IMG/VR virus record: IMGVR_UViG_3300023180_000123
Span: 1 to 43,144 of that record
Length of the DNA stretch: 43,144 nt
Source of the DNA: a virus
Direction: 5' to 3' (one strand)
The translations under genes were made by a program, and so were the position numbers. A model generated the notes under the pieces. It saw only the letters and a program-made list of their open reading frames with translations, searched no databases and was not told the DNA's origin. Each line of letters starts with the position of its first letter. Position 1 is the stretch's first letter. This document shows, one piece after another, positions 1-43,144 of the stretch.

Positions 1-242
1 TTGATCTTTCAAAAGAAGTTTATGATTGGGCATTAGAAAGAGGAATCGCAAAAGAACAAGCACGTAAGGTACTGCCTGAAGGACTTACCAAAACACGTTT
101 ATATATGAATGGTACTTTGCGTAGTTGGGTGCATTATATTCAACTTCGTGGCGGTAATGGTACACAAAAAGAACACATGGATATTGCACACGCCTGTGCA
201 AATGTTATCGCGGAAATCTTTCCAATGATAAAGACCCTCTAA
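1..242 (+). CDS. thyX: FAD-dependent thymidylate synthase ThyX (C-terminal part, cut by window edge)
   Basis: The reading frame is open from base 3 to the TAA at 240-242 and gives about 79 residues, the C-terminal third of a ThyX-type enzyme. ThyX makes dTMP from dUMP using methylene-tetrahydrofolate and NAD(P)H through an FAD cofactor. Visible family features are the segment ARKVLPEGLTKT followed by the N-G-T-L-R-S-W-x-H-Y-x-x-L-R block, which in ThyX proteins lines the substrate and FAD site, and the trailing helix. The RHRxxSxNxxSxR signature lies upstream, outside the window. Its stop overlaps the start of the dCMP deaminase (TAATG), so the two enzymes that supply dTMP (dCMP to dUMP to dTMP) are translationally coupled. 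T4 itself carries the unrelated ThyA type; ThyX is frequent in marine T4-like phages. The motifs make the identity clear despite truncation. Confidence 0.85.
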   Translation, partial: DLSKEVYDWALERGIAKEQARKVLPEGLTKTRLYMNGTLRSWVHYIQLRGGNGTQKEHMDIAHACANVIAEIFPMIKTL

Positions 243-676
243 TGAAAGAACGTTTTATTGATGCATACATGGATGTTGCAAAACGATTTGCACAATTATC
301 GTATGCTAAAAGATTAAATGTCGGTGCTGTGATCGTTAAGGATGATAGAATTATTGCCTACGGTTATAATGGCACACCTGCTGGTTGGGATAACGAATGC
401 GAAACGTGTACTCACGTCGATGATGTGGGTAATCCTACCCTGGTAACAAAACCAGAAGTACTTCACGCTGAATCAAATGCTATTGCCAAATTGGCTCGTT
501 CAACCGAGAGCGGTAATGAAGCAACACTTTTTGTTACCCATTCTCCCTGTTTAGAATGTGCCAAATTGATTTACCAAAGTGGAATAAAAGAAGTATATTT
601 TGGTAAGCAATATCGCAGTTCGGATGGATTAGACTTTTTAAAAGCGTCTAAAATAAGCGTTATAAACGTAGGGTAG
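242..676 (+). CDS. dCMP deaminase
   Basis: A zinc-dependent deaminase of 144 residues that would convert dCMP to dUMP in the cytoplasm and feed the ThyX encoded just upstream. The catalytic zinc site is complete: H75-A76-E77 (the HAE motif with the proton-shuttling Glu) and P102-C103-L104-E105-C106 (PCxxC). The N-terminal block LNVGAVIVKDDRIIAYGYNG is typical of the family, and a CETC pair near residues 53-56 may be a second, structural zinc site as in T4 dCMP deaminase. The length is normal for the short bacterial/phage form (T4 Cd is about 190). The ATG overlaps the thyX stop (TAATG), which decides the start and implies re-initiation. It is the last gene of a plus-strand operon and meets the fibre genes tail to tail. 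Confidence 0.93.
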   Translation: MKERFIDAYMDVAKRFAQLSYAKRLNVGAVIVKDDRIIAYGYNGTPAGWDNECETCTHVDDVGNPTLVTKPEVLHAESNAIAKLARSTESGNEATLFVTHSPCLECAKLIYQSGIKEVYFGKQYRSSDGLDFLKASKISVINVG

Positions 677-716
677 GCAAAGTACTATCACAAGGTATTA
701 GCACCGCTGTATGACG

Positions 717-744
717 CTTAAAATGCGTTTAAGACACCTTTTTT
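717..744 (+). terminator. weak intrinsic terminator candidate between convergent operons
   Basis: A six-base-pair stem CTTAAA (717-722) / TTTAAG (728-733) with a five-base loop is followed after five bases by a run of six T (739-744). It lies between the stop of the dCMP deaminase and the minus-strand fibre stop. The stem is AT-rich, so strength is doubtful. On the minus strand no T-run follows, so it would act only on plus-strand transcripts. Confidence 0.35.
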
Positions 745-752
745 ATATGAAA

Positions 753-2513
753 CTAAACTAAGATTTCCACAAGTTTGACACCTGCGTCTCGATTATCTTC
801 AAGACTTTTGCCAATTATGTATATTGAGTTTGGCATGGAACTTCCTTCTGCCAAAGCAACCGCAGTTCCGGGTGTATGTCCAGAAACCAAAATGTCTCCT
901 TTTTGGACTTTGCCTTCAACCTTGCAAGGAACACGACCGCGTAATGCAACCGCTACACCTTCTGCTTTTGAGTTCATTAAGTATGCTGGTGCAGTTGAAA
1001 CAACACCTGCCAATCTATGATCCATATGATATGTAGATTCGGTAACTTCTTCTTTTCCACCTAATATAACAACCGTTCCTGGTTCGTATTCTTTATCCGA
1101 TGAATACATTTCTGCCAAGTCAGCGTATTGTGCCGCTGTTGCAGTACCGTTGAATTTTCTAGCGTATATATCTCCTGCTGTTGTTCTAACAGGAATTGTA
1201 TCACCAACAACAACAATCTCTGCTTTGTCTGGAGCAAAATTAGAAAGTGCTTGAGAATTTGTTGCTGTTCCTTGAAATATATTAGCGTAAATATCACCAT
1301 TTACATCTCTAGCAGGAATTGTGCTTGGAGTAGCCGCTACCGTAGCAACAACCGCTGTACCGCCGTCGACAACTAATTTTTGTGCTGTTGTAGATGTACC
1401 TGACAAGTTAGCAGTAAGAACACCAGTAACCGTTAGGTCTCTCATCGTGCTTAATCCCGATGTTACGCTTACATTACCGTAATGGGTTCCTGTTGTGTTA
1501 CCTGTTACATTACCTGTTAGGTCACCTTCAACATTACCTGTTAATTTTCCATTTATGTCAATGTTAACAGAGTTGAAAAATGCTTGTCCCCATTTATTTG
1601 TAATTGTTCCAATACTTCCTGTGCCATCTGTTCCAGGAATAAAGTTTGTGCTTTCAAAACGAGCAACGTTTTGTGCCCCAGTACCAATAGCGTTGAGATT
1701 AAATCTTAAAACATTACCAACTTGGTTAGTTAAGTTTCCTTCATCTCCTGAAGTAATATGTATTCTAATATCACTACCAGCACCTATTAAGATACCATTG
1801 TCATTTAAAAAAGAAACTTCGTCGGAAAATCTTTGTAATCCACTATTAAGAATGTATTGTGCCGCAGGAATACCGCCTAGATTATCAGCATCTTCTGCTG
1901 TACCCCAATAACGCATACCTGGGAATGTTACTTTACTTGCTAGGTTTAATCCCTTTTTAATTGCACTAAATCCTGTAATAGGGTTTATGGCGCTGTCTAA
2001 TGTAAATTCGTCTTTTGAAATAATATTAATAACTTGATCTTGTACCGTAACTTTAAGAATAGTTCTATTGTTACCTAAAACATCTTTTACAACTGCCGAA
2101 GTAACCTGTGAAACACCTTCACCGCCTGTTGCAACAGGACCAACTAGAATAAAATCTTCACCATTGAACACATATAATTGTTCACCGTCTTCTTCCCACC
2201 ACATATCACCTTTTGATAAACCTGTGGGTTGTGCTGTTCCTACTTCTGCTCCACCGGCTACCCTAAACTGATTACCGTCATAGAACTTTAAAACCCTTGT
2301 GTTTGAATCATACCAAATCTGTCCTGGTATTGCATTAGACGGAGAAGTCGCACCGGCGAAATTTTCTAGCATATGAACTAGATTTTCGTTTAGTATTTCT
2401 CCAAAGCCGGCATAATTTCTACCAATTAACTTAATATCGGTTGTCTGATCAATAGTACCATCTTGAACTACTGCTATTTGCTGACCATTAAATGTGTTGA
2501 CTATATATGCCAT
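753..2513 (-). CDS. tail-fibre/structural protein, fibre paralogue A (ADLAE-type C-terminus)
   Basis: A virion protein of 586 residues, last in the long minus-strand structural block. Residues 1-130 are the module shared with three neighbouring fibre proteins: MAY-x-V-N, then GRNYAGFGEILNEN, LENFA, the GQIWYD motif and a second GDMWWEEDGEQLYVF repeat. This probably docks the fibre to the baseplate or to another fibre. The middle is low-complexity beta-rich sequence with G-N-x-T-G repeats (SVNIDINGKLTGNVEGDL region), typical of trimeric fibre shafts. The last 130 residues begin YADLAEMYSSDKEYEPGTVV and contain RLAGVVSTAPAYLMNS. This C-terminal domain recurs in marine cyanophage fibres; similar domains elsewhere are autoproteolytic or chaperone-like, but I cannot show that here. 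Receptor binding is inferred. Confidence 0.75.
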   Translation of the reverse strand: MAYIVNTFNGQQIAVVQDGTIDQTTDIKLIGRNYAGFGEILNENLVHMLENFAGATSPSNAIPGQIWYDSNTRVLKFYDGNQFRVAGGAEVGTAQPTGLSKGDMWWEEDGEQLYVFNGEDFILVGPVATGGEGVSQVTSAVVKDVLGNNRTILKVTVQDQVINIISKDEFTLDSAINPITGFSAIKKGLNLASKVTFPGMRYWGTAEDADNLGGIPAAQYILNSGLQRFSDEVSFLNDNGILIGAGSDIRIHITSGDEGNLTNQVGNVLRFNLNAIGTGAQNVARFESTNFIPGTDGTGSIGTITNKWGQAFFNSVNIDINGKLTGNVEGDLTGNVTGNTTGTHYGNVSVTSGLSTMRDLTVTGVLTANLSGTSTTAQKLVVDGGTAVVATVAATPSTIPARDVNGDIYANIFQGTATNSQALSNFAPDKAEIVVVGDTIPVRTTAGDIYARKFNGTATAAQYADLAEMYSSDKEYEPGTVVILGGKEEVTESTYHMDHRLAGVVSTAPAYLMNSKAEGVAVALRGRVPCKVEGKVQKGDILVSGHTPGTAVALAEGSSMPNSIYIIGKSLEDNRDAGVKLVEILV

Positions 2514-2526
2514 AGTAGTATTTACC

Positions 2527-3000
2527 TTATTCTATGTCCAAACGTTTTCGCACGTCTTGTTGTATTGATTCTTTATCAATAAATTCATAAGGAGTTCCGT
2601 CGGCTTTATAAACTTCTTTACGTGCATTATTTTTTTCACGCTCGTCTTTGATAAAGTCATACATTTTTTGAAACTCTTCTGTGTTAGGAATGCTACTTTG
2701 GTTAAGCATTTCGATAATGATATTCATTTGCTTGTAAGAAGGATATAACCCTTCAATGTTTTCTCTAACATTTAAATCTAATTCTTCTTCGTCGATTACC
2801 TGTTTAGTTGGATCGTACTCTATTTTTTTCAAATCACCATCATCATATGTTCCTACCCATGCATAAACATCTGGATCATATGTCAATGTTTTAAATTTTA
2901 CGTTGTTTAATCTAGTTTGTGGTGCTTCCGTTGTTGGAAATCCACCAATCAACTCACCGTTGTTACTATTAAACATTAATGTTATACTTTGATCAGCCAT
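2527..3000 (-). CDS. protein of unknown function in the fibre cluster
   Basis: A 157-residue acidic soluble protein that I do not recognise. It has no signal peptide or membrane segment. The N-terminal half looks beta-rich (SITLMFNSNNGELIGGF, then DPDVYAWVGTYDDGD), and the C-terminal half is helical and charged (SYKQMNIIIEMLNQ, EEFQKMYDFIKDEREKNN). It starts only a few bases after the stop of the 2OG oxygenase, whose final codons supply a GGGAA-like ribosome site, and it ends just before fibre A, so the three are co-transcribed. A size and position like this fit a fibre-assembly chaperone or a minor virion protein, but that is a positional guess. Confidence 0.7.
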   Translation of the reverse strand: MADQSITLMFNSNNGELIGGFPTTEAPQTRLNNVKFKTLTYDPDVYAWVGTYDDGDLKKIEYDPTKQVIDEEELDLNVRENIEGLYPSYKQMNIIIEMLNQSSIPNTEEFQKMYDFIKDEREKNNARKEVYKADGTPYEFIDKESIQQDVRKRLDIE

Positions 3001-3004
3001 TGTT

Positions 3005-3502
3005 TTATTCCCATATTAGACAAAGACTATATTTTGGATCTTCGTCATCTTGTATTTTTGTTACTTCATGCCAAGTTCTAATTGGCATATCAAACATTGC
3101 ACCTTTTTTCTCTTGTACTAGGTGCTCATTTTCTTGATCATCCCAATACTTAAAGTGAGGTTTACCTTCAGTTAGAAACACTAACTTGAATTGCCAGTAG
3201 CCTCCTTGGCTATCTTGATGCTTTACTAGCCAATCACCCGGTGCATACTTGTTTACAACTAGTTGAGTACACCAGTTTTTATTTTTTTCGTCAATATCAA
3301 TTGTCTTCCATATGGTATTAACTAATTCTTTGCTCATGTCTTTTTGAAACAGAGAACTAAAGTGGCTTTCACCGTACATAGTACCGTGTTTTTCTTTTCC
3401 ACCTTTACCACGAAAAGTAAATTTATCCTGTTTTTCGTGTTCTTTTACCTGTTCCATAATTTCATCCACGTTCGTTATATAGTTTTCGAGTACTTTCCAC
3501 AT
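3005..3502 (-). CDS. 2-oxoglutarate/Fe(II)-dependent oxygenase
   Basis: A 165-residue protein of the prolyl-4-hydroxylase-like 2OG-Fe(II) oxygenase superfamily. The iron ligands are visible as H95-x-D97 (KHQDS) and the distal H145 (RTWHEV); K157 a little further on, in KYSLCLIWE, is a candidate for the residue that binds the 2OG carboxylate. The fold would be the double-stranded beta-helix between residues 80 and 165. An upstream TTG at 3526 is in frame, but I chose the ATG at 3502 because it overlaps the stop of fibre B as TAATG, a junction used repeatedly here. Substrate is unknown. Its place inside the fibre operon suggests hydroxylation of a fibre residue or of a surface/nucleotide target, but this is inference; such genes are common in marine T4-like phages. 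Confidence 0.8.
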   Translation of the reverse strand: MWKVLENYITNVDEIMEQVKEHEKQDKFTFRGKGGKEKHGTMYGESHFSSLFQKDMSKELVNTIWKTIDIDEKNKNWCTQLVVNKYAPGDWLVKHQDSQGGYWQFKLVFLTEGKPHFKYWDDQENEHLVQEKKGAMFDMPIRTWHEVTKIQDDEDPKYSLCLIWE

Positions 3503-5859
3503 TAGATCGTTCCAACATACTCCCAACTTCCTGCATAATTCTTGGTTGTAACATCATATGAATATGTGTCAATGGTACTATTTGCAGGCATTGAAGGTAA
3601 AGTAAACAAGTTAGACCAGTTAATAGTGTGACTACCACTGATAAACGTATCTCTACCAATAACTCTTTCACCTACACTAGAGGTTACTTGTAAATCATTC
3701 AATCCAAATGAGTATCCTATAACAACACCATCTTCGAATGCTAACAATCTAGCACCTACCGCAAACGGTAAACCAAAATAATCTGCAATACTTTGGTCAA
3801 TGCCTCTATCAATGAATCTTATCCATCCATCAATTGTACCATTTTTTATTTTTGAAGCAAACTCTGCACTATTAGCAATATTACTTGCTACACTTCTAGT
3901 TGTTGTTGTTGGTGCGCCAACTCCTCTTTTAATAAATTTGTAACCGCTTGTTGATGATTTTGCATTAATCAAGTCAGTAACGTTTGCTTTAACACCAGTT
4001 GATGTGTATGTTCTACCACCAATATAACCAATACCATATCTTGTGTATGTTACCGTTCCGTATCTACGGAAGAATTGTCCTGATGGATGATTAGCATAGT
4101 AATAACTACCTAAAATTCTAGCAACGGTTCCGATAGGATATTGATTAGCAGGAGCCAATCTTTGAAGTTGTGACTTAACATCGTTGATACCCATATTTTT
4201 CGTATCTAAATAGAAACTAATATCTTTTGTTATACCATCGACCTTACTATCAACATATTGTTTAATAGCCAATGCAGTAACAACCGTGTCATTATCAGCG
4301 TTATTAAATGTTCCGTCTTTGCTTATGTATTTGAAATTTGAATTTGTAGCATCAGTGAATAACGCAGATTTTACATTTGATAAAATACCCTGTGTTCCTA
4401 ATGCACTATTTTCAATTCTTGATCCTAAATCAATAACAACATTGTTAAGTTCTGTTGCATGAATTTCACTATTCTGTATTGTTACACCGTCAACGGTTAA
4501 ATCCGTAATCGCTCTACCAGAATCTAAACTTGGTACAGCACCTGCACCGATAGTTCCTTTAGAAAGATTAACCATCCATGATGTTAATGTATTGTTTACA
4601 TTAACGGCACCAGTTGCTGTTGTTGTTCCAGTAAATGTTTTATTACCTGTAATGTTTTGTGCACCTGAAAGTGTAACTCCGTCATCAACAAACGCCGATG
4701 TACCTTCAAATCTATTATTGTCGGCATCTACTAATATATTACCAGCAATATTTTTAAGAGATCCAGTATGAATACCTACTGAGTCACCAGTCATGTTACC
4801 AATAACACTACCAATTACATTACCTGTATGTGTTCCTTGTGACTGACCTACAATATCGCCAATGATGTTTGCATAAATTGCGTCTGAATAAATGTTTCTA
4901 AACTTTAATGATGGTGATCCAATATTAACTTGGTTATCACCAAATGGTAAAATGTCTTTGCCACTGATAGCAAATACCGTTTTATCAGGGCCTGATCCCG
5001 AATAGTTTGCACCAAAAATTAGAACATCATCTTTTTCGTTAACGATTCTAGCATTTTGGTTTCCTGAATCAACATTAATCTTTAATTCGCTATTAGGTCC
5101 AACATTAATACCATCATTATTTTTAAAACTATAGACTCCAGTTATTTCTTCGCTGTCATTTCTGTTTGCCCATGTACTTGCTAAACGTCCGCCTAGTCTA
5201 TCGGAGTCAGTAGCAGTACCATGATGTTTTGTATCTGTGCTTACACCATTCGCATCAGTACCTTTAAGTGTCATACCTCTGTAACACTTGGTAAAGTTAG
5301 GCATAGGTGTTGCTGTTTGATCAATAGTAAATTCTGTATCTGCTAAAATTGCATACACAACATTGTTTATATGTCCAGCAACAACAGGATGATCAGTTCC
5401 TTGATCATCTTTTAATATTAGAGATACCCATTTAGTAAATTCATAACCTTTAAGATCTTCTGGACCAATTAAAACGTGTTTGTCACCATCAGCGGTCCAA
5501 CCATATAATTGATTGTTTGTTTGATCCCACCAAAGGTCTCCTTCTTTTCTATTAAGAGGTTCAAGTGTTTCAGGAGCAATCTGTACAATACCTAATTGTC
5601 TCCATTGTACTCCATCAAAAACTGCCGGACGCATTTTGTCTGTATTTTTATCAAACCATACTTGTCCTACTTGTGGTCTTGAAGGTGGAGTATCTGCCTT
5701 TGCAAAATTTTCTAATAATGATAGAAAGTTTTCATTTTGAATTTCACCGTATCCAGCGACGTTTCTACCAACTAATTGTAAATCAGTAGTAGTATCAACA
5801 ACACCGTCGGCGATAGTTGCTAATGTTGTTCCGTCTGTTCTATTAATTGTATATGGCAT
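3502..5859 (-). CDS. tail-fibre/structural protein, fibre paralogue B
   Basis: A 785-residue fibre protein. Residues 1-135 carry the shared module (MPYTIN, GRNVAGYGEIQNENF, LENFA, GQVWFDKN, GDLWWDQTNNQLY). A shaft follows with repeated G-N-x-x-G elements (GTHTGNVIGSVIGNMTG region, about residues 340-365) and a variable C-terminal half from about residue 550 with no domain I recognise; the end contains aromatic strands (YSYDVTTKNYAGSWEYVGTI). The last residues resemble the end of fibre C (both close with W-x-YV-[GS]-T-[IL]), pointing to a related C-terminal tip. Its stop overlaps the start of the oxygenase (TAATG). It is probably a side or tip fibre involved in host recognition, by analogy with marine T4-like phages; the receptor is unknown. 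Confidence 0.75.
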   Translation of the reverse strand: MPYTINRTDGTTLATIADGVVDTTTDLQLVGRNVAGYGEIQNENFLSLLENFAKADTPPSRPQVGQVWFDKNTDKMRPAVFDGVQWRQLGIVQIAPETLEPLNRKEGDLWWDQTNNQLYGWTADGDKHVLIGPEDLKGYEFTKWVSLILKDDQGTDHPVVAGHINNVVYAILADTEFTIDQTATPMPNFTKCYRGMTLKGTDANGVSTDTKHHGTATDSDRLGGRLASTWANRNDSEEITGVYSFKNNDGINVGPNSELKINVDSGNQNARIVNEKDDVLIFGANYSGSGPDKTVFAISGKDILPFGDNQVNIGSPSLKFRNIYSDAIYANIIGDIVGQSQGTHTGNVIGSVIGNMTGDSVGIHTGSLKNIAGNILVDADNNRFEGTSAFVDDGVTLSGAQNITGNKTFTGTTTATGAVNVNNTLTSWMVNLSKGTIGAGAVPSLDSGRAITDLTVDGVTIQNSEIHATELNNVVIDLGSRIENSALGTQGILSNVKSALFTDATNSNFKYISKDGTFNNADNDTVVTALAIKQYVDSKVDGITKDISFYLDTKNMGINDVKSQLQRLAPANQYPIGTVARILGSYYYANHPSGQFFRRYGTVTYTRYGIGYIGGRTYTSTGVKANVTDLINAKSSTSGYKFIKRGVGAPTTTTRSVASNIANSAEFASKIKNGTIDGWIRFIDRGIDQSIADYFGLPFAVGARLLAFEDGVVIGYSFGLNDLQVTSSVGERVIGRDTFISGSHTINWSNLFTLPSMPANSTIDTYSYDVTTKNYAGSWEYVGTI

Positions 5860-5876
5860 CTTTTCTCTTCACCCCT

Positions 5877-7706
5877 CTATAGTGTTGACACGTATGTCCA
5901 CGCTCCACTGCTAATGCGACATAAATGATATGTCCTGTTTACTGATAACGCACTTCCTGATAGTGTAATACCATCTGGAAAACTTAATGAACTAATTACT
6001 GATTCACTATTCAATAATCCGTTTTTATCAACCAACGTTGGGTTGAATACCAACGTATTTGTAACACCGGTTGGTACTGATGTTACGTTAATATTTGTTT
6101 GTGCACCAGCAAGTGTTAATTCTTCTGAAAGAATTCTTGCTTCTGTACCTTCTTCATGCAATGAGACTGGAGCAAGTGTTGTTAATACACTAGGTAAAAA
6201 TGTTGACAAATTGCCTTGTCCAGTTGTGTTAATTGTTAATGATAAAGTGTTTCGTCTAATTTCTTGTGATACATACTTCTTGGTAGTAACATCTTGATCT
6301 TGTGTTGGATCTTTAACATTTTTAATTTGTGTTACAGGCGATGTTTCCTCAGGATCAAGAACAATATTCCCTGTTCCCCAAATACGGAAGTTTAAATCAC
6401 CGCTTGAACTTACGGTACTAATAGTATCGCCGTTGATTTCAATGTCATCTACTTGTAATTCTGTTAGTACTCCTAGATTCTGTAGGTTGGAATTAACAAC
6501 GCTGTTACCTAGGGTGGTTGCATTTAATACATTGACTTCATTAATTCTAAATTCTTTTCCTGATGCAACACTAATCGATTCTGAACTTTCCCAAGCATCG
6601 TCTGCATTGCTCCAAAGAATGCTATGATCTGTATCACCTTTTAATATAATACCACCGCCATTTGCTATTGCATCTGTCTCTGAACCACTTGCCCAAGCAA
6701 GATCGATATTTTTATCTGATATTCTTAAATTTTGTGAATCAACAAACGTTGTTGTACCGTTTACCGTTAAATTTTGTTGGACAATAACACTACCACCAAA
6801 TTCTGTTTCACTTGTTGGTTTATTTTCAAAAACTTTTACTTTCATTGCACTCGAGTCAATGTTAATAGCATCAATAATACCGCCATTGCCTTGAGAGTTT
6901 ACACGAATTTTAAAATCTTTATTTTGCAGGTTGTTTGTAAATGTAGTAACATCGCCTATAATTTGTATGTTAAGATCTTGTTCACCCCCAACAACCAACC
7001 CTGAATCTGATTGTATTGATAATTGTGCATTTGATGTTGACGCAATATCTGCACGTAGGAAGTTACCCGGATCAATACCAGCAATAGTATCCGCTGATGT
7101 TGCTGAACCATGTAATTTTAATCCTGAAACATTTGTTGAAAAATTTAATCCAACATTAATTGTTGAAAACCCTGCGATAGCAGTTGCAGGAGTAAATGCG
7201 TATCTACTTAAAATAGCAACCAATAAGTCATTAACAAACAATTTGCTTATTGCACGACCGTTATTATTTGTATCTGCGATAGATTCTACTACCCAACCGT
7301 GCTTGCCTTGTGCTTCGCTATAAATCGGACCTGCAAGTGTTAGGTTAACACCGTCATAAAAATGTAATTGGTTGTTTAATGAGTCAATCCAAAGATCACC
7401 CTTAACTAAACCTCTTGGTTCATTTTCTTCAACTAACGGACCACCTGTTGGTTTGAATGTTGTTCCCGTGTAAACTTTTAAACGTCCTTCAAGTTTATCA
7501 TACCAAACTTGTCCTTCTAAAGGATTATTTGGAGCAGTTGTGTTAGCAAAACTTTCAAGAACTTTAACAAAGTTTTCGTTAAAAATTTCTCCGTAGTTAC
7601 TAAACTTCTTACCTATTAAACCAATGTCAGTGGAACTAGTATCTACCGTTCCATCAACAACCGTTGTAAGTACCGTTCCGTCTGTTTTGTTAATAGTATA
7701 AGCCAT
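5877..7706 (-). CDS. tail-fibre/structural protein, fibre paralogue C
   Basis: A 609-residue fibre protein with the common N-terminal module (MAYTIN, YGEIFNENFVKVLESFA, GQVWYDK, GDLWIDSLNNQLHFYDG). The centre contains the segment QNLTVNGTTTFVDSQNLRISD with KNIDLAWASG directly after, a pattern common in marine phage fibres in which reference and ground-truth-like strands alternate. The C-terminus ends WTYVSTL, close to the end of fibre B. Its ATG overlaps the stop of fibre D (TAATG), so expression is coupled. No enzymatic domain is seen. Role: virion fibre or fibre connector, inferred from paralogy and position. Confidence 0.75.
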   Translation of the reverse strand: MAYTINKTDGTVLTTVVDGTVDTSSTDIGLIGKKFSNYGEIFNENFVKVLESFANTTAPNNPLEGQVWYDKLEGRLKVYTGTTFKPTGGPLVEENEPRGLVKGDLWIDSLNNQLHFYDGVNLTLAGPIYSEAQGKHGWVVESIADTNNNGRAISKLFVNDLLVAILSRYAFTPATAIAGFSTINVGLNFSTNVSGLKLHGSATSADTIAGIDPGNFLRADIASTSNAQLSIQSDSGLVVGGEQDLNIQIIGDVTTFTNNLQNKDFKIRVNSQGNGGIIDAINIDSSAMKVKVFENKPTSETEFGGSVIVQQNLTVNGTTTFVDSQNLRISDKNIDLAWASGSETDAIANGGGIILKGDTDHSILWSNADDAWESSESISVASGKEFRINEVNVLNATTLGNSVVNSNLQNLGVLTELQVDDIEINGDTISTVSSSGDLNFRIWGTGNIVLDPEETSPVTQIKNVKDPTQDQDVTTKKYVSQEIRRNTLSLTINTTGQGNLSTFLPSVLTTLAPVSLHEEGTEARILSEELTLAGAQTNINVTSVPTGVTNTLVFNPTLVDKNGLLNSESVISSLSFPDGITLSGSALSVNRTYHLCRISSGAWTYVSTL

Positions 7707-9700
7707 TATTTCGCGTACCTTATAATATAATTTAATGCCAAATACGGGTTCATTACATCAACGTTGCTGTAAACACCCGAACCAGTAGAGTCTGTGTACT
7801 GAGTTCCTGTATGGCCTTCTGTATTATCTGTTATATCTTTTACTTCCTTACCTCCGGTACCTGCTAGTGCAAGTGCAGACGAGTCTGTAACTCTACCTGC
7901 AACACCGCCGCCAGCATCAACCGGATTGTTATTAATATCTTGAACTGATAAGTTATTATCCATGTTATCAAGACCTAATGCAAATCTACCACGTAAGTCT
8001 GGAAGTTTAAATGTACTTGGGTTTACCCCTGTACCAAATGTTGTACCAACAACATTATATAAATCGTTATAAGATCCAATAGCAACTTCAGAACCATCAC
8101 ATAACAAATAACCCGTTGGTGCCGTTGTTCCTGCATAAGGAAGAATTGCTCCTACTGGTACCGTTGGTGCATTACTAAAGAAATCTGTGTATGCAATTTT
8201 CTTAAGACCTGCGTTTTTACGTGATAATATTAATGTATCATCATTAACATCTGTGGTTGTAACAGCATCTTGATCATCAATAGCATCTTGTGTTAGTGTA
8301 ACATTAAAAGTTTTTGTGGAACCGCCTGTTTGACCATCAAAACTAAATCCTGTTGTGTCTGAAACGTGTCCGCCAATTTTAAATACGGTACTAGCAACTA
8401 GTCTATCTGCTGTACCATTAACGTTACCGGTAACATCGCCTACCACCGTACCGTTTAATCTACCTGTGAATACTTGTGAATGAATATTTTTAAATCTTAA
8501 ACTAGATGTACCAATTTCAAGTTTATTATCAACACTAGGTGCAATACCTGTTGCACCATCAACTGGAGCGTCTTCACCAACTCGTAAATGTCCTCTAGTT
8601 GTTAAATTACCTCCAACTATCATTGCTTTGTTAATTGCCGCACCGCCTGCAACTTTTAATGCCGCAGTACTTAAATCTGATGATACATCAATTGATGATG
8701 CCGCTTGAAGTGTTTCTGTAAAGTGTCCACTACCAGTAACATCAAGTGTTGCTTGTGGACTTAATTGGTTAATACCAACTCGTCTGTTTGCACCATCAAT
8801 ACGTAATGCTGTTTCAATTACACCTGTTGCTGTTGGAAAAACTTTAAAATCAATATTACTATCAACTGAGTTATTCTTAATAACTGCATTGCTACCAGCA
8901 ATTTCTAAGTTAAAAATCTGATTAGAACCAATCGTAACACCACCGTTGTTTCTTACAAACAACTGACCATTCATTGTATCAGTAATATCACTTCTTAAAA
9001 AGTTATTTGCGTCTACAACTTCGATTGCTGGTTGAGTTACACTTAATGCATCTGCTTTAGTTGCACTTGCATGAAGTTTATTAAGAACAATACCATTGCC
9101 ATCAAAATCTTTTCCTGAAATATTAATACCTGGATATAGTTCTGTAAAACCTTCAATAACCTGTCTTGGAATAAATTGGTCTTTTGAAATAATTGTTACA
9201 ACTTTGTCGTCAACATAATTTTTAATAATAGTATGTTCAGCACCTGTTGTATCAGTTACCTTTTCTGCTTCAGCACCTGATTTAAGTCCTCCACTAAAAC
9301 TTGGACCTACTAATTGGAATTGAGCACCTGTGTAAATGTAAAGTTGATTGTTTGTTGTGTCAACCCAAACATCTCCTGTTAATGGATTACTTGGTTCAAT
9401 CGCTTCGACATGAACACCGCCTGCTGGCCTCCAGTTGCTCGAACCTGCTGTTGAATCATTTATGTATAATCTATTTGTTCCGCTATCATACCAAAGTTGC
9501 CCTTCAATTGGATTGTTAGGTGCAGTTGGATTAGCAAAATTTTCAAGTATGTGTACAAAGTTTTCAGCAATGGCTTGACCGTAACTTGGTTCATTACGAC
9601 CAATCAATGTAAGTGAAGTTGCCGATGTATTACGACTATTATCGTCGATAGTAATCGGTATCTTTTGTATTTCGTTTGTAAAATTAACCGTGTAAGCCAT
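7706..9700 (-). CDS. tail-fibre protein with phage tail-collar domain, fibre paralogue D
   Basis: A 664-residue fibre protein and the first of four paralogues in transcription order. Residues 1-140 are the shared module (MAYTVN, GRNEPSYGQAIAEN, HILENFANPTAPNNPIEGQ, WYDSGTN, GDVWVDTTNNQLYIYTG). The middle is shaft-like. The last 130 residues contain a tail-collar domain: GAILPYAGTTAPTGYLLCDG, then FKLPDLRGRFALGLD and the closing NPYLALNYIIRYAK. That domain (Pfam Phage Tail Collar) is found at the tips of short and long tail fibres, where it folds into a knot-like trimer contacting the receptor. This makes D the best candidate for a receptor-contacting short tail fibre in the cluster. Confidence 0.85.
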   Translation of the reverse strand: MAYTVNFTNEIQKIPITIDDNSRNTSATSLTLIGRNEPSYGQAIAENFVHILENFANPTAPNNPIEGQLWYDSGTNRLYINDSTAGSSNWRPAGGVHVEAIEPSNPLTGDVWVDTTNNQLYIYTGAQFQLVGPSFSGGLKSGAEAEKVTDTTGAEHTIIKNYVDDKVVTIISKDQFIPRQVIEGFTELYPGINISGKDFDGNGIVLNKLHASATKADALSVTQPAIEVVDANNFLRSDITDTMNGQLFVRNNGGVTIGSNQIFNLEIAGSNAVIKNNSVDSNIDFKVFPTATGVIETALRIDGANRRVGINQLSPQATLDVTGSGHFTETLQAASSIDVSSDLSTAALKVAGGAAINKAMIVGGNLTTRGHLRVGEDAPVDGATGIAPSVDNKLEIGTSSLRFKNIHSQVFTGRLNGTVVGDVTGNVNGTADRLVASTVFKIGGHVSDTTGFSFDGQTGGSTKTFNVTLTQDAIDDQDAVTTTDVNDDTLILSRKNAGLKKIAYTDFFSNAPTVPVGAILPYAGTTAPTGYLLCDGSEVAIGSYNDLYNVVGTTFGTGVNPSTFKLPDLRGRFALGLDNMDNNLSVQDINNNPVDAGGGVAGRVTDSSALALAGTGGKEVKDITDNTEGHTGTQYTDSTGSGVYSNVDVMNPYLALNYIIRYAK

Positions 9701-9703
9701 TTA

Positions 9704-10360
9704 TTATATCTCGCTTATGTTTGTCAAACTTTGTACTCTAATCGTGTAGTCAATTTGTATTAATCTGTTCAACGATTTTTGTACAGGGTGAAAAATAACG
9801 TGTGTTAATAATCTTCCTGTGTTAGAACCTTCTGTTGAGTACGCTCTCAATCCTAATTCGTCAAACACAAATTCTCCGTCCATATTTGTTGAATTGTCAA
9901 ATGCTTGTTGTCCTGATGGTTCACCATAATCAAGTAAACAACTAACAAGGATGTCTGTATAGGTTGTTCCTAAAATGTGTCTAGTTTCAATATAGTTTCT
10001 TGCAGGATCGGTGTTGTTAACGTTGTTATCATCAACCGTTTTGTAATATGTCTGATTGTAAAGTGAAGCATTAACACCTGTATTGTTTGGTGTTAGATAT
10101 GTAATAATTCCTGTTGGGTCAACCGTTGTTCCGCCGTTACCAAATGCCATTTCAACGATGTTACCTTTTCCTTCATTACCTAATGATTCTGCTAATGAAA
10201 TACTCATATTTTCATAATGGATTGCATTACGCTTATCCACTAGGATTTCTCCTGATTTTGGGTCTGAAATTTTAATGTGACCTGCTATATGTACGCCACT
10301 TGTTTCGTTTGGCTTTTTTGTTTCTTGCTTCTCGTTCACGTTTTTATCCTTGTCTGACAT
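9704..10360 (-). CDS. virion structural protein between the giant protein and the fibres
   Basis: A 218-residue protein with a charged, probably disordered first 20 residues (MSDKDKNVNEKQETKK) followed by a beta-rich body: ISDPKSGEILVDKRNAIHYE, an asparagine/glycine-rich stretch, and a closing LIQIDYTIRV. There is no signal peptide. It starts two bases after the stop of the giant protein, with the terminal codons GGGAG of that gene serving as ribosome site, and ends three bases before fibre D. Proteins of this size and position occur in marine T4-like phages as minor structural proteins. A connector between wedge and fibres is a reasonable guess; I cannot assign a T4 counterpart. Confidence 0.7.
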   Translation of the reverse strand: MSDKDKNVNEKQETKKPNETSGVHIAGHIKISDPKSGEILVDKRNAIHYENMSISLAESLGNEGKGNIVEMAFGNGGTTVDPTGIITYLTPNNTGVNASLYNQTYYKTVDDNNVNNTDPARNYIETRHILGTTYTDILVSCLLDYGEPSGQQAFDNSTNMDGEFVFDELGLRAYSTEGSNTGRLLTHVIFHPVQKSLNRLIQIDYTIRVQSLTNISEI

Positions 10361-10363
10361 TGG

Positions 10364-13300
10364 TTACTCCCTAATATTTATTACAGGCAAACCAGAGGTT
10401 CTCTCTAGTAAGAACTTAGATTGTGGAGAATCTGTTCTTTGTAGGGTAACACCATTGGTTGCTGTGGTAGTTCCTTGGCTATACCACACTTTACCCTGCC
10501 TTTGTATCACTTTTATTTCAGTTCCATCCACAGGAAGGTCCCTTAAAACCAGTTTATAGTAGCCTTTAGCAACACTATCTCCTACTGGTTCTATAGTATA
10601 TTCCGGAACTTGAATTACATCACTAGCAACACCAAAACTACTTATTTCATTGCTATCAAAAGCAATTTCTGTGTTATGTTTTGTGATTGGGTTGGCAGAA
10701 ATAGTTGGTTTCTGTAACTTTCTACCACCCACATACACTTCAACTTGATCGTGTGCATTTGCACTTGAAGTGATGTTTAAAGTTTCTAATACGTGTACTT
10801 GTTTTCCATTAGGTAATCCGTCTCTAACAACAACTTCAAATACATTTATTGTATCTTTATACGGCATTGTTTGTGTAGGCCCTGCATCAATAACTTCAGT
10901 TCCTGATTTATATTTTTGTGCAACACCTGTACCTAATGTTCCTCTAGTAATTTGTTGTAATTTGTTACCATCAATTTTGTAAAACTCGATTCTTTCTTTG
11001 TTAATCCAAATAACACCCGGAACTCTTCTTTCCGGAGATGGCGTTTCAAAGAAACTTGCATCGTCAACAATAATTTCTGTGTCAGCGATATCTAAATCTT
11101 GTGTAAGTTTTGTTATATCCTGTTTACTAATACGTTTGAAATGTGTTCTATTAAGCATATCATTAAACACTCTGTATCCAACAGCATCATATGATATGTC
11201 TTCACTAAATGATGTTATAACAACTCTTGATGTTGGTAATTGTTCAAATTTATTATCAACATAAATTGTATATCCGTCATCCATTACTTTATAATCACGG
11301 TCAGCAACTAATGGTTTTCCATCAAGTTCAACCCAAACATAATTACTATCAACTGCACGTCTTGCGATTGTATAGTTTCCGCCTAGTTGACCATTGAATA
11401 CTTCTTTACGCATTAAGTTTGCATCGTGATTTGTAAATGTTGTTACTCTAATTTCTGTTCCTTGTTCGAACCCTGTTGAGTCATTGTAACTATTTCCAAT
11501 CAATGTAATGTAACCTGCTCCGGTACTATCTTCATCATTATGTTTTTTAATTTCATAATCATGATTACGTAAAATTGTAATAGCAATAACATCACCTGCT
11601 TCTAAATTTCCACTATAGAATGTTATTAAATTTGTTGCAGTATCAAATTGATAATCTGCAATCGGAACTAATTTAACACCGTTCTGGTGAACTTCTAATT
11701 CGCCGAGCGCCAAACTAAATGCAGGATAACTTGGATCTTGGCTTACAAGATAATCTAGTGTTATACCATTTGAAACATAATATATTGTATCAGGTGCTTT
11801 TAATCTTTCGCCATTCGCTTCGACTATTGCCATTGAATGGAAAGGTTCAATTTTATCTGGTGTTTGTGATAAACGATATTCAATTGAACTTCCGTCTGTT
11901 ATAAACACATCAGTTTTAATTTCACTAAATGTTTTATCAACACCACTTAATGCAACAACTTGAATAACTTTGTTTGCTTCAACTGGAGGATTTACTAAAT
12001 CAATAATTGCTCCAGATGTTTCTGAATTTTTTCTAATAACATAATCTTTTACCTGTCCATTAACCGTTACAAATGCAGATTTAACATCTTCGTATCTTGC
12101 TGACATTAAAAATTCTGTCGACGATCCGTCACCAACAAATGTCGCTCTTTCTAATATCTTACTACCTGCAACATTTAAAGTTTGTACGGTTACAAGTTCA
12201 GTTGTTTCTGGTGCATCGATTCCATTTAGTGTAATAGTTTTATCTTCATAGTTAATTGTATAGTTGTCTGGATGTATGTATTCTCCAGCAACCGTTACAT
12301 AAATTGAATCGTTTGTTCCAGGATATCTATTAAATCCAAATGTTAATGTCGTTCCATCACCAAAATATCTGCTGGTTTCTATAATCGGAGACCCGTCTGC
12401 AGGTGAGTTATAAATTTTCATATCAACAGCATCAAACATTTGACCTGGTACAACTTCTTCTGGTGCATGACTTGTATCTGGCGTAACAAATCCGTCACCG
12501 TCTAAACTAATATCTTCGGGACGAGCACCTGTTGCTGTGCTGTATGCAAAATTACCACCCTGGATTATTGTATCAAGATTGTTAACGTCTGTCGGTGTTA
12601 AACTACCGTCCGATGTGCTTTCTCTAAACACAACCAATACACCGTCTGCAGGTGTAATACCTAAATTAAACGTTTGTGTATTTCCGTCACCAATAATTGT
12701 TGCTGTATTTGTTGGATCTTGTCTTACACCGTCAAAGTAAACATTTATTTCCTGTTTGTCTTCTGGAATGTATGGTAACAAGAATGATTGTGTACTACCA
12801 TCTGCACGGAAAGCATAGTCTGTATTACCGCCTGAGAATGTATCCCAACCGTGACTGAACCACGGTAAACCGTCCCAACCTACGCTAACACCAAAGTCTA
12901 AACCTTGTACTAGAACTCCTGGATATTCAACACCTGTCATTAATTGTGCTGGATCTTTACCAGGCATACCATCAGTAGGTGAATAGTAATAATCAATTCT
13001 ATCAACTGCATTCATTAGGTTAATAGATTTTTTATAAGTTATACGAACCGTTGCTCTTTCCTCTGGCGGTTCTTTTAATGTAATATAACCTTGTTGTTTT
13101 TTGTATGTAAATTCTGTCGACGTTTTAATTGAAACATCAAAGTTTTCAATATAAACCGTTTCATTGTTAATACTAATATCAAAATCTCTTTTATCTAAAG
13201 TCGGTAAGAACGTTAGTTGATATGTAATTTGTCCTTTTTTAGATGTATATTGATCTACCGCAGATTCATTTAGAATATTTTTAATACTCTTAATTCTATC

Positions 13301-16300
13301 AAACTTTATTTTAGTACTATTTGTTCTTACTTTTTTGTTTTCAAGAATAGCAACCGCTTTTGCTGTGCGTGTAACTTCTCCGCCACCGCCTGTTACGGTT
13401 ACGACAGGTGCTTGTGTATATCCTGCACCCGAATCCTCAACAATAATTTGTCCAACGGTTGATCTACTAATGTATGCTTTTGCTGTTGCATTAACATTAC
13501 CACTTTGTGGCATACGTCCATTACCGTTTGGAAGCAATGCTGTTCCGTGATATGACTGACCAATAATGTAAGGATATGCTGGTTCACCATTGTTGTCGAT
13601 TGTTATAAAGTAAGCGTAAGTTCCACTAGGATATTCTGGTGTCCTTACAAATCTACCATTGTTTTCATCTAAATCTCCTAATCCAGAAACATATTCAAAG
13701 TCTTCAACATATCTACCATTAGGTGTAGAACCATCTGCTCTTAGTTTTGTTTTTAATCTATAACTGCTTGTAATTCTTCTAACACTTTGATCATTAGAAG
13801 TATTAAAACCGTAAGGTCCATAAATTGGGAATCCGTCAAATGCATAACCTACAATCGGTGAATGTACAGACGAATTTTTATCATACACCTTAATAGGATC
13901 GCTATGATAATGATATATTCCATCTTCTTGAGGATGTCCACTGCCGTCATCAATACCTAATTCCTCATGACTTTCAACTGCATTAATTGTATATGTTGTT
14001 CCGTTTAATGTTTCTGTTTCAGCCGCCTTAGCATTAAAGATTGCAACACCATTAACCGCAACAGCAACTGGTCCTAATGGTAGTTCTGTTTTAGTTGTTG
14101 GTACAGCAGGGAATCTTGGTATTTGGAAAACAAAGTTTTGCTTTTCAACATTTGTTTGTACAAATGAATGATCTGGAATACCTGTACTATCTACGTAGAA
14201 ATACAAGTTGTCATAGTCTGTTGTTACTAACTCTCTAAAAGGAGTTGTTTGAACAATGCTAGGTTTATTTTCTCTACCACCACTAATAACAATAATAGGT
14301 GCTTCTGTATATCCTGCACCTGGATCACTTATTTCAATCCTTGCTACATTATATTTGTAATTGTCAAACCAGTTTACATAAGGTTGTGATGTAACAAGAT
14401 CGCTCTTCTCATTAATAACATTCCAAGTTCCAGTTTCTTTATCAAAGAAACTAGGTAAGTCAAAGTCTGTTGTTCCAATAGGATTGTTTTCTAAATTATC
14501 ATATCCTATAACATATTCTCTCAATGTGCTTGAATACGGTTTAACTTCATCAATATAGTCTTGTAAGAAACTTGGATCTTGAATATTATAATTAATTTTT
14601 CTACTGAATCCTCCAAGATTATTTTTAATATCAATTAAACTAGTTTTAAATGCCCAGTCAATAAATGATTGCTCTGAAATAGCATAACGTAATCCAATAA
14701 AGAACATTTCATTCCATGCAAATTTAAGATCATCAACAAAAATATTCTTGTTTAGTACGTTAAGAATTAATCTAGTTTCTTCGTTTGGTTGCTCATCAAA
14801 TAAGTTTTGATCAAATGTTTCTTCACCTGCAAATCCAAAACTTAAACCTGAATAGTCAAATAAATTGTTATTAAATTTAATTGTACTATTTGATTTAAAC
14901 ATGATATCATAATCGTTGTTCCATGTTCCGTTAGATTCAACACGTTGTAAAATAACTTTATTACCATCACCTGCGTTATCAATCTGTACCAAGTCGCCAA
15001 CAACAGGACTAATTGTATCTAGTTTATATGGTGCAGAAATCTTAAAGTTTATAATGCTGTCAACGTTAAATCCGTCAACAATGTAATCTGCATAATCCCA
15101 GAATCTAGTCAAGTCAAATGTTTGAGTATTTGTTCTTACCCATTCACCAACAGCATCTCTCCATTCGTACATTGTCCAGTAGTTTCCTGCTGTTGAATCA
15201 GAATTTACTAACGCTTTAAATGGACGCATATGAATATTTCCAAATGTGTAATTGCGTCCTTCTCTTAAAACTTCAATGCTAGTTACTCTACCATCACTAT
15301 CAATTGTTGATCGAAGTTTGGCTCCTGTACCTTCTGCAGAAACTTCTACTTGCGGTGCTATTGTATAACCATAACCCGAATTAGTAATTGTAACCGATTT
15401 AATTCTACCATTAACAATATTTGCTTTTGCTGTTGCCTGTACTAGGTCTTGTGTTTTTAAGTTTTGTAAATCTTCAACTTCATCAATTTTAACATCGTAT
15501 TTTCCAGATGCGTCGTTTGGTTGAGGATCACTTACAAACAATCCACTAATGTCTTTTTGATCAACAATTCTATGTTTAGCCATTAAGTCGTTTGTGTATT
15601 TCATTAAAGCCTTGACTGCCTTTAATCTATTAACAAACATACTCTGTCTTGGTCTTGTAGAAATACCATATTTCTTTTGTGGCGGTAAGTTAGGATCAGG
15701 TACAGCATTACCCTGATCATCAAACCCTACTAAACTATCAAAGAACTTATTAACAATCGATGGGTAATCAATCTTGTCTTTTTGTTTTTCACCAACCAAC
15801 AACCATTCATTGTGTTCTGGAATGTCTGTTTTAATTTCTCTATATTGTACAGACAAACTTACATTATTATCACTTAACGTTGTTTTGATATTGCTAAGAC
15901 TGAAACTTTCTTTTGAAAGTAATTGTAAAGTCTTAAGTCCGTATGCTTGAGGACTAGCAATAATTGTTGCTATTTCTCTTGCAGGTAAATGTCTATTATA
16001 GTTTCCTTCAGGAATAATAACACTATTTCTTACCCAATAGTAGTATCTGTTAACAAAATTACCTGTTGATGGATTGTAAACTCTTTTTAACACATAGGTA
16101 TTGTCGTCATATTTTGTGTTTCCACTAAAGCCAGATGTAACACCCTCATTGGTGTCGGCAATAGCATTCCACTCACTTGGTAATAAATCTGTTTCTACCC
16201 ATTCGTAGATATCAATTTGAGAACCAGGAAACACTCCGCCCCAGTTATTCAATCGATATTCGATATCACCTTGCTCATACCATAAAAATTTTACAGAACT

Positions 16301-19300
16301 TAAATCCCACCATAACTCACCAACATGAGGATCAGTCCAGTGTGTTAGTCTATCAACATTAACATCTGTTCTATCGGATGCTGTATATGTTGCAGGATCC
16401 TTTTCGCTTTTAAAAGTAATTTCACCTTCAACCAAGTAAGGTAACTTGCCCTTAATTGGATCAATAGTTTCTAAGAAATCGACAACTTTTAATTTATCGG
16501 TTCTATACGTAAATGTTTTTCCAATGCTGTATGGATCTGTTAAATCATCCTGTTGTCTTAATGTGTTCCATCCTGCTGTTGCTTGTTTTTGATATACAAA
16601 CAATGATCCGGTATAATTTCCTTGAACAGGATCAGCGCCTGGTGCACCTATATAAATGCTTGTTTCACTATAAGCAAGTCCCATACCAAATTCATCATTT
16701 GGACCAGCGTTGCTGTTATTGAGTTTTTGTCCATAAACAAAGTAGTCACCTAATTTTGTATAAGTGTACGCTGTTCCAGAACCTTCAACCTTGTCAACAA
16801 TAGCAGTAGATCCTGCATCAAATGTTGTTGCTACATCTTTTTCACCACTGGCTGGGTCATTAACATATATCGTTCCAAATCTTGTAAAAGAATCATCATA
16901 CGCTTCTTTGTATTTGTCTACCGTTGTTGTAATTACATTTTTACCGCTTGCCGCACCAATTACAACAGATGTTCCTGTTGGATTTACAGCAAGTGTCGAT
17001 CCGAAACTTTCACCACCAGTTGCTTTTGGACTGGTTAATTTTTGTACGAAAGAGTACATATCTTTTGTACTTTCGTCTGACGTATTTTCAAATATATAAA
17101 CTTCGCCCTGGTTGGTTTCTGTGTCATCACCATATGGTGCACCAATTACTAGTGTTTCACCTTTTTTGCTAATTGCTAATGAGGTTCCTAATCTATCACC
17201 TGTTGCTAATTCACTTATTGTGCTTGTGTTAATTGTTTGTACTAGATCGTATTCATTTCCAACAAGTCTATAAACATAAACTGCCCCTGTATTAAGTTCT
17301 CCTCCGTTGTCTTTACCTGGTGCACTTATAACAAGTATTTCTTGATCGTCTGTCATTACCATTGAATAACCAAATTGATCATCTGCATTTAATGTTTCTG
17401 GATTTTGAATTGTTGGGAATTGTGCCACCTGCCAGTCTAGTGTGCTTCCGTCAGTTGCTGTTCCTAAAGTATAAGAATAAACTTTACCTGCATTGGTGTT
17501 TGCTCCAGGAGCACCGACATGCATTTTGGTTGCACCAATAGCAACCGAGAACCCAAACGCTTCGTTGTTTGCTGGTGATTGCGAAGCAATCACATATTCT
17601 GTTTCGTATAAATTACTAACCGAGTCGTATTTGCTAACTTTAACAATACCTTGATTACTAAATGCTGACGGTGTTGAAGCAATGTCGGCATAAATGAATC
17701 CTGGTCTAGTAACATCTGTTGTTTGTTTTACATTTGATGCATATGGTGCACCAGCGATTATTCTATTGCCATCGGATGTTACGTCAATACTAAATCCAAA
17801 CTTAGGACTTGTTCCTGCAACTAGATCATCACTTGGGTTATCACTAATTGTATAACCTTGATTTTGCTCTAGCGTAGCAATCGATGTATTTGTTTTTCTA
17901 CGTAGAATGTTTACAGAACCTTCATCACCAAAGTCAGGTGCACCAACAATAATTGTTCTACCTTGGTTAGCATACTTAATTACTTGTCCATAACGAATTC
18001 TATCAGCCGTTGCTGGTGCTCCGTATTCATTTTCAACAAATGCTTTTGTTTTTTCGTAAACTATCCATTTGCCTGTTGTGTCATTATCGGCCCAAATTTT
18101 CGAACCTTCTACAAATTCACTAACGTTTCTAACATTATTAATGTCATTTGAATTAGAAACCCTTGCATTTATAAATTCAATGATAGCACCTGTTGCACTA
18201 TCGTCTGCCAGGTTAACACTTAATAAATCTGTTGCTATTGTGAACGAAGTTAAATCGCGGATTTCTGTTACAACATGAACGCCGTTGATTTGAGGATCAA
18301 AGTCTTTAATAGATATTGTAGTTCCTTCAACCAACCCGTGTGGAATATTTGTGTGTAATACCATGCTTCCATTATCAATCGAAACAGGATTATCTTCTGT
18401 ATTAATTAAACGTGCATCACTAACAATTAATCTATAAATTGCCCATGTATCATTGTCGTCTTTTGCTACCCAAATTGTATCGCCTTTTGATAGAGTTGGG
18501 ACAACACTATTAGTTTGTAACTCATTTTTATTAAACAATGTCATATTAACATCGTCTAATCTTGCATATCCTGCATAAGGAAGTTTTAATACAGATGTTA
18601 AAGAAACTCCGTCTTCGTTAAAATTGTAAACCGGCCATGGTGTGCTAACATAGTTAGATGGCTTAACGGTTAACTCTCTTGGTAATACTTGAATAACATT
18701 ACTTGAAGTATCTGCTGTTCTTTTTGTGTTAACAAATTCATATGGTTGTGGATTTTCAACATTCAATCTTTCGTTAAGCGGTAATTCTAATTCTTTAATT
18801 GTAGAATTACTTCCTAAACTACCAATTCTAAATGCCCAAATTTCATCTACTTCAACGTCAGTTGATACTCCGTCAATTTCTAAACGCTGTATTTTATCTA
18901 TAGCATTCTTTGTGCCTTTTTCTTTAATGTATCCTTGATAAAATTTATATTGTGCAATATCGTCAACAACTAGATTATCTAAGTAACTGCGTTTTTGATA
19001 CCCAATTAAATGTTGTGCTAATTCAGTTGCTTCTGTATCAAAATTTTCGCTTTCTAAAGAATAAAAGTCTTCGTAACTATATGCTTTGTAATCTAGGTTA
19101 GGTAGTAATTCTGCTACAGGCTTGTCTCCGATAAAAACCCAGTCCTCATAGATAAATGCTGATTGTCCAGGTAAAAACTTAGAAGCACTATAAAACTTAC
19201 TTTTAAATCTTACAACGTCTCCGATGTTATAATCCCATCCTGGTTTCCAATCTTGTATCACTGCTTCATCGAATACAAATCCAGGTGTTACAAAGTCACC

Positions 19301-22300
19301 GTTCCAGTCACTTGTTTTAAATCCTACAAGTTTAATACGCTTTTGTCTGTATCCTGCTTCTTGATCATATAACACATCACCAAAAGAACTTCTGTCATCA
19401 AATACGATAACGTGTTCATGTTGTACAAGATTAAGAACAGCAAAATAAATTCCTCTTGCTGTGTCTTTAGGACTTAGATAAAATTTTCCTTTGGATCTAA
19501 TTGTTGAAATACTATCCTTAGGCATCGGATTACCGTTTGCAGTAAGAATACTATATTCATAAAAACTATTCAATACATTGTCGACCTGACCAGTTGTGTA
19601 ATTAAATTCAATTTGTTCAGCAAAAGGCGATAACGAAATAATTGTTCCTTCGGCCCATTTTTGTGTTACCCAGAATAAAAATTCTTTTCCGCTTAGATCC
19701 CAATTTTGCATTTGTAGGCTTTCTTTTTGATAATTGTCAAAAACAAAACCTAAACTTTCTAAATATTTTCCGTATCCAATAATAACGTCATAGACTTCTT
19801 GTATTCTTGTAAATTTTGTACCATATTGTACTTCAGTAATTCTATCACTAAATTTAGTTGCTTTGGTAACTTCTGCTCCGCCGCTTGTTGGAACTTCTGG
19901 TACAGAAGCAAATTTAGAAGAATCAAATGTTGATGTGCTAGTATGATTTTCTTTTACTCTATAATACTGATCTAAAAACTCAACAATTTGTCCTACACCA
20001 TAAAATTTTTCTTCATCCCATTGAACGGTTTTAGCCTGTTCTCCGCCAACATTAATTGCTGGATCATTTTTACTAAAGATAGGTTGAAAGATATTAAAGT
20101 AAGGTCTTAATTTATCATACCCTCGAAGAATAAATCCGTCGGTTGCTTTTTCAACAATTATACCACTGATCCTTGCACTTTCTACCGGATTAGATTTTCT
20201 TAAAACAAGTGTATAGTTTTCTTCTGGAAGAAAAATACTATTGTCAGCACGATTTGGATTTGAACTTTCCGCTAACACCCTTAAACGTTTTTTGTTTGCG
20301 AAACCGCCCAACTTATATGCTAGATTCATTGAAGTATTTGTAATTTGACTATAATACTCGTCATTTACATCTTTTCCTAAACCTTTTAGGAAATCTGTTA
20401 TCATTATATGATAACCTGTGCCTTTAAATCTAACATTATTATAGTATAACCCGTCAACTTTTACTTCAGGGAAACTTAATATTTTTCCACTATCTTTATA
20501 AATCAAGTTACCACTTGCTGTAATTACATTCTGATTTGTGTCAAATAATGAGCCAAAATACTTTGCTGGTCTCATTAATGCCATTGCAATTTGTAATGCA
20601 AAAGGATACCAACTAGATTTTCTCCACGCTGTTTCAGCAGGGCCTTGATCTCCATATTTCCAAGGATTGGTAACATTAACAATGCTAAATCCTTTTAGTA
20701 TGTTAACCCTTGATGGGTCAATTAAATCACCGTACTCGTCAACTGGAATATTTTTGCTTAATCCAGGTCTTGCATAAGTTTCGTCGATGTATGTTCCTGC
20801 AGGATCTTTAATTCTACCTGCTTCGATATCGTCCCATAAAATTTTGTTACCATTTGTATATGGTGCTTTACCATAAACATCGTCCCACCAAGTAGGCTTT
20901 AATGTCATACCTAACATTTCCCATGGATGCGTATGTGGACGATCGGTGTCAAAATAATGTTTATAAATTCCTCTCCAAAATCCTGGAACAGGTTTATTAT
21001 CTAAATTTACAACCGTATTGTAATTGTAACTAAACGGTTTTTCTAAATCTGTTGTGGTATTTGTTTCAGCATCAATATTAAAAATTGATTTCCACTGACC
21101 AAAATCGTTTCTCAAAACAGAATTAAATTCTGCTGATGTGTAACGTGTTTTTCTATATTGTCCTGGTATCTCGTCGAAAATATCTAAAACATTTTTATTA
21201 TAATCAACTTTAATATTATTGTAGACACGCTTTTCAAATTCTAATAGTAATGCATCACGCTCGTCACCGTATGTTTTTATTAGTGATCCGTCATGACCTT
21301 GTAACATTTCTTGTGGTGTTGCATAAGTGTTATCAACAAATATTTCTGGTTTGTACTTAGGATACAATCCTAACTTTGTAGGAGTGTTTGGAATTACATT
21401 ACCTGTTGTATCGTAATCAGTAATTGTAACTTTGTCGCCTGTTTTTAAAGTTCTTTTAATTGATACGGTATTATCAATACCATCAAATGTATAATCATCG
21501 TGTGCAATTAACTGCTCATCATTTAGATAAACGTAAATCGATCTATCACTAATTGTATCTAATTTGTATGCACTATCAATACCAAACACATTCTGTGTTG
21601 CTGTGTTTACGGTATAATTTCTAACAGAAACCTTTTTACCATATCCAGCCATATCACTATAAAAGTAACTGCTGTTTGGTTTTTTATCAACCCCTAGTGC
21701 ATATAAAATATTATCGACATCAACTTTTACATCGCCTGTTAATGCTGTTTCGTTTACTTTTTCTAAAAACTTGTCTTTAAAGAAAGAATAATCATTGGCG
21801 TTTTTTCTAATAGCATTTATAAAATTAACACTTTCAAGATTTAGTCCTACTAATGCTGAAAGTAACGATCCTTTATGCTTGACATATCGTAGACCGTCTC
21901 TATAGATATCATTTAAGTCTCTAGAATTATTAATACCATTTACATTACCAACTAGAGCAGAATTGTTTAAAAATATTGTTCTAAAATGATCTGTTACACT
22001 ACCAAGAGTAAATGTTTTTAAATCATTGTTTTCTGCATTGTTTGTTAAGTTAATTGGAGGCTCGTAGAAGCCTTGATCATTTGGTAATTGATCAGTTTTA
22101 ATTTTTAATGTAACTTTAGAATTTGCAGGAATAGCATTTATAAATGCTAGATTATAAACACCTCTAATAGTATCAATTTCTTTTGTAAAGTCTGTTACTT
22201 CTTTTAAAATCTTTCCCGAATATTCAACAACAATATCTAAATTATATTTCCAAGGTGTGTCAATACAAGTAACTGAAAGTGTTTTGGTTTCTTCAGTAAC

Positions 22301-24304
22301 ATTCAATATTTGTTGAATTCTCTGTTCGGTAGTTTTACCTTTAACAATCTGCCAACCGCTAACAAACAACGAAGTTCCGTCCTCGTTATTAATTTTTGCT
22401 AGACCGCTTGCAGTATCTACGTTATATTTTATTTCATTTGAAATGTAATTAAAAAGAGAATCGTCCCAATCAAAGTTAAATGTAATATCGCCAACGTTAT
22501 TAATATTCTGATAAGAAATAGGAAACCCTAATGCACTATCGTTGGTTCCGGTTCCTTTTTTATAACTTGCAATAGCGTTACCAATAAATGTTGTAGAAGG
22601 ATATGCTGTTTCATCGGAAAATGCAACACCGGTTGAATTGTACAATTCAAAAAGCGGAGATTGATTTAATGATGTTTTTTGTTGTCCTTTAATCCACTGA
22701 GTTCCGTTAAAATACCAACTAGAACCTTTATTATTTTTTCCGTCTTTTACAACAATACCTTGACCATTCGTAGGAGTTGTTCTTTCGATTAAATGAATTC
22801 TTTCTACGCCGTCATACTTTACTAGATCCACTTCGAAAATTTTACCTTTTACGGTAATGTCCGGATCAGCATTAAATGATACTAGCATTCCTTTTCTAAT
22901 TAACACTTCGTCAATATGATAACCAATTGCACCTTCGACATTGCTAAATGCATCTTTGGTGTTTGTATCAATTAGATCGATATTTTGTAAACCAGTTGTA
23001 GCAAAATTATGTAATTGTAAATTTGCTTTAAATTCTAAGATTGGTCTAATTGCTCTATAGTTTTCATCAAGCACAGGTGTTGCACGATTGTATTCTGCTG
23101 TTTTTTCGATTACATCTTTATGCACCCATCTATTGTATCTAGACCATGGATTTTTATCAATTGCCGCTCTATTGATTGTAACATATTCCGGAGTTAACGG
23201 ACTATTTTCTGTATCATCATACGGAGTATCATCAAATGGATCAACGTCAAATTCATAGTCCTGATTTTGAGAATAAGACTCAGGTGTTGTTAATTGGCTT
23301 TCGTCAATTAATTTTATCGATGACCCAACTCCCTCGACATAAAAGTTTTTATTTTTATATTTTGATGGAAGAACTTCGCCAATAAATTGAACACGCATTC
23401 CGTTAGTAAATTCAACATTGTTTTTACTTTTAAAAGTTGGCTTACCAATAATTTCTTCATCAACATTAATTTTAAAATCATCTTGAGCATTTCTTACTTC
23501 AAAATACCCTTGCATGTTCTGATGATATTGACATGCATAAAAAATTCTATCAGGTGCATCAATTGGCACCGTAATTTCAACAATACCAACATCTGTTCCG
23601 TTATTAGTAACGCCTGTATTATAACGATCACCAATTCCTGTTGTTAATGCTGTTTTAAGATTAAACGGATGTCCTTGGGCGTCGATTTCAAATTTATATG
23701 TTGCACCTCTGTATAAAGTTATAGTTGGATTTTTTGAAAATCCGTTTGGTGTAAACACATAAGCGTTTTGTCCATCATTAGTAACTTTATAAGTACTGAC
23801 CGATCCGCCAGCGTCACCTGATACAAGAACAGGAGATGGTCCTTCTGGCATCCAATAATATTGTCTGTAGTTTACAAACTTGTCAAAATCAAATAACGGG
23901 TTCCATGCATAATATTCTGATTCAAATAGTCTATCATGATTTTTTGTATTTCCGTTAAAAAATTTAACTTGATTAACTAGGTCATCGTATGTTGCTACCC
24001 ATTTAAAAACATCTTCTTTAGGTTCTTTGATTATTGCTGACGGTAGGAAGTTATATCTTCTTCTATTTGCTGTTGGCTCTGTAAGGTAGTTGTCGTTGGC
24101 TTTTGAATTTTCAGTATTTCTAGCACCAACAAAACCGTTAATTCTTTCAAGGGTGCCTGTTGATATTAAAGCGTCAAGGGTACTTCCAAGAAACTTTTTG
24201 TTTGCTTCCGTACGAAAGAACATAGGTAATAGATCAGCACTATTACGTAATTTGTCCTTGTTTTCTATATTTACAGGAGTACTTTCGTTCTCACTATATG
24301 CCAT
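10364..24304 (-). CDS. giant multidomain virion protein (4,646 residues; cupredoxin-like, FG-GAP and YHYH domains)
   Basis: A single uninterrupted frame of 13.9 kb immediately after gp6, where T4 has gp7 and gp8. Residues 20-165 form a baseplate-anchor-like region (LPMFFRTEANKKFL, LERINGF). Residues about 175-268 are a cupredoxin-like domain with possible copper ligands H212, C258, H261, M264 (CQYHQNM). Residues about 2105-2570 are a beta-propeller of FG-GAP/integrin-type repeats (IIVGAPDFGDEG, IIAGAPYAS, MHVGAPGANTNAG, LVISAPGKDNGG, LVIGAPYGDD, IYIGAPGAD). Three GAGYTxAP modules lie near 2975, 3325 and 3622. A YHYH domain has its motif at 3464-3467 followed by VGYAFDGFPIYGPYG. From about 3780 to 4250 there are repeated adhesin-like modules (GDGxTxxF). 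The product is probably a peripheral baseplate or fibre-network protein that binds host or matrix. No frameshift or stop was seen. The function is inferred. Confidence 0.85.
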   Translation of the reverse strand: MAYSENESTPVNIENKDKLRNSADLLPMFFRTEANKKFLGSTLDALISTGTLERINGFVGARNTENSKANDNYLTEPTANRRRYNFLPSAIIKEPKEDVFKWVATYDDLVNQVKFFNGNTKNHDRLFESEYYAWNPLFDFDKFVNYRQYYWMPEGPSPVLVSGDAGGSVSTYKVTNDGQNAYVFTPNGFSKNPTITLYRGATYKFEIDAQGHPFNLKTALTTGIGDRYNTGVTNNGTDVGIVEITVPIDAPDRIFYACQYHQNMQGYFEVRNAQDDFKINVDEEIIGKPTFKSKNNVEFTNGMRVQFIGEVLPSKYKNKNFYVEGVGSSIKLIDESQLTTPESYSQNQDYEFDVDPFDDTPYDDTENSPLTPEYVTINRAAIDKNPWSRYNRWVHKDVIEKTAEYNRATPVLDENYRAIRPILEFKANLQLHNFATTGLQNIDLIDTNTKDAFSNVEGAIGYHIDEVLIRKGMLVSFNADPDITVKGKIFEVDLVKYDGVERIHLIERTTPTNGQGIVVKDGKNNKGSSWYFNGTQWIKGQQKTSLNQSPLFELYNSTGVAFSDETAYPSTTFIGNAIASYKKGTGTNDSALGFPISYQNINNVGDITFNFDWDDSLFNYISNEIKYNVDTASGLAKINNEDGTSLFVSGWQIVKGKTTEQRIQQILNVTEETKTLSVTCIDTPWKYNLDIVVEYSGKILKEVTDFTKEIDTIRGVYNLAFINAIPANSKVTLKIKTDQLPNDQGFYEPPINLTNNAENNDLKTFTLGSVTDHFRTIFLNNSALVGNVNGINNSRDLNDIYRDGLRYVKHKGSLLSALVGLNLESVNFINAIRKNANDYSFFKDKFLEKVNETALTGDVKVDVDNILYALGVDKKPNSSYFYSDMAGYGKKVSVRNYTVNTATQNVFGIDSAYKLDTISDRSIYVYLNDEQLIAHDDYTFDGIDNTVSIKRTLKTGDKVTITDYDTTGNVIPNTPTKLGLYPKYKPEIFVDNTYATPQEMLQGHDGSLIKTYGDERDALLLEFEKRVYNNIKVDYNKNVLDIFDEIPGQYRKTRYTSAEFNSVLRNDFGQWKSIFNIDAETNTTTDLEKPFSYNYNTVVNLDNKPVPGFWRGIYKHYFDTDRPHTHPWEMLGMTLKPTWWDDVYGKAPYTNGNKILWDDIEAGRIKDPAGTYIDETYARPGLSKNIPVDEYGDLIDPSRVNILKGFSIVNVTNPWKYGDQGPAETAWRKSSWYPFALQIAMALMRPAKYFGSLFDTNQNVITASGNLIYKDSGKILSFPEVKVDGLYYNNVRFKGTGYHIMITDFLKGLGKDVNDEYYSQITNTSMNLAYKLGGFANKKRLRVLAESSNPNRADNSIFLPEENYTLVLRKSNPVESARISGIIVEKATDGFILRGYDKLRPYFNIFQPIFSKNDPAINVGGEQAKTVQWDEEKFYGVGQIVEFLDQYYRVKENHTSTSTFDSSKFASVPEVPTSGGAEVTKATKFSDRITEVQYGTKFTRIQEVYDVIIGYGKYLESLGFVFDNYQKESLQMQNWDLSGKEFLFWVTQKWAEGTIISLSPFAEQIEFNYTTGQVDNVLNSFYEYSILTANGNPMPKDSISTIRSKGKFYLSPKDTARGIYFAVLNLVQHEHVIVFDDRSSFGDVLYDQEAGYRQKRIKLVGFKTSDWNGDFVTPGFVFDEAVIQDWKPGWDYNIGDVVRFKSKFYSASKFLPGQSAFIYEDWVFIGDKPVAELLPNLDYKAYSYEDFYSLESENFDTEATELAQHLIGYQKRSYLDNLVVDDIAQYKFYQGYIKEKGTKNAIDKIQRLEIDGVSTDVEVDEIWAFRIGSLGSNSTIKELELPLNERLNVENPQPYEFVNTKRTADTSSNVIQVLPRELTVKPSNYVSTPWPVYNFNEDGVSLTSVLKLPYAGYARLDDVNMTLFNKNELQTNSVVPTLSKGDTIWVAKDDNDTWAIYRLIVSDARLINTEDNPVSIDNGSMVLHTNIPHGLVEGTTISIKDFDPQINGVHVVTEIRDLTSFTIATDLLSVNLADDSATGAIIEFINARVSNSNDINNVRNVSEFVEGSKIWADNDTTGKWIVYEKTKAFVENEYGAPATADRIRYGQVIKYANQGRTIIVGAPDFGDEGSVNILRRKTNTSIATLEQNQGYTISDNPSDDLVAGTSPKFGFSIDVTSDGNRIIAGAPYASNVKQTTDVTRPGFIYADIASTPSAFSNQGIVKVSKYDSVSNLYETEYVIASQSPANNEAFGFSVAIGATKMHVGAPGANTNAGKVYSYTLGTATDGSTLDWQVAQFPTIQNPETLNADDQFGYSMVMTDDQEILVISAPGKDNGGELNTGAVYVYRLVGNEYDLVQTINTSTISELATGDRLGTSLAISKKGETLVIGAPYGDDTETNQGEVYIFENTSDESTKDMYSFVQKLTSPKATGGESFGSTLAVNPTGTSVVIGAASGKNVITTTVDKYKEAYDDSFTRFGTIYVNDPASGEKDVATTFDAGSTAIVDKVEGSGTAYTYTKLGDYFVYGQKLNNSNAGPNDEFGMGLAYSETSIYIGAPGADPVQGNYTGSLFVYQKQATAGWNTLRQQDDLTDPYSIGKTFTYRTDKLKVVDFLETIDPIKGKLPYLVEGEITFKSEKDPATYTASDRTDVNVDRLTHWTDPHVGELWWDLSSVKFLWYEQGDIEYRLNNWGGVFPGSQIDIYEWVETDLLPSEWNAIADTNEGVTSGFSGNTKYDDNTYVLKRVYNPSTGNFVNRYYYWVRNSVIIPEGNYNRHLPAREIATIIASPQAYGLKTLQLLSKESFSLSNIKTTLSDNNVSLSVQYREIKTDIPEHNEWLLVGEKQKDKIDYPSIVNKFFDSLVGFDDQGNAVPDPNLPPQKKYGISTRPRQSMFVNRLKAVKALMKYTNDLMAKHRIVDQKDISGLFVSDPQPNDASGKYDVKIDEVEDLQNLKTQDLVQATAKANIVNGRIKSVTITNSGYGYTIAPQVEVSAEGTGAKLRSTIDSDGRVTSIEVLREGRNYTFGNIHMRPFKALVNSDSTAGNYWTMYEWRDAVGEWVRTNTQTFDLTRFWDYADYIVDGFNVDSIINFKISAPYKLDTISPVVGDLVQIDNAGDGNKVILQRVESNGTWNNDYDIMFKSNSTIKFNNNLFDYSGLSFGFAGEETFDQNLFDEQPNEETRLILNVLNKNIFVDDLKFAWNEMFFIGLRYAISEQSFIDWAFKTSLIDIKNNLGGFSRKINYNIQDPSFLQDYIDEVKPYSSTLREYVIGYDNLENNPIGTTDFDLPSFFDKETGTWNVINEKSDLVTSQPYVNWFDNYKYNVARIEISDPGAGYTEAPIIVISGGRENKPSIVQTTPFRELVTTDYDNLYFYVDSTGIPDHSFVQTNVEKQNFVFQIPRFPAVPTTKTELPLGPVAVAVNGVAIFNAKAAETETLNGTTYTINAVESHEELGIDDGSGHPQEDGIYHYHSDPIKVYDKNSSVHSPIVGYAFDGFPIYGPYGFNTSNDQSVRRITSSYRLKTKLRADGSTPNGRYVEDFEYVSGLGDLDENNGRFVRTPEYPSGTYAYFITIDNNGEPAYPYIIGQSYHGTALLPNGNGRMPQSGNVNATAKAYISRSTVGQIIVEDSGAGYTQAPVVTVTGGGGEVTRTAKAVAILENKKVRTNSTKIKFDRIKSIKNILNESAVDQYTSKKGQITYQLTFLPTLDKRDFDISINNETVYIENFDVSIKTSTEFTYKKQQGYITLKEPPEERATVRITYKKSINLMNAVDRIDYYYSPTDGMPGKDPAQLMTGVEYPGVLVQGLDFGVSVGWDGLPWFSHGWDTFSGGNTDYAFRADGSTQSFLLPYIPEDKQEINVYFDGVRQDPTNTATIIGDGNTQTFNLGITPADGVLVVFRESTSDGSLTPTDVNNLDTIIQGGNFAYSTATGARPEDISLDGDGFVTPDTSHAPEEVVPGQMFDAVDMKIYNSPADGSPIIETSRYFGDGTTLTFGFNRYPGTNDSIYVTVAGEYIHPDNYTINYEDKTITLNGIDAPETTELVTVQTLNVAGSKILERATFVGDGSSTEFLMSARYEDVKSAFVTVNGQVKDYVIRKNSETSGAIIDLVNPPVEANKVIQVVALSGVDKTFSEIKTDVFITDGSSIEYRLSQTPDKIEPFHSMAIVEANGERLKAPDTIYYVSNGITLDYLVSQDPSYPAFSLALGELEVHQNGVKLVPIADYQFDTATNLITFYSGNLEAGDVIAITILRNHDYEIKKHNDEDSTGAGYITLIGNSYNDSTGFEQGTEIRVTTFTNHDANLMRKEVFNGQLGGNYTIARRAVDSNYVWVELDGKPLVADRDYKVMDDGYTIYVDNKFEQLPTSRVVITSFSEDISYDAVGYRVFNDMLNRTHFKRISKQDITKLTQDLDIADTEIIVDDASFFETPSPERRVPGVIWINKERIEFYKIDGNKLQQITRGTLGTGVAQKYKSGTEVIDAGPTQTMPYKDTINVFEVVVRDGLPNGKQVHVLETLNITSSANAHDQVEVYVGGRKLQKPTISANPITKHNTEIAFDSNEISSFGVASDVIQVPEYTIEPVGDSVAKGYYKLVLRDLPVDGTEIKVIQRQGKVWYSQGTTTATNGVTLQRTDSPQSKFLLERTSGLPVINIRE

Positions 24305-24318
24305 TTATAACACCCCGT

Positions 24319-27300
24319 TTAATAAGTTGTATCACTACTATTTGCCGTAGTTGACACTTGTATTTCACCAACACTATCAATTGCAGTTACAACATTGCCT
24401 GTTGCTTTTAAATTTGTTGCTGTAATTTGATCGATAATATCAATGTTATCAACGGTAGCGGTGCTAATGAAAACCTCATCTGCTTTGCTTGTAATCTGAT
24501 ACATTGATCCAAAACTTTGTGTATTCGATCTTGGAACAATAACAAAGTTAGCAACATCTGGTGTTGTTTCTTTTTGAATATACGTTGCTAATTCAGTAAA
24601 ATAAAAACTATCACCAAAGTCCCAGTTTTCAATATCAAAGAAATCATTTATAGCAGTAATTACTTTACTTTTAATTTCATTATCGCTGATTGTTGATCTT
24701 TCATTTTTAACAATCTTAAATGTTGCTTGTAATGATGTATCAGCATCAGCACCAAATAATGGTCTATAGTTTACAGAATGATATATGACTTCATCTGATA
24801 AACTTTTCACAGGATCAAGCACAGGTGCAAGTTCTTGTTTAAGACTTTGAGAGGTTGGTGCTACTGGTAAAGTTCCAACACCGTTTACGTATGCTCTAAA
24901 ATCGTCATCATATGTTTTAGTTAAAACGTACATATCAATAATGTTTGTCTTGCTCGGATCAATACGTCTATCATTTTGTGCATTATGAATGTATTGGAAT
25001 TTAAGTTGATCTCTGCCAGGTCTAGCAAAATAACTTGTGTCTAAATCTAGCGTTCCTGTTGTTTTGTTGTAAACCTTAATAACGTCTTCTAAATCATTAT
25101 AGAAATAAAACAACTGACCATTTGTGTACGGATCTAAGTCTGTTACATTAGCCTCTCTGTCAAAGATAATAAAGTTTTTAGTATCTACCTTTTGTGTTAC
25201 TTGATATCCTTCGATTGTTGTTGTTTTAAAGAATACAAAGTTAGTTAGATAACCTCTATTATCTTCTGTAGAAGGTTTTACAATATTAATAAATGAATCT
25301 GGATCATCTATCATTCCGTCATCATCACCGTCATAAAAATTAACACGCACTCTGTTTGTTTCTTCAAAGCCGTCTGTATTTCTAATACTACCAACAATTT
25401 CCCATTGATAGTCTTTTTGTAATATTCCATCCAAAACAGGATCTTCATTAACTTTTAATACTTTGATCTGATCTTTAATTACTACACCTGTTTCACTATC
25501 AAACTTCTTAACACCTAGATCGACAAAAAATTGAATTAAATTTTCACTTTCAAATCTGTAATCTAGACCTCTATAAGTTACCGAATATGTTTCTCCGTCG
25601 GTTTCAAATAATACAAACCAACTTTTATCCGCTTTTGCTCCTGTTGTATCACCTTGACGTTCTAAACTAAAATCGTCTTTTGTGTTTAGGTTAGCATTAA
25701 CAATAATTTTCCAAGTCTGTGTTTCTTGGTCATAACGAATACCAAATGTTTTATAGTTAAACACTAAATCAACTAATTGTGTTTCTAACTCAACTGGCAA
25801 GTTTGTAACAATAGGTGGTACTAATTCTTGTGGAATCGCAAGTGATGGAATATTTTCGCTTAATACAACAGGTCCTGTTCCGTCATCTAATGCACCTTTT
25901 CCGCTATTAGAACCGTCACCATTTACCTGAATAACCTTTGTCCAAATATAATCTGTTGTCTTTTTTGTTTTTGTATCAGTTAATGTTCCGTCTGGTAAGA
26001 AATACTTACCTGTTGGCGGAATAAACTTGATCATTGTATCTGGTTTGATATATTGGAAGTTGTTACTGGTAAAACTACCTACCGTAACCGGTGCGCCATT
26101 AATATTATTTCGGAAAAAGCCTGTGCTACCATTAGAAATAGTGGTTGCTAAAGTCCAATCAATATTAATATCACCTGTAATTACCCTTGGGAACTTATCC
26201 AAGTAAAATGCTTTTGTTGGTAAACTTTCAACAACCGGCTCAACTTGATTTCTAATTACTCCTAAAATATCATTTCTTGTTTGCCAAGTAAATGTAAAAT
26301 CATTCTCGAAATAATTTTTATATAGAATGCCATCATCGGCAATTAAGTTTGTTGTTGAATACTTTCCTGTAGGATCTGTAATTTCAAATTGTCTTGAAAT
26401 TCCAGAACTTGTTCTGTTAACTGATTTTACTTTAACAACGCTGTTACTTGCAGACAATGGAAACGCATTGTAATCTTCACCGGTAACCATTCTATTTTGT
26501 GTGTAGAATGCCTGTGGTGCATTTGTTCTAATGTCCTCTGTTGTTTCTCTTGTTGTTGCATTAGTAACCGTTGACTGCAAACCTAACTGAAGTGTTAGTG
26601 TATTACCTTGTCCTGTTTTACTAAAGTAAGGAATAGTTAAAATAATATTTTGCATGTCGGTTGGTCTAATAGTATAACTTAAACCATTTGTACTTCTAAA
26701 ATAAACTCTAAAGTTTCCTTTAGGTAACTCTCCAAAATTACCATCTGCAAAATTTAAACTAATTTGATCGTCATTTCTAGTAATAACACTATAAATTGAT
26801 CTTGTTTTTTTATTAATGCTGTTGTAAATTACATTGCTTCCGTAAACTGAATTTAAACTGGTCCATTCATTTACTAGATTATTATCTCTATCTCTTTCCC
26901 ATAACCATACATCTGTTTGATTAACATTAGGAACATCGATATTAACAATTTCGTTTGGACTTGGATCTGTAATTGTAAAATTACTATTTTGCATTTCACC
27001 TTGAACAAACTTTAGAAAGAATCCTGTGTTAGGAGAACTATTTCCTCGCTTGTCGTTTTTGTAAAGCATTGATAAAGTTGACCCTGGAAATGGTGATTGC
27101 TCATACAATTTTCCATCTTCTAAATATGAACTAGTAATTTCAAAATTCATATTTCTTCCAGCAACCGTTTTGCTAAATTCGTATATCGGAACATCTAAAT
27201 TTTGTGTGTTTAATTTGTATAGTTCTGTTGTAACGCCGTCGATAATATCTGATTGGTTTGGTTTTCCAAACACGGTAGTGCCGTTCATAGCACTATTCAT

Positions 27301-27777
27301 TATCACGGTAAATTGTTCTAACCAATTTGTATTTGTGTCATCATTCCAAGAAATAATTCTGTTTCCGATGTTGTTTCCTAAACTATCCTGTAAACTTTCA
27401 GTAGTTTGTACTCCAACAACTTTTAATACACCAGAAGCAGATGTGTTACGTTTAGGATTGTACCCTACAAGTCTTGCAAGACGCAATACTGATGTACGTC
27501 TTTCTGCCAATTCAATAAAGTTCTCTCTAGCATTTAAGTCAAATCTGTATGATAAACTCTGGCCTAAGAATGCAATAAGATCAATTAGTGCTAGATACTC
27601 AGTTGATTCAATGTAGTCATTAAAATCTTCCGGATAATTCTTACGAAGATAGTTGATCATAGTCCTACGTAGTGTAGGGAAGTCATACGAAGCAAAATTT
27701 GCATCTGCAAATGCACGATAAACCTTGCTCCAATCTTGGTTCGCTAATAGCGAATTTTGTCTATTCTTACTGGCCAT
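24319..27777 (-). CDS. 6: baseplate wedge subunit gp6-like
   Basis: A 1,152-residue protein that would form the inner iris of the baseplate, joining wedges around the hub. The identification rests on the N-terminal region (SKVYRAFADANFASYDFPTLRRTM, split by short gaps; NYPEDFNDYIESTEYLALID; SYRFDLNARENFIELAERR), which is highly typical of gp6/baseplate-J proteins of marine T4-like phages, and on its place after gp25. The C-terminal part (VKSLSDEVIYHSVNYRPLFG, then IKSKVITAINDFFDIENWDF) resembles the conserved gp6 C-terminal domain that dimerises in T4. T4 gp6 is about 660 residues; the long form with a central insertion is usual in marine relatives. An AATAAATA element lies six bases before the ATG, too close for a normal late promoter with leader. 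Confidence 0.88.
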   Translation of the reverse strand: MASKNRQNSLLANQDWSKVYRAFADANFASYDFPTLRRTMINYLRKNYPEDFNDYIESTEYLALIDLIAFLGQSLSYRFDLNARENFIELAERRTSVLRLARLVGYNPKRNTSASGVLKVVGVQTTESLQDSLGNNIGNRIISWNDDTNTNWLEQFTVIMNSAMNGTTVFGKPNQSDIIDGVTTELYKLNTQNLDVPIYEFSKTVAGRNMNFEITSSYLEDGKLYEQSPFPGSTLSMLYKNDKRGNSSPNTGFFLKFVQGEMQNSNFTITDPSPNEIVNIDVPNVNQTDVWLWERDRDNNLVNEWTSLNSVYGSNVIYNSINKKTRSIYSVITRNDDQISLNFADGNFGELPKGNFRVYFRSTNGLSYTIRPTDMQNIILTIPYFSKTGQGNTLTLQLGLQSTVTNATTRETTEDIRTNAPQAFYTQNRMVTGEDYNAFPLSASNSVVKVKSVNRTSSGISRQFEITDPTGKYSTTNLIADDGILYKNYFENDFTFTWQTRNDILGVIRNQVEPVVESLPTKAFYLDKFPRVITGDINIDWTLATTISNGSTGFFRNNINGAPVTVGSFTSNNFQYIKPDTMIKFIPPTGKYFLPDGTLTDTKTKKTTDYIWTKVIQVNGDGSNSGKGALDDGTGPVVLSENIPSLAIPQELVPPIVTNLPVELETQLVDLVFNYKTFGIRYDQETQTWKIIVNANLNTKDDFSLERQGDTTGAKADKSWFVLFETDGETYSVTYRGLDYRFESENLIQFFVDLGVKKFDSETGVVIKDQIKVLKVNEDPVLDGILQKDYQWEIVGSIRNTDGFEETNRVRVNFYDGDDDGMIDDPDSFINIVKPSTEDNRGYLTNFVFFKTTTIEGYQVTQKVDTKNFIIFDREANVTDLDPYTNGQLFYFYNDLEDVIKVYNKTTGTLDLDTSYFARPGRDQLKFQYIHNAQNDRRIDPSKTNIIDMYVLTKTYDDDFRAYVNGVGTLPVAPTSQSLKQELAPVLDPVKSLSDEVIYHSVNYRPLFGADADTSLQATFKIVKNERSTISDNEIKSKVITAINDFFDIENWDFGDSFYFTELATYIQKETTPDVANFVIVPRSNTQSFGSMYQITSKADEVFISTATVDNIDIIDQITATNLKATGNVVTAIDSVGEIQVSTTANSSDTTY

Positions 27778-27819
27778 AATGTTATTTATTTGATCGATTA
27801 ACCGCGTATATTATTTTTG

Positions 27820-28251
27820 TTAAAATGTTGCGTTATCTCTGTCAAACGTTAATCTCAACGCTTGACTAACGTCATACTCAACAAATGTTAACACGCAGGA
27901 AATCTGAATCCCATAATCCTTTTCTACTACTTCCATTGCATCCACGCGAACACGTGGGTCTTTTTCTATAATGTTGTTAATATCATTAACAATTTGCCCT
28001 CGAACGCTCTCTGTAAACGGTTCAAATAGCAAACTCCATATGATCGTGCCAACTTCCGGTTGATAAATCTTTTCACCTTTTTTAATGTGAAAATGATTGA
28101 CTATGTCTTGTTTAATTAACTCTATGTCGTACAACTTATGGTTTCTGTTTCCGGAAATGGTGCTCATTCCTCGATAGATCTGAGACGTTCTTCCGGTGTT
28201 TCCTAGGTTAGTACTATTAGGTTTAATTGTAATGTCGTTATATCTTGCCAT
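27820..28251 (-). CDS. 25: baseplate wedge subunit gp25 (GPW/gp25 family)
   Basis: A 143-residue protein of the GPW/gp25 family, close to the T4 length of 132. It connects the baseplate wedge to the sheath; the family core is seen in KQDIVNHFHIKKGEKIYQPE, followed by GTIIWSLLFEPF and the conserved NDINNIIEKDPRV with the terminal V-x-x-D-Y-G-I strand. In T4 gp25 primes sheath polymerisation by donating a strand to the sheath handshake fold. It sits between gp5 and gp6 with 11 bases upstream and 42 downstream, matching the order of marine T4-like genomes. Confidence 0.93.
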   Translation of the reverse strand: MARYNDITIKPNSTNLGNTGRTSQIYRGMSTISGNRNHKLYDIELIKQDIVNHFHIKKGEKIYQPEVGTIIWSLLFEPFTESVRGQIVNDINNIIEKDPRVRVDAMEVVEKDYGIQISCVLTFVEYDVSQALRLTFDRDNATF

Positions 28252-28262
28252 ATTACTATTTA

Positions 28263-30125
28263 CTATGCCTCTCTATCTGTTTCTGCTTTAGAACTTGTTA
28301 TTTTTGTTTGATCCTCATGGAAATCATATGGTTCATGTGTCGGTATTCTTTTTATCATAGATGTAAACGTTCCAGCATTATAATAATTGTATTGTTCCCA
28401 TTTTGCTTGATCGCTTTTTTCCGTGTGAGTATGCACCCCAAAATGTTTAACAAATCTACTTGCAGGTGGAGCCGCGTCATTGGATCCTATTGCTGTAAAT
28501 GCTCCTGGTCCAGGAAGGTTTAAATGCACAGCATCCGGTCCGTCAACATAAACAATTTTATCTGTTTCAATATTAATATTTGCTCCTAGTGTTTCAATGT
28601 TTACATCATGCAATGTTGTTGATATGTTAATTTTTCCATTATCACACAGCAACTTGTGTTGAGGTCCTTGAAACTCTGTCCAGTATTCAGTATTGTCAGG
28701 TGTTGTAACTTCTAGTGTACTAGCAACCTGTGTTCTTTTATTTGCTTGATAAAACTTTAATTCGTTATTTTCGTTTAGATAGGTTACGGTATAGCCAGTA
28801 GAATAAATTTCATTTGGATCAAACGTTTCAGCAATAGTAGGAGCAGAATTTGCTTTTATGTTTATGCTTGTTCCTGCTGTTTGTCTAATACCTAATTGAG
28901 TGTGTAAATCAAAATTACCACTAGTAATTGTTGTATCAATTCTATTAGCAATATCGATATTATTTGTATTAATACTTAAATCATTTGTATCAATTCTTTG
29001 ATTTAGTGATTTAATATCGCTATTACCTTTTACTTCTAATCTATGAGATCCGTTAACAAGTTGTCTAGCATGATTAGATTCTGTTTTTAAAATATTTTTT
29101 GCCCTGATGTTTACATTGCGTCTTGCTTCGAGATTAAAATCTCGATCAGCATAAAAGTTAAAATCTCCTCTGGTACGCATACTAATACTATCTTCACAGA
29201 ATACGTCCATCTTGCCGTCACTTGTTAATTCTATCCAAGCAGTACCTTTTGCATTACCAATATAAATTAAATCGTTTGTATCGTGTAATAAAATTTGATG
29301 ACCTGCTTGAGTTCTTAATCTAACTAAATTATTTGATCCGTCAATCGCACCGTCATCCATTGTAAGTGAATGTCCGCCTGGCTGAGTAACTTTTGTTTTA
29401 ATTGCATTTGTTTTAGGGCCAACTAACTTTTCGTCACCTATGTATCTACCGGGAGTTTTAACACCAAATATTTGATTGACTGCATCACGCCTTTGTGAAC
29501 TAGAAGTTAATCCTCTAATGTTGTCGACTAGCAGTCCTTGTTTTCTTAAAACGTCGGCCATCGGGTGTACAGGATGTCTAACTCTGTCCGGAGTTGTTTG
29601 TCCAATGTTTGCAGACTTAACAACGTTATCAACTGGTAATCCATATTCACCGTTTGCATAATATCTAGCAGTTTCATTATCTATTGCGATTTTTGTTGAT
29701 GTAGCAGGCTCCGGAATACTATGGTTCAAAGTTTGTTCTTGGAATGCTCCCATCCACACACCTTGTTTAATGCTTTTGTTTAAAAACATTACCAACCCTT
29801 TGGTTCCTATTTGAGGTGCAGGGAAAATCATTCCGTGTGCTTGTTGTGTGTCTAGAAAACGCTGTGGATCCTGTCCGGCATTAATAAATTCCTTAACGCT
29901 GTAATAAGGATACAACATTCTTACAGAAATTCTGTTTTGAACTAATTCTCGTGTGTCATCTTCATTACCTTGTATTGTAACTTGTAAACTTCCGTGTTTA
30001 GTGTAATCAGCATTGCTTTCTACAACTGCTATATACGGACCTAGACCAATTTCCTGTGATAACTTTTCTGCCCTATCAGGATTCATTGGCATTCCGGATT
30101 TTTGTCTTTTATCGTATATTGGCAT
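28263..30125 (-). CDS. 5: baseplate hub/needle protein gp5-like, no lysozyme domain seen
   Basis: A 620-residue central spike protein. Residues about 25-165 are an OB-fold-like N-terminal domain (GPYIAVVESNADYTKHGSLQ, then QIGTKGLVMFLNK and GVWMGAFQE). The rest, from about residue 250, is a gp5/VgrG-like beta-helix with spaced short repeats (IYIGNAKGTAWIELTSDGKM; DFNFYADRDFNLEARRNVNI; IKANSAPT), which forms the trimeric needle that pierces the outer membrane. I see no T4-type lysozyme insert between the OB fold and the helix, as in cyanophages, so peptidoglycan digestion must come from elsewhere. A H-x-H pair (GVHTHTE) near the C-terminus could bind metal in the tip. The ATG overlaps the stop of the upstream hub gene (TAATG). 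Confidence 0.88.
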   Translation of the reverse strand: MPIYDKRQKSGMPMNPDRAEKLSQEIGLGPYIAVVESNADYTKHGSLQVTIQGNEDDTRELVQNRISVRMLYPYYSVKEFINAGQDPQRFLDTQQAHGMIFPAPQIGTKGLVMFLNKSIKQGVWMGAFQEQTLNHSIPEPATSTKIAIDNETARYYANGEYGLPVDNVVKSANIGQTTPDRVRHPVHPMADVLRKQGLLVDNIRGLTSSSQRRDAVNQIFGVKTPGRYIGDEKLVGPKTNAIKTKVTQPGGHSLTMDDGAIDGSNNLVRLRTQAGHQILLHDTNDLIYIGNAKGTAWIELTSDGKMDVFCEDSISMRTRGDFNFYADRDFNLEARRNVNIRAKNILKTESNHARQLVNGSHRLEVKGNSDIKSLNQRIDTNDLSINTNNIDIANRIDTTITSGNFDLHTQLGIRQTAGTSINIKANSAPTIAETFDPNEIYSTGYTVTYLNENNELKFYQANKRTQVASTLEVTTPDNTEYWTEFQGPQHKLLCDNGKINISTTLHDVNIETLGANINIETDKIVYVDGPDAVHLNLPGPGAFTAIGSNDAAPPASRFVKHFGVHTHTEKSDQAKWEQYNYYNAGTFTSMIKRIPTHEPYDFHEDQTKITSSKAETDREA

Positions 30126-33100
30126 TATGCACTCCTAATAGGATTTCCTGATCCGTCTAACACATTACCCGATGATGATTTTACAAAGTTTCCATCAACT
30201 TTTAAAGCATCTTGTGTTAATAATGTTGATTGTTGTACCGGTGATATTCCACTTGCGTTTGCTTCAATTGCAGATTGTACAGAACCTGGAACAAAATTAG
30301 ATAGTGCTGAAGCATTTCCTGAACTAACCGCTGACGCAATGGATTGTGCTTCAGCAACTGATGTCATTAATGAACCGCCGAATGCATTTGGACTGAATCC
30401 GATTGCGGCTGGTGCAATTTCTACAACAGATGTTGCTGATAATCCGTCAACTCCACTAGGATTGAACCTTTGAAATCTTTCTAGTTCTTCCTGCGTTCCA
30501 ATCTTGACCTGTGGTGGTTTGTCTAATTTCTTAGTTTGCTCGTCTGGTGCTGGTCCTTGCGTTTCATCTACTTGATCTTCTGGCTTGCTAACCACTTTAG
30601 GTCTTGGAACCATGTAATCTTCCTCTTGATTAGGTCGTCTAGCACAAATTAATGTTTGTGAAAATACACCTTGCGAAAAATTACTTTCAACTCTTAATAG
30701 TTTGTACAATCCACTATAAACGCTTTGGTTTAATTTCATTGTAAATTGTCCTGATTTGGCTTTAAGTTCGTCTGCTGTTGGATAATCAATTGCTGATGAA
30801 AAATTAAAAAGAATATCAACTTCTCTCGAAAAACTATTCATTTCGCCTGCATCTGTTTCCATTTCATCTGCACGTAATATGGCTCTATTTCCTATCCCAC
30901 TTCCTACCAAATAAACAGGATCTCCGATAATTCCTATTTCTGCTTTTAAAAGCGCCTTTTCACCAGGGTTATTAAACAACGTGTCATTTAACATTCTTGC
31001 TGTTTGATTGGCATTGTTAGGTGTTGATGTATTAGCCGTTGTTGAGTCTTTTTCTTGTACTGGTGCTGATTTTTTATTACCTACACGGTTTTGCATTGCG
31101 GCAGTAACAATAGCACTTGGTCTTTTGTAAACTTTCTTTTCTGTAATTGTAGACGTAGATGCTTCTGGATCATTTTTAGGTCTATATTGACCAGCCGCAA
31201 AAAACAGATTATTAAAATCTAAATTGAAATTCATTACATCGAGATTTTTTCCTGTAAAGATATAATTGTATTCTCTTACAGCAAATTTTCTTGCTTCGTC
31301 ATATGAAAATACTTCTGTGTTACCAGGTAATTGACTATAATGAACATAGAAAGGTTGAACACAAAAATGTATTTCATATACTTCTCTATTATAATACGTG
31401 TCATAACCATATGGTATTGCATATTTTTCAATTCTATACCATTTAATAAATCCTGTTTTTGCAAACGTTTCAGCATCATCATCTACTACTGATGCATAAT
31501 AACTATCTGTTATTATTGTGTGAATATTTTGTTCTAGGGTTGTTCCTTTTTTAAACTGCCAAGATTCTCTATCTTCGCCGTATGCTGTAAATTCTTTTTC
31601 AAAGATACTTGATTTTCTTTCCTCTAAAGTTTTTCCTTCGCCTTGGAGTGCATTTAATTCTTTTTTTAGAGTTTCAATTGTTTTTAATTGATTATAATAT
31701 TTTGCTCGCAGTTCATTAAGTCTGTTTCCTACTTTTTCTGCGCCACCATCTATTTCTACTTCATCTGTTGCTTCATCCACTTCAGGATCAGCATCGTCAA
31801 TAGGAACCCTATTCCAGTTATCAAAATCAAATGTTGATTTTGCTTGGCCAACTAGATTAGGAAATACAAAACCATTTTCACCTTTGCTTGTTTCATCAAA
31901 AAATTGTTTTAATTCTGCGTCCCCGGGTTTATAATATATTTGAATTTCTCTAATTAAATCCTTACGCAATTCTTCTGCTTCACGTGTTGCATCTTGAACT
32001 TCTTTTGATTTGTCGTTTAGGCTTTTAACCTTAGCCTCGATATCCTTGTTTGATCTGTCAACTTCCTCGTCCAGACGTTTTACAGCATAGAAACCTGAGA
32101 AAGTTTTTGTACCGCCCTGCATTTCTGCTTCAGCAAACGGATTTGAAAATGTAGCATCTTGTCTAAATGTTTCGACAAAGTTTTTTTGTTCTTGATCTGC
32201 TAGTGTAAACGATGCTTGTTCTTGCCAAATCTTAGTATTAAAATACTTAAAATTTAAAGCCGAACCACTGCCGGGTGCACCAGTGTTGTTTACCACACCT
32301 TCTGCTACACTATCTCCGCCCGCTTTACTATAATTTCTCGGAAACCATACAGCATATCTGTGAGGCAGGAAAGGTGCTACTTCGAGCGATTTGGTGCTTG
32401 ATGCTGTCTTAAATTCTGCAGACTTTGTAGTCTTAGCAACCACTTCGTTGATTTGTTTTTCCGATCCTGCTTTTGTTTTTTTCTCCAACATCTGTTCCAT
32501 CTCAATTGTGTTCATTCTATCAAACAAATGATAAAGAACACTACCAACGGTTGGATTGTTTTGTTTTGGAGAATCGATATTGGAAGAAAGAGTTATTGCT
32601 CCAGGATTTCCTGCTTGAAAATTCAAAGCCGTAAAATTCACATCGTATGTAGCACCGGCTTCTGTTACTTTCATTGAACTTCCCCTAATTACAATAGGAA
32701 AATGTCTTCTTGTCTTAGGAATCGCTGATGTTATTAGGGTTGCTTGTCTATCGGCATTAACTATTTTGTGTCCAACAAAATCTATTGTTAAAAGAAACGG
32801 TGCTCCAATATAATCTTGATGACCTGCAAATCTCGAAGCATTATATAACTCTTCGTAAAATCCAGCCACGCTATATGGTTCGGTTACCTTAAAAGATCCC
32901 GATGTTGCATTACCGCCCCCCATTGCATCACTTAATCCAACAGCACATGCTATATTAACATCGTCGATAAACAAGTCTCTGCCTTTTGCTTCTCCTTGTT
33001 TCCAAAGTCCGGAACCTTGTCCAGAGGCAACTTCGTCTAATGCTTGGGTACGTTCTTCGAGATCTAAGGATAATGTGTCGTTAAATGCTTGTACGTTTGC

Positions 33101-33559
33101 GTCACTATTACCTATTTTTCTTTTGTATCCACCGCTTCGTAAAACAATGTAAAACTCGTTTGTTTCTTGACCTCTATTGTTATTAAAAATCCTATCAAAG
33201 TTTGAAGCCAATTCAGTATCTTTACATTGGTCCATAGTAAGACTGGTTAGTGTAAAAATATAATTGTAAGAATTCCAATCATGCAGAACATTATATCCTC
33301 TTTTAGGATCTAACAAAGGTGGTGGCGTTGGTTTAGCAGTATCAAACGATCCGCCTAATGTAGGTTCACCAACCTCAATTGTAATTTGAGTACCGGGCTC
33401 TGCTCCTAACAAAACGCCTATTTCGTCGCCACGTTCTGCTAAATCAGCGTCAACCTCGGCCTGTACTTTTTTTCTAACAAGACTTGTAAATTTTTGTTCT
33501 TCTGTTAGATCTGGTTCTGTTGTAATATTTTTGACTCGTTTAGCGTCAACGGTTCGCAT
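30125..33559 (-). CDS. large baseplate hub-region structural protein (possible gp27 analogue)
   Basis: A 1,144-residue virion protein between gp53 and gp5. No gp27 gene is otherwise seen here, and gp27 is the direct partner of gp5 in T4, so a hub role is likely from position. Two parts look hub-like: residues 80-330 (YNVLHDWNSYNYIFTLTSLT; FVGHKIVNADRQATLITSAI) and residues 950-1010 (IGDPVYLVGSGIGN; then FTMKLNQSVYSGLYKLLRVE), a pattern typical of the tube-like domains of gp27/gpD proteins. Between them are coiled-coil-like stretches at about 490-535 and 607-656. The C-terminal 150 residues are Ala/Ser/Pro-rich and probably flexible. It is far longer than T4 gp27 (391). The gp27 assignment is inference; a structure search would settle it. 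Confidence 0.7.
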   Translation of the reverse strand: MRTVDAKRVKNITTEPDLTEEQKFTSLVRKKVQAEVDADLAERGDEIGVLLGAEPGTQITIEVGEPTLGGSFDTAKPTPPPLLDPKRGYNVLHDWNSYNYIFTLTSLTMDQCKDTELASNFDRIFNNNRGQETNEFYIVLRSGGYKRKIGNSDANVQAFNDTLSLDLEERTQALDEVASGQGSGLWKQGEAKGRDLFIDDVNIACAVGLSDAMGGGNATSGSFKVTEPYSVAGFYEELYNASRFAGHQDYIGAPFLLTIDFVGHKIVNADRQATLITSAIPKTRRHFPIVIRGSSMKVTEAGATYDVNFTALNFQAGNPGAITLSSNIDSPKQNNPTVGSVLYHLFDRMNTIEMEQMLEKKTKAGSEKQINEVVAKTTKSAEFKTASSTKSLEVAPFLPHRYAVWFPRNYSKAGGDSVAEGVVNNTGAPGSGSALNFKYFNTKIWQEQASFTLADQEQKNFVETFRQDATFSNPFAEAEMQGGTKTFSGFYAVKRLDEEVDRSNKDIEAKVKSLNDKSKEVQDATREAEELRKDLIREIQIYYKPGDAELKQFFDETSKGENGFVFPNLVGQAKSTFDFDNWNRVPIDDADPEVDEATDEVEIDGGAEKVGNRLNELRAKYYNQLKTIETLKKELNALQGEGKTLEERKSSIFEKEFTAYGEDRESWQFKKGTTLEQNIHTIITDSYYASVVDDDAETFAKTGFIKWYRIEKYAIPYGYDTYYNREVYEIHFCVQPFYVHYSQLPGNTEVFSYDEARKFAVREYNYIFTGKNLDVMNFNLDFNNLFFAAGQYRPKNDPEASTSTITEKKVYKRPSAIVTAAMQNRVGNKKSAPVQEKDSTTANTSTPNNANQTARMLNDTLFNNPGEKALLKAEIGIIGDPVYLVGSGIGNRAILRADEMETDAGEMNSFSREVDILFNFSSAIDYPTADELKAKSGQFTMKLNQSVYSGLYKLLRVESNFSQGVFSQTLICARRPNQEEDYMVPRPKVVSKPEDQVDETQGPAPDEQTKKLDKPPQVKIGTQEELERFQRFNPSGVDGLSATSVVEIAPAAIGFSPNAFGGSLMTSVAEAQSIASAVSSGNASALSNFVPGSVQSAIEANASGISPVQQSTLLTQDALKVDGNFVKSSSGNVLDGSGNPIRSA

Positions 33560-33560
33560 A

Positions 33561-33854
33561 CTAACCTCCTACAACACTTTTGATAACATCCAACGTAGGA
33601 ACCTTAATTGTTACTCCAGCAACAAAATCAAAAATAGGATCTTCTAAAACTTCTGGGTTTCTAGATTTAAACACCCACCATAAATTAGGATCGTTATACA
33701 GGTCGCTGGCAAATAGATCTGGTCTGTAATTGTATTGAGGTTTAATTACATACAATACATCGGATGCTATTTGAGGAATTGATCTATATGTTAATAGTTG
33801 TAAACCATTTTGATCTATTTGGGTTTCACCGTATAAACTAGTTTTAGCGTACAT
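33561..33854 (-). CDS. 53: baseplate wedge subunit gp53-like (LysM-like)
   Basis: A small wedge protein of 97 residues. The segment YNYRPDLFASDLYNDPNLWW followed by VFKSRNPEVLEDPIFDF matches the LysM-like core of gp53 family proteins, in which the pattern LA-x-D-L-Y-x-D-x-x-LWWV recurs. In T4 gp53 (196 residues) clamps adjacent wedges and closes the baseplate ring; the short form keeps only the core. It is tightly packed, three bases after gp48 and one base before the hub gene. The position next to gp48 and upstream of gp5 and gp25 supports the call. Confidence 0.83.
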   Translation of the reverse strand: MYAKTSLYGETQIDQNGLQLLTYRSIPQIASDVLYVIKPQYNYRPDLFASDLYNDPNLWWVFKSRNPEVLEDPIFDFVAGVTIKVPTLDVIKSVVGG

Positions 33855-33857
33855 ATT

Positions 33858-34724
33858 TTATATCATGCCTTTATCTTTAAAATTTCCGTTAGCAAATTTG
33901 AATATATCAAATGATGCTTGATCTGTTCTTGAGAATGCTGGTAAACATTCAACCGTAATATCTGTTCTTGTAGGAATAGATGTCTTTGAACCTCCTGATG
34001 TTGGTAAGTCAATATAATCAACATCATCATTCATTGTAAAAAAGAAACTTGATATAACCACCGGCATCATGTTAAACATATAATCTCCGTATCCGTCTAA
34101 CATAACCACGGGCGGAGGTGCACCGGCATATTCAGATGAACCGAAGTGCATTTTAGTTATTGTTCTAAGTGCATGGACCGTTGCTAAAACGAATTCTGCC
34201 TCTCCTCTGTCCTGTGCTGTAAATGTTCCCACAATTGAGATAGCATCCAGATTAGAATTTTGATAAGATTGGAACGCATAATTACTATGTGTTGGTTGAA
34301 CTGCGTTGTAACTTGCTCGCGATTGTAAAACTATTTGAGGAGTATATGGAAACACTATTCCACCTGTTGCTTTCAGTGGGGCGCTTGGTCCCGTACCTAG
34401 GTATTTTGGATCAATTTTGAGTTTAATTCTTCTATCAATCTTTGCTAGTGTCGGACGCTGTCCTTCTTCCAAGAACGGCTTACCACCAGGTTTTAAATCA
34501 AGTCCAAGTCTTTCTAGTATGCTCGTAGTTCCTGTGATTTCACCTAGTTTTGCAAGACCTTCCATTGCTCCTTGGTTTTGTGTAATGCCCGATGCTTCGC
34601 CCAATCCTCCCACAATTCTGCCTGTGAGTGCACCGGCATCAGAAACGAAATTGGAACCCAACTCCTGTCCTTTTTTGAACGCGGTAGTTCCGAACGATGA
34701 TATAGTTTGCATAAATTCAGCCAT
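33858..34724 (-). CDS. 48: baseplate tail-tube cap gp48-like
   Basis: A 288-residue protein and first gene of the minus-strand structural block. The N-terminus (residues 1-75) is glycine/alanine-rich and helical, followed by a folded domain with IVFPYTPQIVLQSRASYNAV, PTHSNYAFQSYQNS and an aromatic end (FDIFKFANGNFKD). The same arrangement is seen in gp48 tail-tube caps of marine T4-like phages, which in T4 (364 residues) sit on the hub and start tube polymerisation with gp54. A ribosome site AAGGA lies about 10 bases upstream and a late-promoter-like element AATAAATA at 34751-34758, so transcription of the block likely begins here, divergent from gp55. Confidence 0.83.
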   Translation of the reverse strand: MAEFMQTISSFGTTAFKKGQELGSNFVSDAGALTGRIVGGLGEASGITQNQGAMEGLAKLGEITGTTSILERLGLDLKPGGKPFLEEGQRPTLAKIDRRIKLKIDPKYLGTGPSAPLKATGGIVFPYTPQIVLQSRASYNAVQPTHSNYAFQSYQNSNLDAISIVGTFTAQDRGEAEFVLATVHALRTITKMHFGSSEYAGAPPPVVMLDGYGDYMFNMMPVVISSFFFTMNDDVDYIDLPTSGGSKTSIPTRTDITVECLPAFSRTDQASFDIFKFANGNFKDKGMI

Positions 34725-34750
34725 GTCTTTTTGGTTCCTTTTGTTACAAT

Positions 34751-34758
34751 TATTTATT
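34751..34758 (-). promoter_or_regulatory. T4-type late promoter-like element before gp48
   Basis: Read on the minus strand the sequence is AATAAATA, one mismatch from the T4 late consensus TATAAATA, 27 bases before the gp48 start. The phage encodes its own gp55, the sigma factor that recognises this element. A single short motif in AT-rich DNA is weak evidence; position at the head of the structural block raises it. Confidence 0.5.
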
Positions 34759-34785
34759 GCATTTATTAACTGCGTAGTTTATAAT
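34757..34785 (+). promoter_or_regulatory. sigma70-like promoter for gp55
   Basis: A perfect -10 TATAAT (34780-34785) has a partial -35 TTGCAT (34757-34762) at the optimal spacing of 17 bases. Transcription would start about 34792, leaving a short leader with the ribosome site CGGAGA (34798-34803) before the gp55 ATG. It overlaps by two bases the opposing late-promoter-like element, so the two transcription directions may compete. Confidence 0.6.
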
Positions 34786-34810
34786 AGTACTTATATCCGG
34801 AGAAATTATA

Positions 34811-35662
34811 ATGATTAGACAGAAATATTTAACGAATAAAGACTTGTTGCATGAAATTTGGAAAAGCAAGAACACGTTTTCCTCTTTTCAGGATGAAAAG
34901 TACGCTCAATACGATATTATCCTAGCAAGTTTAGACAAAGTAAACAGGCTTACACTAGCACAAGCCAAGCGTAATCAAGCAGAACGCATTGGTAAAGAAG
35001 CATACGCACTAGCAAAAGAAAACAAACAAAAAGTAAAACTAGCAGAAGTAACGCCTGATTGGAAAAAGATTGAAAAAACAGACTTAGTTTTTAGAATTAT
35101 GACATTTGATCATGTTCCTGAAGAACCAGGTCGTAAACGCAAGACCAAAACAACAGCAGATAAACACGCAAAATGCAACTTTCCTCCATTTCAACATTGG
35201 AAATATGACGAAAACGACAATTTAATTTGTGTTGGTAAAAGTCATTGGAAAGGCGGAGTACATAACGGGCAGTTTTCTGTTAGTCATGGTCGAATGACAG
35301 AAGATTTAGGACGAATGTTTCTAAAACTTGCTGATCGTTACGGTACACGGTCAAACTGGCGTGGTTACACATACAATGACGAGATGAGAGCACAGGCTGT
35401 GCTACAACTTTCACAGATCGGTTTGCAGTTTGACGAAAGCAAAAGTTTAAATCCGTTTGCTTACTACACAGCGGCTGTTACAAACTCGTTTACTCGTGTG
35501 CTAAACATTGAAAAGAAAAATCAAAACATTCGAGATGATATATTGCAAGAAAACGGATTGAATCCATCCTTTACTAGACAAAATGAAAATGTCTTTAAAG
35601 AGGATAAAGAGAAGTTAGCAGAATTTTATAAAACAATGAGAAAGCCAAAAGCGGATTATTAG
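34811..35662 (+). CDS. 55: late-transcription sigma factor gp55-like
   Basis: A 283-residue sigma factor that would redirect host RNA polymerase to TATAAATA-type late promoters. The sigma-2-like core is residues about 155-262: GRMTEDLGRMFLKLADRYGT, then the pattern N-W-R-GYTYNDEMRAQAVLQLS, and FDESKSLNPFAYYTAAVTNS followed by FTRVLNIEKK. It matches T4 gp55 at F-S-GYT-x-x-W-x-x-EMIADG, NFDETKYKNPHAY and the closing helix. T4 gp55 is 185 residues; the difference is an N-terminal extension of about 130 residues, lysine-rich with KRKTKT and a PPFQHWKYDENDN segment. Extended forms occur in other marine and rhizobial T4-like phages. It has its own sigma70-like promoter and is followed by a second promoter for gp47. 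Confidence 0.85.
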   Translation: MIRQKYLTNKDLLHEIWKSKNTFSSFQDEKYAQYDIILASLDKVNRLTLAQAKRNQAERIGKEAYALAKENKQKVKLAEVTPDWKKIEKTDLVFRIMTFDHVPEEPGRKRKTKTTADKHAKCNFPPFQHWKYDENDNLICVGKSHWKGGVHNGQFSVSHGRMTEDLGRMFLKLADRYGTRSNWRGYTYNDEMRAQAVLQLSQIGLQFDESKSLNPFAYYTAAVTNSFTRVLNIEKKNQNIRDDILQENGLNPSFTRQNENVFKEDKEKLAEFYKTMRKPKADY

Positions 35663-35663
35663 G

Positions 35664-35693
35664 TTGACAAACACACGTGGTTGACCTTATAAT
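35664..35693 (+). promoter_or_regulatory. consensus sigma70-like promoter for gp47-gp46
   Basis: TTGACA (35664-35669) and TATAAT (35688-35693), both perfect, are separated by 18 bases, directly after the gp55 stop codon. The TTGAC is repeated 17 bases on (35681-35685), and CACGTG sits between, so a regulator could bind the spacer. Transcription would start about 35700, just before the ribosome site GAGG of gp47. Confidence 0.75.
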
Positions 35694-35713
35694 TTTAATA
35701 ATTGAGGAAAAGT

Positions 35714-36739
35714 ATGGCTAAAAATTTATTTAAAAAGGCCGCAGTATTCACGGATATTCATTTTGGTCTTAAAAGCAATTCTAAAGTCCATAATGATGAT
35801 TGTGAACGATTTGTGGATTGGTATATTGAACAAGCAAAAGCAAACGGCTGTGATGTAGGTATTTTCACAGGCGATTGGCATCACAATAGAAGTGCGTTAA
35901 ACTTAACCACAATGGATGCTAGTTTGCGTTCACTGGAAAAACTAGGCAAGGCTTTTGACAATTTCTATTTCTTTCCAGGTAATCACGATTTATATTATAA
36001 AGATAAAAGAGAAATTCATTCTGTAGTATTTGGCAAGCACGTACCGGGTGTTACCGTTGTAAATGAACCTATGGTTATTGACGATGTTGCATTGGTTCCG
36101 TGGCTTGTTGGCGAAGAATGGAAAAATGTGGTCAAAATGAAGTGCCGATATATGTTTGGTCACTTTGAACTTCCCCATTTTAAAATGAATGCCATGGTTG
36201 AGATGCCAGACACTGGTGAAGTAAAAGCAGATGACTTCAAAAATCAAGAACTGGTATTCACCGGACATTTTCATAAGCGTCAAAACAACAAAAATATACA
36301 TTACATCGGTAACGCTTTTCCTCACAATTATGCCGATGCATGGGATGACGAACGTGGAATGATGATTTTAGAATGGGGAGGTCAACCACAATATATTGAT
36401 TGGCCGGATTGTCCAAAATATCGTACGGTAAAATTAAGTAACTTACTTGATAATACTGACAAAATTCTAAAACCAAACAATTTATATCTAAGAGTTACGC
36501 TTGATATTGATATTTCCTATGAAGAAGCAAATTTTATTAAGGAAAACTTTTCTAAACAATATGATATTAGAGAAATTAGTTTATTGCCAGACACTGAAGA
36601 TGCTGATGAAGCACTAACACTAGAAAGAGGCGAAATTGACTTTGAAAGTGTTGATCAAATTGTAACAGATCAAATAACAAAAATTCAAAGTGAACAATAT
36701 AGGCCTAATATTTTATTAGACATTTACAGGAACTTATAA
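35714..36739 (+). CDS. 47: recombination endonuclease subunit gp47 (Mre11/SbcD-like)
   Basis: A 341-residue metallophosphoesterase, the nuclease partner of gp46, acting in recombination-dependent replication and double-strand end processing. All metal-site motifs are present: D14-x-H16 (FTDIHFG), G53-D54 (GDWHHN), G89-N90-H91-D92 (GNHD), GHFELPH near residues 151-157, and GHFHKR near 180. Length equals T4 gp47 (339). An in-frame TTG at 35702 would add four residues, but the ATG at 35714 has a GAGG ribosome site seven bases upstream, so I use it. The gene is followed by gp46 after three bases. Confidence 0.93.
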   Translation: MAKNLFKKAAVFTDIHFGLKSNSKVHNDDCERFVDWYIEQAKANGCDVGIFTGDWHHNRSALNLTTMDASLRSLEKLGKAFDNFYFFPGNHDLYYKDKREIHSVVFGKHVPGVTVVNEPMVIDDVALVPWLVGEEWKNVVKMKCRYMFGHFELPHFKMNAMVEMPDTGEVKADDFKNQELVFTGHFHKRQNNKNIHYIGNAFPHNYADAWDDERGMMILEWGGQPQYIDWPDCPKYRTVKLSNLLDNTDKILKPNNLYLRVTLDIDISYEEANFIKENFSKQYDIREISLLPDTEDADEALTLERGEIDFESVDQIVTDQITKIQSEQYRPNILLDIYRNL

Positions 36740-36742
36740 TTC

Positions 36743-38527
36743 ATGTTTAAAATTAAAACCATAACGGTAAAAAACTTCATGAGTGTTGGTAATGCAACGC
36801 AGGCAGTTGATTTTGATAAAGCACACCTTACACTTGTTCTTGGTGAAAACATGGATTTAGGCGGAGATGATGCAGGATCACGTAACGGTACAGGTAAAAC
36901 TACAATTATTAATGCATTGAGTTATGCCTTATATGGCGAAGCATTAACAAAGATTCGCAGAGAAAACCTTGTAAACAAAACAAATGCCAAAGGCATGTTG
37001 GTAACCGTTGAATTCGAAGTTAACGGTAAAACATATCGTATTGAAAGAGGCAGAAAGCCTAACATTCTTAAGTTTTATGTTGAAGATGTTGAAACCGTTG
37101 CTGATGATATTGATGAATCACAGGGCGATAGTCGTAAAACACAGGAAGAAATTGAAAAACTATTGAACATGAGTCATACTATGTTTAAGCATTTGGTTGC
37201 ATTAAACACATACACAGAGCCTTTCTTGGCCATGACTCCAAACAATCAAAGAGAAATTATTGAACAACTGCTAGGTATTACTATACTTTCTGAAAAAGCA
37301 GAAAAATTAAAAGAACAACAGAAAAGTGTACGAGACGCTATTGCAGAAGAAGATGCAAAAATAAAAGGTATTGAAAGTGCTAACCAAGCCGTACAAGAAA
37401 GTATTAACAATTTAGATATTAAAAGCAAAGCATGGGACGCTAACCAGTCTGAAGAAATTGCTAGATTAAGTAAAGCGATTTCTAGTTTGGTACAAGTTGA
37501 TATTGAAAAAGAAATTCAAGCACACAAGGATCTAGAAATATGGACCAGTTCTAATAACGAACTAACAAGTTTACAAAAAGAAAAAGCAAGTTTAGAGTCA
37601 AGTATTTTACGTGCTGAACGAGAATTTAAAAAATATCAAAAAGATTTAGAGGATATTCAAAGTAAAAAATGTTTTACTTGTGGACAGGATCTACATGATG
37701 AAGCACACGCTTCACTAATGGCTGAAAAACAAAACGATGTTAATGAAAGCAAAACATATCTTGACGGAATACAATTACAACTTTCTGATGTTGTTAAAAA
37801 GATTGACGATATCGGTGATATTAACGGTAAGCCTAACACATTTTATGACAATGCGGAAGAAGCATACAATCACAGAAACAATCTAGCAAGTCTAGAAGAA
37901 CGCAAACGTGAAAAAGACGGTGAGAACAATCCATACACAGAGCAGATTAAAGAACTAAACGAAACTGCAATTAAAGAAGTAAGTTGGAACACAATGAATC
38001 AATTTACTGAAATGAAAAACCACATGGATTTCTTGTACAAACTATTAACAAGCAAGGATTCATTTATACGTAAACGTATTATTGATCAAAACTTGGCTGT
38101 GTTGAACAAACGTTTGCAGTATTATCTAGATAGAACAGGGTTACCGCATCAAGTTAAGTTTCAGAACGATTTATCGGTAGAAATTACAGAACTAGGACGT
38201 GACTTAGACTTTGATAACCTCAGTAGAGGTGAACGAAATAGACTCATTTTAAGTTTAAGTTGGGCATTTCGTGATGTGTGGGAAAACCTTTATCAAAATA
38301 TCAACCTATTGTTTATTGACGAACTTATTGATAGTGGTATGGATACCGCAGGTGTTGAAAGTTCTATTGCTATTCTTAAAAAGATGGCACGTGAACGTTC
38401 AAAAAATATATATCTTATTTCGCACAAAGACGAATTAAGTTCTAGGGTCAACAATATTCTAAAAGTAATCAAGGAAAACGGATTTACTTCGTATGAAACA
38501 GACACGGAGTTAAGCAACAATGTCTAA
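36743..38527 (+). CDS. 46: recombination endonuclease subunit gp46 (Rad50/SbcC-like ATPase)
   Basis: A 594-residue SMC-like ATPase that pairs with gp47. The Walker A is G45-SRNGTGKT (K52), the zinc hook is C310-FT-C313 (CFTCGQ) flanked by coiled-coil halves (about 190-300 and 320-430), the signature motif is LSRGERNRLIL near 493, and the Walker B is LLFIDELID near 520 followed by the D-loop S-G-MD. T4 gp46 is 560 residues, so the protein is complete. The complex is required for T4 host-DNA breakdown and phage recombination. The stop lies eight bases into the next small gene, so those are coupled. Confidence 0.95.
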   Translation: MFKIKTITVKNFMSVGNATQAVDFDKAHLTLVLGENMDLGGDDAGSRNGTGKTTIINALSYALYGEALTKIRRENLVNKTNAKGMLVTVEFEVNGKTYRIERGRKPNILKFYVEDVETVADDIDESQGDSRKTQEEIEKLLNMSHTMFKHLVALNTYTEPFLAMTPNNQREIIEQLLGITILSEKAEKLKEQQKSVRDAIAEEDAKIKGIESANQAVQESINNLDIKSKAWDANQSEEIARLSKAISSLVQVDIEKEIQAHKDLEIWTSSNNELTSLQKEKASLESSILRAEREFKKYQKDLEDIQSKKCFTCGQDLHDEAHASLMAEKQNDVNESKTYLDGIQLQLSDVVKKIDDIGDINGKPNTFYDNAEEAYNHRNNLASLEERKREKDGENNPYTEQIKELNETAIKEVSWNTMNQFTEMKNHMDFLYKLLTSKDSFIRKRIIDQNLAVLNKRLQYYLDRTGLPHQVKFQNDLSVEITELGRDLDFDNLSRGERNRLILSLSWAFRDVWENLYQNINLLFIDELIDSGMDTAGVESSIAILKKMARERSKNIYLISHKDELSSRVNNILKVIKENGFTSYETDTELSNNV

Positions 38528-38747
38528 ACCAACAACACATGAACTTTTAGTCCAAGCAATTATGGATTACTATAACATGAATGAACGTTGGGAAGCCAAA
38601 GGCTTTGATGAAAACGGACGCAAGGTACGTTCAATTCTCAGTGATATTAGACGTCTTTGCACACAAAGACGCTACGAAGTTCAAGACAAACGCAAAAATC
38701 TTAAGGCAAAAAAGAAGGCAAATCAGAATCAAGACACTGAAAATTAG
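38520..38747 (+). CDS. small basic protein of unknown function
   Basis: A 75-residue protein overlapping the end of gp46 by eight bases. Residues 1-30 form an amphipathic helix (HELLVQAIMDYYNMNERW), and the second half is rich in Lys and Arg (RSILSDIRRLCTQRRYE, then KAKKKANQ), with a net positive charge that would suit DNA or RNA binding. I do not recognise the family; its coupling to gp46 suggests a link to recombination or replication. Good ribosome-site evidence is lacking, as expected for a translationally coupled gene. Confidence 0.7.
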   Translation: MSKPTTHELLVQAIMDYYNMNERWEAKGFDENGRKVRSILSDIRRLCTQRRYEVQDKRKNLKAKKKANQNQDTEN

Positions 38748-38765
38748 GCACAGGTAAGTATCTGC

Positions 38766-39197
38766 ATGGAGTGGACTTATCAGGGCAAAATAGTACAAGA
38801 ACTTCCGCAAGATTGCGAAGGATTTGTGTACCTGATAACAAACACTACCAACAATCGCAAGTACGTAGGCAAAAAACTAGCAAAATTCAAAAAAACACGC
38901 CCACCTCTTAAAGGCAAGAAAAACAAAAGACGTTCAAAAGTGGAATCAGATTGGAAAGACTATTGGGGTTCCAACGATCATTTGAACGAAGATGTACAAA
39001 AACTAGGCCCAGAAAACTTCACACGCGAAATTCTTTACATTTGTAACAGCAGAGGCTTGATGAGTTACCTAGAGGCTAGAGAACAATTTGAACGCAGAGT
39101 ATTAGAGACGGATGAGTATTACAACGGAATTATTAATGTTAGAGTAGGCAGTTCAAAAATTCTCAAAGAAGCACTAGAAACTTTAGGCAAAAAATAA
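38766..39197 (+). CDS. GIY-YIG endonuclease-like protein
   Basis: A 143-residue protein with a GIY-YIG-type core: GFVYLITNTTNNRKYVGKK (residues 19-37) gives the V-Y and Y-V-G strands, and the segment SDWKDYWGSNDHL with REILYICNSRG and E-A-R-E-Q-FE-R-R follows, as in Seg-like free-standing homing endonucleases and in similar small proteins of marine T4-like phages. Catalytic Arg and Glu candidates are present. It could be a mobile nuclease or a domesticated one. It lies directly upstream of a 0.5-kb structured non-coding stretch, which would fit an intron-associated or intergenic homing element, but I see no intron core I can defend. Confidence 0.75.
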   Translation: MEWTYQGKIVQELPQDCEGFVYLITNTTNNRKYVGKKLAKFKKTRPPLKGKKNKRRSKVESDWKDYWGSNDHLNEDVQKLGPENFTREILYICNSRGLMSYLEAREQFERRVLETDEYYNGIINVRVGSSKILKEALETLGKK

Positions 39198-39206
39198 CAG
39201 CACACA

Positions 39207-39641
39207 AGGTTGGCGGGCCAGTTTAGTAATACCGCTGAGTAAAAGGTACCCGTGACACGGACACTCGTACACGTTAATCAACCCCCACTGGGAGTTAAGC
39301 CATCAAAAGAATTGGGCCTACCGGTTAGCGTAGATTGAATGCTGTCAATCGAAAACACTAGGTTTGAAAAAACTCCTCGCAACGGAACGAAGCGGGAGGT
39401 AGCGTAGGAACCCGCGAAGCGGTTCGCGATAGCGAAAAGCGGTTTTTAGCAGATTTTTACGTGATGTCGGTGTAGGTAGGGGATAGGCCGGAGCCCCACA
39501 AACAGGTGTATAAACAAAATACCTACTTCCAAGTCTTGGCTGTGACGAACTCACATGATGTTCAAGATTAGATGGAACCCTTTAACAGGTTCCGTCTGAC
39601 TGAAACAATCTACATGATGCTAAAAAATTACTTCGTAATTT
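39207..39641 (+). ncRNA. candidate structured non-coding RNA
   Basis: No credible gene lies in 39198-39721, but many paired elements do. A long-range helix pairs GGTACCC (39245-39251) with GGG-cc-TACC (39314-39322), closed outside by CGCT (39233-39236) / AGCG (39327-39330), and encloses CGTG/CACG (39251-39254/39270-39273) and AAC-CCC/GGG-GTT (39280-39296). Then come GATTGA/TCAATC (39333-39350), CTCC-CGC/GCGGGAG (39373-39398), CGCGAA/TTCGCG (39413-39428), GTAGGTA/TACCTAC (39472-39478/39520-39526) around GGGG/CCCC, TCTTG/CAAGA around GTGA/TCAC (39534-39567), the ten-pair AGATGGAACC/GGTTCCGTCT (39570-39597) and AAATTAC/GTAATTT (39625-39641). The strand is assumed from the neighbours. I do not recognise the family; tmRNA, RNase P, tRNA and a defensible group I core were not found. 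Confidence 0.55.
39426..39438 (+). repeat. direct repeat GCGATAGCGAAAA, copy 1
   Basis: The 13-base word recurs exactly at 39680-39692. Here it forms part of two alternative hairpins, CGCGAA/TTCGCG and TTCGC-GATA-GCGAA (39423-39436), which are mutually exclusive. Confidence 0.7.
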
Positions 39642-39679
39642 ATATTGCTTAAATATATTCAAGAAATAAAAGTGTTTGA

Positions 39680-39692
39680 GCGATAGCGAAAA
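39680..39692 (+). repeat. direct repeat GCGATAGCGAAAA, copy 2
   Basis: Second exact copy of the 13-base word, 254 bases from the first. It lies in the loop and 3' arm of GTGTTT/AAACAC (39672-39677/39690-39695), just before another perfect palindrome. Confidence 0.7.
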
Positions 39693-39695
39693 CAC

Positions 39696-39714
39696 GAATG
39701 AACGTAGTTCATTC
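39696..39714. repeat. perfect 8-bp inverted repeat with 3-base loop
   Basis: GAATGAAC (39696-39703), loop GTA, GTTCATTC (39707-39714). An ATG lies inside the left arm at 39698, in frame with the following gene, which argues against that ATG being the real start. Possible roles are a protein-binding site, an RNA hairpin upstream of the gene, or a processing site. Confidence 0.6.
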
Positions 39715-39739
39715 ACTAACCATGCTAAATAAGATTACT

Positions 39740-40255
39740 ATGCATATTAACGAATTATCAATTGAAACAGACGTGCAAGAAGCACCATATGGTATTGCTT
39801 CGAAAGCCGCTGATACTCTAAAAGGACTGAACCCATTTAGTAAGGTGGGTCGTGATACCGCTGATAACAAGAGAGCGATCGGCGATTTTATGAATACGAT
39901 TAACAGAGAATTTAAAACGGACGTTAAGACCAAGGGTGTTACGCCTACCCTTGACATGTTGATCGACTTCTTGGACACTAAATTTCCACCGGCGGGTGCT
40001 ACCGCACCGCAACAGGCTTCGCCTGCTGTAAAACAACAGCCGGACGCTAAGGCGCAGGACATTAAACAAACATTGGATAAGGCGATACAATCGCAACTAC
40101 AACAACTATCACCCGCGGAAAAGGACTATTTGGTCAAGGGCCTGCAGGCTGGTAAGGCTAGGGTTCCCGCAAACGCTAAACCGCCCGTTAAGGACGGACC
40201 TTTTAATACCAAACAGGGCACGGGAAACAATCAGGGAGTTACAAAAGCGGCATGA
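39740..40255 (+). CDS. Q/P/A-rich protein of unknown function 1
   Basis: A 171-residue protein from the ATG at 39740. Upstream in-frame ATGs at 39698 and 39722 exist, but the first is buried in a perfect hairpin and neither has a ribosome site; starting at 39740 gives MHINELSIETDVQEAPYG, which parallels MKISQLVIEAP of the next gene. Residues 15-90 contain a possible small domain (KAADTLKGLNPFSK; NTINREFKTDVKTKGVTPT; DMLIDFLDTKFPP). Then comes an Ala/Gln/Pro-rich linker and a helical segment (TLDKAIQSQLQQLSPAEKDY). No signal peptide or membrane segment. It overlaps the next gene by ATGA, so translation is coupled. I do not recognise the family; a minor virion or scaffold-associated role is a guess. 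Confidence 0.6.
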   Translation: MHINELSIETDVQEAPYGIASKAADTLKGLNPFSKVGRDTADNKRAIGDFMNTINREFKTDVKTKGVTPTLDMLIDFLDTKFPPAGATAPQQASPAVKQQPDAKAQDIKQTLDKAIQSQLQQLSPAEKDYLVKGLQAGKARVPANAKPPVKDGPFNTKQGTGNNQGVTKAA

Positions 40256-41229
40256 AGATAAGTCAATTGGTAATAGAAGCACCAGCAACACAACCTAAAA
40301 TTCCAGGTGCACCGGTACAAACAGCAAAAGCGACTCAGCAACAGGCAACACAGCCTGCACAGCAACCTGGCCAGGATCCCAAAACACAACAGATTAAAAC
40401 ACAGGTGCAAAAAACTGCACAGCAACCTGCACAACAGCAACAGGTCAATAGAAATGAATATGAGTGGAAGGGTGCTCAGTGGATAAACAAAGCAACGGGC
40501 AAGATTGCTTCACGTGATGTTTCTGCTAAATTGGGCAATCCTAAAATTGATGAACTTATTACACAGATTGTAAATGCCAAGCAGACAGAATTGGCGTTGC
40601 AGTTTTTACAAAGCGTTGACAAAACAAAACAAGCGGCCAAACAAAATGTTCCGGCTAACGCACAACCTGTTAAACAGGGAATGTTCGAAGCGGATCAGTC
40701 ACGTGTTGCCGCGATGGCTAAAAAATATCAGGTCAATATTGCACAGGGCATTACAAGCAACGACATAGAAAGAATTGTTAAAGGCGAAGTTACAGACGCC
40801 GTTAAGGACGATAGAATCAAGGTAGGACAGGGCAAACCTTCCGCAATGGCACATCTAGGCAAGCAGTTTAGAGCGGGCCAGGATGCGGCTGATGCTCCCA
40901 TAAAAGGAATCAAGGGCATGGTGGACAAGGTTGACAAAGCACTTGGTGGTGCTCCGCCTAAAATTGGTTCAGGTGGCGGTGGTTCCGGCAAGGATTCATC
41001 GGATTCAGCATCATTGTCAAAAACAAAAAGCGGAATGAGCAGACTGAAACAGCAGTTGGATATTAAAAATCCCAACCTAGCAATTTCGGGAATGAGCAAA
41101 ATGGAAAGAGGCGAAAAGCCTAATCAACAGGAAATTGCCAACATGGCACCGTTGCTTTCTTTTATGAAAAATGCTGTTCAGCAGGATCCACAAAGACTTG
41201 TTCAGTTAATTCAAAAATACAAAAAATAA
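40252..41229 (+). CDS. Q/P/A-rich protein of unknown function 2
   Basis: A 325-residue protein with a GGGAG ribosome site about 15 bases upstream and an ATGA overlap with the previous gene. Residues 1-65 are a glutamine/proline-rich low-complexity tract (QQATQPAQQPGQDPKTQQ), which is probably disordered. A small domain follows (EYEWKGAQWINKATGKIASR; then GNPKIDELITQIVNAKQ), a basic middle, a GGGGSG-type linker near residues 240-250, and a helical C-terminus (LSFMKNAVQQDPQRLVQLIQ). The same small-domain-linker layout and the N-terminal similarity (M-[HK]-I-[NS]-[EQ]-L) suggest it is related to the upstream protein. Similar proteins exist in marine T4-like phages without a defined function. Its stop is one base from the stop of the opposing gp26-region gene. 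Confidence 0.65.
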   Translation: MKISQLVIEAPATQPKIPGAPVQTAKATQQQATQPAQQPGQDPKTQQIKTQVQKTAQQPAQQQQVNRNEYEWKGAQWINKATGKIASRDVSAKLGNPKIDELITQIVNAKQTELALQFLQSVDKTKQAAKQNVPANAQPVKQGMFEADQSRVAAMAKKYQVNIAQGITSNDIERIVKGEVTDAVKDDRIKVGQGKPSAMAHLGKQFRAGQDAADAPIKGIKGMVDKVDKALGGAPPKIGSGGGGSGKDSSDSASLSKTKSGMSRLKQQLDIKNPNLAISGMSKMERGEKPNQQEIANMAPLLSFMKNAVQQDPQRLVQLIQKYKK

Positions 41230-41230
41230 T

Positions 41231-41464
41231 TTAGAGTATTACTTGTCCAGTTTCCTTGGACGATTCAACGTGTGCACCAACCATTTTAATTATTAGTTCA
41301 CGTTCTTCGGGAGTGATTCCGTAGGCTTGTTCTATTGTCAATCCACCTCGCATATACCAGCAAAGATTAACTAGTGAATCTACTATGTCCTTGCTTTCCT
41401 TATCCATACTCTGGACCAGATCGTTGATTTCAGAAAGCGAGAGTGAACCTATCTGGAAACGAAA
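41231..41464 (-). CDS. -1 frame extension of the gp26-like gene (frameshift-expressed tail-assembly domain)
   Basis: A frame shifted by -1 from the gp26-like gene runs from just after a TGA (41477-41479) to the TAA at 41231-41233. It adds 77 residues after the slippery site: FRFQIGSLSLSEINDLVQSM, then DKESKDIVDSLVNLCWYMRG, GLTIEQAYGITPEERELIIK and MVGAHVESSKETGQVIL. It is well-formed helical coding sequence with no start codon before the gp26 stop; the only ATG in frame is at 41407, inside a conserved-looking region, and would give just 58 residues. The C-W-Y-M-R-G-G plus P-E-E-R-E-L pattern resembles second-frame parts of tail-assembly chaperones. The likely product is a 363-residue fusion with the gp26-like protein. 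The T4 counterpart is uncertain. Confidence 0.72.
   Translation of the reverse strand, partial: FRFQIGSLSLSEINDLVQSMDKESKDIVDSLVNLCWYMRGGLTIEQAYGITPEERELIIKMVGAHVESSKETGQVIL
41416..41456 (-). promoter_or_regulatory. stem-loop downstream of the slippery site
   Basis: On the minus strand CCAGAT (41456-41451) pairs perfectly with ATCTGG (41421-41416) across a 29-base loop. It starts seven bases after the slippery heptamer, the distance usual for frameshift-stimulating structures. A further TTCA/TGAA pairing is possible inside the loop. Only six base pairs are certain, so stimulation is inferred. Confidence 0.45.
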
Positions 41465-42321
41465 AAATTTGAGGAATCAAAAATAATCGGAACTTCAGTC
41501 GACTCCGGTGCTCCTTTTTCAACGTACACTTTTGGAATTGACACCTTTTGTGCTTTAACTTCAAATGGTGCTCTTTGCGTTTCCGAGTGTTTGGTAATTG
41601 CTTCAAACGTTTCAACATCTAGATCGTTAATAAACTCACTGATCTCTTTTGGATTTTGAACATCACCTTCTGGTGTTTTAACTGAAACAATCTGCTGTGA
41701 AATACCATTTAATCGTGTTGCACTTAATTTTTTAAATCCGTCTTGGAACACTTTGATCTTGTCGTCTTCCGACATGTCAGGATTTCCAAGGACCTGTGCA
41801 ATACGTTGTGTTTCCAACGTTTGTTGATACAATTCAGTTTGTTGTTTATAATTTAGAGGAACAATTTGAAAAGTCAACTCACCGATTGTTAAGTTTGAAT
41901 CATATGTATGACCTTGCAATTGATCAAGCACTTTGCGTAGATCAATTTCAGTTTCAAGTTCTTCGTCAACATTTGGAACCTTAAAACTAGCGGTCATTTT
42001 TTCACCGTATGTAGCGATACGAATAGCAATTAAAATAGCATCAATATCAATTGACGGTATTTCCCATGGATTCTCGATTAGCGGACAGCAGTTTTTAACC
42101 ATGGAGGTTGTTGCTTCTCCATTTAGTAGTGCATCCGGCGTTTTAATTAATAGTTCGTCTCTAGCGGTCATTGAATAGATTGGTAATTCGCCTGAACCAG
42201 ACTTTTCAAGTGGGTTGCTAGAGTAAAATCTACCACCCGAAGGTAGTGTTAGATAAATTTTGGGTTGTCGTGCATATTTTTTTAATATGCTTTGACCTTT
42301 TTGTATGTTTTGTTGTTCCAT
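41449..42321 (-). CDS. gp26-like baseplate hub/tail-assembly protein (frame 0 product)
   Basis: A 290-residue protein resembling the T4 gp26 family ('T4 baseplate' proteins) of marine phages: KYARQPKIYLTLPSGGRFYS near residues 15-35, PIYSMTARDELLIKTPDALL near 47-67, NGEATTSMVKNCCPLIENPW, and a helical C-terminus with PEGDVQNPKEISEFINDLDV. The same fold type is found in tail-assembly chaperones such as lambda gpG-like proteins, and this gene ends like them, in a slippery site leading to a -1 frame. T4 gp26 is 208 residues. A late-promoter-like CATAAATA lies 45 bases upstream. The exact T4 equivalence is less sure than the role in tail or hub assembly. Confidence 0.7.
   Translation of the reverse strand: MEQQNIQKGQSILKKYARQPKIYLTLPSGGRFYSSNPLEKSGSGELPIYSMTARDELLIKTPDALLNGEATTSMVKNCCPLIENPWEIPSIDIDAILIAIRIATYGEKMTASFKVPNVDEELETEIDLRKVLDQLQGHTYDSNLTIGELTFQIVPLNYKQQTELYQQTLETQRIAQVLGNPDMSEDDKIKVFQDGFKKLSATRLNGISQQIVSVKTPEGDVQNPKEISEFINDLDVETFEAITKHSETQRAPFEVKAQKVSIPKVYVEKGAPESTEVPIIFDSSNFFVSR
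41464..41470 (-). other. -1 ribosomal frameshift slippery site A AAT TTT
   Basis: Read in the gp26 frame the sequence is TCA AAT TTT TTC. The heptamer A AAT TTT has the canonical X XXY YYZ form; slipping back one base re-pairs AAT/TTT with AAA/TTT and enters the -1 frame that continues to 41231. The site sits in the only window (41476 to 41452) where the two frames are both open, between the TGA of the -1 frame and the TAG of frame 0. Confidence 0.78.
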
Positions 42322-42334
42322 GGTTTTTCCTCTA

Positions 42335-42342
42335 TATAAATA
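42335..42342 (+). promoter_or_regulatory. T4 late promoter TATAAATA, plus strand
   Basis: A perfect match to the T4 late -10 consensus TATAAATA, 58 bases before the structural gene at 42401, with an AGGGG ribosome site (42386-42390) between. As in T4 there is no -35 element. It is the best late-promoter match in the window. Confidence 0.6.
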
Positions 42343-42365
42343 AGTGTAACGCTACTTACAAGTAT

Positions 42366-42373
42366 TATTTATG
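42366..42373 (-). promoter_or_regulatory. late promoter-like CATAAATA, minus strand
   Basis: One mismatch from TATAAATA, 45 bases before the gp26-like start, and 23 bases beyond the opposing TATAAATA. The two elements point past each other, so the transcripts would overlap in their leaders. Confidence 0.45.
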
Positions 42374-42400
42374 TACGCACTTTATAGGGGTTTTTAAAAC

Positions 42401-43144
42401 ATGGCAGTGAGAGTTGATATTCCGGATATTGGACCAATTGAAATACAAGGAGCCGCGGAAGAGGCTACCCTAAAAGCCATTTTGAGCGAAATGAAAGCAC
42501 AAGGAAGCCGTCCAGGAGGTGGTGGCGGTGGTTCTGGTGGCGGTGGTAGTGGTCTAGTTGGCGCCGCAGTGGGAGCAACAAAACTAGCCAAATCCTTAAA
42601 TCCTCTAATGATTGCTGTAGGCGGAGTAAGCAAGGTATTTGGTGGAATATTTAGAATTGCTGGTAGACTAGCAGGAGCGTTTTCTGACACGGTTGACATG
42701 TTTGCCAAGGGCAGACCGTCAATGGTTGATTTTACATCCGCTGTTGCTGATGCTGTACCGGGAGCCATTAAACCATTTGCTGATGCACTGAATTCGGTAA
42801 TCAAGTTACTCTATTCTAACTTTACAACCTTTGAAAAACTAACACAAAGTGGTATTGCATTAGGTGACCAAATTGGTCAAATGCAAACGGGTTTTAGAGG
42901 AATAAGTTTAACAGCAGAAGAAATTGGCGGAGCACTTGGACCTGTATCCGATGGATTAGCAAGTTTAGGTACTGCATCAAAAGGTGGTGCCGTAGCACTT
43001 AATATTTTAAAAGGGCTCACACCAGAACTTTCGATGCGTCTAAGAGAGTATGGTATTACGGTAGGCGAACAAGCAGAAAAGGTAGCAGAATACACAGCAC
43101 AAAACGCATTAGGTTTAAGAATGCGTACAACAAACGAACAACAA
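42401..43144 (+). CDS. virion structural protein, possibly tape-measure-like (N-terminal part, cut by window edge)
   Basis: The frame is open from the ATG at 42401 to the window end, giving 248 residues. Residues 1-38 are a short acidic/amphipathic start (MAVRVDIPDIGPIEIQGAAE), followed by a glycine-serine linker at about 39-52, then a long Gly/Ala-rich, hydrophobic helical stretch (LVGAAVGATKLAKSL; GGVSKVFGGIFRIAGRLAG) and further alpha-helical sequence. This composition is typical of tail tape-measure or hub-associated proteins, and it lies next to the gp26/frameshift gene as tape-measure genes do next to tail-assembly chaperones in many phages, though here divergent. A TATAAATA late promoter precedes it. 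Tape measure is a hypothesis; the rest of the gene is needed. Confidence 0.6.
   Translation, partial: MAVRVDIPDIGPIEIQGAAEEATLKAILSEMKAQGSRPGGGGGGSGGGGSGLVGAAVGATKLAKSLNPLMIAVGGVSKVFGGIFRIAGRLAGAFSDTVDMFAKGRPSMVDFTSAVADAVPGAIKPFADALNSVIKLLYSNFTTFEKLTQSGIALGDQIGQMQTGFRGISLTAEEIGGALGPVSDGLASLGTASKGGAVALNILKGLTPELSMRLREYGITVGEQAEKVAEYTAQNALGLRMRTTNEQQ

Follow-up and report, generated by a model that had tools for sequence, protein, structure and literature searches.

A probable -1 ribosomal frameshift at the end of a T4-type tail-assembly chaperone gene in an uncultured phage and its relatives

The gp26-like gene, its overlapping frame and its neighbours

The DNA analysed here, 43,144 nucleotides long and referred to as the window, represents positions 1-43,144 of the IMG/VR virus record IMGVR_UViG_3300023180_000123, from an uncultured phage that is a distant relative of T4. 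On the minus strand, it carries an open reading frame of 290 amino acids (41449..42321), with homologues in related phages, that matches the Pfam family T4_baseplate (PF12322; 42.9 bits versus a cut-off of 24.5) and phrog_150 (E = 3e-12). We refer to it as gp26-like, and its product is the putative short form of a tail-assembly chaperone (TAC-N). This zero frame ends at a TAG (41449..41451, minus strand), while the -1 frame stays open past that stop as far as a TAA at 41233-41231. Because a TGA (41477..41479, minus strand) shuts the -1 frame upstream, entry into it is confined to the 25 bases 41476-41452.

Two overlapping heptamers on the minus strand are candidate sites for a slip into the -1 frame, i.e., T_TTT_TTC at 41461..41467 and A_AAT_TTT at 41464..41470. 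Either slip would yield the identical protein of 363 residues, made up of 287 + 76 residues if it occurred on T_TTT_TTC, or 286 + 77 if on A_AAT_TTT. A preceding sequence-only reading of this DNA had predicted a 363-residue fusion, a length that we reproduced, and its coordinates, checked for the ORF, its stop, the TGA, the TAA, the A_AAT_TTT heptamer and the arms of a downstream stem, agree with the sequence. The extension that would be read after the slip (TAC-C; 41231..41461, minus strand) contains 76 codons plus the TAA and carries an LCWYMRGG motif; conservation and an AlphaFold model, in which it is helical, both support it. Profile scans with the extension alone yielded no Pfam, PHROG or NCBIfam family, and no chaperone family. 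The window yielded no tRNA gene.

The short form and the extension were modelled separately using AlphaFold, with pLDDT values of 85 and 89 respectively; in the latter, helices were predicted at residues 11-40, 45-49 and 53-73. When the model of the short form was compared with BFVD using Foldseek, the best match was a T4-like baseplate hub assembly protein (E = 9e-20, TM = 0.85), and gp26 of Aeromonas phage 25 was also recovered (E = 2e-3). Searches of the PDB by sequence and by fold gave nothing usable for either part. The BFVD matches of the short form also included uncharacterised proteins of 450-550 amino acids from the Ralstonia phages RSF1 and RP12 and the Erwinia phage Special G, as well as a match in phiEaH2. 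Going by these fold matches, the RSF1, RP12 and Special G proteins are candidates for the tail chaperones of phiKZ-like phages; when the genomes of phiKZ, phiEaH2 and Special G were searched with a sequence profile, nothing was recovered.

Next to the gp26-like gene, on the opposite strand, is a divergent gene cut off by the end of the window (42401..43144, plus strand). It has no confident family match, its PHROG match to tape measure proteins being weak (E = 0.03). Its full-length counterpart in the relative L002 (1597-3921) encodes 774 amino acids, compared with 711-933 in most of the relatives listed, where it is flanked on one side by the chaperone gene and on the other by the portal gene. 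The L002 protein contains GSLVEVHDQEAIVPK, which we take to resemble a motif of tape measure proteins. It is plausible that the divergent neighbour is a tape measure protein.

Elsewhere in the window, genes at 34811-38527 (plus strand) for a late sigma factor and for SbcD/SbcC (gp47/gp46-like) adjoin the tail genes and mark the phage as T4-related. About one-third of the window is taken up by one uninterrupted frame of 4646 codons (10364-24304, minus strand), flanked by tail-fibre-like genes on one side and a baseplate wedge gene on the other. A protein of 143 amino acids (38766-39197, plus strand) matches a PHROG named NAD synthetase along with several homing endonuclease families, and the former name seems doubtful.

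Conservation of the second frame and the slippery site

A scan of IMG/VR yielded 177 matching stretches, the best 80 of which, with identities down to 41%, were retained, and the extension was located in these by tblastn with the -1 peptide of the window. A homologous extension was present in the -1 frame relative to the gp26-like ORF in all 80 of these relatives (the best 80 of 177), in most cases exactly 78 codons long when counted from the first slipped TTT. The residues FFR were invariant in 43 representatives, and several residues of LCWYMRGG were nearly so. Between the window and the relative L003, there were 13, 6 and 31 substitutions at the first, second and third codon positions of the -1 frame, i.e., 31 of 50 at the third, and in close pairs most changes fell at third positions of that frame. 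The conservation of the extension, together with the clustering of changes at its third positions, indicates that the second frame is real coding sequence, and the pattern in the overlap goes far beyond chance. The check proposed in the sequence-only reading, i.e., whether homologues keep a slippery heptamer and a -1 frame with the W-Y-M-R-G extension, thus came out positive in 80/80 relatives; neither a separate gene lacking a slippery site nor a continuous frame was seen among close relatives.

Inside the overlap, the heptamer of the form X_XXY_YYZ in zero-frame phase was T_TTT_TTC at 47/47 distinct junctions, and the base that follows it was an invariant G throughout the IMG/VR set. The A_AAT_TTT heptamer originally singled out was present at 28 of the 47 junctions and was rejected as the conserved site; the earlier proposal of a slippery site within the overlap holds, but its place is one codon further on, at T_TTT_TTC. 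The second Phe codon was always TTC, though TTC accounts for just 118 of the 544 Phe codons (22%) in these genes, and the codon before TTT ended in T in all 43 cases sampled, compared with 58-76% for matching pairs of T- and C-ending codons elsewhere in the same genes; the junction sequences share ancestry, and these counts are given without a probability. Judged by codon choice, T_TTT_TTC is held synonymously.

The same arrangement extends to cultured phages. Direct inspection of the sequences showed T_TTT_TTC with a -1 extension in Atu_ph07, Phosso, PA5oct, 121Q, Vibrio phage 2.275 and GAP32, and also in P-SSM2, S-PM2, KVP40, W-14 and RaK2 (11 phages), while HTVC008M and phiM12 carry a variant heptamer, T_TTT_TTT, with a -1 extension, giving a total of 13 cultured T4-related or jumbo phages. 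With hhalign, the profile of the extension aligned with the jumbo-phage extensions at a probability of 99.7% (E = 9e-26), and with the C-termini of cyanophage and T4 gp51 at a moderate 70% (E = 4e-5).

The second frame might instead be a separate small gene with a start of its own, whose translation is coupled to the gp26-like stop. The annotators of 121Q, Phosso, GAP32 and Vibrio phage 2.275 list it as a separate hypothetical gene, and in the window there is an in-frame ATG 44 bases beyond the zero-frame stop. However, about half of the 47 distinct junctions contain no ATG, GTG or TTG in the first part of the -1 frame, and the FFR residues precede any start, yet are invariant in the 43 representatives. 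In T4 gp51, moreover, the C-terminal part is covalently joined to a gp26-like part. A separate gene would also leave both the invariant heptamer and its phase unexplained, and we consider it highly improbable.

A co-varying stem downstream of the heptamer

The sequence-only reading had also described a six-base-pair stem downstream of the heptamer. Its 5' arm, CCAGAT (41451..41456, minus strand), pairs with ATCTGG (41416..41421, minus strand), and it is a possible stimulatory element. In the window alone this stem is no better than chance: the longest stem in our test was 5 bp (p = 0.75 versus synonymous-codon shuffles), and the folding energy gave z = -0.71. As a co-varying trait of the family, the stem did find support. 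The relatives L003 and L004 carry CCAGGT/ACCTGG where the window has CCAGAT/ATCTGG, a compensatory change that may be a single event. In 30 representatives of less than 85% identity, considering stems that start 5-8 bases after the heptamer, the longest stem averaged 7.9 bp versus 5.3 bp after synonymous-codon shuffling, and the highest mean in 500 shuffled sets was 6.5 bp.

The distance to the stem partner takes one of several values (i+j near 31, 38, 49 or 50). In twelve sequences with a distant partner, an 11-bp helix was 97.7% paired, with a covariation of 0.351 versus 0.194 +/- 0.022 in shuffled sequences (0 of 500 as high), and sliding the partner position destroyed it; this subset was picked after the folds had been seen, so that these values are descriptive and no independent proof, whereas the shuffle test spans all 30 representatives. 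A structure that stimulates the slip would be expected about 5-9 bases past the heptamer; many relatives have a co-varying stem, while that of the window itself is not significant.

These features bear on whether RNA polymerase, rather than the ribosome, slips on the run of six T, so that a mixed mRNA population would give the long form. The site is indeed a homopolymer run, transcriptional slippage on such runs is known (reviewed in PMC5009743), and in HTVC008M and phiM12 the runs reach 7-8 T. Polymerase slippage would, however, be expected to favour longer runs and to need neither a codon phase nor a stem so spaced, whereas at 47/47 junctions the run is kept at six T plus C in codon phase, and in many relatives a co-varying stem lies downstream at ribosomal spacing. 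We therefore rate this explanation as very unlikely, marginally more so than a separate gene. Finally, although a single-base indel in a continuous frame, by sequencing error or gene decay, would look the same in any one sequence, the same -1 relation recurs in a further 80 contigs and in the deposited genomes of 13 phages, and its conservation already refutes this idea, to which we assign a negligible probability.

Proposed mechanism and relation to known chaperones

Ribosomal frameshifting is the explanation that we favour: on the comparative sequence evidence, the gene very probably encodes a short and a long T4-type tail-assembly chaperone by way of a -1 ribosomal slip near its end. Most ribosomes would stop at the TAG at 41451, giving the 290-residue short form, while a minority would slip back by one base on the TTT TTC of T_TTT_TTC, with tRNA-Phe re-pairing from UUU_UUC to UUU_UUU. 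The slipped ribosomes would read on to the TAA at 41231, giving a 363-residue long form (TAC-NC) with the predicted helical W-Y-M-R-G domain. In phage lambda, gpG and gpGT bind the tape measure protein, and the T domain binds the tube protein (PMC5009743). By analogy, the coat around the tape measure protein would consist of many short and a few long copies, the latter recruiting tail-tube subunits through their additional C-terminal domain. The comparisons show the homology, the conserved -1 frame and heptamer, the co-varying stem in many relatives and the two-gene equivalent in T4; that ribosomes slip here, how often they do so, and that the products act as chaperones is what we infer. The G/GT-like frameshift suggested by the sequence-only reading gains support from the 80/80 relatives and 13 cultured phages, and the products are best read as a short/long chaperone pair that would be the counterpart of lambda G/GT. 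According to the PA5oct record, mass spectrometry detected the portal and the divergent neighbour; the gp26-like protein carries no such mark, as expected of a chaperone absent from virions.

As in lambda (Xu, Hendrix and Duda 2004; PMC5009743), there would be a short form and a rarer -1 long form, and the gene adjoins a possible tape measure gene. The differences are that no lambda-type chaperone family was matched by sequence here, that the heptamer is T_TTT_TTC, and that the gene is divergent from its neighbour, whereas that of lambda lies just upstream of the tape measure gene. In the chaperone locus of the Vandenendeviridae and Andersonviridae (PMC12846349), TAC-N likewise ends with a poly-T -1 site and the extension is annotated as a separate hypothetical gene, but the phage families and the motif (GTTTTT) are different, and the tape measure gene lies downstream of the chaperone gene.

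T4 lacks the slippery-site arrangement: gene 26 ends in GAGTTCTTTGAGTTACTATAA, and gene 51 is separate and divergent. PF12322 matches both T4 gp26 (short) and gp51 (long), and the C-terminal part represented by phrog_634 is present in gp51 only. Single sequences of T4 gp26 and gp51 gave no direct hhalign alignment with the family profile, and their link to the family runs through PF12322, phrog_150 and the fold matches. In the Campylobacter phage CP81 (NC_042112.1, 23086-24200), two neighbouring open frames of one strand each match PF12322, and the second also has a weak match to phrog_634 (gp51-type C-terminal part). Neighbouring same-strand PF12322 frames, the second again with a weak gp51-type C-terminal match, were also observed at loci L107, L109, L110 and L118. 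Double frames of the CP81 kind are possibly duplications like that of T4 26/51.

The 2022 abstract of Vladimirov, Gautam and Davidson is said to name T4 genes 26 and 51 and to describe frameshifting as kept in several T4-like groups. According to texts that cite this work, some T4-like phages encode the short and the long chaperone in a gene each and use no frameshift (Vladimirov et al. 2022, cited in PRFect, PMC10885494), and poly-T frameshift signals occur in TAC-N genes of T4-like phages (Vladimirov et al. 2022, Virology 566:9-15, cited in PMC12846349, 2025). The link between gp26-type hub proteins and frameshifted chaperones, which the sequence-only reading had thought would be notable, thus holds but, going by that citing text, is not new, and the present gene is a further example rather than a new kind. 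As far as those texts describe the T4-like chaperones (gp26/gp51), the shared features are an N-terminal part of the PF12322/phrog_150 type and, encoded in the -1 frame at a poly-T, a C-terminal domain of the gp51 type; T4 differs from the present lineage in having two separate genes, and here the C-terminal domain is longer (76 codons) and carries LCWYMRGG. A 2016 review called T4 the exception to G-T frameshifting (PMC5009743); two genes in T4 versus one shifted gene in KVP40 and cyanophages fits the later published resolution, as the citing texts give it. We found no earlier description of the reach into jumbo phages or of the co-varying stem, although Vladimirov et al. (2022), known via citing text, may include both.

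Our results correct an annotation: the second frame, which is often listed as a hypothetical gene of its own or as a short "gp51", most probably encodes the last part of a fusion protein. They also widen the range of the T4-type chaperone frameshift, adding an uncultured lineage and jumbo phages such as 121Q, RaK2, PA5oct and Atu_ph07, and they supply a candidate stimulatory stem as a testable element. On balance, we lean towards the view that the T_TTT_TTC signal is ancestral to the T4-related and jumbo phages, and that T4, and apparently CP81, replaced it by gene duplication. The ancestral signal may have included the co-varying stem, overlying the first stretch of the C-terminal coding sequence and re-paired in several registers, with its partner about 31, 38 or 49 bases away. 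In cyanophages and marine vibriophages, gp51 has been reported to lack its first ~200 residues (Sullivan et al. 2010, PMC3037559). A frameshifted gp26-gp51 gene would account for so short a gp51. An ancestral signal that was lost in T4 would, if true, also explain these reports.
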